A stretch of 64,000 nucleotides of DNA, taken from contig NZ_CP061368.1 in assembly GCF_014725735.1 (NCBI RefSeq), positions 3,053,225 to 3,117,224 of the forward strand, in the 5' to 3' direction. The notes below the pieces were generated by a model. That model was given only the letters and a program-made list of their open reading frames with translations. It did not search any database and was not told where the DNA came from. The stretch comes from Wenzhouxiangella sp. AB-CW3. GTDB lineage: Bacteria > Pseudomonadota > Gammaproteobacteria > Xanthomonadales > Wenzhouxiangellaceae. Numbering within the stretch: the first letter of the stretch is position 1; every line of letters starts with the position of its first letter. Both the position numbers and the translations under genes were made by a program. Below, piece after piece: positions 1 through 64,000 of the stretch.

Positions 1-130
1 GAAGTCGAAAGACCCACCCCCCTTGACGGAGGTCACGTCTTGAAACTGACTTTGACGAACAAATGCATATAACGCATTAATCTAAGAAGGCGCTAATAGC
101 ATTCTAATATATTTGTGCCGGCCGGCGAGA

Positions 131-152
131 ATCCGGCCACTTTCGGCCGGAT
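131..152 (-). terminator. Hairpin just past the metalloprotease gene, weak terminator candidate
   Basis: A perfect 8-bp stem (ATCCGGCC at 131-138, GGCCGGAT at 145-152) encloses a 6-nt loop, 45 bases beyond the stop of the leftward gene. No T-run follows on the minus strand, so intrinsic termination is uncertain. The remaining bases 1-196 are AT-richer and hold no gene I can support. Confidence 0.35.
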
Positions 153-196
153 CTCGGCACGTTCCCGTCCAAGCCGTACGGGGCCAGACAGACTGT

Positions 197-2533
197 CTAT
201 TCAGTACTCACATGGAGCCTTACGCCATCCACCTCGGACAGTCCATACAGGGATGTGTATAGGTACTCGTTGCCTTCAGGAGATGACACGACGATGGTCT
301 TCGCGGTGCCCGTGCTCGTGTCGGATTGGTCGTACTCTTCCGTGGTGGCCCATCCGGCCTGACGCACGTACAGACCTACATCGCCGCTGCCTTCGGACAA
401 CTCGATCCGGATCGAATTCACCCCTTCCGGCACGAAGGTGTAAAAGTATGCAATTTCGCCATCATTGAGGCTGAGATCCTCCAGGTAGCAGTCCGGACCC
501 ACCTCGCTGTCGGACTCGTGGTCGCACGCCTCCGGATCCGGCTCTGGGGGATCTGGATCAGGAGATTCATCTCCAGCCTCAAATCTCGAGTGGAAGATCT
601 CGTCGGTTCCCGGCTCCGGCTCGGAGGTATCACAGAGATCCGACGATCCGGCATCATTCAAGCAGTCGATCCACTCATGGAACTGCTGGTCGAGAGATGA
701 ACCGATCCCGTCCAGGTACTGATGATACTGCGAATACTGACCCACCCGCCAATAGTCCAGCATCTCATCGACCTTCTCTCGGTGAAGTTCGAACATGAAC
801 CGCGTGGCCAGGTACCCCCATGCATAGACACGGTCGGCATTGTGCTGGTAGGTGTTCTGGAACAGCTCACTCAGCTCATAGGTCTTGTTCGAGCTGATAT
901 CAAGCGCCCATGGGTTATCGTTTCGCATGGAAATATACTCTGCCAACCCTTCAATCCACCAGATGGTCGGGGCTGAAATGCTTTCCACGAACCCACCGTA
1001 GAGATTGAATCTTCCATCGAGGTAGTGCACATACTCATGCAGGAAGTTCCAGATCACGAAATCGGGCAACAACCACTCAGCCTGGTAGGCAATAAAGCGG
1101 GCCTGGTTGTTGGGGTCGGAGGGATCGCCCTCCAGGTATATTCCACCGTTATTGGTATCGTTGCCGAAAATCACACCGGAATAGGTCTGGTAGCTATTGC
1201 TTGAGTCAAAAACCACCATTTCCAGGGTTTCGTTATAGTCGTCGGGAACAGGGGTGTCCGGCGTCGTGTCAAACTCATCGTGGAACTCCTGCTCCAGTGC
1301 AAGCGCCTGACTGCAACTATCCTCCAACTGGGGCTCGGTCATTTCCTGCGCGCGGATGTAGAGTGTTGCGCTGCATTCGTGTTCAATCGAAAGCACCTGG
1401 TTCTCCAGATCCTCTCGAAAGTTGCAGATTCCGTATTCCTGGCAGTAATCCGGATCGAACCACAACGCGATATCCGCCGTTCCAACCCATATGGAAGCAC
1501 CCGGGCCCATCATGGACCATTCCTGCAGCACGTTCACGACCATCGGCCTGATCGTTGGGCGGAGATCGGCATACTGGAGGAAGCGGGCAAGCTCTCCCCC
1601 GGCGTTGGCAAGCAAGTACTCGCTGTCCGTGCCTTCCAGGTAAGAATTGTCGGACAGGAACCTGTCCAGCGCGCTCAGGATCTCCGAATCGTTCAGCACA
1701 TGACTCAGCACCCCATCAAGCTGATGACTGCGGAACAGCACGACAAACACGCCATTTGCTGCACCACGCCAGTGCCAGATACCATTGCGCTGACTATCGA
1801 AAGCGTCAAGCACGGTAACCAACGTATCGAAATGACTCAGAGCCTGCTCGGCGCTGTCGATCAAGGTTATGAATTCGGAAAGCGTTTCCGCATGAGGTTC
1901 GCTGGCATCAAGAAAATGGGGTGAACCAACGAACTGATCCATGGCGGAACCAATCGCGCTGTTCAGCGAAGCCCCATACTCCGGAATGGAATCCGAATAC
2001 CATGCCACAAAGTATCCTGCACGCAGATAGAGAATGATCTGCAGCAGCCCGTCACTGTTATCTCCCTGGTACTGGCTGGCATGGTGCTGCAGACCATTGG
2101 CCATGTCGACCATGCGACTTTCAGCGAAGGCATCATTCGCCAGGGCGTCGTCAATCGAGAACAGACTGTTGATGCATGTCGTTGAGCGAGAACGCACGTA
2201 ATCCACAAGCGCCCACCCATTCAGAGATGCAAATTGTGCATGATCACACTCACCACGTTCCAGCGCTGCAATGGCGCGATGCGGGTGAGCATGATGGTCC
2301 GGATGCTTTTCGTAGGCTTGATCCGGATGTGGAAGTGGTTCTGAAAAGGGCGGACGCTCGTCAGGCGTGAACGTCCGGCGATCCGGCCGCTCTGCAGCCG
2401 GATTGTTTAACGACCCTACGGAATCATATGAAGCAGGTGGCGGCGCAGAGAGCGCCATGGTGAATGGAATGACTGAAAGAGCAAGTAGAAAAGCAAAGCG
2501 AATCGCTCCGCCGCCATTGCGCGGATACCGCAT
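197..2533 (-). CDS. Secreted M9-like zinc metalloprotease (microbial collagenase type) with PPC domain
   Basis: Probably a secreted collagenase-class protease. A signal peptide is visible at about residues 1-30 (basic start, hydrophobic core, ALSA). The first 400 residues are helical and resemble the activator half of Vibrio-type collagenases. The zinc site HEYVH is at residues 499-503 and is followed by WIEGLAEY around 525-532, which supplies the usual downstream glutamate ligand. After the catalytic part comes IFHSRFE (646-652), a Pro/Asp/Glu linker, then about 100 residues of a PPC-like beta domain that ends the protein. The IFHSRFE motif matches the extreme C termini of four other exported proteins here, so the PPC domain may have been added behind a former C terminus. 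The 160-bp gap to the upstream gene probably holds its own promoter. The substrate is not shown by the sequence. Confidence 0.85.
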   Translation of the reverse strand: MRYPRNGGGAIRFAFLLALSVIPFTMALSAPPPASYDSVGSLNNPAAERPDRRTFTPDERPPFSEPLPHPDQAYEKHPDHHAHPHRAIAALERGECDHAQFASLNGWALVDYVRSRSTTCINSLFSIDDALANDAFAESRMVDMANGLQHHASQYQGDNSDGLLQIILYLRAGYFVAWYSDSIPEYGASLNSAIGSAMDQFVGSPHFLDASEPHAETLSEFITLIDSAEQALSHFDTLVTVLDAFDSQRNGIWHWRGAANGVFVVLFRSHQLDGVLSHVLNDSEILSALDRFLSDNSYLEGTDSEYLLANAGGELARFLQYADLRPTIRPMVVNVLQEWSMMGPGASIWVGTADIALWFDPDYCQEYGICNFREDLENQVLSIEHECSATLYIRAQEMTEPQLEDSCSQALALEQEFHDEFDTTPDTPVPDDYNETLEMVVFDSSNSYQTYSGVIFGNDTNNGGIYLEGDPSDPNNQARFIAYQAEWLLPDFVIWNFLHEYVHYLDGRFNLYGGFVESISAPTIWWIEGLAEYISMRNDNPWALDISSNKTYELSELFQNTYQHNADRVYAWGYLATRFMFELHREKVDEMLDYWRVGQYSQYHQYLDGIGSSLDQQFHEWIDCLNDAGSSDLCDTSEPEPGTDEIFHSRFEAGDESPDPDPPEPDPEACDHESDSEVGPDCYLEDLSLNDGEIAYFYTFVPEGVNSIRIELSEGSGDVGLYVRQAGWATTEEYDQSDTSTGTAKTIVVSSPEGNEYLYTSLYGLSEVDGVRLHVSTE

Positions 2534-2694
2534 GAAAACCTCCCGTTTCCCTGGTTATTAATAAGCTCGCCTTGCCTCTGCAGGCGTAGCGAGAACGTCA
2601 TCCCCTTGTTGTTTGTCTGACATTCTCAGCACTGGTGGAAGGCAAATATAGGCGGCACTCGTCTCGGTTCATGCGGATATCAGCACAGTCGTTT

Positions 2695-5600
2695 TCATTG
2701 CTCCCACGGGAGTGAGCCGCGCTCGCGCTGCTGCGGGGCGATCTGGTGCAAGGTCAGGGCATCGAACAGGCGACCATTGACCATGGTGTATTCGATCTCT
2801 TCGGCATGACGCAGATCTTCCAGGGGATCGCCGTCAACGACCACCAGGTCGGCGAGCTTGCCGACCTCCAGGGAACCGAGATCGGCATCCATGCCGAGGT
2901 ACCGGGCGCTGCGCAGGGTAGCTGAACGCAGCACCTCGTGATTACCCATGCCGCCCTGGGCGAGCAAGCGCATTTCCCAGTGAGCGTCGATACCGGCCAT
3001 CTGCCCGTGCCCGCCCATCTGTACCGCGACCCCGCGCCTTGCCAGTTCGGCCACGCTGCGCGACACCTCGAAGTGGTGATAGTCCTCTTCCGGCGACCAC
3101 ACCGGACGGCGGGCCATTGGAATCACCACTTCGCGGGGCATGAAGGTGAGCAATCGCTCGTTTTCATGGACGCGGTCGCGGGCATAGAAGTAGCGCTCGC
3201 CCCATTGGCCACCAAAGACCGAGACCAGGGCCGGGGTGTAGCGGGTGTCGGACTCGGCCCAGAGCCGAAGCACGTCTTCATACAATGGTGCGATGGGCAC
3301 GTTGTGTTCGATGCCCGTGTGCCCGTCCAGAATATGAGTCATATTGAAGACAAACGTTGACCCGCCTTCGGAGACGTTCAGCATACCGAGCTCGCGGGCC
3401 GCCGCGACAAACATCTGGCGCACGTCCCGGCGGGGCTGGTTGTAGCTCTTGACCGAGAACGCGCCGACATCGCGCAGGCGGCGAAGATGCATGAGGGCAT
3501 CCTCGTAGCTTTCCACCTCGGCACGGAAAGGCGCCTCGGCACCATAGAGGTTGGTTCCGGTACTGAACAGGCGCGGGCCGATCATCTCACCGGCTCGAAT
3601 CAACTCGGCATTGGCAAAGAACTGCTCGGTATCCGTGGACGGGTCGTGAATCGTGGTGACACCAAAGGCCAGACTCGCCAGGTACTCGTAGTGGGTCTGC
3701 GGCATGATCCCGTTGCTACCGGTGGGCCCATGCCAGTGCACATCGATCAGCCCCGGGATGATGGTGCGGCCGGAGACATCGATCCGCCGGGCGTCGGCAG
3801 GAATGCTCACCTCATCGGAAGGGCCGACAGCGGCAATCCGGTTGTCAGTGACCACGACCGTGCCCTCGTCGATCACCTCATCGTCGCGCATGGTCACCAG
3901 GCGGGCCCCCTCAAGGGCGATGGTGCCGCCGGGGCGGTCGCTTGCCGTCCGGAACCCAATCGGAGTCTTTCGGGCCGATGCAATCTCGGCCTGGCCAGCA
4001 TCCTCGTCCCCCAGGAAGTCAAAGACCCCGGCCAGTGGCTGCTCATACAGGTTGGGACCCAGCGCCCAGTAGACACGGTCGCCCTGCGGGGCCCAGTGCA
4101 GATAAAAGCCGGAATCGTCCGTTACCGGCTGGATCGGATAGGCGCGCTCTCCCGGTGAGAAAGTCACGACTCGGCCGGCGGACGGCATCGGTGCCATATA
4201 CATCCGAAAGCGCTCCATCACGGCCACGAATCGGCCATCCGGCGAGGGGATGAAGTCGCTGGCCTGATCGGAGCGCATATGAACAAAGGGCTCGCGGCCG
4301 TCACGATTGACGCTGAACAGAGTGCGGTCACCCTCCTCGAAACCGTTGAGATAGACCCGCTCCCCGCTTTCGGTAAAGCGCGGCCGCGCACCCGACTCGG
4401 TCACCAATCGCGGCTGGCCGCCAGTAGCGGATATTTCGTAAATGCCGGTGTCGCGTGAATAGAGATTGCCCCGCAGCCGGTCACCGGCCACGCGCCGGTA
4501 GAGAATGTGCTGCCCGTCCGGGGAAAAGACCGGCTCGACATAATGACCCGGTTCGCCGAGCACCATGCGGCCGCCACGGCCATTGGCGCGGATGGTGCGG
4601 ACCGTGCCCAACTCATCGTCACTCCAGGTGGTGTAGACAATGTGACGCCCGTCCGGCGACCAGCTTGGGTGCAGCTCCCAGTGATCGTTCTGGCGAGTCA
4701 GTGGTCGCGGCTCGCCGTCCGGGAAATCCTTGATATACAGCCGTCCAAGTGCCGAGTAAACCACCTGCCGACCGTCCGGCGACACGCTGGCCCAACGGAG
4801 CATTCGAACATCGAAGCGCTCCGGGTGCGGGTCGACCGAGGTACGCACCGCCTCGGTGATCTGGTGCTGAACGTGGGCGCGGAAGGGAATCTTCTCGGCC
4901 TCCCCGCTGGCTACATCGATACGGTGAAGCTGCCCACCGGCCCAGATCACGATGGACTCGCCATCCGGCGTCCAGGCGTAACCGGGATAAAGACCGAACA
5001 GCGCCCAGCCCTCCTGCTGGTCGTGATCGAGGCCGTCCCATAGCGCGCGTTCGCGCCCACTTTCCATCTCGTGCAGCATGAGCACGGAGCGCTCATCGAT
5101 GCGGCGCACAAAGGCCAGCGTCTTGCCGTCGGGAGAGACCCGGGGAGTGACCTGCCCACCTGGTGCGCTGAGAAAGCGCTCCCGCTCGCCGGACTCGAGA
5201 TCGACGCGGACAATGGCGTAGATCAGCCCGTGGGGGTCGCGGCTGTACTCGAAGCCGCCGCCGGGCGAGACATCCTCGGTGTAGAAAAGGTAGCGCCCGT
5301 CCGGGGATATCTCGGGATCGGTGGAATTCTGCTCCCAGTTGGGCCGGTCGGTCAGCCGAAGGCCGCTCCCGCCGCCATCCACATGCCACATCCACATCTC
5401 GCCGGCACCCAGGGACCGACGGTGCCGGAAATGCTTGCGGGCCACGATGTAGTCCCCGTCCGGCTTCCAGACCGGATTCTTCACCTGGCGCTCATTCTCG
5501 CGGCTGACCTGTTGGAGATTCTCCCCGGACCGATCCATCACCCAGATATTCTCGATCCCGTCCCGGTCGCTGACGAAGGCGATCCGGGACCCGTCGGGGC

Positions 5601-5925
5601 TGAAGCGGGGCTGGGTCTGGTAGGCGTGTCCGCTGGTGAGCCGCCTGGCCTCGCCGCCTTTGATAGGCATCAGGTAAACATGGCCAAGCATGTCGAACAC
5701 CAACTCGCGCCCGTCCGGCGAGACATCGACATTCATCCATGTCCCCTCCTCGGTCCAGAAATCGACCTCGCTGCCCACGTCGCGGGCAACGGTCACGTCC
5801 CAGGCCTGTCCATCACCGTCGGGCAGCCCCTGGGCATGCAGCGGCGAGAGCGAGAGTGACAGAAGCAGGAACAGCGGTAGGGAAAAGCATGCCGGTGTCA
5901 GTGAATGTCTGCATGAGTGAAACAT
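2695..5925 (-). CDS. Exported TolB-like propeller / amidohydrolase fusion
   Basis: A 1076-residue exported enzyme. I chose the ATG at 5925 because it begins directly with a signal peptide (hydrophobic LPLFLLLSLSLS, then HAQG); an in-frame ATG at 6009 would add 28 unlike residues. About residues 40-640 contain many PD40/WD40-type repeats with the recurrent SPDG core, forming one or two beta propellers. From about 680 an amidohydrolase domain follows, with the metal-binding VHWHG near residue 729 and the closing LGSLEVGKLADLVVVDGDP typical of metal-dependent hydrolases. Family members act on cyclic amides or peptides (imidazolonepropionase/prolidase-like); the substrate cannot be read here. It ends 161 bases before the metalloprotease gene on the same strand, so they may be independent units. 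Confidence 0.88.
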   Translation of the reverse strand: MFHSCRHSLTPACFSLPLFLLLSLSLSPLHAQGLPDGDGQAWDVTVARDVGSEVDFWTEEGTWMNVDVSPDGRELVFDMLGHVYLMPIKGGEARRLTSGHAYQTQPRFSPDGSRIAFVSDRDGIENIWVMDRSGENLQQVSRENERQVKNPVWKPDGDYIVARKHFRHRRSLGAGEMWMWHVDGGGSGLRLTDRPNWEQNSTDPEISPDGRYLFYTEDVSPGGGFEYSRDPHGLIYAIVRVDLESGERERFLSAPGGQVTPRVSPDGKTLAFVRRIDERSVLMLHEMESGRERALWDGLDHDQQEGWALFGLYPGYAWTPDGESIVIWAGGQLHRIDVASGEAEKIPFRAHVQHQITEAVRTSVDPHPERFDVRMLRWASVSPDGRQVVYSALGRLYIKDFPDGEPRPLTRQNDHWELHPSWSPDGRHIVYTTWSDDELGTVRTIRANGRGGRMVLGEPGHYVEPVFSPDGQHILYRRVAGDRLRGNLYSRDTGIYEISATGGQPRLVTESGARPRFTESGERVYLNGFEEGDRTLFSVNRDGREPFVHMRSDQASDFIPSPDGRFVAVMERFRMYMAPMPSAGRVVTFSPGERAYPIQPVTDDSGFYLHWAPQGDRVYWALGPNLYEQPLAGVFDFLGDEDAGQAEIASARKTPIGFRTASDRPGGTIALEGARLVTMRDDEVIDEGTVVVTDNRIAAVGPSDEVSIPADARRIDVSGRTIIPGLIDVHWHGPTGSNGIMPQTHYEYLASLAFGVTTIHDPSTDTEQFFANAELIRAGEMIGPRLFSTGTNLYGAEAPFRAEVESYEDALMHLRRLRDVGAFSVKSYNQPRRDVRQMFVAAARELGMLNVSEGGSTFVFNMTHILDGHTGIEHNVPIAPLYEDVLRLWAESDTRYTPALVSVFGGQWGERYFYARDRVHENERLLTFMPREVVIPMARRPVWSPEEDYHHFEVSRSVAELARRGVAVQMGGHGQMAGIDAHWEMRLLAQGGMGNHEVLRSATLRSARYLGMDADLGSLEVGKLADLVVVDGDPLEDLRHAEEIEYTMVNGRLFDALTLHQIAPQQRERGSLPWEQ

Positions 5926-6139
5926 AAGCGTCCAGTATCCTGATTGCCGGGTGTATTCATTATGCACCAGCCCCTCTGGCCAGCTCGGCCCGCATCGCCC
6001 CCTCAGCAATCATCCCACCGCAGGATGCGCCAAACTAGTTGGAATCCGACATCCCGGATGCGGAATTGAGCACAATTTGACGCCGGCAACCGGGCCGGAT
6101 AACTTGCACCACATGCAGCACACACCGAGGCCAACAGCG

Positions 6140-6865
6140 ATGATGAGCTCGTCAGTCCCTTCGGCTGACATTCAGGTTCTGTTCGATGCGCTTCCGGACA
6201 CGGTCTTCTTCATCAAGGACCAGCATGGCCGCTACACCCACTGCAACCTCACCCTGGTCAAACGCCTCGGACGCAGAACCCACGACGAGGTCATCGGCAA
6301 GACCTCCGAAGAACTGTTTCCATCGCCGCTGGGAGCGTCCTACAGCTCACAGGACATGCGGGTGGTCAAGGGAAATCTGATATCGGACAAGCTCGAAATC
6401 CACCTCTACCCCAATCGCCGACCGGGCTGGTGCCTCACCCTGAAGCGCCCGCTGTACGACAAGGAACAGGTACAGGGCCTGATCGGCATATCCCATGACC
6501 TTGGCAAGACCAACAGTCGCCACTCGGCCTACGAGCGACTGAAGAAGGTCGTCTCCCATATGCGAGATCATATTGACGAACACACCCGAATTGATGCTCT
6601 GGCCGAGCTTGCCGACATCTCCGTCGCACAACTCGAACGACAGTTCCGCCATGTCTTCCAGGTCAGCCCCCAGCAGTACCTCAAGAAGCTGCGAATCGAG
6701 CTGGCCATGAAGCTGCTCGAGGGCGATGAAAACATCGCCTGCATCGGCCAGCAATGCGGCTTCAGCGACCAGAGCGCCTTCTCCAGACAGTTCAAGCTCA
6801 CCGTCGGCATCACCCCCATGCAGTTCCGCAAGATGACCCAGTCCGAGCCCAGCAAGCAACCCTGA
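6140..6865 (+). CDS. PAS-domain AraC-family transcriptional regulator
   Basis: A cytoplasmic regulator of about 241 residues. The first ~115 residues form a PAS fold (LFDALPDTVFFIKDQHGRY and the closing GLIGISHDLG), which probably binds a small ligand or cofactor. The last ~100 residues are an AraC/XylS helix-turn-helix pair (LAELADISVAQLERQFRHVF and CGFSDQSAFSRQFK). The start is placed at the ATGATG at 6140, with GAGG about ten bases upstream; an ATG at 6113 lacks a ribosome site, and a still earlier in-frame ATG at 5951 would run into the opposite gene. The gene is divergent from the amidohydrolase gene with about 215 bases between the starts, so it may control that gene; this is inference. 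Confidence 0.85.
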   Translation: MMSSSVPSADIQVLFDALPDTVFFIKDQHGRYTHCNLTLVKRLGRRTHDEVIGKTSEELFPSPLGASYSSQDMRVVKGNLISDKLEIHLYPNRRPGWCLTLKRPLYDKEQVQGLIGISHDLGKTNSRHSAYERLKKVVSHMRDHIDEHTRIDALAELADISVAQLERQFRHVFQVSPQQYLKKLRIELAMKLLEGDENIACIGQQCGFSDQSAFSRQFKLTVGITPMQFRKMTQSEPSKQP

Positions 6866-6987
6866 CCCGGCGCCCGCAACGCCATTGAATTCCGGCCATG
6901 GGTACGGCAAAATTGATCCGGGCGCGGGCAGATAATCTGCTTCAATGAGCTCGTGAATGGATTCTGACCGATGAACCCGGAGTCACG

Positions 6988-7269
6988 ATGTTGAGCAAGC
7001 GAGTACTATCTGTTTACCTCCCGATCCTGCTGCTGATCATATCCATAATCCGGTTTATTCTGGAAGCAGACTACTCGCATTTCATTCTTATTTTGGGAAT
7101 GGTTAGCGTGAGTTGCGGCATCATCCTCGCCAGAAGCGCAATGCACTCAATACAGGAAGGGAACGATTTGGATGGATTACATCAGGAAAGCATCTGCAGG
7201 CCAGCATCCATTCAGTTGGCACGAACGAACGCGCATCAATCAGCATCAACGGCCAACCCATCGTACTGA
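6988..7269 (+). CDS. Small membrane protein, unknown function
   Basis: A 93-residue ORF with a good ribosome site (CGGAG, then ATG). Residues 8-25 and 33-49 are two hydrophobic helices (VYLPILLLIISIIRFI and HFILILGMVSVSCGIILA). The last ~35 residues look less protein-like than the overlapping +2-shifted frame from 7113, so this could be the 5' part of a frameshifted gene continuing in that frame, or the first cistron of an overlapping operon. I do not recognise a family. Confidence 0.55.
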   Translation: MLSKRVLSVYLPILLLIISIIRFILEADYSHFILILGMVSVSCGIILARSAMHSIQEGNDLDGLHQESICRPASIQLARTNAHQSASTANPSY

Positions 7270-7439
7270 CAATATATAAAGGTGGAAAAGAGGCGGTAAT
7301 GACGTTCGCACACGTCCAGGATGTTGCCGATTTTCTGGAATCCAGTTCAACAATGCGCCTTCGTGACTTCCAGCCGACACCTCCAGAAAAGGACGGCCTC
7401 ACAAGCCCCGCTGACCATCAGAACCGGACCGCACCTTGA
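7113..7439 (+). CDS. Small overlapping ORF, possible cytoplasmic protein or frameshifted continuation
   Basis: A 108-residue frame overlapping the previous gene by 157 bases. Its middle (SISINGQPIVLTIYKGGKEAVMTFAHVQDVADFLES, from about residue 43) has clear amphipathic beta/alpha character, unlike the overlapped frame, so part of it is probably translated. Its TGA sits inside TTGA, overlapping the TTG start of the next gene by four bases, which suggests translational coupling. It may be an independent small protein whose start lies further in, or the true C-terminal half of the 6988 gene after a frameshift. No family recognised. Confidence 0.4.
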   Translation: MRHHPRQKRNALNTGRERFGWITSGKHLQASIHSVGTNERASISINGQPIVLTIYKGGKEAVMTFAHVQDVADFLESSSTMRLRDFQPTPPEKDGLTSPADHQNRTAP

Positions 7440-7909
7440 CTCAACTGCTACTGAAAAGCGCGCTCGCCGCCGGCCTCTTCATTGCCTTCCTGGTTGTAGC
7501 GATTCGAATCAAGGTTTGGCGGTTTCGTCAGTCGGCCCGCAATAAGCGACCGACTACATCGCCCGAACAGGATCGAGAAGACATTCTTGAGCCACCCCGG
7601 ATAGGCCACTACCCTCGTTGGACGGTACTGACCGCGGCTGCTGGAGCTTTCGTTGCTCTGACCTCGCTTCTTGCGGCGATTGGCACACCGAAAACAGAAC
7701 CCCCGTCCGCGCAGGAAACCCTGCTCTGGGTTGTCTTCTCGCTGAGCCTGCTCTCGTTTCTGCCGCTGGCATTTATCAGGCTGAAGGAGATCGTCTACTC
7801 CCTGGCAGGCATCCCGCCGGATTTCGGCAGCAACAAGGACCAGAACCCCGGAAGTTTCGGAAAATCCGGTGGAACCAGTCCAGGAACAAAGGATCAGAGC
7901 CGAGGCTGA
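7436..7909 (+). CDS. Three-helix inner-membrane protein, unknown function
   Basis: A 157-residue protein starting at TTG within the TTGA stop/start overlap of the preceding frame. Three hydrophobic segments are visible at about residues 5-27, 64-86 and 97-119, with a charged loop between the first two and a Gly/Ser/Asn/Lys-rich soluble tail (SNKDQNPGSFGKSGGTS). It forms an operon with the two small upstream genes and is followed after 89 bases by the acetyltransferase gene. No family recognised. Confidence 0.6.
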   Translation: MTQLLLKSALAAGLFIAFLVVAIRIKVWRFRQSARNKRPTTSPEQDREDILEPPRIGHYPRWTVLTAAAGAFVALTSLLAAIGTPKTEPPSAQETLLWVVFSLSLLSFLPLAFIRLKEIVYSLAGIPPDFGSNKDQNPGSFGKSGGTSPGTKDQSRG

Positions 7910-7998
7910 CAGGGACCCGGCCAGGACTCCCTTCACTTCACGGCCCGACCTGCTCGGTCGGACAAGCCACCAACAAGAACCAACAATGGAGAGATCAA

Positions 7999-8562
7999 GT
8001 GTCAGAGGCGCTATTCTTCCCCACCATTGAGACCGGACGACTGCTGATGAACCCCCTGACAGACGAAGACTCGGCGGAACTGTTGGGCATTTTCTCGGAT
8101 GCGGACGTAATGAGGTACTGGAACACACCGCCATGGAAGGATATGCAAGACGCTCTGGATTTCATCAATGAAAGCCACGATTCCATGAAGGCCAGAAAAT
8201 CAATCGTGTTGGGAATCTACAGCAAGTCGACCAACGACCTGACCGGCAAATGCATGCTCTTCTCATATGACGAGCAGTCCAAACGCGCGGAAATAGGTTT
8301 CGGCCTGGGCCGGGACTACTGGGGAAAAGGCTACATCGGCGAGGCAGGAGAAGCCTTGATCCAGTACGGATTCAAGTCACTGGGCCTGCGCCGCATAGAA
8401 GCGGACATCGACCCGGACAACCACGCCTCGGCAAAAGCACTGGAAAGGCTGGGATTCCAGCAGGAAGGCCTGCTGCGACAACGATGGGAAGTCAACGGCA
8501 TCGTCTCCGATTCCGCACTGTACGGAAGACTGGCCAGCGACCCCTGCCCGCAGCAACAATAG
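7999..8562 (+). CDS. GNAT acetyltransferase, RimJ/RimL type
   Basis: A 187-residue acetyl-CoA-dependent N-acetyltransferase. I placed the start at GTG 7999, preceded by GGAGA five bases away; the reading frame is open much further upstream but that part overlaps other genes. The N terminus (IETGRLLMNPLTDEDS) and the acetyl-CoA loop (GLGRDYWGKGYIGEA, around residue 100) are typical of RimJ/RimL proteins that acetylate protein N termini or small amines. The C terminus NHASAKALERLGFQQEGLLR is the usual family ending. The specific substrate is unknown. Confidence 0.88.
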   Translation: MSEALFFPTIETGRLLMNPLTDEDSAELLGIFSDADVMRYWNTPPWKDMQDALDFINESHDSMKARKSIVLGIYSKSTNDLTGKCMLFSYDEQSKRAEIGFGLGRDYWGKGYIGEAGEALIQYGFKSLGLRRIEADIDPDNHASAKALERLGFQQEGLLRQRWEVNGIVSDSALYGRLASDPCPQQQ

Positions 8563-8569
8563 TGAACCG

Positions 8570-8598
8570 GGCCGGGTTATCCATTTCATTGCCCGGCC
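8570..8598. terminator. Possible bidirectional hairpin between convergent genes
   Basis: GGCCGGG (8570-8576) and CCCGGCC (8592-8598) form a 7-bp stem between the ends of the convergent acetyltransferase and VOC genes. There is no clean T-tract, so its role as a terminator is weakly supported. Confidence 0.35.
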
Positions 8599-8611
8599 TA
8601 TAGCCTACCGA

Positions 8612-8977
8612 TCATTTTGCAGCATCCGGTGACATGGAAGGCGACAGGCAAACCGACCACATGTGACCATCCGGGTCGACAATCCGCACCGGCAGATGAT
8701 CTGAGTTCGGCGCACGCACACCCTGAAAAACAGTACGCCAAGCCCCAGGCCGAAGCATTACGCGATTGAGCGGCAGTGTTGACAGGGGGACACATAGGTC
8801 AGACGAACGTACCGGCCTGGGAATGCCGGGCAATTCGCGTAAACGTAGCTGGCGCTGGCGACCCAGTGACAATGTTGCACCACAGCCTGATTCACAAACC
8901 AAGCCAGCCCCGAAGAAATGGGTGTAGAACTCAATGCTGCGTGCAATATTGTCGACAAGCAGATCGAAGTAGTGCAT
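8612..8977 (-). CDS. VOC (glyoxalase/dioxygenase superfamily) protein
   Basis: A 121-residue single-domain VOC protein. It begins MHYFDLLVDNIARSIEFYTHFFG and ends with PVRIVDPDGHMWSV, the two beta-alpha-beta modules of the fold. Family members bind a divalent metal and act in glyoxalase, dioxygenase or antibiotic-binding roles; the specific role is not evident. It is divergent from the LysR gene across a 103-bp gap, the classic arrangement for a LysR-controlled target. Confidence 0.8.
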   Translation of the reverse strand: MHYFDLLVDNIARSIEFYTHFFGAGLVCESGCGATLSLGRQRQLRLRELPGIPRPVRSSDLCVPLSTLPLNRVMLRPGAWRTVFQGVRAPNSDHLPVRIVDPDGHMWSVCLSPSMSPDAAK

Positions 8978-9015
8978 AACGAAATCCTTTCGTTCAGAAG
9001 TGAACCTGCACTATA

Positions 9016-9031
9016 CTGTTTCTCAGAACAG
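9016..9031. promoter_or_regulatory. LysR-type box candidate
   Basis: CTGTT-N6-AACAG forms an inverted repeat inside the 103-bp spacer between the divergent VOC and LysR genes. The size and the T/A-centred arms fit the T-N11-A pattern of LysR binding sites, so it may be the operator for both promoters. Confidence 0.4.
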
Positions 9032-9080
9032 CCGTTAACCCACCTTGAGATGATTCACTGTTTCCTGCACGATACAATCC

Positions 9081-9971
9081 ATGACTGGTTCTCCTGATTT
9101 TGTTCGCGATATGGCGGTGTTCGCCAGAGTCGTGGAATCCAACAGTTTTACCGCCGCCGCAGAGACGGTCGGGCTTTCCAAGGCGGCTGTCAGCAAGACT
9201 GTCCGACGGCTGGAAGAGCATTTCAACTTGCGCCTGCTCAACCGCACGACACGCAGCATGACAGTGACGCTCGAGGGCCGGGCGCTCTACGACTATTGCC
9301 GCGATGTCGTGTGGCAGGCCGAAGCGGCTGAAGGGCATTTGCGCGCCTTTCTGGAAAAGCCCGGCGGATCCCTTCGAGTGACTGCACCAACCACCTTCGG
9401 ATCGGTCCGTATCGCCCCGTTGATTTCTGAACTGCTGCAGTGCCATCCGGAGCTACATGTCGATTTAGTGCTAACGAACCGTCAGCTCGATCTGGTCGCC
9501 GACAACATCGACATAGCCGTGCGCTGCGGTGCATTGACCGACTCTTCGTACATTGCCCGGCGAGCATCAAGCCTTCCACACGTACTGACCGCTACCCCCG
9601 GCTACCTGGAACGTCACGGCGAACCGGCCTGTCCGGAAGACCTTTGCCGTCACCGCTGCCTAGTGCTGACCGACATTGGTGGTGCCACCTACTGGCGCTT
9701 CGAGCGCGACGACAAGGCCTTCACCGTGAAGGTTCATGGCCCCCTGGCCAGCAACCACAGCGCGGCCATACGCCACGCATTGCTCAATGGTGTCGGCATA
9801 GCCAACTTGCCCCGGTACCAGGTATGCGATGAGCTGGAACAGGGGAAACTGCAATCCGTGCTGGAGTCATTCATGCCCGAGCCGTCCAGTGTTCACCTGG
9901 TCTATCAGCATCGCAGCCACATGAGCGCGGCGATGAAGAGTACACTGGATTTTCTGCATGAGCGCCTGTGA
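9081..9971 (+). CDS. LysR-family transcriptional regulator
   Basis: A 296-residue LysR regulator. Residues 5-65 are the winged helix-turn-helix (FARVVESNSFTAAAETVGLSKAAVSKTVRRLEEHF, then LLNRTTRSMTVTLEG), and residues 90-295 form the periplasmic-binding-like effector domain (SLRVTAPTTFGSVRIAPLI and onward). The sequence style is of the DsdC/CrgA-like subgroup common in proteobacteria. Its position divergent from the VOC gene suggests it regulates that gene and itself. The effector is unknown. Confidence 0.92.
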   Translation: MTGSPDFVRDMAVFARVVESNSFTAAAETVGLSKAAVSKTVRRLEEHFNLRLLNRTTRSMTVTLEGRALYDYCRDVVWQAEAAEGHLRAFLEKPGGSLRVTAPTTFGSVRIAPLISELLQCHPELHVDLVLTNRQLDLVADNIDIAVRCGALTDSSYIARRASSLPHVLTATPGYLERHGEPACPEDLCRHRCLVLTDIGGATYWRFERDDKAFTVKVHGPLASNHSAAIRHALLNGVGIANLPRYQVCDELEQGKLQSVLESFMPEPSSVHLVYQHRSHMSAAMKSTLDFLHERL

Positions 9972-10195
9972 CGACATCCAATCTAAGCCGGATCCGCACG
10001 TTCCGAAAGGAACCTTCCCGGCGTGTGGGCGAAAAATTGAACAACAGCCACTCTAACGACAGTCATGCATCAGCACCAGGCAAACATCAGCTGTACACGC
10101 GGTGAGCAATCTTTTTGAGATAACCGGTTCAGTCGTACGCATACGTGGGCTTTCGACGGCGGCACCCGGACAACAAACGCTCAAAGGGCTGACAA

Positions 10196-11620
10196 TCAGT
10201 GGTTTCCTCCTGCGTTGCTGGAGAAACGGTCCTTCAAACATGAAGCCGCCACAGACTCCAAAAAGCAGTCCTTCTCGTAGCTCTTGAGTATCTTCTCGTT
10301 GGCACCCGCCGCCAACAGGCGCGACCTGAAGTCGGCGTAGTTGACCGGGTCTCTTGGTGACTCCAGAACCAGCTTCGATAGGGCACGCATAAGCACGTCT
10401 TCTCCTATGCGCTCGGCCAACACGACCAGTAGTAGCGGACCGATGCGAAATGGAAAGTCCCCGCTAAGCTGCGGAGCCCGCTCAACCTGATCCATTGGAA
10501 CCATCTCGCTGGACGCTACCTCCTGATAATGCAGGCCAAGTTGGGCCTCGTACCGGGCGTCACCGTCAAGCTCACGGATGACCTGAAGCGCCAGAAACTC
10601 AGCCGTGGATTCCAACAGGAAGTTCACCAAAGGTCCACGGGGCATATATCGACCACCGAAGAAGTAGTGTGCCATTTCATGGCTTATCAGCATCTGTTTG
10701 TCAGGCGTGAGTTGCAGCTCCCCATCTTGCTCTTCCATTAGTGCCGCGAAAGGCCGTCTACCGGAAAGAGCGATAGTGGGCCAGGTCAGAAATGCCCAGT
10801 CCACCTCACCGAGCTGGTGCTCCCTTGACACCGATGCAAACGAAAGCAGAGCCGGCCTTTCGTCGTATTCAATACCCAGAAAGCGCTCCAGTGTCCGCGC
10901 GATTCTGACAACCTCCTGATTGATGGCCACCGACACCTTGGGACTGACTTCGGCACCCAGAAAATGTGCATCGTCGGTGGAAAGCACCGGAAAGCTGCCA
11001 GCATACAGCAGCAAGGCTCGTGGATCGGTAGATTGAAAACGAGCACGGTGTTGGCCGACCACTGGCGCAGACCCACCGATGTAGATGGCGTTGCAGGTAG
11101 AGCAGGAAACGTGGATATCGAAAGTGACACGCTGAAGTGGAGCGCCACTTACAGGGTCAATCGGCACAGGATAGAAACGCGCCTGCTCGGTTGCCCTCAC
11201 TGTGCTACCGTCGAAAGCAATCTGTCCTTTCCAGTCTATGGTGCTGCGCTCGCCGGCATCCACGTCATAGATAGGATAGGCGCCTACATACTCCACGCAC
11301 AGACTTTGCTCGGGGAACAACCCGCTCACACTGTAGCGAGTCGCATCACCCTCGCTGACTGCGTTGAAAAACCCCTGGTAGGCGAGCGGGTCACCGTCGG
11401 GGCTGCTTCGAATGGCGCGCAGATTAAGGCCACGATTGAGCAGGAACTCGTACTCATCGGCTTCAGCCAGGCCTGAAACACATAAATTGCCTTCAAGCAT
11501 GCCTTTGTCCATCGTCAGCACCAGGCTGCCTTCTACATGCGGATCGGCGTTTGCGGCCAGCGCGCTGCCGCCTGCCAGAGTGAGCGCAATGAACGTTAGG
11601 GCTGGTTTGATATTGATCAT
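10196..11620 (-). CDS. Exported M1-like gluzincin peptidase
   Basis: A 474-residue exported protein. The signal peptide is at residues 1-23 (ALTFIALTLAGGSALAANA). HEMAH is at residues 314-318, followed exactly 18 residues later by the glutamate of LLESTAEF, which is the HExxH-x18-E arrangement of M1 aminopeptidases and related gluzincins. The N-terminal part is beta-rich, as in the M1 saddle domain, but I see no GAMEN exopeptidase motif, so aminopeptidase activity is not assured. Cysteines at the C terminus (CFLESVAASC) suggest a disulfide. It follows the DUF5694-type gene by only 7 bases on the same strand, so the two are probably one operon. Confidence 0.75.
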   Translation of the reverse strand: MINIKPALTFIALTLAGGSALAANADPHVEGSLVLTMDKGMLEGNLCVSGLAEADEYEFLLNRGLNLRAIRSSPDGDPLAYQGFFNAVSEGDATRYSVSGLFPEQSLCVEYVGAYPIYDVDAGERSTIDWKGQIAFDGSTVRATEQARFYPVPIDPVSGAPLQRVTFDIHVSCSTCNAIYIGGSAPVVGQHRARFQSTDPRALLLYAGSFPVLSTDDAHFLGAEVSPKVSVAINQEVVRIARTLERFLGIEYDERPALLSFASVSREHQLGEVDWAFLTWPTIALSGRRPFAALMEEQDGELQLTPDKQMLISHEMAHYFFGGRYMPRGPLVNFLLESTAEFLALQVIRELDGDARYEAQLGLHYQEVASSEMVPMDQVERAPQLSGDFPFRIGPLLLVVLAERIGEDVLMRALSKLVLESPRDPVNYADFRSRLLAAGANEKILKSYEKDCFLESVAASCLKDRFSSNAGGNH

Positions 11621-11627
11621 TGCCAGC

Positions 11628-12461
11628 CTACCTCAAGATCTCATCTGGCTCGACAAGGCGCATGGCACCCGATTCGCGCACAAACTGACGCAGAAGATGG
11701 GCATGTCCACTGCCGTAGATAACTAGTATCCGATCACCAGGGTCGTCAGCAAGCCGGACCAGATTGGCGAAAATACGCATATTTCGCGCATACCAGTGAC
11801 CTAGCCAGTTGGCGCCCGGCTGTTGCTCCTCATCTCCGAGCATCGCATAGTTGAAGTATCTGCGATGTCCCTGCGCCAGAGATTCTTCACGATTGACATT
11901 CAATAGCCAGCGACCCACGCTGCGGTCACCCAGTTGGGTACTAAGGTGGAACCGGTCTGGATCTCGCATCGCAGCAACCCAGTCCTGGTGCTCATTGTTC
12001 TCGCCCCATTTCAGCCAGTTATAGTCATCCAGTTCGCCGGGTGGATAGTCATTCCAGTCCACGGCATGGACGCGCTTATGGCCCAAATGAGCTGCCAGCC
12101 GCATACCGATCTGCTCTTCTTCACCACGGCCAAGCTCATGCTCGCCACTGAGATAATCACCATAAAGCTCATCCAAGCGGTGCTGGTCGGTTTCTAGCCA
12201 TTCGACCGCGATATGCGTGGGGCGAAATTCTGCAAGCTTCTTAGTCAGAGCAACAAGCTCCTGCTGACGCCGGGGGATGAGGATGTCCTCGACCTCAACA
12301 TTCACCACATCGCGCCCCGGATTGGCAAAGTGTGGCACTCCCAGCACCAGAATCTTCGGCTGCTGTTCGAGCTTACGCTCACTCAGAAGTTCCACCGAAG
12401 TATCGGGAAACACTGGCAGGCTCAATCCTGCCAGCAGAGTAATCATGATGAATTTGGACAT
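11628..12461 (-). CDS. DUF5694-type protein, TraB/ChaN-like fold
   Basis: A 277-residue protein with a short N-terminal export signal (FIMITLLAGLSLPVFPDTS). The core starts KILVLGVPHFANPGRDVVNVE and ends VIYGSGHAHLLRQFVRES, which is the pattern of DUF5694 and the wider TraB/EreA/ChaN group, whose histidine and glutamate residues line a metal or hydrolase-like pocket. Biochemical function is not known for the family. It is the first gene of a two-gene leftward unit with the M1-like peptidase. Confidence 0.72.
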   Translation of the reverse strand: MSKFIMITLLAGLSLPVFPDTSVELLSERKLEQQPKILVLGVPHFANPGRDVVNVEVEDILIPRRQQELVALTKKLAEFRPTHIAVEWLETDQHRLDELYGDYLSGEHELGRGEEEQIGMRLAAHLGHKRVHAVDWNDYPPGELDDYNWLKWGENNEHQDWVAAMRDPDRFHLSTQLGDRSVGRWLLNVNREESLAQGHRRYFNYAMLGDEEQQPGANWLGHWYARNMRIFANLVRLADDPGDRILVIYGSGHAHLLRQFVRESGAMRLVEPDEILR

Positions 12462-12787
12462 ACTGGATTAGGAGCTCACTGTGAGTCAGGAATGCACTAA
12501 TCATAGAATTCTCACAATTGAAACACATGTGCTTATAGTAACGAGTCGCTGCATCAAACCGGCCAAGCATGACTATCTTCCCGACGATCAATCGAGGGCA
12601 CTGGCCTCATCGGCAGCCGGAAAAGAATCCTTACCCTTGAACCACAATGGCTGAGCGCTGGTGTGCACCATCTCGTAGGCCAGACAATGAACTTCCGGAC
12701 CCTTGATATTCATGCTCATGGCCTGCCGCCGGGAACCACAGACCGCAAAAATATCGAACGCTTTATGACCGACTGCCATTGCCTAGA
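12462..12787. other. Spacer between leftward genes with one doubtful small ORF
   Basis: This stretch of about 325 bases separates the DUF5694-type gene from the next leftward gene. It should contain the promoter of the DUF5694/M1 pair. Apart from the doubtful small frame at 12588-12779, I see nothing recognisable in it. Confidence 0.4.
12588..12779 (-). CDS. Doubtful small ORF
   Basis: A 63-residue frame beginning eight bases after the stop of the larger upstream gene. It has no membrane segment and no recognised domain; the end (MVHTSAQPLWFKGKDSFPAADEASALD) is plausible protein but the ribosome site is poor. It may be a small accessory cistron, a remnant or chance. Confidence 0.25.
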   Translation of the reverse strand: MAVGHKAFDIFAVCGSRRQAMSMNIKGPEVHCLAYEMVHTSAQPLWFKGKDSFPAADEASALD

Positions 12788-14023
12788 CTACCCAGGTAGT
12801 GGCAATCTCCAGGGCCGCGGTTCGCAGGGCCCGTTGTGGGGCGGGACCTCCAGATAAGGTTCTTCATCCACTGTGATCAGCTGGTGGCGGGGATGCATCA
12901 GCCCGGCGGGGAGGTCAAGAGATGCTTCGGGCATTGAACTCCGTGCGTGATGCAGCCAGAGCGCGACGGCCAGAGCATGTCGTCTTGCTCGTTGTTCGAG
13001 CTGGGCAACGTGGAAAGTACCGAAATCGTATGCCATGAACCCGAATACCTGACACCCGGTAACATTGGACAGACAGCGAAGCTGCCAAAGCGATGGTTTT
13101 TCGCGTTGCTGTGGCGATGGCTTATCAACCTCGATGGCAGCAAGCATGTCCGCCTCGCACCATTGTGCGTAATACGGGCCAGCCAGATCCAGCACAGCTT
13201 CGGCGCGAGAACCAGTGATCCTTTCGGGCAACCACGACCGAACACCTTTTGCATGTTCCCGGTAGGTGTTCTCAAGCTCATTCAGTGTGGACGTCAGTAA
13301 TTGGTACTGCCCCCGCGCAAAACTGCACAAATTCGGAGTACCTGGCTCGACTGGCGCGCCCAGGCCGTGACAACTTTCCGGCAGCAGATAGCCGGGCGGC
13401 AACTCAACCAACATCTCGGCCATGAGACGCCCGTACAGACCAGTGGCCACATCTCCCAGCACGAGCCCTGTAGAAAGCAAATCGGCACGATCAGATAGCC
13501 TGAGCAAGGCACTGGCATACTCGCAAACCTCGCCCAGAGAGCTGTCAACATCTCCATCAACGAACCGCACTGCAAGGGCGGTGGCCGGCAACTTGGCAAG
13601 CCGCACTTCCGACAGCGACACAAGATCGTCGTGAGTGAAACTACTCGTCACGTGATCGGCACCACTCAGGCGTTCCAACTGTTCAATCACGCCCCCGTAG
13701 CGATCAACCAGGTCCCGATACCGGTCCGGCTCGGAACGAACCCGCGCCAGGCACTCGCCATGCGAGGCTGAACAGAAAAGCTCGGCATGACCCTCGGCGA
13801 CAATATCTTCCCCATCACCATCCGTCCCAGCACGGATCTCCCTGAACAGGTCCGCGCCGTTAGTGCCCGTAGCCGGCTCCTCGAAAGCCAGCAACTCCCG
13901 GGCAGCCATCTCCTCGTCGCTCGGACCAACAGTGAAAGAGACACCCCAGGCCAGAACAACCACCACCGAGAATGCCAACAGCGCCCAGCCCAACTTCCGA
14001 GTCACCGAGCCCAATCGCCCCAT
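12788..14023 (-). CDS. Membrane-anchored protein of unknown function
   Basis: A 411-residue protein with one N-terminal hydrophobic segment (about residues 11-32, LGWALLAFSVVVVLAWGVSF) that acts as a signal anchor; the rest is a helical periplasmic domain with paired cysteines (CSASHGEC around 83-90, and several later). I recognise no catalytic motif. It is transcribed leftward, away from the Fic gene, across a spacer of about 390 bases. Confidence 0.7.
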   Translation of the reverse strand: MGRLGSVTRKLGWALLAFSVVVVLAWGVSFTVGPSDEEMAARELLAFEEPATGTNGADLFREIRAGTDGDGEDIVAEGHAELFCSASHGECLARVRSEPDRYRDLVDRYGGVIEQLERLSGADHVTSSFTHDDLVSLSEVRLAKLPATALAVRFVDGDVDSSLGEVCEYASALLRLSDRADLLSTGLVLGDVATGLYGRLMAEMLVELPPGYLLPESCHGLGAPVEPGTPNLCSFARGQYQLLTSTLNELENTYREHAKGVRSWLPERITGSRAEAVLDLAGPYYAQWCEADMLAAIEVDKPSPQQREKPSLWQLRCLSNVTGCQVFGFMAYDFGTFHVAQLEQRARRHALAVALWLHHARSSMPEASLDLPAGLMHPRHQLITVDEEPYLEVPPHNGPCEPRPWRLPLPG

Positions 14024-14436
14024 CGTGCAGCCCTCCTCCGATTACGCAACCGTTAGCCCGGCCCGGCTGTTGTATCCACCCGGAGCCGCAGGCCAGCATA
14101 GCAGCCACCCCTGACCAAATGACATCATCTTCGAGACACCTCGAACTCACCCCCACCGGTTTGTTGGTGTTTATCCGTCATAACCCCCGACAACAACGCA
14201 CATCGAATTCGTGTCGATTCTGGATACCTCGACCGTCGGGGATGCAACCCCGACCTACTCCGCCGTTCGCCTCTCTGCAGACGGACCAACGTTGAACCCG
14301 CCCGCATCGGTTCGCTGGCTTTGATCAACATGTCGATATCTCATGATTTTTCGACACAATCGCTTGACCTGTCGATTCCATCGACATTAAGCTGGCCACC
14401 AGCGCAAATATGTCGATGAAACGCGGGAATTCGAAC
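14024..14436. other. Divergent promoter region before the Fic gene
   Basis: A non-coding stretch of about 410 bases between the leftward membrane protein gene and the rightward Fic gene. Its distal two-thirds show no gene or structure I can name; its last 90 bases hold the TGTCGA half-sites listed separately. Confidence 0.5.
14331..14417. promoter_or_regulatory. Cluster of TGTCGA half-sites, probable operator of the Fic gene
   Basis: Five copies of the half-site occur in 87 bases: TGTCGAT at 14331, TCGACA at 14351-14356, the perfect palindrome TGTCGAT-TCC-ATCGACA at 14370-14386, and TGTCGAT at 14411-14417. The last copy covers the first in-frame ATG at 14410, which favours the later start at 14437. 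Fic proteins of this group end in a winged-helix domain, so direct autoregulation is a reasonable inference. Confidence 0.6.
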
Positions 14437-15549
14437 ATGACCTGGCCGGCCGACCGGCCGTACAACGATCTACCGCTGCTGCCGCCTGAGCCGGACCAGG
14501 TGGAAACCCGGGCTGTGCTCAAGGCCTGCATACCGGCGCGGGCCGCACTGGCGGAACTCCGGCAGGCCGGCGAGCTACTGCCGGATCCAAATCTGCTGAC
14601 CAACCTAGTTCCGATCCTGGAGGCCCGCGACAGCTCCGAGATCGAAAATATCGTCACCACCACCGACGACCTGTTCCGGCATGCCCACCGGGAGGACAGC
14701 GCCGATCCGGCCACGCGGGAGGCACTGCGCTACCGAACCGCGCTGTTCGAGGGCTTCCAGCAGCTCAATACCCGCCCCTTGTGCACGGCCACGGCCGTCG
14801 AGGTCTGCAGCACGATCAAGAACCGGCCCATGCAGATCCGCAAGGTACCGGGCACCATCATCGGCAACCAGCGCACCGGCGTGCCCATCTACACGCCACC
14901 CGAGACCGAAAGCCGGCTGCGCAATCTGCTCGGCAACTGGGAGCAATTCCTGCACGCCGGTGATGAGCTCGACCCGCTGATCAAGATGGCGATTGCCCAC
15001 TACCAGTTCGAGGCCATTCATCCATTTACCGACGGCAACGGCCGCACGGGCCGAATCCTGAACGTCCTGTACCTGATCGAGCAGGATCTGCTGACATTGC
15101 CCATCCTTTACCTGAGTCGTTATATTGTCGGAAGCAAGGGCGACTACTACCGCATGCTGTTGCAGGTCACCCGCGATGGCGACTGGGAGTCATGGATTCT
15201 GTTCATGCTCAACGGCGTCGAGCAGGTCTCGAAGTGGACCTGTGCCAAGGTCGCCGCAATCCGGCAACTGATGGAGGAGACATCCCGCCATGTCAGGCAG
15301 CAACTGCCCAAAATCCACAGCCACGAACTGATGCAGGTCATTTTCGAACAACCCTATTGCCGCATCGCTTCCCTGGTCGAACGCGATATCGCCAAGCGAC
15401 AAACCGCCTCGGTCTATTTGAAGGAACTCGTCGATATCGGCGTGCTGGAAGAACGACAAGAGGGCCGAGAGAAGCTGTTCGTCCACCCGAAGCTGATGCG
15501 GCTGATGACTTACGCAGACAACGAGATCATTCCCTACCCCACGCCCTAA
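14437..15549 (+). CDS. Class II Fic protein (AMP-transferase) with C-terminal winged helix
   Basis: A 370-residue Fic enzyme, which transfers AMP from ATP to protein hydroxyls or reverses this. The catalytic HPFTDGNGRTGR is at residues 195-206. The N-terminal inhibitory helix motif S66-x3-E70-N71 marks class II Fic, in which the glutamate blocks ATP. A flap-like segment GVPIYTPPE lies before the active site. The last ~90 residues form a winged-helix DNA-binding domain (RIASLVERDIAKRQTASVYLKELVDIGVLEE). I chose ATG 14437 over 14410 because GGGAA lies at good distance before it and the protein then begins TWPADRPYNDLPLLPP, as in related proteins. It precedes a type I restriction gene fragment, which suggests a decayed defence locus. 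Confidence 0.92.
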   Translation: MTWPADRPYNDLPLLPPEPDQVETRAVLKACIPARAALAELRQAGELLPDPNLLTNLVPILEARDSSEIENIVTTTDDLFRHAHREDSADPATREALRYRTALFEGFQQLNTRPLCTATAVEVCSTIKNRPMQIRKVPGTIIGNQRTGVPIYTPPETESRLRNLLGNWEQFLHAGDELDPLIKMAIAHYQFEAIHPFTDGNGRTGRILNVLYLIEQDLLTLPILYLSRYIVGSKGDYYRMLLQVTRDGDWESWILFMLNGVEQVSKWTCAKVAAIRQLMEETSRHVRQQLPKIHSHELMQVIFEQPYCRIASLVERDIAKRQTASVYLKELVDIGVLEERQEGREKLFVHPKLMRLMTYADNEIIPYPTP

Positions 15550-15719
15550 CCGACTCCCAGAACGAAGTGCGCAAGCACCTGGGCATCCGCCGCCTGCGCA
15601 CCAACCAGCCGCTGACCGAAACCGGCCTCAAGGGTCTGGAACAGACCCTGGCCGAGATTGGCGAACGGGTGTGGCGGTCGAATGGCGATGCGTCTGAGAT
15701 TCAAGCACACGCATCCTGA
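15540..15719 (+). pseudogene. Remnant of a type I restriction enzyme R subunit C terminus
   Basis: Directly after and overlapping the end of the Fic gene, another frame reads ALTDSQNEVRKHLG, then IRRLRTNQPLTETGLKGLEQ up to a stop. The KLRxNxPLTxxDLxxLE pattern is the EcoEI-type HsdR C-terminal domain, which should sit at the end of a protein of 800 or more residues. Only about 55 residues remain and no helicase or nuclease motif is present, so this is a fragment left by deletion. Confidence 0.55.
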
Positions 15720-15755
15720 CCGGTTCCCTGCATACCTGGTTTGAGCTGGTGATGC

Positions 15756-17987
15756 TCATTGGTCGGGATCCTCCTCGAAGCGATCAATGAACAAGCCCAG
15801 GTTGACGGTCTGGATGATGGGCTGGGAGGTGGAATCCTCGAATGCTTCCAAGTCGGTGAACCCGGCCTCGACGCCACGATCGCCAACGGTCTCGAAGGCG
15901 ATCTCACAAGAGTAGGTCGCCGTATTGCCTGAAACCGCCGGGTCGCTGTCCTGGCAGGTCTCGGCGCTGGTTGCCGTGACGGTCACCAGGCCGTCATCGG
16001 GCGCGGCATCCGGGTTGCTGACTTCGACGACAAAGGTCACGACCTCATCGACCTCGGAGGGGTTGAGCAGGCTGTCGATTGTGGTTTCAGTGCCCGGGTC
16101 CGGTTCTGGGTCGGCCGCCACGCCACGCAGCACAATCTCGCCGGGCGCGAGCTCTTCGTACTGGTTGGTGAAGCTCAGCGAAAACGATTCGCCGTCGGAC
16201 CAGGTACCGTCGATCACGCCCGAAAATGGATCGCTGTCGGCGAATTCCGGATACAGATCGACCAGGCTGACGCTTTGACCTTCACCCACGACTACCGGCT
16301 GCGGCCCATCAACGCTGCCGTCGATGTCGACGGTGAAGTCATCGGCAAGCCCTTGAATACGGATGATTGATTCCTCGAATGCGCCCAGGCTGTAGGAATC
16401 GAGCGCGGAGTCCGCCAGCACTTGGCCGTTGCGCATCACGATCAGCGATTCTTCGAGACCAAGCAAACCGAAATTGCCACTGCCCTGAATGTCAATTTCT
16501 CCACCGTTGATTTCGAACACCGAGCTGCGACCGAAGGCGCCGTGTGCCCCGCTCTGCGGGTCGGTCGATTCGCGATCGCCCGTGGTCGTGATTGAGGTAC
16601 TGCCGGAGACGGCCACCGAGCCCTCGGCAAAGAAGTAGATGCCTGGTGCATCCACCGCCGTCGCCTCGATGCTGCCGCCAGTCATTTCGACCCGAGAGCG
16701 ATTGCCTCTGATGCCGGGGCGATTTTCAACGCCCGTCAACACCTGGCCGCCATGAACGAACAGCTCAGCACCCCGGCCCAGGTTGATCGGCCGGTTGGCA
16801 TCGGACCCGGCCGGTGCCTCGATCTTACCGTCCAGAAGAATCATGCGAGAGCCATCATCGACGTCAACGACACGCCCGGAGAGTGCCGATATCGAAGTGT
16901 TAGCGCCACTGATCGTCAGCAGCGAGCCTTCGCCCACGCGAACGGCACGATTGTGGCCGTTGACGATGGCCTGATGCAGGCTGACCTGGGAGGACTCCCC
17001 GGTATCGATCTGCCCGGTCAGGGTCGCGTTATTGACACTGAGTACAAGCCCGTCGCCATGGTTCACCGAAGCACCCTCGGCCGATGTCACGACACTGCCG
17101 GATTCGATCACGACCGTACCGCTGTCGATCATCTCGATGGCATTGCCGGGGGTGTCGATCGACGCCCCGTCGGACAGACGAACCACACCGCCCCCGCCAA
17201 TATCGATACCGAGTTGATCGATCCCCTGCCCGGTGATGCCGCCACCGCGCATGTGAATCCGGGCATTGGAATCAGCGCTGATTCCGGCCCGCCCTTCCAG
17301 GCCTACATCATCGTCCAGGATGAGCGGCCCTCGCAGGTCCAGCTCCAGGTTGTGGTCGGCACTGATGCGACTGTTGAGTGCAGATTGCTCGTCGAGCAAC
17401 AACTCCACATTGGAAGAAAATCGGAGCCGATCGGAGACGGTGCTGTTGAAGATTTCAACGATGGCATCACTGTCAAGCCATACGCGTCCGGGGGTGGTGT
17501 TGACCAGCTTCACGCGACTGCCTTCGTTGCCGCGCACATTGCCGCTGAAGCCCGAATCGATGATCTCGAGCGTCAGCCGTTCATCGGCCGACACATCGTC
17601 ACTGAGCGTTGAATCCTGAACCAGCACATTGGCCCGTGCAGCCAGGTTGAGCGTTGTCGTATCTCCGGATAGCAGCTCGGCACCGTTGACGATGGTGATA
17701 TCGCTATGCGACCGCGTGGCAATGGCATTGCCATTGACCGTCTCGATGCGGCCACCATCAACGGTAATACGGGTACCGACCTCGGCATCGATCCCGCGAG
17801 CATCGTCGGGCGGCTCGATGACACCGGTGCTTTCGACGATCAGCTCAGTTCCGCTGGGCAGAAGGGTGGTTCCGAACTCCACCCCGTCGATGATCACGAC
17901 ATCGTCGGCCAGGGCAAGCATTGAAAAAGGCGTGGCGAACAAGCAGACAGCCAGTGCCGGGACACAGGCGTACACGGTGCGAAGCAT
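15756..17987 (-). CDS. Large secreted beta-helix repeat protein with C-terminal LFIDRFE tail
   Basis: A 743-residue exported protein. A signal peptide spans residues 1-27 (ACVPALAVCLFATPFSMLALA). Residues ~30-560 are short beta-strand repeats rich in Gly, Asn, Asp, Ser and Val with alternating small turns, as in autotransporter-like or pectin-lyase beta helices. Around 620-725 lies an Ig/DUF11-like module (VTFVVEVSNPD, then VTVTATSAETC and YSCEIAF with a cysteine pair). The protein ends in LGLFIDRFEEDPDQ, matching the tail motif of other exported proteins here. I see no autotransporter barrel. It may be a surface or matrix protein; the partner is unknown. It faces the Fic/HsdR fragment convergently. 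Confidence 0.7.
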   Translation of the reverse strand: MLRTVYACVPALAVCLFATPFSMLALADDVVIIDGVEFGTTLLPSGTELIVESTGVIEPPDDARGIDAEVGTRITVDGGRIETVNGNAIATRSHSDITIVNGAELLSGDTTTLNLAARANVLVQDSTLSDDVSADERLTLEIIDSGFSGNVRGNEGSRVKLVNTTPGRVWLDSDAIVEIFNSTVSDRLRFSSNVELLLDEQSALNSRISADHNLELDLRGPLILDDDVGLEGRAGISADSNARIHMRGGGITGQGIDQLGIDIGGGGVVRLSDGASIDTPGNAIEMIDSGTVVIESGSVVTSAEGASVNHGDGLVLSVNNATLTGQIDTGESSQVSLHQAIVNGHNRAVRVGEGSLLTISGANTSISALSGRVVDVDDGSRMILLDGKIEAPAGSDANRPINLGRGAELFVHGGQVLTGVENRPGIRGNRSRVEMTGGSIEATAVDAPGIYFFAEGSVAVSGSTSITTTGDRESTDPQSGAHGAFGRSSVFEINGGEIDIQGSGNFGLLGLEESLIVMRNGQVLADSALDSYSLGAFEESIIRIQGLADDFTVDIDGSVDGPQPVVVGEGQSVSLVDLYPEFADSDPFSGVIDGTWSDGESFSLSFTNQYEELAPGEIVLRGVAADPEPDPGTETTIDSLLNPSEVDEVVTFVVEVSNPDAAPDDGLVTVTATSAETCQDSDPAVSGNTATYSCEIAFETVGDRGVEAGFTDLEAFEDSTSQPIIQTVNLGLFIDRFEEDPDQ

Positions 17988-18103
17988 GGAATTCTCCCTT
18001 TTTGGATCTGGCCTGCACCCGGGCCATTCAGCCGTCCCCTGCCGGACAGTCTAACAGGCGCCCTGCCAGCGTGCCGAGATCCGCCGGGACACCAACGACG
18101 GAC

Positions 18104-18367
18104 TAACCCGGCTATTGCATAAATCTCCGGCGCAGGACCGCTCTACTGCCCGGTATGGCAGCGCAGGCGGGAACGGAAGGGCGGTTTGCGCCGAAGGCGA
18201 AAAAAGCCCTGCAGTGGAACCGTTGCGCGTGTTTCCGGTGCGCGTGCTTGATTTTTCAATCCTCACATAGTGTGAACTATGCTCCGGTTGAAAGATCTCC
18301 ACGCCACGCCCCGAAAACACTGCTCTCCGGACTCCTGTATCCGGACATTTATGCAATAGACGGGTTA
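18104..18367. repeat. Inverted-repeat element A (MITE-like)
   Basis: A 27-bp terminal inverted repeat (18104-18130 and 18341-18367, 25 of 27 positions matching; ends TAACCCG...TCCGG) encloses about 210 bases without a convincing gene. Inside is a smaller hairpin CATAGT-GTGA-ACTATG. The right end abuts element B with one base between them. Size and structure suggest a non-autonomous transposable element; the matching transposase is not in this window. Confidence 0.6.
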
Positions 18368-18368
18368 C

Positions 18369-18653
18369 TATTAACCCGGCACGAATGTAGATCACATTCA
18401 GGGCTTCAATCAGGGCCCGAATCAAGGCGTCGCTCGCCGCCAAGGGTGATCCCCTTGGCAAGAGCGAGAACGCAGAGTCGGGCCCTGATTGAAGTCCCTA
18501 ACTATCTGATTCTAAAAAGTCAGGCCGCAGTGTGCGCTTCGGCAGACTGCGTTATCGAAACTTGCTGTAGGAGTGCTACAGCGGCGTTTCGCTGCCTTGC
18601 TGCCGAAGCGCACACTGCGGCTGAATGCGATCTACATTCGTGCCGGGTTAATA
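18369..18653. repeat. Inverted-repeat element B with two nested hairpin arms
   Basis: Outer inverted repeats at 18369-18401 and 18621-18653 match at 32 of 33 positions. Between them lie two long hairpins. Arm 1 (18401-18498) has a 20-bp outer stem containing CTTCAATCAGGGCCCGA and an inner CCAAGGG/CCCTTGG. Arm 2 (18524-18621) has a perfect 22-bp stem, then CGAAAC/GTTTCG, then GCTGTAG-GAGTG-CTACAGC. The whole can fold as a three-arm cruciform. The GTAGGAG core of arm 2 resembles the REP elements of pseudomonads and xanthomonads. No coding capacity is apparent. Confidence 0.75.
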
Positions 18654-18741
18654 ATGCGGTCACTAATCAGCAGACATCGGATCAAGGTTCGAACTCATCA
18701 CTCCAACATCAGTAAGTTTTTTCGATTGGCGCAAGCTGTTC

Positions 18742-19413
18742 GTGGTTTTCAGCACAGCGCCAATGTACGAAGTGCCAGAGGGCCGAACACAGGTCGGTAC
18801 GCTCGATACGGCATTCGTGGAAAGTCTGGAAGCACCTATCTACTTTACCATTGCCAGCAGACTCTGGAAGGCCGAGCGTGTGGACTTTGAAAATCACGCG
18901 ATAAAAGCCAAGAAGGCGAAGGAAGGCATGGCGCCAAAGTGGAGCTCATTTGGTGGTCCGGACACTCCATTAGAGACCGCCCAACGAGTAGGTGAGTTTC
19001 TGTACGGGCATCGTTCGTTGCCTTCATTTTTAGATGAGTCTTCCCTTAGCACCCTACGTTCATTGTGTCAGGACGGACCCACTAGCACCGGCTGGTCGCC
19101 GCAATCACTCGAATACGTTCATATTGGAAACGGAAAGGCCACGGTTCGAACTTACGCCGGAGACAAACTTAACCGCACACTCGCTCGGCTACTTGAGAGC
19201 CAAGGCCTGAAGACTTCATGGAACTATGCCTCCGTGACAGTTGAGAAAGGGCCTTCCGATCCGGGAAAGCTCCGCAACCAGGTCTGCAAAGTAGTGACCA
19301 ACCTGGTGGAAGCGACATGGTCGGATGATTTTATCGAGATACTGAACAGGAATCAAAAGGCCTGGCCATTTTCACCATTTGTACCTATGGTGCCTAACGA
19401 CCTGGCCCACTAG
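18742..19413 (+). CDS. Hypothetical protein, possibly a gene remnant
   Basis: A 223-residue frame (GTG start at 18742, or ATG at 18763) without signal peptide, membrane segment or a domain I recognise. Composition is that of a normal soluble protein (for example the segment LPSFLDESSLSTLRSLCQD). It lies just after the two inverted-repeat elements and has no clear ribosome site, so it may be a truncated or transferred gene. Confidence 0.45.
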   Translation: MVFSTAPMYEVPEGRTQVGTLDTAFVESLEAPIYFTIASRLWKAERVDFENHAIKAKKAKEGMAPKWSSFGGPDTPLETAQRVGEFLYGHRSLPSFLDESSLSTLRSLCQDGPTSTGWSPQSLEYVHIGNGKATVRTYAGDKLNRTLARLLESQGLKTSWNYASVTVEKGPSDPGKLRNQVCKVVTNLVEATWSDDFIEILNRNQKAWPFSPFVPMVPNDLAH

Positions 19414-19763
19414 CAGTTAACAACGATGGAACGAAACGGCCTGCAGGCAAAAATCGAAGCACTACGCCATTGGTCGCAACCGATAAAACCAGGACCTACG
19501 TTATTCATTGTTTTACCCGCCTCCACAACCCCGCGCCAGCGTCTGATCACGGTGCGTTCAATTTCCTTTCTGCCGCGTGAATTTCGCTGCATCAGGCACC
19601 AGCCCCACCCTGAATCACCCGAAAATCCGAATCCCGGGCACGCCAACACCCGGCAGTGCAGGTTCAAGTCAGTTCCAGGTTGAGTTGAATCGTCAGGTAG
19701 GCCGTTCGCGCAGGATTTTCTTAGCCACCTGGCCTGCTACGTGAGCGCCATTCCAGACTTTCC
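19414..19763. other. Non-coding stretch between convergent genes
   Basis: About 350 bases between the hypothetical gene and the end of the leftward ATPase gene. I see no supportable gene, no terminator with a T-run and no repeat matching others in the window. Confidence 0.4.
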
Positions 19764-20969
19764 TCATGAATTGATCCAGTCCTGGATGGGGCGGGAAAGA
19801 AATTGTGCCAGGTCGATGCCGTCTGCGCCGACCAGCAGGGTGCGCTGTGGCTCGAAAGCTTTTCGGAATGCAGCCATTCCCGACAGGGCGTCACGCCGGG
19901 CCGTGCTCTTGACCTCAATGGCGAACAGGCGCTGGGCTGCTCGGACGACGAAATCCACTTCCCGATCGCCCTGGCGCCAGTAGTACAGCTCGCAGGCGCC
20001 TCGCGCAGCCTCATTGACCAGGTAGGCGCCGACGGCGGATTCCACCAGTCGACCGTAGAACTCGCTGTCGGCGCGGGCCTGTTCCGGGCTCAGGCCGGAC
20101 ATGGCGGTCATCAGTGCAGTGTTGAATACCTGCAGCTTCGGACTGGAAGCACGCTGGCGCACGGCATTGCCGGCGTATTTCTGCAGGCCCGTGAGCATGC
20201 CTGCAGCCTCCAGCAATTCCAGATAATGGGCCAGCGTTGTTGTGTTGCCGGCGTCCTGCAGCTGTCCCTGCATCTTGGTGTAGGACAGCACCTGCCCGGA
20301 AAAGCGGCAACCGAGCTCGAACAGACGACGCATCAGCGCCGGCTTGTCGACCCGGGTCAGAAGCATGACATCGCGGGCGATGGTGGTCTCGACCAATGCA
20401 TCCAGAATATACCGGCGCCAGCGCTCTGGCTCGCCGGCCAACGGTGCGGCACCGGGGTAGCTGCCGTAGTACAGATAGTCTTCCAGGGAGAAGCCGAAAG
20501 CTTCCTGCATCTCCGACAAGGACCAATGCGGCAGATGAAGGGTCTCGAATCGGCCGGCGAGGCTCTCGGTCAGGCCCTGCTGAAGCAATAGCGGCGCCGA
20601 GCCCAGCAGCACCACCTTGAGCGGGCGCTTCTCGCGGCTATCCTCGTCCCACAGCCGCTTGACGGCCTCAGACCACTGCTCAACCTTCTGGATCTCGTCG
20701 ATAACGAGGATCCCGCCAGCCTCAGCCAGCTCGAACCGCGCTGCCTCCCATTGGGACACCAGCCAGTCGCGGTCTCTCAGCGAGGGTTCGTCGGCACTCG
20801 CGAATCGAACCGGCAAGTCGATCTTTCGGGTCACCTGCTGAACCAGTGTGGTCTTGCCCACCTGACGTGCACCGGTGACGACCTGAATCCATCGCCGAGG
20901 CTCTTCCAGACGTCTCGCAAGCTCCGCAGCTTGCGATCGTTGAAACGAATTATCTGACTTACTCATCAT
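19764..20969 (-). CDS. AAA_14 / DUF4143 ATPase (first of a head-to-head pair)
   Basis: A 401-residue ATP-binding protein. The Walker A motif VVTGARQVGKTTLV lies at about residues 31-44, the Walker B GGILVIDEIQ near 90, and LKVVLLGSA near 117 fits sensor 1. The C-terminal part (from ~200) is the DUF4143 region, ending with the PD-(D/E)xK-like core EVDFVVRAAQRLFAIEVKST, which could bind or cleave nucleic acid. Such proteins are widespread in prokaryotic accessory DNA and poorly characterised. It starts beside a TTGAGTA palindrome, and its divergent neighbour encodes a second member of the same family. Confidence 0.85.
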   Translation of the reverse strand: MMSKSDNSFQRSQAAELARRLEEPRRWIQVVTGARQVGKTTLVQQVTRKIDLPVRFASADEPSLRDRDWLVSQWEAARFELAEAGGILVIDEIQKVEQWSEAVKRLWDEDSREKRPLKVVLLGSAPLLLQQGLTESLAGRFETLHLPHWSLSEMQEAFGFSLEDYLYYGSYPGAAPLAGEPERWRRYILDALVETTIARDVMLLTRVDKPALMRRLFELGCRFSGQVLSYTKMQGQLQDAGNTTTLAHYLELLEAAGMLTGLQKYAGNAVRQRASSPKLQVFNTALMTAMSGLSPEQARADSEFYGRLVESAVGAYLVNEAARGACELYYWRQGDREVDFVVRAAQRLFAIEVKSTARRDALSGMAAFRKAFEPQRTLLVGADGIDLAQFLSRPIQDWINS

Positions 20970-20970
20970 G

Positions 20971-20999
20971 TTGAGTATTTTTACTCAATGATTTGAGTA
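20971..20999. promoter_or_regulatory. TTGAGTA palindrome plus third half-site
   Basis: TTGAGTA-TTTT-TACTCAA (20971-20988) is a perfect palindrome immediately before the leftward ATPase start, and another TTGAGTA follows at 20993-20999. Three half-sites directly over the translation start suggest tight repression, possibly autoregulation by a protein encoded nearby. Confidence 0.55.
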
Positions 21000-21159
21000 C
21001 GTCAATTCAGTACGGGATCAAGCCCCCTCACAGATTCTCGAGCGGATGCGTATCGGCTTGAGTTGCTGCCGGCCTCGAAAGCAGGCGATGACGTGGTGAC
21101 CGAGGAGAGGCTGGAAGCCGCATCAGAAACGACAAGAGCCAATGGCAGGCACCCAATAA

Positions 21160-21196
21160 CCTTGCAAATCTGGAGGCTTGCTCCATAATTGCAAGG
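21160..21196. promoter_or_regulatory. CCTTGCAA inverted repeat before the second ATPase start
   Basis: CCTTGCAA (21160-21167) and TTGCAAGG (21189-21196) are perfect inverted copies, and the second ends directly against the ATG at 21197. It could be an operator or an mRNA hairpin occluding the start; this differs from the TTGAGTA site of the divergent gene. Confidence 0.4.
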
Positions 21197-22393
21197 ATGA
21201 AATCGCGCAAACTGAAAACCAGGCTGCTGGAGTACCTGGACGTATTTCCCGCCGTGGCCATGCTGGGCCCGCGCCAGGTGGGCAAGACAACCCTTGCGCT
21301 GGAGATCGGCAAGGAACTCGATGCCGTCTACCTGGACCTGGAATCACCAGCCGACCGCAACAAGCTCCGCGAGCCCGAGCTCTACCTGTCCCGCCACCGG
21401 GATCGGCTCGTTATCCTCGACGAGATCCATCGCGCTCCGGAGATCTTTCAACCCCTGCGCGGACTGATCGATGCTGCCCGGCGACAGGGACGAAAAGCAG
21501 GCCACTACCTTCTGCTGGGTTCGGCCTCGATGGACCTCCTGCAACAGACCGGAGAAAGCCTGGCCGGACGCATCGGCTACCTGGAGCTGACACCACTGGA
21601 CATCAGTGAAATCGGCGCCGACCAGCAATCAACCCTGTGGCTGCGCGGCGGATTTCCCGAAAGCCTGCTGGCCTCCGACGACAAGACCAGCCTGCTGTGG
21701 CGACAGAACTTCATTCGCACCTACCTGGAACGCGACATCCCGGCACTCGGCTCGCGAATCCCGGCCGAAACCCTGCGTCGATTCTGGACCATGCTGTCTC
21801 ACCAGCAAGGCCAACTGCTCAACGCCGCCCAGCTCGCCCGAGGCCTTGCCGTTGATGGCAAGACCGTTGCCAACTATCTCGACCTGATGGTCGATCTGCT
21901 GCTGGTAAGACGCTTGCCACCTCTTCTGGCCAATATCGGCAAACGCCAGGTTCGCTCCCCACGCACCTACGTGCGCGACAGCGGCCTGGTCCACGCACTG
22001 CTTGGCCTGGCCAACGAAGAGGAGCTGCTGGGCAGCCCGGTGGCCGGGAGCAGCTGGGAGGGGCTGGTTGTGGAATCACTGATCAATGCCGCCCCGGACG
22101 ACACCAACGCAACCTTCTATCGCACGGCTGCCGGTGCCGAAATCGATCTCGTGCTGGACATTCCGCGCCATGGCCGATGGGCATTCGAAGTCAAGTTGAG
22201 CCTGTCCCCTCGACCTCGTCGCGGCTTTCATCACGCCTGCGATGACCTCGGAACAGACCAGCGCATCGTCGTGTATCCCGGGCGGGAAGACTACCCGCTA
22301 ACCGAAGCGATCGAAGTGGTCGGATTCGCCAGCGCGGTGAACCGGCTGCAGGACCTCGACTTGCTGGCAATGCCAGCCAAACGGGACCACTGA
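21197..22393 (+). CDS. AAA_14 / DUF4143 ATPase (second of a head-to-head pair)
   Basis: A 398-residue relative of the divergent ATPase. Walker A AMLGPRQVGKTTLA is at residues 21-34, Walker B DRLVILDEI near 70 and the sensor HYLLLGSASMD near 105. The DUF4143 C-terminal region contains the nuclease-like EIDLVLDIPRHGRWAFEVKLS near 315-335. The two neighbours are clearly diverged, so they are not a recent duplication. The function of the family is unproven; a role linked to toxin-antitoxin or mobile-element biology is only suggested by context, as an antitoxin fragment and an IS21 relic follow. Confidence 0.85.
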   Translation: MKSRKLKTRLLEYLDVFPAVAMLGPRQVGKTTLALEIGKELDAVYLDLESPADRNKLREPELYLSRHRDRLVILDEIHRAPEIFQPLRGLIDAARRQGRKAGHYLLLGSASMDLLQQTGESLAGRIGYLELTPLDISEIGADQQSTLWLRGGFPESLLASDDKTSLLWRQNFIRTYLERDIPALGSRIPAETLRRFWTMLSHQQGQLLNAAQLARGLAVDGKTVANYLDLMVDLLLVRRLPPLLANIGKRQVRSPRTYVRDSGLVHALLGLANEEELLGSPVAGSSWEGLVVESLINAAPDDTNATFYRTAAGAEIDLVLDIPRHGRWAFEVKLSLSPRPRRGFHHACDDLGTDQRIVVYPGREDYPLTEAIEVVGFASAVNRLQDLDLLAMPAKRDH

Positions 22394-22540
22394 CAGAGGC
22401 ATTGCCCGATGTCGATGACGACCTGCCACGGCCGGACGAAGACTACCGATCGGTAGAGGACTGAATTCGCTCGTTGGCTTCAGTGGGCTGATCGAAGATT
22501 GATGTCTTGATGCTTTCAGTAGTGATGCCAGGATGCATCC

Positions 22541-22621
22541 ATGCAGACGACACTGACCATTGACGACGAACTGGCCCGGCTGCTCAAGCGACGCGCCGCC
22601 GAGACTGGCCGCCCGTGTTGA
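22541..22621 (+). pseudogene. VapB-like antitoxin gene cut by an IS21 element
   Basis: The reading begins with an AGGA ribosome site and MQTTLTIDDELARLLKRRAA, then ETGRP, the N terminus of VapB-type ribbon-helix-helix antitoxins of about 70-85 residues. After codon 25 the sequence changes at 22616 to an IS21-type left end and stops two codons later. The rest of the antitoxin and any VapC toxin partner are not found on the other side of the IS. Confidence 0.7.
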
Positions 22622-24470
22622 ATTGCACCCAAAATTGACCCACTAGCCCCCCGGATTTGCATCGAATTTTAACCCACGTACAACCCTTCCCTGCCAACGA
22701 ATTTTGCAGGGGTATCGAGGAGTGATAAACGTGGCATTAGTCAGCGTAATCCGGCGTTGGCATCTTCGCGATGGCACGTCCATCCGCGAGATCGCCAGGC
22801 GAACCGGCCTATCGAGAAATACAGTTCGCAAATACCTGTCCAATGAAGAGTTGGAGCCGAGCTATCCGGCTCGTAGGAGCCCCAGCAAGCTCGATGATTA
22901 CGGCAAGACCCTGACCAGTTGGCCGTTCCGCGAGTCCCGGCGGCACCGCAAGCAGCGCCGAACGGTCAAGCGGTTGTATCGGGATCTGGTCGAACTGGGT
23001 TATACCGGCTCCTATGACCGGGTTGCGGCCTTTGCCCGCCAATGGCGCCAGGGGCAGCAGGAAGCCAGGCATCTTGCCGGCAAACAGGCCTACGTGCCGC
23101 TGCAATTTGCCCCCGGCGAGGCTTTCCAGTTCGACTGGAGCGAGGACTGGGTCAGAATCAACGGTGTCAGCACCAAGCTCCAGATTGCCCATTTCAAGCT
23201 GAGCTTCAGTCGCGCTTATTTCATGCACACCTATCTGACGCAGTCCCACGAGATGCTCTTTGACGCCCACCACCACGCCTTCAGCGCCTTCGGTGGTGTC
23301 CCCGAGCGCGGCATTTACGACAACATGAAGACGGCGGTGGACAAGATCGGCCGGGGCAAGCAGCACCAGGTGAACAAGCGCTTCTACGCCATGGTCGGGC
23401 ATTACCTGTTTGAGCCGGCGCCCTGCGCAACGGCGCGCCGTTTACACAACTGCCGGAGAGCTTCCGGCACCTGCAAAGCCGGTTGCTCAAGCGCCCCGGT
23501 GGCGACCGCGAGATGGTCGATATCCTGGCGCTTGTGCTGTTGCACGATGAGCAGCTCGTGGAACAGGCCATCGTCCAGGCGCTGGAAATCGGTGAAGCCT
23601 CCAAGGACCACGTCCTGAACTGCCTCAGTCGCCTGGAGCAACCGCGGCGGCCGCAACCCCTGCACACCCCGCCGGCGCTGAAGCTGGTCAACGAGCCGCA
23701 GGCCAATACGGCCCGCTACGACATACTGAGGAGCGCCCATCATGAAGGCTGACGCCATGATCACCACCTTGAAAACCCTGAAGCTGCACGGGATGGCCGA
23801 TGCCGTAACTACCCTGGCAGGCCAATCCTCACCCCCCCTGCCAGCAGGCGCTCCCGATACTGGAGATACTGCTCAAGGCAGAAGCCTCGGAGCGCGACGT
23901 GCGCTCGATGAACTACCAGATGAAGGCTGCCAAGTTCCCGGCCTACCGGGATCTGGCCGGCTTCGACTTCAACCAGAGCGCGGTCGACAAAGCCCTGGCG
24001 CGCGCCCTGCATCGTTGCGAGTTCCTCGAGGATGCCCACAACTTCGTGCTCATCGGCGGGCCGGGGACCGGCAAAACGCACCTGGCCACAGCAATCGGCA
24101 TCCAGGCCATCCAGCATCACCGGTTGCGGGTACGCTTCCTGTCCACGGTCGAGCCGGTCAACGCGCTGGAACAGGAGAAGCAAGCCGGGCAACAGGGGCG
24201 GCTGGCCAACCGACTGATCCATACCGATCTGGTCATGCTCGATGAACTGGGCTACCTGCCTTTCAGTCAGGCCGGCGGCGCCTTGGTTTTCCACCTGATC
24301 AGCAAGCTCTACGAGCGCACCAGCATCATGATCACGACCAATCTGAGCTTCAGCGAATGGTCGAGCGTATTTGGCGATGAGAAGATGGCCACGGCCCTGT
24401 TGGACCGGCTGACGCATCATTGCCACATTCTGGAGACCGGCAACGAGAGTTACCGGCTGAAACACTCAAC
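22616..24470 (+). mobile_element. Decayed IS21-family element, right end not found
   Basis: The left end starts TGTTGAATTGCACCC, with the TG start and the internal repeats (AAAATTGACCCAC near 22631 and GAATTTTAACCCAC near 22664) expected of IS21. It carries the two genes istA and istB in the usual order with overlapping ends, but istA has an internal deletion with a frameshift and istB a frameshift. No copy of the left-end sequence in inverse orientation is visible in the 250 bases after istB, so the right end is lost or strongly diverged. The right boundary given is an estimate. Confidence 0.8.
22731..23752 (+). pseudogene. istA: IS21 transposase IstA, internally deleted
   Basis: It starts at GTG 22731 with GAGGAG upstream. 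The helix-turn-helix (SIREIARRTGLSRNTVRKYL) and the first two acidic catalytic positions (QFDWSEDW and GIYDNMKTAVDKI) are intact. After HYLFEP at about 23420 the frame breaks. A different frame then resumes with RNGAPFTQLPESFRHLQ and runs through GGDREMVDILALVLLHDEQL to the stop at 23752. The region that should contain the third catalytic glutamate (the GWEKGQVE area) is missing. This cannot be an active transposase. Confidence 0.8.
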
Positions 24471-24606
24471 AACGAATCAGGAGGGAAGCGAGGCGCGTGC
24501 ATTTCGCCGGCTACCTAAAGGGTGCCAGGATGATCCCGTTGACGACAGGCTGATTCGTTCACAAGACTTGCTCAGCCTCGTTGGGTTCGCACCGCTGTCC
24601 CGATAA
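23742..24606 (+). pseudogene. istB: IS21 helper ATPase IstB, frameshifted
   Basis: The N terminus [20 protein letters not shown] is in one frame. At the run of seven C (23832-23838) the correct protein moves to another frame ([20 protein letters not shown] onward), which holds the Walker [16 protein letters not shown] and Walker [13 protein letters not shown]. One base gained or lost in the C-run explains it; a sequencing error is possible. The last ~40 residues after SYRLKHSTT are not family-like and probably read through into flanking DNA. Confidence 0.8.
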
Positions 24607-24715
24607 CCTGCCGAACTTGACGTCGCATCGTCGTTGCGTGTGCTTGCGTACAGACAGCCACTGAGCTAGGCCACAAGATGGGCGCCTGTTGCAGCTTGCA
24701 AAGGAATGTCCCGTA

Positions 24716-25474
24716 ATGTACCGATCCGGCTTGATCCTCTCCGGAGTAACCAGACTCCAGCATGGTAGTGGCGCTGGATGGATGCGCCTGGAACTGGCTT
24801 TCTGGATTCTGGGCATCGCGTTGATCACCACTTACCTTGCAGCAACCGCCACGCTGGAGAATCAACGCACTCAGGGCATCGAGCTGTTTGCCGAGGCGAG
24901 GGCAACGGCAATGCTCGCTGGCCCGGTTGCCAACCGCCCCGCCACCAATGCGTCTGCACGGCTTCAGGACAGGCAAGCCGTTGTACCCATGCCCATCAGC
25001 GCAGGCGCTATCGAAACGCCCCCCCTGCCGATTGCGGTGTTGCGCATGGATCGAGTCGGATTGGAGGTTCCGGTTTACCCGGACATCAGCGAACTGAACC
25101 TGAGCCGTGGTGCTGGCTGGATTGGCGGAACTGCCGCGCCCAACACGGGCGGCAACGTGGCGGTTGCGGCCCATCGTGATCGCTACTTTCGACCGCTGAA
25201 GGACGTCAAGGTCGGTGACATCCTCGAGCTGGAGAGTCTCTCCGGTCGCGGTGAGTTTCGCGTGTCCAGGATTGTCATTGTCGACCCGGCCGAAGTCTCG
25301 GTACTCGATGACACTACGGTGCCCACTGTCACTCTGGTCACCTGCTACCCCTTTTATTTCATCGGCAATGCACCGCGTCGCTACATCGTGCAGGCCATTG
25401 CCGTTGATCAATCCGGGAAGGTATCCACTTCGGACGCTCTTCTCACCGCACTACCATTAGGAGAAACACCATGA
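24716..25474 (+). CDS. Class D-like sortase
   Basis: A 252-residue membrane-anchored transpeptidase. A single N-terminal hydrophobic segment (about residues 23-45, LELAFWILGIALITTYLAA) anchors it; the sortase domain covers about 100-245. The catalytic residues are visible: His153 (VAAHRD), Cys210 (TLVTCYPF) and Arg221/222 (NAPRRYIV). The TLVTCYP signature matches class D sortases and those reported from proteobacteria. I chose ATG 24716 with AAGGA upstream, although the frame is open to a TTG at 24689. The stop overlaps the start of the next gene by four bases (ATGA); that gene encodes a protein with an LPATA sorting signal, so this is a dedicated sortase-substrate pair. Confidence 0.92.
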   Translation: MYRSGLILSGVTRLQHGSGAGWMRLELAFWILGIALITTYLAATATLENQRTQGIELFAEARATAMLAGPVANRPATNASARLQDRQAVVPMPISAGAIETPPLPIAVLRMDRVGLEVPVYPDISELNLSRGAGWIGGTAAPNTGGNVAVAAHRDRYFRPLKDVKVGDILELESLSGRGEFRVSRIVIVDPAEVSVLDDTTVPTVTLVTCYPFYFIGNAPRRYIVQAIAVDQSGKVSTSDALLTALPLGETP

Positions 25475-26139
25475 ATACCCGCTTGAATGTATTGGCCATG
25501 ACATCGGCAGCCTTGCTGCTGGGTCTGGCATGGACTGGAAACTCACTGGCCCAGCAAGCCTCACCTGCGATGCCGGCGCCGGAACTGGACCGGGTCAGTT
25601 GTACCGAGGTTGACTGGCATCAGAATATGAAGCGTGACTATCCCTGGGTTGCCAACGCCTGCCATGAAGCCATCGTCGTCGATGGGCAGAAGTGGGCCCG
25701 CTTCGAGGCGGTTTTCCAGACACTGAATCGAGATGGATCGATTACCTCGAATTTCAGGAATGATCGTGGCCGCTCACTGGGCAACGTTACCCTGAAGCCG
25801 GGTCCGGATCAGCGCGTGTTGCTGGACGGTCGTCCCACACGATTTTCGGATCTGCAACGCGGCCAGGTGCTGAACTTCTACGCACCGGAAGGCATGTACG
25901 CTTTTACCACTGCGCCCGGCGTTCCGGCTACCGAAGTAGTCCAGATTGTGGAGCCGGCACCGGTTTCACAACCGCCACGACAACTGGCCCAAGCGGAACC
26001 GACAACGACGACTCGACCTGCCACCCTGCCGGCGACCGCAGGTCTACTACCGATCATGGTTTTGGGCGGACTGTTGTCGCTGTTGGGTGGAATCAGTCTG
26101 ACCATGCGTCGGTGCTTGACCGGTAGGAATGGTCGATAA
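25471..26139 (+). CDS. Exported sortase substrate with LPATA sorting signal
   Basis: A 222-residue protein with a signal peptide (residues 1-27, SAALLLGLAWTGNSLAQQA) and a classic cell-wall-sorting end: LPATA at 186-190, a hydrophobic helix (LLPIMVLGGLLSLLGGISL) and a basic tail (RRCLTGRNGR). The middle (about 50-150) is a compact beta-rich domain (DGQKWARFEAVFQTLNRDG) with no recognised function, and a Pro/Thr-rich linker precedes the signal. In a Gram-negative cell the acceptor would not be a thick wall, so the protein may be joined to peptidoglycan stems, to another protein or stay membrane-tethered. It is transcribed with the sortase and followed by a strong hairpin. Confidence 0.85.
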   Translation: MNTRLNVLAMTSAALLLGLAWTGNSLAQQASPAMPAPELDRVSCTEVDWHQNMKRDYPWVANACHEAIVVDGQKWARFEAVFQTLNRDGSITSNFRNDRGRSLGNVTLKPGPDQRVLLDGRPTRFSDLQRGQVLNFYAPEGMYAFTTAPGVPATEVVQIVEPAPVSQPPRQLAQAEPTTTTRPATLPATAGLLPIMVLGGLLSLLGGISLTMRRCLTGRNGR

Positions 26140-26167
26140 TCAGTTCTGCCACTGACTGGCAAGTTGG

Positions 26168-26203
26168 AAAAGGACATGGGCGCTGATGCGCCCATGTCCT
26201 TTT
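26168..26203 (+). terminator. Strong hairpin terminator after the sortase operon
   Basis: A perfect 16-bp stem (26168-26183 with 26188-26203) with a TGAT loop, flanked by AAAA and TTTT, lies 28 bases after the substrate gene stop. The A- and T-runs make it a likely intrinsic terminator, usable in both directions. Confidence 0.8.
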
Positions 26204-26398
26204 GCGCGGCCCGCCGAAGTCACACGGGGTCATCCCGCAAAGCCCCGTCGCGCCCGCGCAGAGCTATTCAGCGGTTCCCTAACGAACACTGTCCGATTGC
26301 AGACCAATCGAGCAAGTGTGCGCTCGCGCACAGATGAAAGTTTCCATTGCTTGCTAGGCTGATCGATCTGCCAGGCTGAATATGCCAGGAAAAAGTGT

Positions 26399-27904
26399 AT
26401 GTCTGATCAAATGTCCGATCGTCAATCGTACATTCACGGCCCTCGGTGGCATTCCCAAGATCTGGATGAGTGGGAGAATGAAGGCGGCAGCGTATTTGAG
26501 TTGATTACGGCAGAGTACTCCAATAATCACCAGAGCAGGGTTTGTTCCGAATCCGGTTCCGTGCTGCTCGATTCGTTGCCCACAGCTATTCTGATCACCG
26601 ATCTCGACGGCAACATCGTCTATAGCAATCCAGCCTGCCAGAAGTTGTATGCCGCTTCGGCGTCGGAACTGCTTGGCACCCACTGGTGCCAGGCCATCGA
26701 TGCGCGGGATCGCGTGACCATTCCTGCCCGTTGGCAGGAAGCCGGCAACGGCCGAGATCCCTTGACTTTCGAGTTGCGGATGGTGACCCCCTCGGGAAAG
26801 CGAATCTGGACACGACACAGTATTGCCCGTCTTGCGCCGGCGCCGGAGGTCGAAACGCGTATCCACACTATCGAAGACATCACCGCGATCAAGTCCTCGG
26901 AGCAGGCGGTGGAGACTGCCACGGAAGCACTGTCTAGAGAACGGGAACGCGCCCGGGTCACGCTGGAATGTGTCGGCGATGCGGTCGTCAGCACCGATGC
27001 CGCAGGCCAGGTGACCTATCTGAATGCCGTGGCCGAAGAGCTTACCGGCTGGCCCCGCGAAGCTGCTTGCGGTCGGCCGTTCAGTGCGGTGTTCAGGGTG
27101 GTCTATGCGGATAGCGGTCTACCCGTGCACAATCTGGCTGATCGGGCCATGAAGGGGCTGGAAATCGTGCAGATGCCGCCAAACTGCCAGCTGCTGAGGC
27201 GGGACGGCAGCAAGCTGCTTATCGAGGATTCCGCCGCACCCATCATCGACGCAGACGGTCGGCTTGCCGGCGCGGTCGTGGTGTTTCGTGACCGCAAGAT
27301 GTCCAGGCAGAGCGTGGCGAAGATGACTTACCTCGCCCGCCACGATGCCCTGACTGGCATTCCCAATCGGGCGGTGTTTTTCGAACGGTTCGATCAGGCC
27401 ATCCATCTGGCCAGGCGGCATCAGAATCAAGTGGGAGTGCTGTTCATCGACCTCGATAATTTCAAGCAGGTAAACGATAACCTGGGGCACAAGGTGGGGG
27501 ACCGGCTTTTGAAAGATCTGTCCCGGAGACTGACCTCCTGCGTGCGCAGCACCGACCTTGTCTGCCGCTATGGTGGCGACGAGTTCGTTGTGCTGCTCAC
27601 TGAAATCAGGCAGCCCGAAGATGCAGGCAGAATTGCCACGAAGATGCAGATGGCAGCAGCCAGGCTTTTCCATGTTCATCGCCATCCGGCAAGCCTGGAG
27701 TTGAGTGTTGGAATCAGTCTCTATCCCAAAGATGGCGCCAGTATGAAGTTACTGGTGCACCGGGCGGACGTCGCGATGTATAACGCCAAGCTCGGTGGTG
27801 GAAGGCGATACTGCTTCTATGAGGCCGGCATGCAACGACCCATGGCTGGGTCTCGCTTTGACAAAGTAGCCAATGTGTCCAAGCGCACAGACCGCCTTGG
27901 ATGA
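26399..27904 (+). CDS. PAS-PAS-GGDEF diguanylate cyclase
   Basis: A 501-residue cytoplasmic signalling enzyme predicted to make cyclic di-GMP. Two PAS domains lie at about 55-165 (LLDSLPTAILITDLDGNIVY) and 175-300 (VTLECVGDAVVSTDAAGQV), joined by a short coiled coil. The GGDEF domain occupies about 315-480 with intact GGDEF at 392-396, and RSTD five residues before it is a complete product-inhibition I-site (RxxD). No EAL domain is present. The start ATG 26399 follows AGGAAA. It has its own promoter region after the terminator; cyclic di-GMP could link it to the exopolysaccharide locus, which is inference. Confidence 0.92.
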   Translation: MSDQMSDRQSYIHGPRWHSQDLDEWENEGGSVFELITAEYSNNHQSRVCSESGSVLLDSLPTAILITDLDGNIVYSNPACQKLYAASASELLGTHWCQAIDARDRVTIPARWQEAGNGRDPLTFELRMVTPSGKRIWTRHSIARLAPAPEVETRIHTIEDITAIKSSEQAVETATEALSRERERARVTLECVGDAVVSTDAAGQVTYLNAVAEELTGWPREAACGRPFSAVFRVVYADSGLPVHNLADRAMKGLEIVQMPPNCQLLRRDGSKLLIEDSAAPIIDADGRLAGAVVVFRDRKMSRQSVAKMTYLARHDALTGIPNRAVFFERFDQAIHLARRHQNQVGVLFIDLDNFKQVNDNLGHKVGDRLLKDLSRRLTSCVRSTDLVCRYGGDEFVVLLTEIRQPEDAGRIATKMQMAAARLFHVHRHPASLELSVGISLYPKDGASMKLLVHRADVAMYNAKLGGGRRYCFYEAGMQRPMAGSRFDKVANVSKRTDRLG

Positions 27905-28020
27905 TCCGGGTGAAGATTCCATCCAATGCTCTCTTGCCTCGACTATCTTCGTGGCGAGATCAAACCCGGCGCCGGCCTTGACATGCCTGCCATTTCCGTC
28001 ATCACTGTGGATATACGATC

Positions 28021-28335
28021 ATGAAAGTTTTCACAAGGATTTTTGCATTATTTGCCGTGGCCCTGATGCTGGCTGTTCTTGCCGGCTGCGCCGGAACAGA
28101 TACCCGTTCATCAACCGGCGAGTACCTTGACGATACAGCCATCACTGCCCGGGTCAAGGCGGCCATTTTCAACCATCCCGATCTGCGCTCATCCGAGATC
28201 AACGTCGAAACGTACAGGAATGTCGTCCAGTTGAGCGGCTTTGTCAGTTCTCAGGCCGAGATTGATGCCGCGGTTGATCTGACCCGGACCATCGCTGGAG
28301 TGCAGTCGGTAAAGAACGATATGCGGCTGCGCTGA
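28021..28335 (+). CDS. BON-domain lipoprotein
   Basis: A 104-residue envelope lipoprotein. The signal peptide ends in the lipobox LAGC (Cys about residue 23); the BON domain follows (DDTAITARVKAAIFNHPDL, VQLSGFVSSQAEIDAAVD). BON domains bind phospholipid and are found in OsmY/DolP-type stress proteins. It heads a run of stress-type genes (CsbD, PRC barrel) 25 bases apart or overlapping, suggesting one operon for osmotic or envelope stress. Confidence 0.88.
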   Translation: MKVFTRIFALFAVALMLAVLAGCAGTDTRSSTGEYLDDTAITARVKAAIFNHPDLRSSEINVETYRNVVQLSGFVSSQAEIDAAVDLTRTIAGVQSVKNDMRLR

Positions 28336-28360
28336 GTTGGAATCATTTGGAGAATCAGTC

Positions 28361-28540
28361 ATGAACAAGAACCAGATCAAGGGTAGTTCGAAGGAACTCG
28401 CCGGAAAGTTTCGGGAAACCACCGGGAAGGCCGTTGGCAACAAGAAAATGGAGCGCAAGGGCAAGACCAAACGTGTTGTGGGCAAGGCCCAGAAAGCCGT
28501 GGGCAATGCACAGGAAAAGATCAAGCGGAGCACATCATGA
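28361..28540 (+). CDS. CsbD-family stress protein
   Basis: A 59-residue, strongly basic, hydrophilic protein (MNKNQIKGSSKELAGKFRET, then repeated GKAxKxVGNAQEK units). This is the CsbD pattern of small general-stress proteins of unknown mechanism. The start at 28361 has GGAGA eight bases upstream; the frame is open to an earlier ATG at 28337 without this support. It overlaps the PRC-barrel gene by four bases (ATGA). Confidence 0.85.
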   Translation: MNKNQIKGSSKELAGKFRETTGKAVGNKKMERKGKTKRVVGKAQKAVGNAQEKIKRSTS

Positions 28541-28959
28541 ACAAGGCCAGCGAGATCGCCAGGGAATCCTTGGCGGAAGGCCGGTCAGGACACAGCAATA
28601 AAGCTTTGCTGCTCTCGGCCACCACGCTGACAGGCAACGAGATCTGCAACCGCTATGGCGAAAAGCTCGGCCATATCCGGGATTTCGTGCTAGATATGGA
28701 CAATGGGCGTATTCGCTATGCGGTGATGAGTTGCGGTGGTTTTCTTGGCATGGGAGACCGATTGTTTGCCATTCCCTGGAGTGCGCTTGACCTTGATACT
28801 GAGCACAAGCGTTTTCAGCTTGACGTCGGCATCGATCGTCTCAAGGCCGCACCGGGCTTTGACAAGGATAACTGGCCCAACATGGCCGATGAGCAATGGG
28901 CCGGCAAGGTGCGCTACCATTTTCGTCGAATCAGGGATGACTCGACTTCAAGGTTGTAG
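28537..28959 (+). CDS. PRC-barrel domain protein
   Basis: A 140-residue soluble protein with one PRC-barrel domain at about 30-110 (GNEICNRYGEKLGHIRDFVLDMDNGRIRYAVMSCGGFLGMGDRLFAIPW region). Stand-alone proteins of this type occur in stress operons and may bind RNA or protein partners; function is not established. It is translationally coupled to the CsbD gene by an ATGA overlap. Confidence 0.85.
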   Translation: MNKASEIARESLAEGRSGHSNKALLLSATTLTGNEICNRYGEKLGHIRDFVLDMDNGRIRYAVMSCGGFLGMGDRLFAIPWSALDLDTEHKRFQLDVGIDRLKAAPGFDKDNWPNMADEQWAGKVRYHFRRIRDDSTSRL

Positions 28960-29061
28960 TCGTGGGCGTGGATTGGTTACGTTCGGCAGCGAACAGATCC
29001 AACCGCTGTGGGCATGATGGAATGAGCCTGGGTTCTTCGCTTCGCTTGGCAGCCCGCGATC

Positions 29062-30204
29062 ATGACGACGAATAAACCACCCCTGGCCACTGCCAACCTA
29101 ATCTACTTCGTGGCCGTCCACCTGCTCGCTCTGGTGGCCGCGCCCCTGTGGGCTCTGCTGGTCGGCTTCAGCGGCTGGGCCTGGCTGACTGCCGGGTTGA
29201 TCTGGTTGTTCAGTGGGCTTTCGATCACTGCCGGCTACCATCGTTTGTGGTCGCATCGCAGTTACCAGGCGACCTGGCCACTCAAGCTGTTCTTTGTCAT
29301 CTTTGGCACCTTCGCCCTGCAAAATTCGGTGTTGGTCTGGTGCGCGCGCCATCGCCTGCATCATCGCTTTGTCGATGATACTGAGCGCGACCCCCATTCG
29401 ATCCGAACGGGATTCTGGCATGCTCACATTGGATGGATGCTACGTCACTGGCCCACGAGTGAGATCGATTTCGACCAGGTCAAGGACCTGGAACGCGACC
29501 CGTTGCTGAGATGGCAGCACCGTCACTATTGGCTGCTGACCTGGTTGCTCAATCTGGGCGTGCCGGTCCTGCTCGGAGTGCTGATTGGCGAGGTGATCGG
29601 CATGGTACTGCTGGCCGGCGCGGTCCGTCTGGTGTTCAGCCAGCACTGCACCTTTTTCATCAATTCGCTGGCACATACCTGGGGCAAGCGTCACTATACC
29701 GACAGCAATACTTCTCGTGACAATGCCTGGCTGGCGCTGGTGACCTGGGGCGAGGGTTATCACAATTTTCATCACGCCTTCCAGGCCGATTACCGCAATG
29801 GCGTGTGCTGGTGGCATTTCGACCCCGGCAAGTGGCTGATCGCAGCCTGTTCGTCGGTTGGATTGGCCGGTAGTCTCAAACGCACCCCGGCCTTCAGAAT
29901 CCGGAGGGCAAAGATGACAATGCAGTTTCGCCAACTCGAACGTGAGTTGGCCTCAGGCCATGCCAGCGAGACCTGGGCCGAGGCCATCGAGCGCGAGTAT
30001 CAGCAGTTCATGGACATCGTCAGCCAGTGGCAGGCCGTTCAGGCCGAACGTGTTCAGGCCGGCACTGCTGCAGCACGCGATCGATGGCAGCGGCACAAGT
30101 TCAGGCAGCGCTTCCGGGAACTCGATCGGACCCTGAAGGACCAGGCCCGCCGCCTGGCCTGCCTGCAACAGCAATGGCATGAAAGTAGTCGTGATGTGGT
30201 TTGA
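29062..30204 (+). CDS. Acyl-CoA / acyl-lipid delta-9-type fatty acid desaturase
   Basis: A 380-residue membrane di-iron desaturase that would introduce a double bond into fatty acyl chains. The three histidine boxes are intact: HRLWSH (about 60-65), HRLHH (97-101) and GEGYHNFHH (230-238). Hydrophobic segments lie at 12-30, 35-52, 73-92 and 160-200. The last ~100 residues are a charged coiled coil (QFRQLERELASGHASETWAE and onward), as in proteobacterial members of similar length. It may adjust membrane fluidity; its position after the stress operon fits this. Confidence 0.9.
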   Translation: MTTNKPPLATANLIYFVAVHLLALVAAPLWALLVGFSGWAWLTAGLIWLFSGLSITAGYHRLWSHRSYQATWPLKLFFVIFGTFALQNSVLVWCARHRLHHRFVDDTERDPHSIRTGFWHAHIGWMLRHWPTSEIDFDQVKDLERDPLLRWQHRHYWLLTWLLNLGVPVLLGVLIGEVIGMVLLAGAVRLVFSQHCTFFINSLAHTWGKRHYTDSNTSRDNAWLALVTWGEGYHNFHHAFQADYRNGVCWWHFDPGKWLIAACSSVGLAGSLKRTPAFRIRRAKMTMQFRQLERELASGHASETWAEAIEREYQQFMDIVSQWQAVQAERVQAGTAAARDRWQRHKFRQRFRELDRTLKDQARRLACLQQQWHESSRDVV

Positions 30205-30475
30205 CCCCACTCGTCGGTGGATGTATTGCAGGCCTTGGGTTACGCCGATGATCGACTGATCGGTCTTCTCTCTCAAAAGTGTGCCACCGCACAGACCGCA
30301 ATCCGCAGGTGGCTTATCGTGCATACGTGGTTTGTCTTCTGCCATCCAGTGTTTGGTGCTGCGGCAGGTTTATCAATCAATGCACCGACTTCAATATCCC
30401 AGCATCAATCCAGCAGCCGCAGACTCAACAAGATCTCGCGCTTGCCACCCCAAACCCGAATCACGAGGAACTGAA

Positions 30476-31027
30476 ATGAACAAGACAGGATATGCAGCAC
30501 TTCTTCTCATCTGCGCGTTGCCGGTTTCGGTCGTCGCACAGCAGTCTTCCGGCAGCAATGCTGGAGCTTCAGCAGGCGACAGGGAATTCTCGATCTCCGG
30601 TACCGGCAGCAGCGACAAACGTTTCAAAAGCGGCACCTTTGGCGTAACCGGTGACTATGGCTGGTATCGAAGTGATCAAATGATCTGGGGTGTACGGCAA
30701 AGCATCAACTATGCCAGCATCCGTGGAGAGAGCCTGAAGAATGATTTCTGGAATGGTTCGACTCGTGGCTACCTGAATTACCAGTTCGGCACCGGTCCGT
30801 CACGGCCTTTTGTTGGCGGCAGTCTCGGTCTCATATACGGCGACGGTGTCAAGAACAGCGGTTTCTCCGGCCTTGAGACCGGCGTCAAGCACTACATGAA
30901 CCCGACAACCTACTTTCTGGGTCGAGTGGAGTACCAGTTCTTCTTCAGCAAGGAACGCAGTGAGTTCGATGAAGGCTTCAAGGATGGCGCCTGGGCCTAC
31001 ACGGTGGGCCTGGGCTACAACTTCTAG
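30476..31027 (+). CDS. Small outer-membrane beta-barrel protein
   Basis: A 183-residue exported protein; signal peptide at residues 1-21 (AALLLICALPVSVVAQ). The mature part shows alternating amphipathic strands with Gly/Tyr/Trp and ends in the aromatic AYTVGLGYNF, a typical BAM-recognised last strand with terminal Phe. It probably forms an 8-stranded barrel of the OmpW/OmpA-like size; cargo unknown. The ATG at 30476 has GAGGA upstream. Confidence 0.82.
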   Translation: MNKTGYAALLLICALPVSVVAQQSSGSNAGASAGDREFSISGTGSSDKRFKSGTFGVTGDYGWYRSDQMIWGVRQSINYASIRGESLKNDFWNGSTRGYLNYQFGTGPSRPFVGGSLGLIYGDGVKNSGFSGLETGVKHYMNPTTYFLGRVEYQFFFSKERSEFDEGFKDGAWAYTVGLGYNF

Positions 31028-31074
31028 TGTTCTCTTTCAGAGTCTCCGGCGGAGCCACCGGCCTCGTCGGCTTA

Positions 31075-31485
31075 TCACCACCGGCCGGTCCTGCGCGCCA
31101 CATGGATAAGCACAAGTGCCACCAGCATCATCACCAGCAGGCCGGACATTAGGCCAGTCTGGGGTGCCAGTGCCAGCAGGGCATCCACCAGGCGGCCCTG
31201 TTGCAGCGCACCGGCCATGAACCAGGCGACCACCGCAACAATCACCAGGCCGAGCAGGGCCACATCGAACAGCTTGTGACTGTGCACCATTGCGATTGCC
31301 GCCAGTACCAGCACCAGACCCAGCGGCATGTACCAGATCGACCCGGCCAGCAGGGCTTGCCAGATGGCGACGGCCGCGGCCAGGGCCCCCAGCAGCGGCG
31401 CCAGCAGCACCAGCACCAGCGCCAGCCCGTAAAGCAGCGCGGTGGCAGTCCTTGATCGTGTCCGTGGCGGCAGCATCGTGTTCAT
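31075..31485 (-). CDS. Four-helix inner-membrane protein, unknown function
   Basis: A 136-residue protein almost entirely hydrophobic, with helices at about 14-36, 44-64, 71-93 and 108-130. Only the N terminus (PPRTRSRT) and C terminus (RRTGRW) are basic. No family motif recognised. It is convergent with the outer-membrane barrel gene. Confidence 0.6.
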   Translation of the reverse strand: MNTMLPPRTRSRTATALLYGLALVLVLLAPLLGALAAAVAIWQALLAGSIWYMPLGLVLVLAAIAMVHSHKLFDVALLGLVIVAVVAWFMAGALQQGRLVDALLALAPQTGLMSGLLVMMLVALVLIHVARRTGRW

Positions 31486-31685
31486 GCCGCCAATTGTGGC
31501 CGCAAGGGAATGGGCGGTCGGTGCGTCAGGGAACAGAAGGCATGGTCGAGCAGCCGGTCGTTATCCGATTCTGGCGCCAGGGCCAACCGACCTGCGCGAA
31601 CATGGTTGGTGCGCTAGCGCACGGAAGGCAGCTCTCGATCGGTCCAGACTGTAACCGTTGAATGCCTGCGTGGAGCATGCTCAAG

Positions 31686-31844
31686 ATGAGTGTTGGAACG
31701 GTCCTGCTGATCCTGATTGTGTTGGCGCTGGTCGGAATCATCCCGGTCTGGCCGCATAGCAAGGCATGGGGCTATGGCCCCACGGGCATCATCGGTTTCA
31801 TACTGCTGGTGTTGTTGATCCTGTTCGTTATGGGCAGGATTTGA
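31686..31844 (+). CDS. DUF3309 small membrane protein
   Basis: A 52-residue protein, MSVGTVLLILIVLALVGIIP then WPHSKAWGYGPTGIIG and a second hydrophobic stretch ending LFVMGRI. The WPHSxxWGYxPxG core is the DUF3309 signature. The ATG at 31686 is chosen because family members begin here. A strong terminator follows within 12 bases, so the gene is a monocistronic unit. Function unknown; relatives are common next to stress genes. Confidence 0.85.
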   Translation: MSVGTVLLILIVLALVGIIPVWPHSKAWGYGPTGIIGFILLVLLILFVMGRI

Positions 31845-31855
31845 TTCTGGCAGGG

Positions 31856-31895
31856 CCGGGCATGTTTTGCTGGTAGCGCATGCCCGGTTTTTTTT
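31856..31895 (+). terminator. Rho-independent terminator after DUF3309 gene
   Basis: A 9-bp stem CCGGGCATG (31856-31864) / CATGCCCGG (31879-31887) is followed by eight T residues, 12 bases past the stop codon. Confidence 0.88.
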
Positions 31896-31977
31896 GCGAT
31901 AGCGAACCGACCGTGGCACGAGTGGCCAGTCGACTGCTTCTCTGCAACTCACAACATCGCTTGACTTGGTTTGGCAC

Positions 31978-33426
31978 ATGATGAACGTTTCATTCACATT
32001 GAATTACCGACTACTTGTCTCCCTGGCGGCTGCATTCATGCTGCTTCAAGGCTGCGCTGTCAATCCGGTCAGTGGCAAGCAACAATTCGTCCTGGTCAGT
32101 GAAAGCCAAGAGATCGCCATGGGCGCGCAGGGTGCCGCATCGGTCTCACAATCCATCGGTGTTGTCGATGATCCCGCGCTGCAAACTTATGTTCAGGAAC
32201 TGGGCAGCCGGATGGCGCTGGCTTCCGAACGTCCGCACCTGCCCTGGTCGTTCAGCGTGCTCGATGATCCCACCCCCAATGCATTCGCTTTTCCCGGCGG
32301 CTATATCTTCATTACCCGAGGCCTGATGGGGCTGATGGGCAACGAGGCCGAGCTGGTCAGCGTGCTGGGGCACGAGATCGGGCACGTGACCGCACGTCAC
32401 TCGGTAGCCATGATGACCCGCGCGCAGGTGGCCCAGATCGGGCTGGGTGTGGGCAGCATTCTCAGCCCTGAACTGGCCCAGTTCAGCGAAGCTGCGACCG
32501 GAGGTCTGTCACTGCTGTTCCTGAGCTATGGACGCGACGCCGAACGCCAGGCCGACGATCTTGGTTTTCAGTACGCGCTTGACCATGGCTACGACGTGCG
32601 TGAAATGGTCAATGTGTTCGCCTCGCTGCAGCACGCTGGCCAGCTCGCCGGCCACAGCCCCTTGCCCAACTGGCTGGCCAGCCACCCCGGCCCGGCCGAA
32701 CGCATCCAGCGCATCGAGACCCGGTTGGGCAATCTGGACCAGTCGCTGGCCGGTACGCGCGTGGGCCGGGATGATTACCTGGCCCGAGTCGATGGCATGG
32801 TGTTCGGCGTGAATCCGCGCCAGGGCTATTTCGAGGACAACCGCTTCATGCATCCGGATCTGGCTTTTCGGATCACGTTTCCCGCCGGCTGGAAAACCCA
32901 GAACCTGGCCCAGGTGGTCCTGGCAGGCAGTCCCGATCAGGATGCCGTGGTGCAGTTGGCGCTGGCCGGCGGCACACCATCTGAGGCTGCCAAGCAGTTC
33001 TTCGCCCAGGAGGGCCTGACATCCAGCAATGTGGGCCAACGGTCAATCAATGGCCTCAGCGCCATGCTAGGGCGCTTCCAGACGCAGACCGCAAGCGGCC
33101 AGCTCGGCGGCCTAGCGGCCTTCATTGCCCATGGTGGGCACACCTACCGCGTGCTGGCATACACCCCGGCCGACCGGCTCAGCCACTACGGTTCAGCCTT
33201 CGAGCAATCCATCCTGAGTTTCGCCAGGCTGACCGACCGCAAGGCGCTGGCCAGGCAACCCGAGCGCATTGCCATCGTGCGCACGTCCCGGGCCATGACG
33301 CTGGCGTCGTTCAACGCCCAGTATCCGTCGGTCATCGACCTCGAACGCCTGGCCCTGATCAACCAGGTCTCCGGCCCCGATGTGCCCATTCCGGCCGGCA
33401 CCCCGGTCAAGCGGGTGGTGCGGTAA
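31978..33426 (+). CDS. M48-family metalloprotease lipoprotein (BepA/LoiP-like)
   Basis: A 482-residue periplasmic lipoprotein protease. The signal peptide ends in the lipobox LLQGC (Cys about residue 23). HEIGH at 132-136 with Glu189 in ERQADDLG gives the complete M48 zinc site. The C-terminal ~230 residues form a further domain (ITFPAGWKTQNLAQVVLAG) without TPR repeats that I can see. M48 lipoproteins degrade misassembled outer-membrane proteins. It follows the terminator of the previous unit and is monocistronic by spacing. Confidence 0.9.
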   Translation: MMNVSFTLNYRLLVSLAAAFMLLQGCAVNPVSGKQQFVLVSESQEIAMGAQGAASVSQSIGVVDDPALQTYVQELGSRMALASERPHLPWSFSVLDDPTPNAFAFPGGYIFITRGLMGLMGNEAELVSVLGHEIGHVTARHSVAMMTRAQVAQIGLGVGSILSPELAQFSEAATGGLSLLFLSYGRDAERQADDLGFQYALDHGYDVREMVNVFASLQHAGQLAGHSPLPNWLASHPGPAERIQRIETRLGNLDQSLAGTRVGRDDYLARVDGMVFGVNPRQGYFEDNRFMHPDLAFRITFPAGWKTQNLAQVVLAGSPDQDAVVQLALAGGTPSEAAKQFFAQEGLTSSNVGQRSINGLSAMLGRFQTQTASGQLGGLAAFIAHGGHTYRVLAYTPADRLSHYGSAFEQSILSFARLTDRKALARQPERIAIVRTSRAMTLASFNAQYPSVIDLERLALINQVSGPDVPIPAGTPVKRVVR

Positions 33427-33440
33427 CCATTCGGACATCC

Positions 33441-33454
33441 GAGTCCCGAGTCCC
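33441..33454. repeat. Short heptamer repeat GAGTCCC x2
   Basis: Two tandem copies of GAGTCCC lie just after the M48 gene. The same heptamer, in many copies and both orientations, recurs after the CheB-CheR gene. Confidence 0.6.
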
Positions 33455-33529
33455 GGTGAGATCGGCCACCACACCACTGTCGTCTCTGGACTAGAATGGT
33501 CAAACCATCCCGGAAGGAGGTACCTGGTC

Positions 33530-34120
33530 ATGACCAGCAGCAAGCGGAACGGACCGGAGCATTTGCGCGCCGATGCCGAAGGGCGACTGCGCACCGGCAC
33601 GGCACCAGTGTCAGCGGGGTGGACGGTTGGGGCCGAGGCGCTGTCACTGCTGTACCGGCTCGCCAGCGACCCGAACAGTTCCGCCAATGCCCAGAAACTG
33701 CTGCACGAATTGCAGACCCATCAGGTCGAACTGGATCTGCAGCATGCCCAACTGGCAGAGAATGAGCATGAGCTGGCGCTGCAGCTGGCCAATTACGAAT
33801 GTTTGTATAACCATGCGCCGGCAGGCTACCTGGTGCTTGACCCCAATGGTCGCATTCTCCGATCCAACCGGACTGCAAGTGAGTTGTTCGGGCTGGACGC
33901 GGATCAACTCGAGGACAAAATGCTGACCAGCCTGCTGAGCCCGGAAAGCCGGTCGGCACTCCAGACCGCGCTGAAAGACGCCGGAATCGGCAAGGCCACC
34001 GAAGCGATCCAGGTACAGGCGCTGGACTCCCGCCCCCTTGGCCTGTTAGCCGGCATGGCCCCGGGAAAGGATGCCGTTCTGGTGATGGTGTTTCCGGAAC
34101 GCCCGACCCAGGGAGGCTGA
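33530..34120 (+). CDS. PAS-domain protein, companion of the CheB-CheR fusion
   Basis: A 196-residue soluble protein. The start at 33530 is fixed by a strong AAGGAGG ribosome site. Residues ~60-95 form a coiled coil (ELQTHQVELDLQHAQLAENE), followed by a PAS domain (YNHAPAGYLVLDPNGRILRS) to about 160. There is no kinase or output domain, so it probably acts by protein contact. It ends 16 bases before the CheB-CheR gene; proteins of this build usually accompany such fusions. Confidence 0.82.
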   Translation: MTSSKRNGPEHLRADAEGRLRTGTAPVSAGWTVGAEALSLLYRLASDPNSSANAQKLLHELQTHQVELDLQHAQLAENEHELALQLANYECLYNHAPAGYLVLDPNGRILRSNRTASELFGLDADQLEDKMLTSLLSPESRSALQTALKDAGIGKATEAIQVQALDSRPLGLLAGMAPGKDAVLVMVFPERPTQGG

Positions 34121-34136
34121 TCTCCCCCCGCGCGCA

Positions 34137-36689
34137 GTGACTGATAAGTCCGCCACCGCCAGCGTTGACATCGTCGGCATCGGTGCCTCGGCCGGCGGCC
34201 TGGAGGCCCTGGAAGCGTTTATTTCGCATATGCCGGCCGACTGCGGCCTGGCCTTCGTCATCGTCCAGCACCTCTCACCGACCGAGAAAACCAATCTTTC
34301 GGAGTTGCTGCAGCGCGTCACCTCATTGAGCGTGCATGAGGCACGGCAGGAAGAGTTGATCCAGCCGAACTGCGTTTATGTCATCCCGCCAAACACCGAA
34401 ATCCGGGTGGTCAAGGATCGCCTGCACTTGGCCAGACCAACCGAACCGCGGGGCTTGCGATTACCGATCGATGTGCTGTTTTCTTCCCTGGCCAGTGCCC
34501 GCGGCAGAAAGGCCATTGGCGTTGTCCTGTCCGGCATGGGCTCTGACGGAACCCTGGGCCTGCAGGCCATCAGGGCAGTCGGCGGCCTGACGGTCGTGCA
34601 GGCTCCGGCATCGGCCCAGTTCGATTCGATGCCCAAAAGCGCAATCGCCGTCGGATGCGATGACATCGTGGACACGGCCAATGCCTTGCCGGAGCGAATC
34701 CTGGACTACGTCGGAAAGCTCAAGAAGGCGGTGGCAATCGACCCCGAACCGACCGAATCAAGATCAAGCGAGGAGGCCTTCCAGTCCATCGTCGAGCTGC
34801 TGCAGCAGCAAACCAGACATGACTTTTCCCAATATCGATCGAGCACCCTGAACCGACGCATCGCGCGCCGCCTGGCGATTCACGGTCTGAGCGAACTGAG
34901 CGAGTACGCCAGCCTGCTGGCTGCCAACCCGCAAGAAGTGGATCTGCTGTTCAATGAAGTGCTGATCGGCGTGACCGACTTCTTCCGGGACCCGAAAGTC
35001 TGGAAATACCTGACCGATACCGCCATCCCGGATCTCCTGGGCAGTAAGGACGAGGGTTCGGAACTGCGAGTGTGGTGTGTCGGTTGCTCGACCGGTGAAG
35101 AAGCCTACTCGCTGGCCATGATCATGGTCGAAGCCATGGAGCGCCAGTCACACGATTTCAAGCTGCAGGTTTTTGCCACCGATATTAATTCGGATGCGAT
35201 TGCACGTGCGCGTCGCGGAGAGTATCCGCTCACCATCGAGTCACGCTTGGGCGAGAAACGCCTGGCCCGGTTTTTCAGCAAACACGATGATCATTACCGG
35301 GTCAAACAGTCGATCCGAGACCAGATGCTGTTTGCGCAACATGACGTGATCCTGGACCCGCCCTTTACCAAGCTCGATCTGATTGCCTGCCGCAATCTGC
35401 TGATCTATTTCGATCCAAAGCTGCAACGGAGACTGTTACCCTTGTTCCACTACAGTCTGTGCCCCGGTGGCCTGCTGTTACTCGGGAGTTCCGAATCAGT
35501 GGGCCGACTCGGCCACCTGTTTACCCCCTTGCAGTCCAAGCTGAGACTTTTCCGGCGGCAGGACCGCGCGGCGAGCCAAAGGCCTGAGTTCCTGCTCAAT
35601 TCCTATCCTCCGCTTTCGGGGAAAGCCAAGGAGCCCAAAGTGAAAAAGCCCGAAACGTCCTCGTCCGGCGATGGGAGCCAAAGCCTGCAAGCGGCAGCCG
35701 ACCGGGTCCTGTTGCAGGTCTATGCACCGGCTGCCGTGGTGTTGAACCGCGATGCGGATATCGTCTACATCAGTGGCCGTACCGGAAAGTACCTGGAACC
35801 GGCGGCCGGCAAGGCCAACTGGAATATTCACGCCATGGCCCGCGACGGCCTGAGGGCTCCCCTGGCGCAGGCCATCAAGAAGGCCGCCACCGAGACTGCC
35901 TCGGTCAACCTTCATGGCATTGAAGTCAGAACCAACGGCAGCTCGCAACGGGTGGATGTGACCGTACGGGCCTTGCACGAGCCGGCCAGCCTGCGCGGAC
36001 TGACCATGGTCGTGTTTCGCGATGCACCGGATCTTCCAGCGGCGTCTGGAAAGGGAAAAGGCAAGGAATCGCGAGCCCGGCAGGCCGAGGCCCAGCGCCA
36101 TCAAGACGAGATCCAGGCCCTGCGCGAGGAGTCCCAGCGTCACCGTGAAGAAGCCGAAGCGGCACAGGAGGAACTGCAATCGACCAATGAAGAACTGCAG
36201 TCGACCAATGAAGAGCTGACCACCTCGAAAGAAGAGCTGCAGTCCATGAACGAGGAGCTGCAGACCATCAACAGTGAACTGCAGACCCGGCTGGATGATC
36301 TCATGCTGGCCCAGAGCGACATGCAGAATATCCTTAACAGCGTCGAAATCGCGATTCTGTTCCTGGATCGGGACCTGAACGTGCGCCGCTACACCGAACG
36401 CGCCTCAAAGATCGTCAATCTGCGCGAAAGTGATGTCGGCCGCCCCTTGAGTGATCTGACGACCACTCTCCAGTACCCGGATCTGCAGCGCGATGCCACC
36501 GAAACCCTGCGCAGTCTGAAGCCGACAGACAAGCAGATACAGTCATCGGATGAGCGCTGGTTTTCCGTTCGCATCATGCCCTACCGCCGCCTGGACGACG
36601 TGATCGACGGGGTCGTGATCACACTGGTCGATATTACCGATACAAAGGAAATCGAAGAGTCCCTGCGCAATCCTGACAAGAAGCATTGA
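34137..36689 (+). CDS. CheB-CheR-PAS fusion chemoreceptor-modification protein
   Basis: An 850-residue fusion starting at GTG. CheB methylesterase domain at about 10-190 (active-site GIGASAGGLEAL, HLSP, GMGSDGTLG); CheR methyltransferase domain at about 215-480 (SAM site VWCVGCSTGEEAYSLA); a PAS domain near 515-625; a long coiled coil (repeats of EELQSTNEELQ) near 640-720; and a last PAS domain to the end. No kinase or GGDEF output follows, though relatives often carry a histidine kinase here. No chemoreceptor or CheA gene is nearby, so it probably serves a receptor or signalling array encoded elsewhere, together with the small PAS protein upstream. Confidence 0.9.
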   Translation: MTDKSATASVDIVGIGASAGGLEALEAFISHMPADCGLAFVIVQHLSPTEKTNLSELLQRVTSLSVHEARQEELIQPNCVYVIPPNTEIRVVKDRLHLARPTEPRGLRLPIDVLFSSLASARGRKAIGVVLSGMGSDGTLGLQAIRAVGGLTVVQAPASAQFDSMPKSAIAVGCDDIVDTANALPERILDYVGKLKKAVAIDPEPTESRSSEEAFQSIVELLQQQTRHDFSQYRSSTLNRRIARRLAIHGLSELSEYASLLAANPQEVDLLFNEVLIGVTDFFRDPKVWKYLTDTAIPDLLGSKDEGSELRVWCVGCSTGEEAYSLAMIMVEAMERQSHDFKLQVFATDINSDAIARARRGEYPLTIESRLGEKRLARFFSKHDDHYRVKQSIRDQMLFAQHDVILDPPFTKLDLIACRNLLIYFDPKLQRRLLPLFHYSLCPGGLLLLGSSESVGRLGHLFTPLQSKLRLFRRQDRAASQRPEFLLNSYPPLSGKAKEPKVKKPETSSSGDGSQSLQAAADRVLLQVYAPAAVVLNRDADIVYISGRTGKYLEPAAGKANWNIHAMARDGLRAPLAQAIKKAATETASVNLHGIEVRTNGSSQRVDVTVRALHEPASLRGLTMVVFRDAPDLPAASGKGKGKESRARQAEAQRHQDEIQALREESQRHREEAEAAQEELQSTNEELQSTNEELTTSKEELQSMNEELQTINSELQTRLDDLMLAQSDMQNILNSVEIAILFLDRDLNVRRYTERASKIVNLRESDVGRPLSDLTTTLQYPDLQRDATETLRSLKPTDKQIQSSDERWFSVRIMPYRRLDDVIDGVVITLVDITDTKEIEESLRNPDKKH

Positions 36690-36862
36690 GGGACTCGGGA
36701 CTCGCTAAGAGGCCGGGACTCGGGACCCGGGACTCGGGACTCGCTACTGACGGCGCCGAGGCATGGTCGAGCTTGAGGGCTCCGACCAATATGGGATTGG
36801 TCCTTTGTTCTGATTCTGGTGGTTTTCCCGAGTCCCGAGTCCCGAGTCCCGAGTCCCGGGGC
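36690..36862. repeat. Inverted arrays of the heptamer GGGACTC / GAGTCCC
   Basis: From 36690 to 36752 the heptamer GGGACTC occurs several times, partly degenerate; from 36827 to 36862 its complement GAGTCCC repeats in tandem. The two arrays can pair into a long hairpin around a ~75-bp centre. The period of seven is not coding. They lie in a 356-bp spacer after the CheB-CheR stop where I see no gene. Confidence 0.75.
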
Positions 36863-36921
36863 ACAAGTACGACTGAGACACAGCGCAAGTCAGGAAACTC
36901 GCTTTGCTCGCATCCCCCTGA

Positions 36922-36941
36922 CCCCCTTCTGAAGAAGGGGG
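36922..36941. repeat. Short C/G hairpin, REP-like
   Basis: CCCCCTTCT-GA-AGAAGGGGG is a near-perfect hairpin in the same spacer. It looks like a dispersed intergenic repeat of the kind common in GC-rich proteobacteria; it may also stop transcription. Confidence 0.5.
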
Positions 36942-37045
36942 AACTAATTCGAGTGCTCCCAACCGACCTGAAAGCGTGACCCACCTCCCATATTCGGCGC
37001 TTCAGCACCCAAAACACTTGACGCCGGTACCCGGAACGGCGGAGG

Positions 37046-37792
37046 ATGCGACCTGGTGTTTGGCTCGGGATAATTTTTCTTGCCCATGAGATCGTTGATG
37101 ATCTCGGGAGAAAGGCTATCAAGAGCGTTTGCGCACGGTTTGTCGGTCTGCTGTTCGTCATGGCCTTGGGGGGCTCGGCCGCCCAGGCCGGCTATGACTA
37201 TGGTTTTGACCATGATCATGACTATCCGGCCCGCCCTTATCTGGAACAGAATCTGGCCCGTGCGGCCGAGCAGTTCCCCGGCGATTTGCCCCACCAGCGC
37301 TGCTGGGCGGCGGCCAACGCGGTCTGGGAATACACCCTGGATCACTTCGGTCCGGACCATGCTCACGCCTGGATGGCTCCCTGGTGGCACGGCGGCCAAT
37401 GGCGCAAGCTGTGCGATGGCGAAGGCATGCGCGCCAGGCAGCAGTCACGCCACTGGGGCATTACCTGCCCCTATCGCTCCTGCCCGGAAGGCGAGGGGCC
37501 CTACATCAGCATCAATCATGATCGCATCTACTCGGGCCAGCGCCCCGAGTCCTGGCTGGACGGGCGCTTTTACTATGTCATGGCGCACGAGATGGCCCAT
37601 GCCATCGGTCACTACTACGGTGACCCGAACTGGGCCGATGACCACTGGGCCGACGGCGTGGCCCGCGCCTTTGGCGCCCCGGTCTGCTTGCATTCTCCAT
37701 ACTGCCGTCGTGCACCACCCTACCCGAAGTTTGAATCGCATGCTTCGTTGGATGCCGTGGTCGTACCACCGAGAGCCCCGCTCGGCGACTGA
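37046..37792 (+). CDS. Exported zincin-like protein with HEMAH motif
   Basis: A frame of 248 residues. The region after about residue 27 reads as a signal peptide (FVGLLFVMALGGSAAQAGYD), so the true start may lie later than the first ATG, at a non-ATG codon. The mature part has a His/Asp-rich start (YGFDHDHDYPARP), cysteines near 92, 123, 136 and 141, and MAHEMAHAIGHYYGD near 182. HExxH with the following Gly-His-x-x-Gly-Asp is a zinc-binding helix; the third ligand may be in DDHWADGVARAF. Not a standard metzincin, because the third histidine is misplaced. Protease activity is inferred. Confidence 0.6.
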   Translation: MRPGVWLGIIFLAHEIVDDLGRKAIKSVCARFVGLLFVMALGGSAAQAGYDYGFDHDHDYPARPYLEQNLARAAEQFPGDLPHQRCWAAANAVWEYTLDHFGPDHAHAWMAPWWHGGQWRKLCDGEGMRARQQSRHWGITCPYRSCPEGEGPYISINHDRIYSGQRPESWLDGRFYYVMAHEMAHAIGHYYGDPNWADDHWADGVARAFGAPVCLHSPYCRRAPPYPKFESHASLDAVVVPPRAPLGD

Positions 37793-37801
37793 AGGCGACC
37801 A

Positions 37802-39433
37802 CTACTGCTCGAATCGATCATGAAAGATCTGGTCGAACTCGATTGGCACTTCCCCCAGCACCTCGGAGACGGCCGAGAATTCAGAGGTATTGCCCTCGCT
37901 GTCGGTTGCCGTGGCGACCATGAACTCACCCGCGTCGATCTGTGTTGAGCTGAATGTCAGCGTGCGGCTACCGGCCTCCGGGTATTCGTGTTCGATCAAA
38001 AACAGCCGCCCCTGCTCACGTTCGCCATCGGCCAGAAAGAATTCGATGACCAGCGGAAAGTTCTCTTCCTGGTCCGGTACGGAATAAGTGATCGTGACGA
38101 TGCCGTCTTCCTTGAATGTATGGCTCATGTCCGGTGCGGGCTGCAGATTGTTCGGTCCGGTACCCTCATCGCCACGCAGGATGATGCCGCGACCTTCGTT
38201 GGCGTACATGACATTGCGTTGGATCCGATTTCTCTCAGACATCTCCAGCTCCATGTAAATCCCACCATCACCATCGCCACCCCCGCCATTGAAGGCGAAG
38301 ACGTTGGCATGCCCCGCTTCGGGCCCGCCAATCATGGTCGATGCGCCCCGAATGATGTCGATTCCCGCGAGGGTGTTGCCCAGATCGAGCACGCCGTTGC
38401 GGTCGGTACCGAAAAAATTTCCCTGTACTACCGTATTTTCGGTGGGTGTGGCCTGTAGGCCATCGCTATCGATATACAGCCCGGCGGTGCCGTTGAAGCC
38501 GATGACATTGCCGCGGATGGTCTCCCGATCCTGGAGGACGCCGATCAGGTTATGGTCTGCACCCGGACCCCCGAAGATGGCGATGCCGGCGAACTCGTTT
38601 CCCAGCGGGCTGACGCCATCGGCGGCGATACCGATCTGGTTGCCCAGTACGGAGTTGTTGATCGGCATATTGTCTTCCGGCTCGGCGCCGCAAAGATTGC
38701 CGCCGAAAATCTCCACCCCGTTGACATCGTTGGCCGCAATCAGGTTGGCCTGCTCTGGTTCGGCGCCGCCGATGACGTTGCCGGAACTGTCGCAGGCCAG
38801 AAAGACACCGGCGGTCAGGTTGCCCGGGCCGGGCGACATGCCGGTGCTGTCGGTGCCGATGGCATTGCATTCGATGCGGTGGTCATGCGAACCGACCAGC
38901 GCGACCCCGTGCTCGAAATGGCGAATATTCAGGCCGCGGATCACGCTGCCGTCACTGCCCGGACCCAGCTCCAGGCCAAAAACATCCTCCCCGCCGTTAC
39001 CCTGCAGGGAAACGAGGTAGGCAGGCCGATCAACGATGTCGGATTGACACACGCCTTCATTGCCCGGCTGCGTCGACCCGTCCAGAACCACCGGGCTGGT
39101 GATCAGCGGCAGTTTCTGGCCATCCTGTGAGTCGATCTCGATGACACAGTGGTCATCGGGACAGCCGGCGATGTCGAAATGGATTTCGACCGGGACCGGG
39201 CCCATCTGGTTGGCTTCCTGCAGTGCGGCTCGGAGTGTGCATTCGGCCACCTCGTCGATCAGATTGTCGGTGGCGCACTCACCGTCCAGTACGGTAGCGG
39301 GGTCATCGCCGGTCGAATTGACGGTGAAGGTCTGCGCCGAAAGCGGGCCGGCCAGCATCAGGCTGGCCAACAGCACGGCCGGGACCAGCCGGTGGATGAG
39401 TGGATGGTGAAGTTGCTGCGATATGAGTGTCAT
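37802..39433 (-). CDS. Exported CSLREA-type beta-helix protein with IFHDRFE tail
   Basis: A 543-residue exported protein. Signal peptide at about 1-33 (LVPAVLLASLMLAGPLSAQ). The N-terminal DEVAECTLRAALQEAN is a CSLREA-like box, followed by a right-handed beta helix with many short Asn/Gly/Ile turns (to about 420) and a final beta sandwich (to 520). It ends IFHDRFEQ, the tail motif shared with other exported proteins. The start overlaps the end of the subtilisin gene by four bases, so both are made from one transcript; the protein may be a substrate or partner of that protease. Confidence 0.75.
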   Translation of the reverse strand: MTLISQQLHHPLIHRLVPAVLLASLMLAGPLSAQTFTVNSTGDDPATVLDGECATDNLIDEVAECTLRAALQEANQMGPVPVEIHFDIAGCPDDHCVIEIDSQDGQKLPLITSPVVLDGSTQPGNEGVCQSDIVDRPAYLVSLQGNGGEDVFGLELGPGSDGSVIRGLNIRHFEHGVALVGSHDHRIECNAIGTDSTGMSPGPGNLTAGVFLACDSSGNVIGGAEPEQANLIAANDVNGVEIFGGNLCGAEPEDNMPINNSVLGNQIGIAADGVSPLGNEFAGIAIFGGPGADHNLIGVLQDRETIRGNVIGFNGTAGLYIDSDGLQATPTENTVVQGNFFGTDRNGVLDLGNTLAGIDIIRGASTMIGGPEAGHANVFAFNGGGGDGDGGIYMELEMSERNRIQRNVMYANEGRGIILRGDEGTGPNNLQPAPDMSHTFKEDGIVTITYSVPDQEENFPLVIEFFLADGEREQGRLFLIEHEYPEAGSRTLTFSSTQIDAGEFMVATATDSEGNTSEFSAVSEVLGEVPIEFDQIFHDRFEQ

Positions 39434-41778
39434 TGAATATCTCCGGTTTTGGCTTCGAAGCGGTCCTGAAACAGCTCGACGCGGCAGTTGAAACAGGCCA
39501 GGGCGAAATCCTGGCGGGTGCTGACGGGTTGCCAGGGGTCAAGTGCATCGCCGGCGATTTCCGCGGCTGACACGATGATCGTGACCACACCCTGGTGCTG
39601 GTCCGGGTTCAGGTAGACCGCCTCCAGGTTGTTGCGCTCGTCGGGCTGGCCACCGGGCGCCGACCAGCCATCGACGCCGATGTCGTTGCCGACGTAGTTC
39701 AAGCCGTTGGCCCGGACCAGCAGATCGAGATTGTTGACCCAGGCCGGCGTGCTGCCGCCCAGGCCGTGGCCCGGTGCGTCGGTCCAGGCCAGCGTGATGT
39801 GCATGGGAGCATGCGGGTCGGCTGCAGAGAGGCTGAAGCGCCGTTGCTGACCAGTGGCCGTCAACACGGTCTGCTGATCGTGGACGAAGAGTCTGCCAGC
39901 GGGCGCCATGACCGCCTGCAGGTCCAGCCGGCCGTAGCCCTGGAAACGATCCGGACGATGCCCCAATGGGTCACCGTCGGCATTGAGGTGGCCGACCAGG
40001 TCAAGAGCGGCCCCGGCAAACACTGCCCTGGCCAGAGCCGGAGATGGGGGTGTGCCGGTCTCGGCAATGACCTTTTCGGCCCACACGGCAATCGCCCCGG
40101 TCACGATGGGTGAGGCATGGGAGGTGCCGCAGAAATTGTGCGCGTGGGCGGTATCCGAATCGGCAATGGTGCTGTCGGTGCTGCAACCCGGCGCCACCAG
40201 CTGCGTGACCCGGCGACCGTCACAGGCCGGGCCGTGGGCTGAATTCGCCGACATGCTGTAGATGTCGGTCCCCTGCGCGCCGGAGCCGTCCGTCAGCCAG
40301 CTCGATGCCACCGCCAGCAGATTCTTCGCTTCATCGGGCGCGCCCAGTGAGCTGGGGGCGCAGTCACCCTCGCCATCGCCGTGCCCGTTCATGATGGACC
40401 AGACAGCCAGTATCGGATGCTGACCGGGTTGGTCCGGGTCTGCATCACGACTGATCAGATCGACCTGACGGGTGGGGATGTCGTAGCCTTGCGGCGTGTC
40501 GCTCGACCCCCAGGAATTGTTCGCCAGCACGGCACCGCTGCGCGCCGCATCCTCGTAGATTTTCAGCATGCCGTCCGGGGCCAGTCCACCCGGCCCGTCG
40601 GCGTCGAGAAAGGGGGCCCAGATCTGGCTGACCAGCCCGGCACCCGGTGCCATGCCCTGGCCGCGCAGAAAGTCGTGAAGCGTGATTTCACTGGCGCCGG
40701 TTCCGGCCAGGGCGCCGGCCACGTGGGTGCCGTGATTGCTCAGCTGCCCTTCGCTGCAACTGGCGTGCTCACCCAGGCAGGGCCGCATGCGCCCGACCAG
40801 GTCCTGGTGGCTGGCCAGAACCGAGCCATCGATGACACTGACAACGATGCCGCTGCCGTCGAACCCGATATCGCTCAACCAGTCGGCATAGCCGGTCTGG
40901 ATGGTGCCGGTGTCGTCAATGCCGCCGGCCACCGACTGGTTGCTCATCTCGCCACGGTAGCCGGCATCCGGTGGAATGGCCTGCACGGTGTAGACAAAGG
41001 GCAGTGCGGCCAGGTCGAGATAGCGATCACCGGGCACGGCCATGTGGACGACGTTGAAGTGAGCACCTTGCGGGGTGCTGCTGATGACGCGACCCAGTTC
41101 GGACAAGCCGGCATGAACCCGGCCGGCATCGGCGTGAGCACTGGTCAGCAGCATGGTATCGACCAGGGCAGTGCCGAGCCGCCGCGAATGGGGCTGGACT
41201 TTCCAGGCTGGCAGCATCGCACCGAGCCAGCGCAGCTCCGCGCGCTGTCCGACCGCGGCGATCCTTTCCTGGGTGGCCCAGACCAGATAACTGAACGGGT
41301 GCAGTGGCTGAGCCAGCTCAACGCCGCTTTCGCGTACCGACTGCAACCACTCAGGCCTGATTGGGCCCGAAAACTGGACCAGGTAAAAATCGCCGGTCGG
41401 GTCGGGTTGGTAATCCGTCCATGGCCCGTCCGCGCGGTCCGAACCCCGTGGATCGACCAGCGGATCGAATCGTTGGCCGCCCAGGTGCACCGAGAAGGGG
41501 TCGTCTGGCGTACTGATGATCAGACCCTGCTGCCTCATGCCAGCCAGCTCGGCCGGGTTCACCCGGCCCCAGGCAAAGGCGCCGTAATCGGCAAGTGCCA
41601 GGTCCGCGCCCAGGCGGGCCTCATGCGGGTTGGTCGTCATCACCCTGACCCACGATGATTCGGCGCCGCAGGCAACCACGCTCCAGGCCAGCAACACGCC
41701 GGCCTGCAGGAAACGATTAGCGACGATGAGGACCGAAGTTGACAAGCGTATGGGTTTTCCTGGGCATGAATAGGTCAC
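39430..41778 (-). CDS. Exported subtilisin-like (S8) protease with LFQDRFE tail
   Basis: A 782-residue S8 serine protease. An N-terminal hydrophobic segment (about 12-38, VLIVANRFLQAGVLLAWSVVA) acts as signal. The catalytic triad is Asp317 (VVSVIDGS), His352 (NHGTHVAG) and Ser553 (CGTSHASP). Residues ~40-290 look like a long propeptide or N-terminal domain, and a jelly-roll P-domain-like sandwich follows to 760. Close to the C terminus is LFQDRFE, then AKTGDIQ. The stop overlaps the start of the beta-helix gene by four bases. The likely role is processing of surface proteins or external nutrients. Confidence 0.88.
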   Translation of the reverse strand: MTYSCPGKPIRLSTSVLIVANRFLQAGVLLAWSVVACGAESSWVRVMTTNPHEARLGADLALADYGAFAWGRVNPAELAGMRQQGLIISTPDDPFSVHLGGQRFDPLVDPRGSDRADGPWTDYQPDPTGDFYLVQFSGPIRPEWLQSVRESGVELAQPLHPFSYLVWATQERIAAVGQRAELRWLGAMLPAWKVQPHSRRLGTALVDTMLLTSAHADAGRVHAGLSELGRVISSTPQGAHFNVVHMAVPGDRYLDLAALPFVYTVQAIPPDAGYRGEMSNQSVAGGIDDTGTIQTGYADWLSDIGFDGSGIVVSVIDGSVLASHQDLVGRMRPCLGEHASCSEGQLSNHGTHVAGALAGTGASEITLHDFLRGQGMAPGAGLVSQIWAPFLDADGPGGLAPDGMLKIYEDAARSGAVLANNSWGSSDTPQGYDIPTRQVDLISRDADPDQPGQHPILAVWSIMNGHGDGEGDCAPSSLGAPDEAKNLLAVASSWLTDGSGAQGTDIYSMSANSAHGPACDGRRVTQLVAPGCSTDSTIADSDTAHAHNFCGTSHASPIVTGAIAVWAEKVIAETGTPPSPALARAVFAGAALDLVGHLNADGDPLGHRPDRFQGYGRLDLQAVMAPAGRLFVHDQQTVLTATGQQRRFSLSAADPHAPMHITLAWTDAPGHGLGGSTPAWVNNLDLLVRANGLNYVGNDIGVDGWSAPGGQPDERNNLEAVYLNPDQHQGVVTIIVSAAEIAGDALDPWQPVSTRQDFALACFNCRVELFQDRFEAKTGDIQ

Positions 41779-41890
41779 CTGCCGTCAATGGTCAGGTGTC
41801 GTAAGTAGGCCCATACTCACTTCTTACGCCGATGCCCGTCTGTTCGATACAGCACACATGGGCACCCCGAGGGACCGGCCAGGCGCCGGA

Positions 41891-42601
41891 CTACAGGTGC
41901 TGCGTGTAAGTTGCCAGGCGGTCGGTTTCCTTCTTGGCCATGGCGTAACACTCGCAGCTGAGTGCTTCCAGTTCCTTCCGATCGATCACGGTGATATGTC
42001 CGCGCCGATATTGGATCACGCCCAACTCCTGCAATCTGCCGGCCGACTCGGTCACGCCTTCGCGGCGCACGCCCAGCATGTTGGCGATCAGTTCCTGGGT
42101 CATGGTCAGCTCGTTGGTCGGCAATCGGTCCAGCGACAGCAGCAGCCAGCGGCACAATTGCTGGTCGATGGTGTGGTGCCGGTTGCACACCGCGGTCTGG
42201 GCCATCTGGGTGATCAGGGCCTGGGTGTAGCGCAGCAACAGGATACGCATGGCGGCATCGTTGTTGAATTCGCTCTTGAGCTGGGTCGCCGACAGCCGGT
42301 AGGCGGGGCCGGCACTCTGCACGACTGCCCGACTGGTTGTGCTGGCCCCGCCCATGAACGCTGAAATGCCGACGATGCCATCGTGGCCGACGACAGAGAT
42401 CTCGGCCGAATGGCCGTCGCGCATCACGCAGATCAAGGAAACGATGCAGTCATTGGGAAAGTAGACGTATTGGATTTCCTCGCCGGACTCGTAGAGCACT
42501 TTGCCCAAAGGCAACTCGACCAGCCGCAAATGCGGGATGATCCGGTCCTTGACGCACTGTGGTAGAGCATTCAGCAGTTGATTCTGCTTTGGATGACTCA
42601 C
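41891..42601 (-). CDS. Crp/Fnr-family transcriptional regulator
   Basis: A 236-residue regulator; start set at GTG 42601, which has a perfect GGAGG nine bases upstream. The cyclic-nucleotide-binding-like domain covers about 20-130 (PLGKVLYESGEEIQYVYFPND, DGIVGISAFMGG) but has no obvious cAMP phosphate-binding Arg-Ala, and no Fnr iron-sulfur cysteine cluster at the N terminus. The helix-turn-helix is TQELIANMLGVRREGVTESA (about 170-190). The family often controls stress or polysaccharide genes. It stands alone, on the opposite strand to the exopolysaccharide locus. Confidence 0.88.
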   Translation of the reverse strand: MSHPKQNQLLNALPQCVKDRIIPHLRLVELPLGKVLYESGEEIQYVYFPNDCIVSLICVMRDGHSAEISVVGHDGIVGISAFMGGASTTSRAVVQSAGPAYRLSATQLKSEFNNDAAMRILLLRYTQALITQMAQTAVCNRHHTIDQQLCRWLLLSLDRLPTNELTMTQELIANMLGVRREGVTESAGRLQELGVIQYRRGHITVIDRKELEALSCECYAMAKKETDRLATYTQHL

Positions 42602-42827
42602 TCTTTTTACCTCCAGCACTCAGTGCCGCCGACGAACCCGGCAATCACTCGGCCAATTCCCCAAAAGATGTGATCTTGCTGTCCAAAGGACAGACTACTC
42701 AATCCCAGCGGCATGCGGGCGACTGCCCCCAGTCTCGAGTTTGCCACAATTTTTCGTTCACTATGCGTGCGTTACCGCACACAATGACCGCAAATTCTGG
42801 ATTGATGGCGTAGCTTCTCCTGCGTTA

Positions 42828-43646
42828 TCAGGAATTCAATTGATCTTCAGCTTTCTCCTGTGTGCTCTTTGTGTCTCTGTGGTGAGCTGGAACCAGCCGG
42901 CAACGAACCAGGCTGGAGCCGAATTCGCGCAAGAGTCGATGCCGCAGGATCGACAGTCCCCGGATGGGGACGGTTTCCAGCCAGTCAATCGTCAGCGGAC
43001 TGGCTTCGACCAGCCGCTCGAACTCGGCGATGCGGATCTGGTTCAATCCCCCCTCGACTTCACCGAAGCGTTGGGCACCGTCCTGGCGAAAGCGTGCCCG
43101 CCATCGGATCAGCGCCCGCTCGGTGAAAAGCAGGTGTGCCCAGGGGAAGACCGAAAACAAATGACCTCCATAAGGATGTAGCCAGGTCGGCCCGAAGGAC
43201 ACCAGAACCTCACCGTCCGGTTTGAGCAGCTTGCTCATGATTTCCAGTATGGCCAGCGGATCCGAAAAGTGTTCGAAGGCATCGAAACTGACGATGACGT
43301 CCGCACGCTCTTCCGTATTCATTGCGAAACTGCAGCGATTCTCCAGGCCGGCCTGCTCGGCGCGCTGGCGCGCCCGATCCAGGTGTTTGTGCTGAATGTC
43401 CAGACCAATGACCCGGCAGTCGGGTGCCGCCCTGGCCATGGCAATGGCCTGTTGGCCATCACCGCAACCGAAATCGATCACCGTCTTGCCGGCAAGCGCG
43501 GCTTGCAACCTCCCACCGAAAGCGGATTCGATTTTTCTGTCAGTTGCATCCGATTCCGTTTCCTCTTCCACGAAGTCACGCTTCGGTAAATCCCGCGCAA
43601 TGGTTCTGAGAATCCGCACCCCGACTATTCCACCCAATATACCCAT
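42828..43646 (-). CDS. SAM-dependent methyltransferase, end recruited from an intergenic repeat
   Basis: A 272-residue class I methyltransferase (motif I VIDFGCGDGQQAIAMA, about 55-70; motif IV-like DVIVSFDAFEHF). The substrate is unknown, and the long C-terminal region HPYGGHLFSVFPWAHLLFTE is shared with enzymes in polysaccharide loci. The last ~18 codons (HHRDTKSTQEKAEDQLNS) are read from a copy of the CACCACAGAG-type intergenic repeat seen at 61.9 and 63.3 kb, so the natural end was probably lost by repeat insertion. It is divergent from the exopolysaccharide operon. Confidence 0.8.
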   Translation of the reverse strand: MGILGGIVGVRILRTIARDLPKRDFVEEETESDATDRKIESAFGGRLQAALAGKTVIDFGCGDGQQAIAMARAAPDCRVIGLDIQHKHLDRARQRAEQAGLENRCSFAMNTEERADVIVSFDAFEHFSDPLAILEIMSKLLKPDGEVLVSFGPTWLHPYGGHLFSVFPWAHLLFTERALIRWRARFRQDGAQRFGEVEGGLNQIRIAEFERLVEASPLTIDWLETVPIRGLSILRHRLLREFGSSLVRCRLVPAHHRDTKSTQEKAEDQLNS

Positions 43647-43672
43647 GCATGACCTTCCTTAAGAACGCGACC

Positions 43673-43687
43673 TTGTCGGTTCGACAA
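43673..43687. promoter_or_regulatory. TTGTCG/CGACAA inverted repeat before the exopolysaccharide operon
   Basis: TTGTCG-GTT-CGACAA lies in the 199-bp divergent spacer between the methyltransferase and the EpsB-like gene, 27 bases from the methyltransferase start. It may be an operator; the regulator is unknown. Confidence 0.35.
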
Positions 43688-43845
43688 ATACAAGATTATG
43701 CAGCGCATGCGCGAATAGATCTGTACGCCAGCACACCTTACTACCCGAAACATCATCAGCGTGCATGTTAGGTTCGCCAGCGCACAGATGCACTCGAACA
43801 GATGCCGGAAGATCGCTATCCCTGATCGTGATTTGAAGGCATAGA

Positions 43846-45396
43846 GTGACAGGCATGTTCAAGACATTCGAGCCGGCTTCGGTAACGACAAGCGAAAGCG
43901 AAACATTACGCACGCTTGAACCACCACATCGTTCGGCCAGGCTGGCAACCAGAATTCAGATTCATCATTGTCTGGTCGGCAGGTTGGTCCGTCAGCAAAG
44001 CCTGCGCTGGTTCGTAATACTGGCGGCCGTTGAAGTCATCCTGCTTCTGCTTGCGCCCTGGCTAGCGATCCAGACACGCTTTCATGCCGACCCGGCAAGC
44101 CTGGGTGCCGCCGGCACGATGCTGCCACTTCACAGCGGTGTATTCGCCGCAGTGATCTGGGTCAGCATGGTGGCGCTGGGCATGTACCAACGTCACGGTC
44201 GAGAGATCAAGGGTGTAGTGATTGGCACATTGACTCGTCTGGTGTTGGCAATGATCGGCGGTGCGCTGGTCTTGATGGTGTTTTACTTTCTTGCGCCGGG
44301 TGTGGAAGTCGGCCGCGGTGTACTTGCGTTGTCCCTGGTTTATGCTTTCATGCTTCTGATCCTGTCTCGCCTGACATTTTCCAGGCTTGCCCACGGTGGC
44401 CGTCTGCGTCGTCGCGCGCTCTTTCTTGGTGAGGGCAGCAGGGCTTCAGCCTTGCTTGACGACGCAAACCTGGAAGACGACCTGCGCTCTGTCCAGATCG
44501 TGGGCTTTGCTGCCAGCGGACCTGGAACCCAGTCCAGGCCCCTGACTCGGGACCCTTCTCGAGTCATCAAGATTAACGGGTCGCTGGTGGACACGGCTTT
44601 TGAACAGCAGATTGATGACATCGTCGTGGCCTCTGACGATATGCGCAACTGTCTGTCCATGGATGAACTGATGACATGCCGGCTGGCCGGCATCAATGTC
44701 TTGCGCCTGGAAAACTTCTATGAACGTGAAATGGGGCGCGTGATGCTGGAAGGCCTGCTGCCTTCATGGTTCATCTTTACCCAGCGCTTCAACGGCACGG
44801 TATTGCGCCGCTTCAGTCGGCGCCTGTTCGATCTGGCTTCGGCTACCGGCATTCTGCTCCTGGCCTGGCCGATGATGATCATGGTTGCCCTTGCGATCTG
44901 GCTGGAGTCCGGCGGCAAGGGCCCTGTGCTCTATTTCCAGGACCGGGTCGGTGAAGGCGACAAGGTCTTCGCCCTGGTCAAGTTCCGCAGCATGCGTACC
45001 GACGCGGAAAATGACGGCGTTGCGCGCTGGGCGCAGGCCGGCGATGACCGCGTCACCCGGGTCGGCGCGTTGATCCGCAAGCTGCGCCTGGACGAGCTGC
45101 CGCAACTGTATAACGTCTTCAGGGGCTCCATGAGCATGGTCGGTCCACGTCCTGAAAGACCCGAGATCGTCGCCGGCCTGCAACGCGATATTCCCTACTA
45201 CGGACTGCGCCACAGTATCACTCCGGGTCTGACCGGATGGGCCCAGTTGCGCTATCCGTACGGTGCATCGGTCGAAGATGCGATCGAGAAGCTGCGCTAC
45301 GATTTGTACTACATCAAGAACCAGAGCCTGCTGTTCGATCTGCAGATCCTGCTACAGACCATCGAGGTCGTTTTGTTCCGGCGGGGCAGCCGATGA
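43846..45396 (+). CDS. Exopolysaccharide initiating sugar transferase (EpsB/WcaJ type)
   Basis: A 516-residue polyprenyl-phosphate glycosylphosphotransferase, which puts the first sugar-phosphate on undecaprenyl phosphate at the inner membrane. Four N-terminal membrane helices lie between about 48 and 180, followed by a CoA-binding-like domain ([14 protein letters not shown]), a re-entrant helix ([20 protein letters not shown]) and the catalytic bacterial sugar transferase domain ([20 protein letters not shown], then [19 protein letters not shown] and GPRPERPE). The GTG 43846 start has GAAGG upstream. It is the first gene of a five-gene operon with overlapping ends. Similar proteins serve in XrtA/PEP-CTERM-linked loci, but no exosortase is visible here. 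Confidence 0.92.
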
Positions 45397-46361
45397 ATAC
45401 CAGGGCAGCCAGAAGCAATCCGACTTCCCGCTTGCCACTGGTCTCGGTGATCACGCCCGTGTTCAACGGTGCGACCTGGCTGGAAGAATCGATCGACAGT
45501 GCGTTGGCCCAGACCTTTCCTTTCCTGGAAATCATCGTGGTCAACGACGGTTCGACCGATGACAGCCTGGCCATTGCTCGTGCCCGGGCTCGCAACCATT
45601 CAAGAATCCGGGTCATCGACCAGGACAACGCCGGCCTGCCGAACGCCCGCAACCGGGCGCTGAAGATGGCTCGCGGCGCCTACATGGCCCTGCTCGATGC
45701 CGATGACGCCTGGCTTCCAAATCATCTGCAGTTGGCCATGCAGGCGTTTGAACGCGATCCCGATCTGGGCCTAGTCCATGCCAACATCGAGCGCGTCGAC
45801 GCCGATGGTGCCCGTGTCAACATCCCGGAACGATCATGGCATGAAGACATGGACGCCTTCGATGCCCTGGCCTTGCGCCATGAGCACGTGTCCTGCCCCA
45901 CCGCTGTTTTTTCTCGCGCAGCCATTGACATGGTCGGCGGTTTCGATCCCCGGTTCACCGGGCTGGGTTGCGAGGATCGCGACCTTTGGCTGCGCATCGC
46001 CGCACGCTTTCGTATCCGCTTTCTTGACCAGGTCACTGCTCGCTATCGTCTCCACCCGGCCAGCATGAGCGCTGCCAGCGAGCGCATGGCATTGGCACGA
46101 CAGTTGCTGGTCGCCAAGCTGGCCGTTTCGGCACAAGGTGCGCGGCTGGTGTCGCAAATGGAGGCCATGATCGACAGTGATCTCGGGCTGGGCCTTTCCG
46201 AGCAAGGGCGCCATATCCGGGCGATTGCCCGGCAGTGGGCTGCCTTGCACCAGAGCCCGACCGACCGGCTGATCCAGCGCCGGTTCATTGGTGCCCTGCT
46301 GGCGCCCTGCCGTTCGCTGGTGCCGCAATATCTCCCCAACCCCCATCGAGGTCGAAGCTGA
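45393..46361 (+). CDS. Glycosyltransferase family 2 (first)
   Basis: A 322-residue GT-A fold glycosyltransferase. The nucleotide-sugar site is LPLVSVITPVFNGATWLEES to VVNDGSTDDS, and the metal-binding DDAW (ALLDADDAWLP) is near residue 100; the acceptor-side ED (CEDRDLWLRIA) is near 195. The start overlaps the previous stop (ATGA). It adds a sugar to the lipid-linked repeat unit; sugar identity not readable. Confidence 0.9.
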   Translation: MNTRAARSNPTSRLPLVSVITPVFNGATWLEESIDSALAQTFPFLEIIVVNDGSTDDSLAIARARARNHSRIRVIDQDNAGLPNARNRALKMARGAYMALLDADDAWLPNHLQLAMQAFERDPDLGLVHANIERVDADGARVNIPERSWHEDMDAFDALALRHEHVSCPTAVFSRAAIDMVGGFDPRFTGLGCEDRDLWLRIAARFRIRFLDQVTARYRLHPASMSAASERMALARQLLVAKLAVSAQGARLVSQMEAMIDSDLGLGLSEQGRHIRAIARQWAALHQSPTDRLIQRRFIGALLAPCRSLVPQYLPNPHRGRS

Positions 46362-47428
46362 TGAAACGCAGACCAACCCTGCTCGTGACCGGTGGTGCCG
46401 GCTATATTGGTTCCCATGTCGTGGCTCAACTTGGAGCTCGCGGCGAGCGCATCGTGGTGCTGGACAATCTCAGTACTGGGCATTCCCGGGCCGTTCTGCA
46501 TGGTCGCCTCGTGGTTGGCGATATTGGCAACCAGCGCCTGCTGCGCGCCCTGTTTCGTGAATACCGGATCGAGACCGTCCTCCACTTTGCCGCCCGCATC
46601 GTGGTGCCGGAATCGGTCGCCAAACCGCTTGAGTATTACGACTGCAACACGGCAAAGGCCCGTACTCTGCTGGCCGAATGCGAGCGAGCCGGCGTCGAAC
46701 AATTCATCTTTTCGTCGACGGCTGCGGTCTACGGCGACCTGGCCGGCGGCCAGGCGAGTGAATCCAGCCTGGTTGACCCGGCCAACCCCTATGGTCGCTC
46801 GAAACTGATGACCGAGTGGATGCTTGGCGACCTGTCGGCGGCATCAAGAATGCGCCATGTCATCCTGCGCTACTTCAACGTAGCCGGTTGCGATGCCCTG
46901 GGCCGGATCGGCCAGGACACGCCCGAAGCAACCCACCTGATCAAGGTGGCCTGTCAGCATGCCGTGGGCCTGCGGCCCAACCTGGAGATCTTCGGCACCG
47001 ACTATCCGACACCGGATGGCACCTGCGTGCGCGACTACATTCATGTAGAAGACCTGGCCGCGGCCCACGTGCTCGCGCTCGAATATCTGCGTGAAGGAAA
47101 CGGCTCGCTGATAGCCAACTGTGGTTATGGGCACGGATTCAGCGTGCGTGAAGTCATTGACGCTCTTGGGCGGATTCATGGCCAGGTGCTCAATGTCCGG
47201 GAGTCCGGCCGACGGGCCGGCGATATGGCCAGTATCGTCGCCAACAGCGACCTGATGCGTGAGTGGCTGGGCTGGCGCCCGTCGCGCGACGACCTGGATC
47301 TGATCCTTGCATCGGCCCTGGCCTGGGAAAAACAACGCCTGGCACGGGCAGAAATTCAAGCAGACATCCCAGAGCCTGCTGTAACGGGATGGCGCAAATC
47401 GGCTGCCAGGCCAGGGGTAAACCCATGA
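46361..47428 (+). CDS. galE: UDP-glucose 4-epimerase (GalE-like)
   Basis: A 355-residue short-chain dehydrogenase-fold epimerase that interconverts UDP-glucose and UDP-galactose (or the N-acetyl forms). The NAD site is VTGGAGYIGSHVV at about 8-20, the catalytic region FSSTAAVYG and YGRSK (Tyr/Lys near 149-153), and the substrate loop DYPTPDGTCVRDYIHVEDLA near 214-233, all standard. The start overlaps the previous stop by one base. It probably supplies a galactose-type precursor to the polymer made here. Confidence 0.9.
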   Translation: MKRRPTLLVTGGAGYIGSHVVAQLGARGERIVVLDNLSTGHSRAVLHGRLVVGDIGNQRLLRALFREYRIETVLHFAARIVVPESVAKPLEYYDCNTAKARTLLAECERAGVEQFIFSSTAAVYGDLAGGQASESSLVDPANPYGRSKLMTEWMLGDLSAASRMRHVILRYFNVAGCDALGRIGQDTPEATHLIKVACQHAVGLRPNLEIFGTDYPTPDGTCVRDYIHVEDLAAAHVLALEYLREGNGSLIANCGYGHGFSVREVIDALGRIHGQVLNVRESGRRAGDMASIVANSDLMREWLGWRPSRDDLDLILASALAWEKQRLARAEIQADIPEPAVTGWRKSAARPGVNP

Positions 47429-48399
47429 GTGAAATGAGCAACAATCGATCGGTCAGGCAAATGGGCAGCAAGCTTCCGCTGGTCAGCGTGATCATTCCTG
47501 CTTTCAATGCGGCCCGTTTCCTGCCACGAGCGCTGGTTTCGGTGGCCGGGCAAAGCTATCCGGCCGCTCGGATCGAGACGATCGTGATCGACGATGGATC
47601 GACCGACAATACACTGGCCATTGCCCAGGCTCTTGAGGGGCAAGTGTCCGGGGTCAAGGTCTTCAGCCAGCCCAACCAGGGCGTGGCGGCTGCCCGCAAC
47701 CTGGCCATTGCTGTCAGTTCCGGTGAACTGATTGCCTTTCTTGATGCCGATGACCGCTGGCTGCCCGACAAGATCGCGGCCCAGGTCGGGATCTACCAGG
47801 CCGATCCGGATGTGGGCCTGATCCACTGCGGCTTTGACTTTGTCGATCAGCACGGGACCGCCCTGCCTGACTGGCCGCGTCGGTCGCGACTGGATCAAGG
47901 CGATGTCCTGCTGGAATTCCTCTGCGACTTCTTCCTGATCACTTCTGCTGTCATGGTTCCCCGGAAAGTCCTTGAAAAGGTGGGCGGGTTTGATGAAACC
48001 CTGAAAGTCGGCGAAGACAACGAACTGTTCTTGCGCATCGTCAGTGCTTACCTGGTCGGCTGCGCGCCGCAGATACTGCTCGAACGCACGGTTCGGCCAG
48101 ACAGTCTGAGTCGCGAGGATTTCGACCTGGATGCTCGCGTGGATCTGGCCACCATCGAACGGTACCTGGTTCAGCATCCGGACTTTGCACGCCAGCATCG
48201 CGAGCGTATCGATGATCACCTGGCTACTTACCTGTACGGCTTCGGTTATCGTCTGCTGGATGAAGGCCAGGTCAGCCAGGCCCGCACCATGCTGCGACGC
48301 TCTCTTTCAAGACGCTGGTCGGTACCTGCCACGCGCAGCCTGCTGCGCAGTTACCTGCCCGAAGCACTGGCCCGTTCCGGAAGGGCGGCCCTGCGATGA
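47425..48399 (+). CDS. Glycosyltransferase family 2 (second)
   Basis: A 324-residue GT2 enzyme: donor site SVIIPAFNAARFLPRALVS and VIDDGSTDNTLA, metal-binding FLDADDRWLP near 100, and GEDNELFLRI near 195. Translationally coupled by ATGA to the epimerase gene. A second sugar-adding step for the exopolysaccharide repeat unit is the likely role. Confidence 0.9.
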   Translation: MSEMSNNRSVRQMGSKLPLVSVIIPAFNAARFLPRALVSVAGQSYPAARIETIVIDDGSTDNTLAIAQALEGQVSGVKVFSQPNQGVAAARNLAIAVSSGELIAFLDADDRWLPDKIAAQVGIYQADPDVGLIHCGFDFVDQHGTALPDWPRRSRLDQGDVLLEFLCDFFLITSAVMVPRKVLEKVGGFDETLKVGEDNELFLRIVSAYLVGCAPQILLERTVRPDSLSREDFDLDARVDLATIERYLVQHPDFARQHRERIDDHLATYLYGFGYRLLDEGQVSQARTMLRRSLSRRWSVPATRSLLRSYLPEALARSGRAALR

Positions 48400-49514
48400 G
48401 TTCGCGACTGAAATCAGCAACCGGCTCACCGCCGAGCGAACTGCAGCCGAACTCGACTCCCCTTCAATCTCCGGCCTTCGGTAGTCGCTGGCGCGGCGCC
48501 CTGGCGCGGTCACGCCTGATGCGTGCTTTGAGCCGTCCATGGGCGGGGTTGGCCACTTGCCTGATGTATCACCGCATCTGTCCGGATCAAGCCGGTTCTG
48601 ACGACATGGCCCGGGGTTTTGCCCCGAACCTTGACTTGAGCGTCACGGCAGGTGCTTTCGATGAACAGATGGCCTTCGCGGCGCGACACTTCAACTGTCT
48701 TTCACTGCCGGAAGCGATTGAACAGCTGGCCGCAGGAACGCTGCCGAAGCGCAGCCTGATCGTGACCTTCGATGACGGTTACCTGGACAATCTCACCCTG
48801 GCCTTGCCGATCCTGCGCAGGCATGCGGTCCCGGCCACCGTCTACATTGCCACCGGCCTGATCGAGCAGGCCGAGCTGCCCTGGTGGTATGAGCTCGAGG
48901 ATCTGATTGCCGGTGCTGACGGATTCCACATTCACTGGGACAATCAACATCTGCATTTCTCGACCATCGATGCCGATGCCAAACGCAGAACCTTCGACAT
49001 TCTCAATCCCATGCTCAAACGCATGGATTCTGCCGAGCAGATCAGGTTCATGGGATTGCTGCGGCAAAGCTCACGCCAGCCCGTTGAGAAGGACAACCAA
49101 TTCATGAACCATCGGCAGCTGATTGAACTGGCTTCCGATCCACTGATTACCATCGGCGCGCATACCCATCATCATCTGGCGCTCAGTGAACTCAAGCCCA
49201 TCCGACTGCGCCATGAGATCACTCACTCGAAGGAGTTGCTGGAAAACTGGCTCAAGCAGCCGATCGAACATCTGGCCTATCCGTTCGGTGGCGAGGCGCA
49301 TGCAGCGACTCGTGAGTTCAGCGTGGCTGAAGAGCTCGGCTTCTCCTCTGCCGTAACGACCCGGTTGGGGCATTTTCAGGTCTTTCACAAAAATCACCTG
49401 CTGGCCCTGCCGCGCATCGGTATCGGCTACCAGGACTGCATGGCGCGTTTCGAGTGGAAGCTCAGCGGTCTGTACAGCATGGTCAGGGCGCCGACCAGCC
49501 GCTGGACTTGCTAG
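48396..49514 (+). CDS. Polysaccharide deacetylase (NodB/CE4 family)
   Basis: A 372-residue CE4 deacetylase. The metal-binding motif 1 LIVTFDDGYLDN lies near 123-134 and motif 2 is GAHTHHHLALSEL near 251-263; LAYPFGG is a later conserved block. It removes N- or O-acetyl groups from a glycan, so the polymer probably contains N-acetylated sugars. No signal peptide is visible, so it may act on the lipid-linked precursor in the cytoplasm. ATGA overlap with the GT2 gene; last gene of the five-gene unit. Confidence 0.85.
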   Translation: MSSRLKSATGSPPSELQPNSTPLQSPAFGSRWRGALARSRLMRALSRPWAGLATCLMYHRICPDQAGSDDMARGFAPNLDLSVTAGAFDEQMAFAARHFNCLSLPEAIEQLAAGTLPKRSLIVTFDDGYLDNLTLALPILRRHAVPATVYIATGLIEQAELPWWYELEDLIAGADGFHIHWDNQHLHFSTIDADAKRRTFDILNPMLKRMDSAEQIRFMGLLRQSSRQPVEKDNQFMNHRQLIELASDPLITIGAHTHHHLALSELKPIRLRHEITHSKELLENWLKQPIEHLAYPFGGEAHAATREFSVAEELGFSSAVTTRLGHFQVFHKNHLLALPRIGIGYQDCMARFEWKLSGLYSMVRAPTSRWTC

Positions 49515-49630
49515 TGAGGGGATAGCGGCCAGGCACCGGGAAGCCACCAATCGGGACGACACGTGCCTGATGGCTGGGCCGCCCGGTGCCTGACCGGTAG
49601 TTCTTCTGGTTGCAGCCGTTTGTAAGGGAA

Positions 49631-49752
49631 CAGGGGCCAGGGATCAGGGACCGGTGGTCAGAGGTCAGAGGACCCGGAAACCGGAAACCGGAAACCGTCA
49701 AAGGTCGGTGAGCCCGAGGAGCCTGTCCGTCTTCCCTAGTCCCTAGTCCCTG
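49631..49752. repeat. Mixed heptamer repeats after the deacetylase gene
   Basis: Several different 7-base units follow each other: CAGGGAT/CAGGGAC, GGTCAGA x2, GGAAACC x3 (49676-49696) and AGTCCCT x2-3 (49731-49751). The spacer of 246 bases holds no gene. The period of seven is shared with arrays at 36.7 and 50.8 kb although the unit sequences differ. Confidence 0.65.
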
Positions 49753-49760
49753 GTAACCAG

Positions 49761-50759
49761 CTACCAATCCGAATCCAGGAATGTGAGGTCCCACTCGTCC
49801 GGGTCGGCGGGCAATCCTGCACGCTCGAGGTGTTGCACGAAGCAGTGGCCTGACCGGTGGCGTCGAACAAAGCCCATGCCGCGTATCAGTGCATCTACCC
49901 GCGGTCGGCCAAGCGACCAGAATGCGACGGCATCACTACGGTGATTTTCGTAGATATGGCGGATCAAGGCCTGGATGTGTCGCCTTCGTGGATGTCGAAG
50001 CCTCAACTCGAGTACCTTGGTCGTGGCTCCCATGATCTTGGTTACGGCATAGCCTTCCAGAAGCTCACGCTCGTAGATCATGAGGAGCTGGATATCATCT
50101 CTCGGGTTGTGCTTTACTCGCCATTTCATGAACTGAGCTGAGCGATCACCACAGATCCGCTCGACCGGGGCAAACACATTGAACTGGGTATCATCGCCGC
50201 TCCAGCAGCGTACCTGCACCGTTCCGGTCTTGGGCCCCATGACCCATTTTCGATAAGCGGTCCAGGGAAACTCGAATGCCCGCCGCATCAGGGCGACCCC
50301 GGCCTTTTCAAGCGGCAGCCTGGGTGTGAGCATGCAAATCGACAGGCTGAAACTGGCAAGCCGGTCCCAACCGGAGCTTTCATGCGCCCGTATCGATGCG
50401 GGAAGCGACGGAAAGCTCAGGTAAAACGATTGGTCGGACACTCCCGCAGGCCGTTGCGCTACAAGGAACTGCATCACCTCGGAGAAATTTCCCTTGCCGC
50501 GAACCTCCTTTCCAAGCAATCCATCAACCGTCTGAAGGCCGATGATTTCGCGACCACGCCAGAGGAAGCGTTGCGGAATGATCGCCACCGCACCCACGAC
50601 CTCTCCTTCGGACAGTATCTTGAAGCGCTGCGCCTTGCCGGCGGGATTCGCATCGTATTTCCACTCGAACCAGTCCATGGACTGCAGGGCGAATCGGTAG
50701 CGCTTGAAAAGGCGAACGATGGCCTGGCTGTCGTCGACGGTGGCTTGCTCGATGTTCAT
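49761..50759 (-). CDS. GNAT-type acyltransferase in the exopolysaccharide locus
   Basis: A 332-residue protein with an N-terminal GNAT-like core (NIEQATVDDSQAIVRLFKRY, GAVAIIPQRFLWRGREIIGLQT, GLLGKEVRGKGNFSEVMQFL) and a longer C-terminal domain. I chose ATG 50759 with AAGGA in place; the frame is open to 50837. Relatives sit in polysaccharide or exosortase-linked loci and probably acylate sugars or lipid intermediates; the substrate is unproven. It is on the opposite strand to the main operon. Confidence 0.72.
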   Translation of the reverse strand: MNIEQATVDDSQAIVRLFKRYRFALQSMDWFEWKYDANPAGKAQRFKILSEGEVVGAVAIIPQRFLWRGREIIGLQTVDGLLGKEVRGKGNFSEVMQFLVAQRPAGVSDQSFYLSFPSLPASIRAHESSGWDRLASFSLSICMLTPRLPLEKAGVALMRRAFEFPWTAYRKWVMGPKTGTVQVRCWSGDDTQFNVFAPVERICGDRSAQFMKWRVKHNPRDDIQLLMIYERELLEGYAVTKIMGATTKVLELRLRHPRRRHIQALIRHIYENHRSDAVAFWSLGRPRVDALIRGMGFVRRHRSGHCFVQHLERAGLPADPDEWDLTFLDSDW

Positions 50760-50809
50760 CGCGATGTCCTTTCGAACGGACCTCGCTGAAGGCTCATCAG
50801 GTAGTTGCA

Positions 50810-50882
50810 GGGTCCGGGTTTTGGGTTCAGAGTTCAAGGGTTCAGGGTTCAGGGTTCAGGGTTCAGGGGTCAGGGGTCAGGG
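50810..50882. repeat. TTCAGGG heptamer array
   Basis: Four or more tandem copies of TTCAGGG, then GTCAGGG copies, occupy the 5' side of the GNAT gene, partly inside the spacer of about 420 bases that runs to the beta-helix gene. The rest of that spacer (50883-51177) should hold promoters; I see no gene in it. Confidence 0.65.
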
Positions 50883-51177
50883 AACACCTCTTTGCAGGCC
50901 GCTTGCATGGCCCGGGAATTTTGCAAAAAGGTGTCTTGTTTTTGGGTGATATTCAGTGTTTGCTGGCAAACATTGTGATCGCCCTCCTGTTTCTTGCCTG
51001 AAAGCATCGACTACCGCACTACGATTCAACGAACCGGCAACGCCGGTTGCAGGCGTTTCTTAACAACTTCACGGCCATACTTTTTCTCGAAGACCGGCCG
51101 GTAGGCGGTCAGCCCGAATGATGGCTGATTGTCGACCCCCCGGAACAAGGGGTGTGTCAACCACGAGAGAAAGCTCA

Positions 51178-52845
51178 ATGATGTCTCGATCCAGTTTCCA
51201 AATCCGCGCATTGCGCGGGTCAGCCATATTCATTCTCCTGTTTCTGATCGTTCCGGTGGCCTTGGCTACGGAGTGGCATGTCAGGACCGACGGCGGCAGC
51301 GCCAGTCAATGCACCGGACAGGTCGACGCCGCCTATCCGGGTAGCGGCAGCAACCAGGCCTGCGCCTGGAACCATCCATTCGTGGCGCTGCCACCGGGTG
51401 GGTCGGCTCGAATCCAGGGCGGCGATACCCTGCACATTGGAGCCGGCGACTACATGATGGGCTACGGTGCGCCCAGCACGGAAAGCTGTCACGGGAGCAT
51501 TCCCTACAATTGTTTCATGACCCGGATCCCGAGCGGTCCATCGCCCACACAACCCACCCGAATTCTCGGTGCCGGACATGACAAGGGCTGTACCCAGGCT
51601 CCCGAACTGTGGGGTACGGAAAGTGCCTGGATGGTGGTCAACATGGAAGGCAGTTCCAATGTCGAGCTGGCCTGCCTGGAAATCACTGACCGCTCCAGTT
51701 GCATTATTTCGCATTGCCACAACGGTAAGTGTGGTGGCGAAGTGGCCGCGTGCAATCAAAGCTCGCCGCCGCTTGGCAAGTGGGCGTCGACCGGCATCTC
51801 TGCACGTGATTCCAGCAAGGTCATCCTTCGTGATGTCAATATCCACGGCCTGGCCAATCGCGGCATTCATGCCGGTCGCATCAGCGACTGGACACTCAAG
51901 CGCACCCGGATCAACGCTAACGGCTGGGTCGGCTGGGATGGCGACCTCGGCGGGAACAGCTCCAACAGTGGCACCATCAAGTTTCTTGAATCCGAGATCG
52001 GCTACAACGGCTGCGCCAAACGCTGGCCGAGTGGCGAAATCTTCGGCTGCTGGGGTCAGGGCGGTGGTGGATACGGTGACGGGCTGGGGGTTGGTGAGTC
52101 CGGCGGTCACTGGATCTTCGAAGACAGCACCATCCACCGCAACACCTCCGACGGCATCGACCTGCTCTACCTCAATAATCAGGGCAAGGTCACGATCCGG
52201 CGCACACTGGTCGATTCCAATGCCGGCAACCAGATCAAGGTCTCGCGTTCGGCCCTGATCGAAAATTCCGTTGTGGTCGGCAACTGCGCTTACTTCAATG
52301 GCGAGGGCAACATGCTTGCCGGTGATCACTGCCGCGCCATGGGCGATGCAGTCTATGTCGGGCTGAGCAACAATTCGCAAACCGACCTGATCAACAACAC
52401 CTTTGTCGGCCAGGGCAACTGCGTGATCAGTAGTAGCGGTGGCACCTCGGGCTCGCGACTGCGCCTGACCAACAACCTGATCATTGGCAAGGACTACTGG
52501 CTTGATCCGAGCAAGCTCAGCTGCCTGTATTATTCCGGCGCCAGCGAGGAGATGATCTGGGACCGCAATTTCATCAGCAATGTTCGCAACGGTGCCTGCC
52601 CGGGCAACAGCCTCTGCGGAAGCGCACCGGGGATCGCCAGCCTGGATCTGGGCACCTTTGATCCCGAGCCATTGCCGTCGAGCCCGCTGATCGATACGGC
52701 TTCGACAGTACTGGCGCCGTCCGACGACTACCGGTCGCTGCCGCGCCCGGTAGGCAACGGGCCGGATATCGGCGCCATCGAGTATGGCGCGGGGGCGCCT
52801 GCCGTGGATGACTCCGACCGGATCTTCGGCAGCCGCTTTGACTAG
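51178..52845 (+). CDS. Exported beta-helix protein A with IFGSRFD tail
   Basis: A 555-residue exported protein. I chose the ATG pair at 51178/51181; the signal peptide is IRALRGSAIFILLFLIVPVALAT. The body is a right-handed parallel beta helix (cysteine-rich CHNGKCGGEVAACNQ near 199-213, GIHAGRISDW, NTSDGIDLLYL). The C-terminal SPLIDTASTV to GPDIGAIEYG is the usual closing module of such proteins and ends with DRIFGSRFD. Beta-helix proteins in polysaccharide loci are often lyases, epimerases or glycan binders, but I see no catalytic signature. A near paralogue lies at 56502, separated by three leftward genes. Confidence 0.75.
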   Translation: MMSRSSFQIRALRGSAIFILLFLIVPVALATEWHVRTDGGSASQCTGQVDAAYPGSGSNQACAWNHPFVALPPGGSARIQGGDTLHIGAGDYMMGYGAPSTESCHGSIPYNCFMTRIPSGPSPTQPTRILGAGHDKGCTQAPELWGTESAWMVVNMEGSSNVELACLEITDRSSCIISHCHNGKCGGEVAACNQSSPPLGKWASTGISARDSSKVILRDVNIHGLANRGIHAGRISDWTLKRTRINANGWVGWDGDLGGNSSNSGTIKFLESEIGYNGCAKRWPSGEIFGCWGQGGGGYGDGLGVGESGGHWIFEDSTIHRNTSDGIDLLYLNNQGKVTIRRTLVDSNAGNQIKVSRSALIENSVVVGNCAYFNGEGNMLAGDHCRAMGDAVYVGLSNNSQTDLINNTFVGQGNCVISSSGGTSGSRLRLTNNLIIGKDYWLDPSKLSCLYYSGASEEMIWDRNFISNVRNGACPGNSLCGSAPGIASLDLGTFDPEPLPSSPLIDTASTVLAPSDDYRSLPRPVGNGPDIGAIEYGAGAPAVDDSDRIFGSRFD

Positions 52846-52925
52846 GTTCAATGGCATGCTCATTCGGTTCAACAGATCGGACCGACTACAGTCAGGAAAG
52901 ACAGGATCGGACATTGCCGAGGCCT

Positions 52926-54080
52926 TCACCGTGCGCTGTCCCACATAGTCGAGCCAGCGCGCCGAATCCATTTCTTGACCAGTGCTCGCGCCCGGGACAG
53001 GCGGAGGTCACCCTGGACTGCGCTGGCGCCGGATCCACGGCGTGCATACAGTCGCCGGCTCACCAGCCGGCGGCTGCCATTGACCCAGTCGGACTTGTAC
53101 GCTTCATCACCGCGGAGAAAGTCGTAGCGGGACAAGCCTGAACGGATGGCGTCGGCAAAGGTTTCGCCAATCAGGACCAGGCCCACACTGCGCGAACGCC
53201 AGGCCGGGTCCATGCCGGCCTGGTAGTAGTAGAACGTTTGGCCGTGGATCAGTGCATACACGCTGGATACCGCCTGCCCATCCACCCACAGGGTGTAAAG
53301 ACGCAACTGGCCGGCGGCCATCAGTCGGGGCATTGCGTCGCGATGAAAGGCCTCGACCCGTGCGTCAGCGATTCCGGAAGAACCCCCGTCCTCGTGCCAG
53401 CGCATGCGATGGAGGCGAAAGAAATGCTCAAGGGCCGGTTGCAGGGTGCGCTCATCCCGGCACACCTCGATCCGGAAATCGGGTTGGCGTTCCAGCCATT
53501 TGCGCCGGCGGGTGTAGTTCTGAAAGCGGCTGGTCTGGCTCATGAAATCGGCCAGCGGAAGGTCGGGGTCGAAGTCCTGGATAGGGCAGATGAGACCTGC
53601 ATCCGAGCGCATGTCGAACCCGTCGCCCAGCGCATCGAGCAGTTCATGCGGTGTATTCGACTGCTGGTCCATATCGCGCAGTTCGAGCAGATCCCAGTCG
53701 CTTTTTCGGGCAACCAGCTCCGCGCCGAAAGCCCGGTTCACTGCCCGGTGCCAGCCGGGTTCGATCAGTGCATCCAGGTAGTCGCTGCCGACCTGATCGT
53801 CGCCTATAAAGCGCAGTCTGCGAATGCGGCGAAATCCGACTCGAGTCGTCTCCAGGCTCAGCGCCAACAGACCCCGCAACAGCCCGTCGTCATCGCGGGC
53901 GAGCATGATGAACAGCTCGCGATCTCCGGCCAGGTGATGCCACCACGGTTTCAACCACTCCCAGGACAAAAACAGATCCGCGCCGCTGGCCGCGTGCAGC
54001 TTCCGCCACTCGGGCCGGAGGTCGGCCAATGCCGCCGCGTCAGTGATGACACAAACCGTCAGAATGGCGCCAAGGCTCAT
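52926..54080 (-). CDS. FemAB/CelD-type acyltransferase (PF13480-like), first
   Basis: A 384-residue GNAT-fold protein of the CelD/BcsL group. Typical features are the start VCVITDAAALADLRPEWRKL, FLSWEWLKPWWHHL, the mid-part LYTLWVDGQAVSSVYALIHG and the end LSRYDFLRGDEAYKSDWVNG. Such proteins acylate amino sugars or peptidyl-glycans. It is the last of three overlapping or adjacent leftward genes (two bases after the aminotransferase), so it belongs to the same unit. Confidence 0.85.
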   Translation of the reverse strand: MSLGAILTVCVITDAAALADLRPEWRKLHAASGADLFLSWEWLKPWWHHLAGDRELFIMLARDDDGLLRGLLALSLETTRVGFRRIRRLRFIGDDQVGSDYLDALIEPGWHRAVNRAFGAELVARKSDWDLLELRDMDQQSNTPHELLDALGDGFDMRSDAGLICPIQDFDPDLPLADFMSQTSRFQNYTRRRKWLERQPDFRIEVCRDERTLQPALEHFFRLHRMRWHEDGGSSGIADARVEAFHRDAMPRLMAAGQLRLYTLWVDGQAVSSVYALIHGQTFYYYQAGMDPAWRSRSVGLVLIGETFADAIRSGLSRYDFLRGDEAYKSDWVNGSRRLVSRRLYARRGSGASAVQGDLRLSRARALVKKWIRRAGSTMWDSAR

Positions 54081-54082
54081 CT

Positions 54083-55258
54083 TCAGCCGCCGGCAACGAT
54101 GGAGGGGTCGAGTTCGGCTTGGTGGCCACGCAGTTCCAACTCCACCTGTTTGGCGATCCAGTCCATGGTGGCCGGTGACAGGTCCTGGTGACAGGGGATT
54201 TCGACAATATGGCGCCGGGCACGCATGGCTTCTGGAAACTCGGCCGGATCGCAGGCCGGATGATGGTCACCCCAGAAATCGACGGCGCGTATGCCCCGTT
54301 CGCCCAGGCGCTCGAGCATGGCGGGCTTGTCACTGACCCACAGCGGGTAGAACAGCGGGCACACCCCAGGGTTCAGGCGCTCGAACAGCGGTGGTGACAA
54401 AGACTTGAGCCGATCGTGCAGCAGCAGGTAATTGCGTCGCCGGGTGGCCACGATGCGATCGGTCTGCTGGCGTTCGGCAATGGACTGCGACAGGGGCGAT
54501 ATACCCAGATCCGCGTGCTCGGGCTTGAAATGCATGGTGCCGACCGGAACCCGGTCGACGCCGGACGCACGGACGACCAGATGGGCCATGCGCCGAATCG
54601 CGGCCCGGAGCAGATTGCCGGCGCGTCCGGCCCGCATCTCCAGGTTGAGCAACAGCGATGACAGGGTCAGGCTGACCACCGAGGCCAGCTTTGGAGCCCT
54701 TTGCGGCAGGCATTCGCCGTGCCGCGGCCGGTTGAACTTCAGCGCACCGCCATTGGGCACCGGCAGGGTCTTGTACAGGCAGAAGATGCTGACATCGCCG
54801 CGACTGCCCAGTTCGGACACACCATCGCATGACAGCAGCGACAGCGCGCAATCCTCGATCAGAATGAGGCCGCGATCATTGGCCAGCTGACGCATCTGTG
54901 CTGCCGGGCCGGGAAAGCCTGCGTAATGGATCAGGTAGAGCGCTTTGGTGTCCGGTCCGATTCGTCGCTCCAGATCCTTCAGGTCCACCTGCCAATGGGC
55001 ATCCACCCGGTAGAACACCGGGCGCGCCCCGGCGGCCACGACGGCCTCGACTTCGACCCCGTGATGATAGGCCGGCATCAGCACTTCTCCGTTGCCAAGT
55101 TCGAGCAGGCGGCAGGCTTCGAAAATGGCGTTGCGGGCCAGGAAATACCAGTGCACGTCACCGCCGCAGAAGGGCGGGCGGCGATTGGTCCTGGACCGTC
55201 CCAGCAGCATGGCTGGATACAGGGTCGGGATATCGGGAATCAGGCGTGAGTGGGTCAT
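54083..55258 (-). CDS. DegT/DnrJ/EryC1-type PLP aminotransferase
   Basis: A 391-residue fold-type I aminotransferase for nucleotide sugars. The PLP lysine is in SIFCLYKTLPVPNGG (about residue 186), the phosphate-side residues in ALYLIHYAGFPG and the ring-stacking/acidic position in LILIEDCALSLLS. Members convert keto-sugars to amino-sugars. It overlaps the next leftward gene start by four bases and is followed after two bases by another acyltransferase, so aminotransfer and N-acylation are genetically coupled. Confidence 0.85.
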   Translation of the reverse strand: MTHSRLIPDIPTLYPAMLLGRSRTNRRPPFCGGDVHWYFLARNAIFEACRLLELGNGEVLMPAYHHGVEVEAVVAAGARPVFYRVDAHWQVDLKDLERRIGPDTKALYLIHYAGFPGPAAQMRQLANDRGLILIEDCALSLLSCDGVSELGSRGDVSIFCLYKTLPVPNGGALKFNRPRHGECLPQRAPKLASVVSLTLSSLLLNLEMRAGRAGNLLRAAIRRMAHLVVRASGVDRVPVGTMHFKPEHADLGISPLSQSIAERQQTDRIVATRRRNYLLLHDRLKSLSPPLFERLNPGVCPLFYPLWVSDKPAMLERLGERGIRAVDFWGDHHPACDPAEFPEAMRARRHIVEIPCHQDLSPATMDWIAKQVELELRGHQAELDPSIVAGG

Positions 55259-56370
55259 CGGTGCATGCTCCTTGTGATTCTTCGCAGGCGCGGCAACAGA
55301 CTGAATTTGAGTGCTCGCAGCATTCGGCCGCTGGCGGACCGGCGAAACACGAACAGCCAGTCCTGGGGGCAGGTGTCCGGTCTCCAGTCCTGTTTCCAGG
55401 GCATGTCTTCACCCAGAAATTCGAATTGGCTCAGGCCACGGTCGATCGCATCGCGCAGCACTTCGGCCATCAGTAATTGACCGGGGCTGTAACGGGCCAG
55501 CGATTCGTCGTAAGCCGGTTTGAGCAGCGCGTAGCTGCCTCGATGTTCCAGGCCGAACTGGAATGCGATCAGGCGTTCATCCAGGTACAGCGCCCACAGC
55601 GCCAGCCGGCCCTGTGCGCCAAGCACTCGTGCCAGGTCGGTATAGAAGCCGCGGGTATCGGCATCCTGGGCCATGGCAGTTCCGGCGCGACCCTTCCAGC
55701 CCTGGCGCTCGAGTTCGATGCCCGCCTCGACCCGTTCGGCTGAATCGGAACAGCGTTCGACCCGCACCACGCCCAGCGCGTCCAGTCCGCGCCGGCGGCG
55801 GCGTAGATTGGCGCGAAAACTGCTCGACAGCTCACTTTCCAGCTCGGCCCAGGAGGCCGGCAGCATAAGGCAAGGGGATTGCATCGCGCACCAGCGTCCG
55901 GTCGGGAAGCCCCGGTCGCCGGCGACCTGTTCCAGTGTTCTTGCATGGCCCTGACGCGGTAAATCGGTCAGGATCAGCACATCCCAGTCGCGCGCGTCAG
56001 CCAGATAATCGAGAAAGGCGGCACTGGCCTGTTCGGGCTCATCGGCAATCAGGTCGAACCGGCCCGAATGCGAATTGGCCGCACCGCGTAGCTGGCGCAG
56101 CGGCAATCCGTGCAGGCGTGCCCAGCCATGCAGCAAGGGCAGGGCCGCCACCAGGCAGTCGGCGGGATCGCGCAGCAAAAGAATGCGCCACTTGCCGGTG
56201 GCAAAGTGATTGAGCCAGGTCTCGATGAATTCATGGCGATAGAAGACTTGGTCGTCAGTGCGAGAGACCAGCGCATTCCACTCGGACCTCAGGTCACGGA
56301 ACGCGGAAGGCGAAGCGACGACTTCCACTCGAAGGCACGGCGAGCGCTGCGATTGTGTCATGACCAGCAT
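55255..56370 (-). CDS. FemAB/CelD-type acyltransferase (PF13480-like), second
   Basis: A 371-residue relative of the 52926 protein, first gene of the three-gene leftward unit. Recognisable blocks are DLRSEWNALVSR, LLRDPADCLVAALPLLHG, FRANLRRRRRGLDALG, ELERQGWKGRAGTAMA and FEFLGEDMPWKQDW. I set the start at ATG 56370, with AGG eight bases before it. The frame is open further upstream, but that part is unlike the family. Confidence 0.82.
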   Translation of the reverse strand: MLVMTQSQRSPCLRVEVVASPSAFRDLRSEWNALVSRTDDQVFYRHEFIETWLNHFATGKWRILLLRDPADCLVAALPLLHGWARLHGLPLRQLRGAANSHSGRFDLIADEPEQASAAFLDYLADARDWDVLILTDLPRQGHARTLEQVAGDRGFPTGRWCAMQSPCLMLPASWAELESELSSSFRANLRRRRRGLDALGVVRVERCSDSAERVEAGIELERQGWKGRAGTAMAQDADTRGFYTDLARVLGAQGRLALWALYLDERLIAFQFGLEHRGSYALLKPAYDESLARYSPGQLLMAEVLRDAIDRGLSQFEFLGEDMPWKQDWRPDTCPQDWLFVFRRSASGRMLRALKFSLLPRLRRITRSMHR

Positions 56371-56501
56371 GGTGATGCCTGGGCTTGTCGAAGGGCCGCC
56401 AGTGTGCGCGATCGCACCGAACCGGCCACCGGACTGTGCAAGATTCGTCTCAGGTCCCTGAGCAGCCCGCTCGACCATTTGTTCAAGGAAATCGAATCGA
56501 C

Positions 56502-58028
56502 ATGCGAAATTCCCCCATTACCAGGCTCGCCATCACCCTGATCCTGCTGGCTGCGGCAGGTTCCATCGCTGCAGCCGAAACCTGGCATGTGCGCGCCGAC
56601 GGCGGGAGCGCTGAACAGTGCACCGGCCTGGTCGACGCCCCCTACAGCGGTACTGGCAAGGGCCAGCCGTGCGCTTGGGCGCATCCCTTTATCGCCCTGC
56701 CCCCCGGCGGCCCGGCCAGGATCGCCGGCGGCGACACGCTGCACATCGGTCCCGGAGATTACATGATGGGCTACGGTGCGCCCGACACTGAAAGATGTCA
56801 CGAGAGCATTTCCTACAATTGCTTCATGACCCCGATCCCGAGCGGACCATCGCCTTCTCAGCCCACCCGAATCCTCGGTGCCGGACATGACAATGGCTGT
56901 GCCCAGGCCCCCGAACTGTGGGGCACGGAAAGCGCCTGGATGGTGGTCAACATGGAAGGCAGTTCCAATGTCGAACTGGCCTGTCTGGAAATCACTGATC
57001 GTGGCGGCTGCATTTTGTCGCATTGCCACAACGGCAGGTGTGGTGGCGAAGTGGCCGCTTGCAATCAAGGCAAGCCACCGCTTGGCAAGTGGGCCACAAC
57101 TGGCATCTCTGCACGCGATTCCAGTCAAGTCATCCTTCGTGATGTCAATATCCACGGCCTGGCCAATCGCGGCATTCATGCCGGCCGCATCAGCGACTGG
57201 ACGCTGGAGCGGGTGACTATATGGGCCAATGGCTGGGCCGGTTGGGATGGTGACATCGGCCCCGACAGCGCCAACAGCGGCACAATGATCTTTCGCCAGG
57301 TCGAGATCGCCTTCAACGGTTGCGCCGAGCGCTGGCCCCAGGGCGATGTCTTCGGATGCTGGGCGCAAGGAAGTGGCGGCTATGGAGATGGTCTGGGCAC
57401 GGGGGCGACCGGCGGTCACTGGGTGTTCGAAGACAGCCGGGTCCACCACAACACTTCCGATGGCATCGACCTGCTCTATCTGACCGATGGCGGCCGGGTC
57501 ACGATCAAGCGCACACGGGTCGAGGGCAATGCCGGCAACCAGGTCAAGGTATCCCGTGCCAGCCGGATCAGCGACAGCGTGATCATCGGCAACTGCGGAT
57601 ATTTTTCCGGTCACCCCAACATGCATGATTCCGATCACTGTCGCGGGCTCGGTGATGCCGTGTACGTGGGCATGAGCGATGGCGCGCAAACTCAATTGAT
57701 CGACAATGTCATTGCCGGCCAGGGCAACTGCCTGGTCAGCAGCGGCGAAAGTGATCGCCACTCGCGCCTGCTGCTGGCCGGCAATCTCATGGTGGGCAGT
57801 GACTACTGGCATGATTCGAGGAAGAAGGCTTGTCTGTTCCATGCCAGCTCGCGCCACGGCGGGGTAGACTGGCTGGCCAACACCATCGGTGAGGTTCGCC
57901 ACCGTCACTGCCCACCCCGCAGTCGCTGCGGCGTGGAAGCGATTCGCGATGATGGCCGCCTTGAGCGTATTGGATTCCTTAATCAAGGTCTATTCCCTAG
58001 TACGTTGATCAACAGATTGACGCCTTGA
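56502..58028 (+). CDS. Exported beta-helix protein B, paralogue of A without the tail
   Basis: A 508-residue exported protein (signal peptide RLAITLILLAAAGSIAAAE). It matches protein A along its whole length, including DYMMGYGAP, AGHDNGCAQAPELWGTESAW, the cysteine cluster CHNGRCGGEVAACNQ and NTSDGIDLLYL. The match ends at the position of A's SPLID: here the protein stops with PSTLINRLTP and lacks the final ~45 residues including the DRIFGSRFD tail. So it is a duplicate whose C-terminal module was lost or diverged, and it may be secreted differently. Confidence 0.75.
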   Translation: MRNSPITRLAITLILLAAAGSIAAAETWHVRADGGSAEQCTGLVDAPYSGTGKGQPCAWAHPFIALPPGGPARIAGGDTLHIGPGDYMMGYGAPDTERCHESISYNCFMTPIPSGPSPSQPTRILGAGHDNGCAQAPELWGTESAWMVVNMEGSSNVELACLEITDRGGCILSHCHNGRCGGEVAACNQGKPPLGKWATTGISARDSSQVILRDVNIHGLANRGIHAGRISDWTLERVTIWANGWAGWDGDIGPDSANSGTMIFRQVEIAFNGCAERWPQGDVFGCWAQGSGGYGDGLGTGATGGHWVFEDSRVHHNTSDGIDLLYLTDGGRVTIKRTRVEGNAGNQVKVSRASRISDSVIIGNCGYFSGHPNMHDSDHCRGLGDAVYVGMSDGAQTQLIDNVIAGQGNCLVSSGESDRHSRLLLAGNLMVGSDYWHDSRKKACLFHASSRHGGVDWLANTIGEVRHRHCPPRSRCGVEAIRDDGRLERIGFLNQGLFPSTLINRLTP

Positions 58029-58047
58029 AGCGATGATCATCTGTTCG

Positions 58048-58686
58048 CTAGCGCACTGAACCGGACTCGCGGGCCGGAGATGATGACGGCGTTGCAACTG
58101 GGTTCTTGTGATGAGATGTGTGGGTGGTCGGCGGAAGAATTCGGGTGGCCGCACTGACCACCCGGCAACCGTCGGGCACATCGGTAACCACGGTGGTGTT
58201 GGCGCCGATGATCACATCGTCACCTATCTTTACGCCACCGATCACCATGGCCCCGGCACCAACATAGACCCGATCACCAATGACCGGATCGCTGTCAGAG
58301 TGCCCCGCACCACGCGCGCCAATTGTTACACCCTGACCGATGGAGCAGTGGGCACCCAGCTTGCAGTGAAGATGGATGCCACCGAAGTGACCGATATAGA
58401 ATCCCGGACCAATTTCACAGTCAGTCGAGATGCTGATACCGAACAGCACCTGGATGAAGAACTCGAGGATGCGATAAACCACCTTGACCGGCAGCGCCAG
58501 CCAGCGTGGCCGAATGGTGCGGCTCCAGCGCCCCAGGCGGTAAACGGCTATGGCCAGAAAACCGAACTCGGTGGCAGCGGCAATTCGCGCACGCCAGGGC
58601 CCGTGGATGGGCTGCATGGTGACGAGGTATCGCCTGAAGTCGGACTTCAGTGGCGATTGCTGTGGCGTCTGGGTTGTCTGATTCAT
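58048..58686 (-). CDS. Hexapeptide-repeat O-acetyltransferase (serine acetyltransferase-like)
   Basis: A 212-residue left-handed beta-helix acetyltransferase. The hexad region is GPGFYIGHFGGIHLHCKLG to IGDDVIIGANTTVVTDVP, with the catalytic-type His in HFGGIH. Short members of this kind in polysaccharide loci acetylate sugars; true cysteine-pathway CysE proteins are longer. The start at 58686 has GAGG in place. Confidence 0.82.
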   Translation of the reverse strand: MNQTTQTPQQSPLKSDFRRYLVTMQPIHGPWRARIAAATEFGFLAIAVYRLGRWSRTIRPRWLALPVKVVYRILEFFIQVLFGISISTDCEIGPGFYIGHFGGIHLHCKLGAHCSIGQGVTIGARGAGHSDSDPVIGDRVYVGAGAMVIGGVKIGDDVIIGANTTVVTDVPDGCRVVSAATRILPPTTHTSHHKNPVATPSSSPARESGSVR

Positions 58687-58778
58687 GAACGGATGCCTCG
58701 AGAGTGCTCCTCCTGCCATCCGACAGACTGCCATCCGACCCCCCGTGAAGTCTGTTCGCTGGCAAACATAGGTGCTCC

Positions 58779-60260
58779 GTGAGCACGAATCAGCCAGCGA
58801 AGACGAGCGTGTTGGTGCATTACCTGCGTTACCTGGGCGGGAACCTGATGATCATTGCCGCAGGTTTCGTTTCCTTCCCGGTCATGACCCGGCTGCTGGA
58901 CAACCACCAGTTCGGGATCCTGGGCTACTACGAGGCCTGGTTGCTGGTGATTGCCGGTCTGCTCAAGCTGGGTGCGCAGCACGCAATACTGCGGTTTTAC
59001 CCTCATCAGGGTAGCGCCCGTGCCCTGCGGCGCTTTCGCACCAACTACCTGTTATTGCCGCTGGCCCTTTCGATGTTGCTGTGGCTGGTCTGCGCAGCCA
59101 TAGTCGTGCTGGCGATTGCGCGCTTTCCGGTTGCCGAGCAGCCTATTCTGTGGATTCTGATCGTGACCCTGCCGCTGATGATCTGGTCGAGCTTCGTCGA
59201 GGCGATCATGTATGCGCTGGAACGCTCGGACATCTCCCTTTGGCTCAAGACCGTGTGGCGCTGGAGCGAACTGGCCCTGGTGCTTTTGACCATCGCAATG
59301 ATCGAGCGCAGTGCCCTGGGCGTGTTCAGTGCCCGGCTGGTGGTGCTGATTGTCGTAGCCGCCTGGCTGACGTGGTGGTTTCTGCGCTGGTGTCGCGGTC
59401 GTATCGCCAGGCCAAGCCGTGCACCGATCGTGGCCGGGATGGCATTCGGCGTGCCGATGATGTTCACTGAACTGGTTTCGGTGCTGTTCGGCTTTGCCGA
59501 TCGCATTCTGCTACGTGCACTGACCGGCAGCTTTACCGAAGTCGGCATCTACACCATTGGGTACGGCCTGGCCATGGCGGTTGCCGCCGTCATGGGCCGC
59601 ACCCTTAGCGAAGCCTTTCTGCCGACGGCGCTTAGGCTCTACAAGGCCAGTGGTGCCGCAGCCGTGGTTGAGCTCAAGCGCGAGATGCTCGATATCTGGG
59701 TGCTTGTGGTCGGTCTGGCCAGTGCATTGCTGCTGTGTGTCGGACAGGATTTCCTGGTTCTTCTGGCAGGTCAGGACAAGGCCGCATCGGCTCCGGTATT
59801 CGTGGCCATCAGCATCGCCATGGTCTGGAGCTCTCTGTTTACCATTGCCCAGTACGGTCTGTTGCTGCAGCGTCGGGCACTCAGGGTACTTGTCATCACG
59901 CTGGCCGCGACCGTGCTGAATCTGGCCCTGAATGTCCCCCTGATCCTGGCCTGGGGCGTGACCGGCGCCGTCGCCGCCACATTGCTCAGCTACGCTTTCC
60001 TGGCACTGGTCCAGTTGTGGCAATGCCCGGCCGAGTTACGCTACCTGCCGCGGCTGCGCCGCCTGGCCGGGTCGGCCCTGTTTGCCCCGCTCATGCTAGT
60101 GGTCCTGGTCCAGATTGACTATTTCGGTGCCGCCTCCCCGGGGTCACGGCTGCTGGTCGGAACCATGACGGTACTGGTCCCCGCGATCGGGCTGGCTGCG
60201 TTGGACCCGACATTGCGAGCCCGCATCCGGCGGATCCTTGCTGCACGGGTCACGCCGTAA
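58779..60260 (+). CDS. Wzx-like polysaccharide flippase (MATE/MOP superfamily)
   Basis: A 493-residue integral membrane protein with about 12-14 hydrophobic helices and a typical start (VLVHYLRYLGGNLMIIAAGFVSFPVMTRLLDNHQFG). It is a flippase for undecaprenyl-linked oligosaccharide across the inner membrane. The start is GTG 58779. No Wzy polymerase or Wza/Wzc export genes are seen to its right within the window. Confidence 0.9.
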   Translation: MSTNQPAKTSVLVHYLRYLGGNLMIIAAGFVSFPVMTRLLDNHQFGILGYYEAWLLVIAGLLKLGAQHAILRFYPHQGSARALRRFRTNYLLLPLALSMLLWLVCAAIVVLAIARFPVAEQPILWILIVTLPLMIWSSFVEAIMYALERSDISLWLKTVWRWSELALVLLTIAMIERSALGVFSARLVVLIVVAAWLTWWFLRWCRGRIARPSRAPIVAGMAFGVPMMFTELVSVLFGFADRILLRALTGSFTEVGIYTIGYGLAMAVAAVMGRTLSEAFLPTALRLYKASGAAAVVELKREMLDIWVLVVGLASALLLCVGQDFLVLLAGQDKAASAPVFVAISIAMVWSSLFTIAQYGLLLQRRALRVLVITLAATVLNLALNVPLILAWGVTGAVAATLLSYAFLALVQLWQCPAELRYLPRLRRLAGSALFAPLMLVVLVQIDYFGAASPGSRLLVGTMTVLVPAIGLAALDPTLRARIRRILAARVTP

Positions 60261-60400
60261 GCGCGATCAGATTCCATCTGTGGTGCAACGTACAGAAAAA
60301 TTGATTGCGTGCTTCTAGCCTAACGACTCGGCTGGCAGTCCGTGAGTGGCAGCTGGCCGAGAAGTCACTACACACCATCCATCCAAACCAAGGATTAACC

Positions 60401-60634
60401 ATGAAGAACCAACAACAAACCGACAACAAGCGCCAGTCTAGCCAACAACAGCAGCAGAACCAGTCCGACAGCAAGCGTCAGCCTGGCCAGCAAGCACAGC
60501 AGGTCCCGGGCAAGTCCTCCTGGGACCACGACAACAAGAGTGACCGTGAACGTGCGAACCAGGAAAAGGAAGGCAAGGGCAAGATCGCTTCCAGCACTCC
60601 CTGTGACGACAAGTCTGACAGAAAGCACCTCTGA
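60401..60634 (+). CDS. Small Gln/Lys/Asp-rich hydrophilic protein
   Basis: A 77-residue protein, start ATG 60401 with AAGGA seven bases upstream. The sequence is low-complexity and highly charged (NQQQTDNKRQSSQQQQQNQ, GKSSWDHDNKSDRERANQEK), resembling hydrophilic stress proteins. No known family identified. A good terminator follows 36 bases after the stop, so it is a separate unit. Confidence 0.6.
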   Translation: MKNQQQTDNKRQSSQQQQQNQSDSKRQPGQQAQQVPGKSSWDHDNKSDRERANQEKEGKGKIASSTPCDDKSDRKHL

Positions 60635-60670
60635 CCTGTTGATAGGCACCTGAGCTTGATCAAGTGCTCA

Positions 60671-60697
60671 AACCCCCGCTCAGGCGGGGGTTTGTTT
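60671..60697 (+). terminator. Intrinsic terminator after the small hydrophilic protein gene
   Basis: AACCCCCGC-TCAG-GCGGGGGTT (60671-60692) is a perfect 9-bp stem, followed by TGTTTG. It directly precedes and nearly touches the next gene start. Confidence 0.75.
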
Positions 60698-60698
60698 G

Positions 60699-61871
60699 AT
60701 GTCAGGTGAGCAGTATTCGATGCAGCCCGCGGCAGATCTTTCTAACGAGCGATACTCTGACGGCATCGTGTCGCAGGTTGGGCATGCCATTTCAATTTGT
60801 AACGATGCGTCGGAGTTTGAGCGGCTTCGCCCGGAGTGGGAGCTGCTGCGGCAACCAGGCGAGGAGCAGGATCCATTCCTGAGTTGTGACTGGTTTGCGA
60901 AGTGGTGGCGGGCCTTTGGCGAGAGTCGCGAGCTGTATCTGGTGACCGCGAGGCGCAATGGCCGCTTGCGCGCGGTTTTTCCGTTGATGCTGGAAAGGGC
61001 CTGGCGCCACGGGATTCCATTGCGTCGACTGGCGGCGATCGGAAATGACCACACACCACGCTTCGACCTGATCAGAGCTGATGATGACGAGCATCTGCAT
61101 CGTGACATCTGGAACCATGTGATGACGCTACGAAACCGATGGGATGTGTTCGATCTTCCCCGGCTGAGCGCCGACTCGACTACCGCTGATCGCTTTGTCC
61201 GACTGGCTGAAGAGCAAAACGTGAATCATAGTCTCTGGCAACGCGCGCCTGAATCACCCTGGATCCATATCTTTCCCTGTTGGGATGACTATCTTGATTC
61301 ACGCAGCGCCAATTTTCGCAAGGCACTACGCCGCAAGATGCGACGACTGGCCGCGGCGGGAAGGGTGGGTCTGGAAACGGTGACCGGCCGCGAGGAGCTT
61401 GACAAGGCACTGGCTGACGGTCTGCATATCGAGGCCGAAGGCTGGAAAGGCTCCAACAGAACGGCCATCTCATCACAACCGGAAGTGGAGGGCTTCTATA
61501 CCGAGCTGGCCGGGGTCATGGCAGACAGGGGGCAATTACGTTTGCACTTCCTGACGCTGAATGATGTGCGTATCGCATTTGACTATTCCGTCATTGCAAA
61601 TCGCTGTCTTTATTCCCTCAAGGCAGGTCACAGCAGTGCCTATGCCCGGTTTTCACCCGGCACCGTGATACTCGGCCTGATTCTCCAGCGGGCCCATGAC
61701 GAGGGCTTGATCGGCATGGATCTGTTGGGCGATACAGACGAGTTCAAGATGCACTGGACTGATGCCACCCACACGCACCAGTGGTTGCATTGCTACTCGG
61801 ATTCCTTGCGGGGGCGCCTGTTGCATCTCATCAAATGCAGATTGCTCCCGACTATACGAGGGAGCCACTGA
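60699..61871 (+). CDS. FemAB/CelD-type acyltransferase (PF13480-like), third
   Basis: A 390-residue relative of the 52926 and 55255 proteins: FERLRPEWELL, FLSCDWFAKWWRAFGESREL, FRKALRRKMRRLAAAGR, IEAEGWKGSNRTAISS and GMDLLGDTDEFKMHW. The start is uncertain (60699 or 60720). It is separated from the flippase gene by a terminator and is followed by the ISL3 insertion. Confidence 0.82.
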   Translation: MSGEQYSMQPAADLSNERYSDGIVSQVGHAISICNDASEFERLRPEWELLRQPGEEQDPFLSCDWFAKWWRAFGESRELYLVTARRNGRLRAVFPLMLERAWRHGIPLRRLAAIGNDHTPRFDLIRADDDEHLHRDIWNHVMTLRNRWDVFDLPRLSADSTTADRFVRLAEEQNVNHSLWQRAPESPWIHIFPCWDDYLDSRSANFRKALRRKMRRLAAAGRVGLETVTGREELDKALADGLHIEAEGWKGSNRTAISSQPEVEGFYTELAGVMADRGQLRLHFLTLNDVRIAFDYSVIANRCLYSLKAGHSSAYARFSPGTVILGLILQRAHDEGLIGMDLLGDTDEFKMHWTDATHTHQWLHCYSDSLRGRLLHLIKCRLLPTIRGSH

Positions 61872-61973
61872 ACAAGCCCGAGTTCGTCCCTTAATCCGCT
61901 TTCGATCAGCAATCGGGGAATAAAGATTGAACCACAGAGAACACAGAGGACACAGAGAAAAGTAATTATTTAA

Positions 61974-63304
61974 GGCTCTTCCCGACTTTGTGTGGGTTGA
62001 CCGCTTCGGATAGGCTACCTGCTGGCCCCGATTCAAGTCCATTATCATGCACGACCGTGAGCTCTACCGACAGATTCTTGGTATCCAAGCACCCTGGGAG
62101 GTTTCCGAGGTGGAAGTTGATCTGCCCGGTACCGGCGTGACCGTCCATATTCGGCATTCGGGTGAAGGGTTGTCCTGTCCGCAATGTGCTGCAAGTTGCC
62201 CGGGCTACGACACCCGAACGCGCAAGTGGCGCCATCTGGATACCTGCCAGTACAAGACCTGGCTGGTGGCCGAGGTGCCGCGAGTGGAGTGTCAGGAGCA
62301 CGGTGTCCACCAGGTGCCGGTTCCCTGGGCCGAAGGCAACAGCCGGCTGACGGCGCTGTTTGAGGCCTTGCTGATCGACTGGCTCAAGGTGGCCACGATC
62401 TCGGAAGTCGCCAACCGGTTGGATCTGGGCTGGTCGGTGGTTGCCGGTGTTCAGGAACGGGCGGTTCGCCGGGGATTGGCGCGGCGAGCGCAGTGTTTTC
62501 CTGAGGACATTGGCATCGATGAGACCTCGTTTCAAAAGCAGCATGAGTATGTCACGGTCGTGAGCACCGAGGACCGGGTTCTGCATGTGGCCGACGGCCG
62601 CGGCCGGGACGCTCTTGACGGGTGGTATGCCGCACAACCGCCCGAGATGCTGGCCGGGCTTAATACGGTGGCGATGGACATGTGGTCGCCCTACATACGC
62701 TCGACGGTCGCGCATGTGCCCGATGCCTGGATGAAGATCGCGTTTGACAAGTTCCATGTCGCCAAGCATTTGGGGGATGCGGTTGACCTGGTACGTCGGG
62801 CCGAACACAAGGCGCTTCAGTCCGCGACAGGCGATTCTGTGCTGACCAGCACCAAGTATCTGTGGCTGCAGCATCCTGACCGAATGACCGACAGGGCCTG
62901 GGAGTACTTTGCAGGGCTGAAGTCCGCGAACCTCAAGACTGCGCGGGCTTGGGCGATCAAGACCCATGCGATGTGCCTTTGGGACTACAAATCCCGCGGC
63001 TGGGCCCGGCGCGGCTGGCAGAGCTGGTACAGCTGGGCGATTCGCTCTCAACTCGAGCCGATCAAGAAGGTGGCTCGGATGATCAAAAATCATCTTGATG
63101 GGATCGTGACCGCCGTGGTCACCGGCGTAACCAATGCCCGAGCGGAAGGTTTCAACACACTGATCCAGAAGCTCAAGCGCGATGCTCGGGGATTCCGCAA
63201 TCGAGACCGGTTCAGAGCAGCGATCTACTTTCATCTTGGTGGCCTTGACCTGTATCCCGATGCAGTCACGAAGTGATGCTACCCACACGATTTAGTGAAG
63301 AGCC
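61974..63304 (+). mobile_element. Intact ISL3-family insertion sequence
   Basis: Length 1331 bases, bounded by imperfect inverted repeats starting GGCTCTTC (left GGCTCTTCCCGACTTTGTGT; right end reads in inverse GGCTCTTCACTAAATCGTGT). It is flanked by a direct 8-bp target duplication TTATTTAA (61966-61973 and 63305-63312), the size expected of ISL3. One uninterrupted transposase gene is inside, so the element is recent and potentially active. Confidence 0.9.
62047..63276 (+). CDS. ISL3 family transposase
   Basis: A 409-residue transposase. An N-terminal zinc-finger-like part (CPQCAASC about residue 43) and helix-turn-helix (TISEVANRLDLGWSVVAGVQ) precede the catalytic region. The acidic residues of a DDE site are placed as expected: GIDETSFQKQ, VAMDMWSPYIRS and NARAEGFNTLIQK. 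No frameshift is seen. It catalyses cut-and-paste movement of this IS. Confidence 0.92.
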   Translation: MHDRELYRQILGIQAPWEVSEVEVDLPGTGVTVHIRHSGEGLSCPQCAASCPGYDTRTRKWRHLDTCQYKTWLVAEVPRVECQEHGVHQVPVPWAEGNSRLTALFEALLIDWLKVATISEVANRLDLGWSVVAGVQERAVRRGLARRAQCFPEDIGIDETSFQKQHEYVTVVSTEDRVLHVADGRGRDALDGWYAAQPPEMLAGLNTVAMDMWSPYIRSTVAHVPDAWMKIAFDKFHVAKHLGDAVDLVRRAEHKALQSATGDSVLTSTKYLWLQHPDRMTDRAWEYFAGLKSANLKTARAWAIKTHAMCLWDYKSRGWARRGWQSWYSWAIRSQLEPIKKVARMIKNHLDGIVTAVVTGVTNARAEGFNTLIQKLKRDARGFRNRDRFRAAIYFHLGGLDLYPDAVTK

Positions 63305-63439
63305 TTATTTAATTGCTCTGTGAGCTCTGTGTTCTCTGTGGTGAATGCTTTTGCTTTTCAGTCAAGTCAAGGAGTGGAATCTGTTTGATGATAGGCACGG
63401 AGGCGCGAAGGTCGCAGAGGAAGAAATTTCTGGAGATTT

Positions 63440-64000
63440 CTATTCGAGATTCTTTTGGTCGGCACGCAGAGCATGGCGGATAATGATCATGCTGTTGTTT
63501 TCGACCTCCATGTCCGGCCGATGCAGATTGACATAGTCGACCATGTAGGGGCGCGAAACAAAGAATTTCCGATAGCTGGCCAGGTCAGTAGCCTTGACAT
63601 CTTCGATGACGTAAATGCCATTGGATGACAGCTTGTGAATCGAGTGCATGAACAGGCACGATCCGGCATCGAACTCATGCAGTCCATCATCAATCATCAG
63701 ATCAAAACACTCTACCTCGACCTTGCGCCAGAGTGATGCGATGGACTCGGGATCGGTCTGGTCGACCTGGAATGTCAGGATGCGCGGTTCAGTGAACAGA
63801 ACGCCGGCATCGATATCGGCCCCGACAATGCTGGCCTGCGGAAAGTAATCGCGCCATACCCGTAGTGAGGCGCCGGGTCGACCGTGAATGCCCATGTTCG
63901 ATCGAAACTCGGTATTGTTGGTGCCCAGGCCGCACTCGAATACGTTGGCTACATGCTCCCGGCAATGATCGTATAGCGTATTGTAGTGCTCGGTATAGGT
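63440..64000 (-). CDS. Class I SAM-dependent methyltransferase, partial (runs off the window)
   Basis: The open frame continues to the window edge, so the N terminus is missing; the apparent ATG at 63895 is internal, because the upstream codons read NVFECGLGTNNTEFRSN, a motif I typical of methyltransferases. Later parts are VGADIDAGVLF, LMIDDGLHEFDAGSCLFMHS and YVIEDVKATDLASYRKFF. It resembles small methyltransferases found in polysaccharide and natural-product loci; the substrate is unknown. Translation ends at 63440. Confidence 0.8.
   Translation of the reverse strand, partial: TYTEHYNTLYDHCREHVANVFECGLGTNNTEFRSNMGIHGRPGASLRVWRDYFPQASIVGADIDAGVLFTEPRILTFQVDQTDPESIASLWRKVEVECFDLMIDDGLHEFDAGSCLFMHSIHKLSSNGIYVIEDVKATDLASYRKFFVSRPYMVDYVNLHRPDMEVENNSMIIIRHALRADQKNLE

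Follow-up and report, generated by a model that had tools for sequence, protein, structure and literature searches.

Five exported proteins encoded in a 64-kb window (the whole stretch of DNA analysed) of the Wenzhouxiangella AB-CW3 genome carry the same short peptide, and the question raised by this locus is what a tag of seven residues might do on proteins of such different fold. An earlier note on this DNA had written the motif as [IL]F-x-[DS]-RF-[ED], had placed it at the C terminus of exported proteins and had read it as a sorting, anchoring or secretion signal. The copies and the proteins that carry them are as follows.

578..598, minus strand: tag copy IFHSRFE, internal, flanked by the Peptidase_M9 and PPC domains and 126 amino acids from the stop
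197..2533, minus strand: M9 collagenase-like exported protease, 778 amino acids (Peptidase_M9, 357 bits; PPC, 29 bits)
15774..15794, minus strand: tag copy LFIDRFE, 5 amino acids before the stop
15756..17987, minus strand: exported repeat protein, 743 amino acids, with a signal peptide (heuristic) and, near its end, a weak Big_3_5 match below the curated cut-off
37808..37828, minus strand: tag copy IFHDRFE, 1 amino acid before the stop
37802..39433, minus strand: CSLREA-like beta-helix exported protein, 543 amino acids (matches below curated cut-offs)
39454..39474, minus strand: tag copy LFQDRFE, 7 amino acids before the stop
39430..41778, minus strand: exported subtilase (Peptidase_S8, Pfam), 782 amino acids
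52822..52842, plus strand: tag copy IFGSRFD, the final residues of its protein, 0 before the stop
51118..52845, plus strand: beta-helix protein A, 575 amino acids, with a choice-of-anchor Q domain directly ahead of the tag

All five copies were found at the places named for them and the folds do differ, with Peptidase_M9 with PPC, Peptidase_S8, beta-helix and choice-of-anchor Q domains represented. The C-terminal position held for four of the five, in which 0–7 residues separate the motif from the stop, but not for the M9 protease, where the copy is internal. Searches of the five window proteins returned no match at the tag from NCBIfam (E up to 10) or Pfam (E up to 1). A curated sorting domain was considered as the identity of the tag and was rejected, as no such model matched in these proteins.

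The tag in the window genome

Across the whole 3.84-Mb genome, the coding pattern [ILMF]FxDRF[ED] gave 17 matches versus 0 for the reversed control; all 17 of these strict matches are in frame within ORFs and lie 0–7 residues from the stop. Relaxing positions 1 and 4 raised the count to 44, against 4 for the control, which adds genuine C-terminal copies (e.g. VFQDRFE, IFRSRFE and IFQSRFE) and also picks up internal chance matches. With the relaxed forms included, 25 tagged proteins were read, including one truncated at its 5' end. A simple heuristic, which membrane proteins pass too, called a signal peptide in 23 of these 25 compared with 51 of 129 background ORFs from those stretches; one of the two tagged proteins without a call is the 5'-truncated protein. 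The enrichment at the C termini of exported proteins that the earlier note had expected was therefore borne out, and the absence of enrichment that it had named as counting against the idea did not occur.

Pfam analysis of 24 tagged proteins (four of the five window proteins and 20 from outside the window, the latter analysed with Pfam only) returned unrelated content: subtilases, cadherin and Ig repeats, kelch with HYDIN/VesB-like Ig domains, right-handed beta-helices, SpoIID and a weak matrixin match, with several proteins giving no match at all. For one small family of tagged proteins (alignment A2), structure prediction reached a mean pLDDT of 52, too low to be informative. Selection seems to act on the peptide, because the DNA spelling of the tag varies from copy to copy in this genome. 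No published description of the tag was found in the literature listings searched; motif spellings, sought within words, led to a single paper, on mosquitoes.

A few copies are not C-terminal, among them the M9 copy in the window and one in L084, 134 amino acids from its stop. The tails of L004, L075 and L079 run on with SG or SGN.

Spread in Lysobacterales and the fifth residue

Among 60 relatives, the R form of the tag was abundant in the genus of the window (up to 75 matches per genome, with 0–2 in reversed controls) and a G form was found in much of the remaining order (up to 48 matches per genome); in much of the order Lysobacterales the tag reads [IL]Fx[DN]GF[ED]. The tag thus recurs in genus, family and order, in line with the search of relatives that had been proposed; the arginine at position five of the motif as first written is limited to this genus and close kin, with glycine elsewhere in the order. 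One genome, G055, has mostly N at position 4 (54 matches versus 1 for [DNSG][RG]). Counted as raw pattern matches, the ratio of R to G was 580:26 in 30 genomes of the window's genus, 36:2 in G035, 7:34 in G030, 4:84 in five other genomes of the window's family and 10:372 in 24 genomes of other families. By these counts the window's genus has moved to R at position five in a coordinated manner in hundreds of unrelated genes, and a difference of this kind points to one shared reader.

The highest count was 176 pattern matches, in genome G609. Most tag counts are pattern matches rather than read proteins; in the samples of the order that were read, which include tag-poor genomes, 77 of 107 matches lay within 12 residues of the stop (17/17 in the window genome and 19/31, 24/30 and 17/29 in the other samples). 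In L363, another copy that is not C-terminal, the tag pattern falls just after an apparent signal peptide. As a control for position, 30 matches from other orders of the class were read, of which 16 were in ORFs of at least 100 amino acids and 3 were within 12 residues of the stop. A class-wide spread was rejected, since the 365 genomes outside the order in the class sample (n = 370) had at most 5 matches each. In public genomes, IFxDGFE followed by a stop was present in at least 117 stretches, 80 of them with names shown. Among the matches listed, with taxon groups sorted by record names, the match closed a long ORF at a genuine stop codon in 37 of 40 Lysobacterales-type records and 16 of 18 unresolved metagenome-assembled genomes (MAGs), compared with 2 of 22 records from other taxa; the names include Dokdonella, Tahibacter, Pseudofulvimonas, Marinicella, Rudaea, Chiayiivirga and Wenzhouxiangella.

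Single matches do occur in 203 of the 370 genomes of the class sample, as would be expected if the tag were a product of chance or composition. As an account of the tag as a whole, such an artefact has a negligible probability and is refuted by the reversed controls, both in the window genome and over 249 genomes of the order (3870 matches in total versus 248), and by the distribution among genomes, including the opposite R to G ratios above and the co-occurrence described below.

The same data bear on whether the tag could be what is left of a common domain, or its first strand, spread by domain shuffling and with no signalling role. Jelly-roll modules start F-E-x-G...W, and the start of such a module might explain both the tails that continue with SG or SGN and the few internal copies (window 578–598 and L084). 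We consider this very unlikely: the 17 strict copies of the window genome all end 0–7 residues after the motif, on unrelated folds; most pattern matches in the read samples of the order (77 of 107) lie within 12 residues of the stop; the DNA spelling varies; and a single position has a different residue throughout a genus, in a concerted way.

Co-occurrence with one type II secretion system

Two type II secretion loci were found in the window genome, gspC-D-E-F (T2SS-A) and an Xps-like one. T2SS-A consists of gspC (PDZ-bearing), gspD, gspE and gspF, with the genome's own GspD copy at G000:C1:984260-986173, and BLAST splits GspD into T2SS-A (44–74% identity to this copy) and Xps-like T2SS-B. 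T2SSC and PDZ domains were found by Pfam in the GspC of T2SS-A in all six copies scanned; the genome's own Xps-like GspC gave no Pfam match. In 25 T2SS-A loci read over a limited length, gspC was present in 24, gspE in 23, gspF in 16, rhlB in 17, ftsE in 15 and ftsX in 14, the usual gene order being rhlB, gspC-D-E-F, ftsEX; in tagged genomes G039 and G429, neither rhlB nor ftsEX was in the stretch read beside T2SS-A.

Presence of a T2SS as such does not discriminate between tagged and tagless genomes. GspD-family secretins match in 60 of 61 relatives (54 above cut-off) and the Xps-like second system is also present in tagless genomes, indicating that the tag is linked to this T2SS and not to T2SSs in general. 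The GspD search of relatives suggested a single kind of GspD in the tag-poor genomes G043, G053 and G056 and none in G054.

We counted the tag with HTNTTYNNNRAYSGNTTYGAN and scored GspD of T2SS-A (GspD-A) in the same 249 genomes of the order, GspD-A positives being set from best_E after the table was seen (the weakest accepted, in G522, is in two pieces at 2e-97). At least 8 tag matches were present in 74 of 82 GspD-A-positive genomes versus 6 of 167 others (Fisher 2e-46, uncorrected for ancestry), with a median of 40 matches in genomes with GspD-A and 1 in those without; across the thresholds tried (5, 8, 10 and 15) the odds ratios were 138–248. The exceptions were re-read after the count, by locus reading and a GspD tree. 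This gave a corrected count of 75 of 82 genomes with T2SS-A versus 5 of 167 without, G560 being dropped (its GspD is outside the A clade) and G513 added (its A locus is at a contig end). In the tree, GspD of G605 is also outside the A clade and that of G587 is inside, beside those of tagged G474 and G567 with a support of 0.94. Dropping G587 for its absent rhlB and ftsEX flanks (75/81 versus 5/168) was rejected, as neither gene is seen in the stretch read for tagged G039 and G429 either, and the tree places its GspD in the A clade. The earlier note had advised a look for a co-occurring protein family; the one candidate machine profiled, T2SS-A with its PDZ-bearing GspC, co-occurs strongly with the tag.

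The association was also seen within families that contain both states. Tags were present in both genomes with T2SS-A in family f2 (52 and 62 matches) versus none of 76 without; in 10 of 11 (30–176 matches) versus none of 65 at threshold 8 in family f12; in 20 of 21 versus 2 of 4 in family f9; and in 2 of 3 versus 2 of 21 in family f8. These comparisons take no account of ancestry; four families with both states require at least four changes, and the gain and loss events behind the table may be few. By genus, tallied by eye, 28 had both tag and T2SS-A, 4 T2SS-A only, 3 the tag only and 45 neither.

Tags without a detected GspD-A were found in G444, G497 and G501 (90–96% complete, 180–530 contigs) and, in family f8, in G454 and G479 (97–98% complete). 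Two of four sampled matches in G479 were truly C-terminal, as were three of four in G516 (also f8; 6 matches and no GspD-A), and these genuine copies indicate that tags can exist without T2SS-A. Conversely, T2SS-A occurs without the tag in G467, whose locus is intact, and in G587, the single match in each not being a tag; G023, G007, G042, G052 and G455 have T2SS-A with few matches (2–6, in genomes of 1.8–2.6 Mb).

T2SS-A was the one candidate machine profiled over the 249 genomes, and the tag could be read by another factor (a chaperone, protease or other exporter) that has been lost and kept together with it. The few f8 genomes that keep tags without GspD-A, and the two that have T2SS-A and no tags, would fit such a factor. 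We nevertheless regard it as improbable, since the match between tag and T2SS-A holds in four mixed-state families and the cargo suits an exporter of folded proteins from the periplasm.

A candidate address label and known sorting signals

The tail is probably an address label for T2SS-A, because tail-rich genomes nearly always carry that machine. We are inclined, with some reserve, to the proposal that [IL]Fx[DN][GR]F[ED] at the C terminus acts as a linear recognition tag for T2SS-A. The fuller version, in which the T2SS code would be a short linear C-terminal peptide in many families of the order, read by the PDZ domain of GspC and/or by GspD, with code and reader having co-evolved from G to R in one genus, we consider evenly poised. 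The Sec route would carry tagged proteins out of the cytoplasm by means of their N-terminal signal peptides; once a protein has folded in the periplasm, its exposed tail would dock on T2SS-A, most likely on the GspC PDZ and/or the periplasmic domains of GspD, and the folded protein would pass through the secretin to the cell surface or medium. The Sec-export step and the genomic link to T2SS-A are supported by the data above; docking and secretin passage we infer, and T2SS-A as transporter, as reader of the tag and as bearer of the binding domain is likewise a proposal from genome sequences. The earlier reading of the motif as a sorting, anchoring or secretion signal, which concerned a putative function, gains support from the position of the tag, its exported carriers and the co-occurrence with T2SS-A.

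C-terminal peptides are frequent ligands of PDZ domains; a free C terminus would not be required here, because several residues may follow the motif. In the available text of one study, the PDZ domain of GspC (EpsC) is required for a subset of T2SS substrates, and PDZ-type T2SSs exist outside the order Lysobacterales (PMC12369372); as the class sample is at background level for the tag, the code would be lineage-specific. Acidic columns differ in R-type genomes (e.g. GspC 270 and GspD 195). Covariation of R or G with acidic GspC or GspD residues was set aside and nothing was drawn from it, given shared ancestry and a possibly generally acidic proteome.

The main rival is retention or anchoring at the surface, in which T2SS-A would export by structural signals and the tail would bind a surface receptor or be processed and attached. 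According to the excerpts available, AB-CW3 has a T2SS as part of its core genome and shows no excreted proteolytic activity, its proteolysis being cell-bound (PMC7691419), so that exported proteins may stay on the surface. Several tagged proteins are adhesin- or surface-like (cadherin, Ig repeats, kelch, beta-helix), one has a choice-of-anchor domain directly ahead of the tag, and the GlyGly-CTERM tag of Vibrio confers association with the membrane, a second signal being required to cross the outer membrane (PMC13393428). With 0–7 residues after the motif in all 17 strict copies, however, a membrane helix and basic cluster could not fit, and we rate retention as rather unlikely, if less so than another reader. 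Cell-bound proteolysis in AB-CW3 suits retention as well as reading by T2SS-A.

The basis on which a T2SS selects its folded cargo is still unsettled; publications from 2021 and 2025 state that no common linear or universal T2SS signal is known (PMC7949064, PMC12369372, PMC12802150). Here one type of T2SS follows a seven-residue tail through gains and losses with few exceptions, and the tag therefore bears on a signal of a long-sought kind. If recognition by T2SS-A is true, soluble T2SS cargo would gain its first common linear signal, one that could serve as a portable tag for export; the secretomes of much of the order would be predictable from sequence; and signal, reader and code switch could be probed by single-residue changes. 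Even in the case of retention it would be a lineage-wide sorting signal without a membrane helix, of a kind for which the literature searched held no description.

Among known systems, GlyGly-CTERM/rhombosortase is similar in that a many-to-one C-terminal tag on unrelated exported proteins was found by co-distribution and is T2SS-linked (PMC3237569; PMC13393428, both as far as available). It differs in consisting of a motif, a membrane helix and a basic cluster cut by a rhomboid protease, whereas the tag here has neither helix nor basic tail; and the accessible part of PMC3237569 gives no evidence that rhombosortase marks a T2SS subclass, whereas this tag marks one T2SS type. LPXTG/sortase, PEP-CTERM/exosortase and MYXO-CTERM are likewise lineage-wide C-terminal tags, often with many per genome. 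LPXTG and PEP-CTERM are described in the available text as tripartite with a membrane helix (PMC3237569), which is absent from the tag here, and MYXO-CTERM is also called tripartite in the source text seen. The tag would therefore work like a C-terminal sorting signal without being a member of the tripartite class, judging by the few residues that follow it.

The C-terminal signal of the type IX secretion system (T9SS, Por secretion) is similar in being an address at the C terminus that an export machine of the outer membrane reads. That signal is a whole large folded C-terminal domain, in Bacteroidota, whereas the tag here is seven residues long and occurs in Lysobacterales; no folded C-terminal domain of T9SS type was found at the tag in the five window proteins with NCBIfam and Pfam. 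The identifiable C-terminal domain of T9SS cargo has itself been contrasted with the T2SS (PMC12802150, in the part available). Substrates of type I secretion have a C-terminal signal and no N-terminal signal peptide; the tagged proteins differ in having signal peptides in nearly all cases (heuristic), and in this respect, and in the presence of a T2SS in the genome, they resemble T2SS substrates.

T2SS signals described so far, in the portions of the papers available, include loops in PelI/Pel3 (PMC7949064), the VesB Ig-fold with the EpsC PDZ (PMC12369372) and a lipobox-adjacent motif with GspN (PMC12802150). The tag shares with them the character of an exposed, partly flexible stretch that would be read by GspC, GspD or GspN. 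It differs in that these known signals are structural, multi-site or tied to a lipobox, the same excerpts stating no common linear signal on soluble substrates; as a T2SS signal, the tag would be a new variant.

Tag copies and tagged families

Copies of the tag, a seven-residue motif ([IL]Fx[DN][GR]F[ED]) otherwise at the C terminus of exported proteins, were also found at other positions, as though the tag could act at any end or linker that is exposed:

Window 578-598 (-), copy ahead of a PPC domain
L084 1483 (+), copy with the stop 134 amino acids further on
L363 1520 (-), copy immediately behind an apparent signal peptide

Beta-helix protein A has a close paralogue in the window (56385-58028, +), whose C-terminal end has neither a choice-of-anchor-like stretch nor the tag, and this part of the protein may have been cut or frameshifted. 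A small exported family with the pattern GTIGQxDA...GGFW was also observed, the eight members having been chosen by this pattern and among tagged proteins only:

Tagged members: L008, L119, L115, L090, L362, L368, L364 and L229

Beyond Lysobacterales, two long ORFs terminate in IFxDGFE (L184, a Sedimenticola MAG; L227, a Lentisphaerae MAG), which may reflect misbinning, transfer or chance.

Acidic columns in GspC and GspD, and the T2SS-A locus

In T2SS-A, the type II secretion system that co-occurs with the tag, GspC column 270 and GspD columns 129, 195 and 251 are acidic in the R-type lineage (R at tag position 5) and mostly neutral or basic elsewhere; this could indicate co-evolution or a proteome that is acidic in general. 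The GspD tree placed one genome, G030, within the R-type group despite its mostly G-type tags (7 R:34 G), and reversal, transfer or weak resolution may account for this placement.

The T2SS-A locus of the window's own genome is as follows:

L301 9374-14903 (+), gspC-D-E-F flanked by rhlB and ftsEX

Only these four genes lie between rhlB and ftsEX; pseudopilins and gspL/M were not found in this locus, and these components might be shared with the second, Xps-like system.
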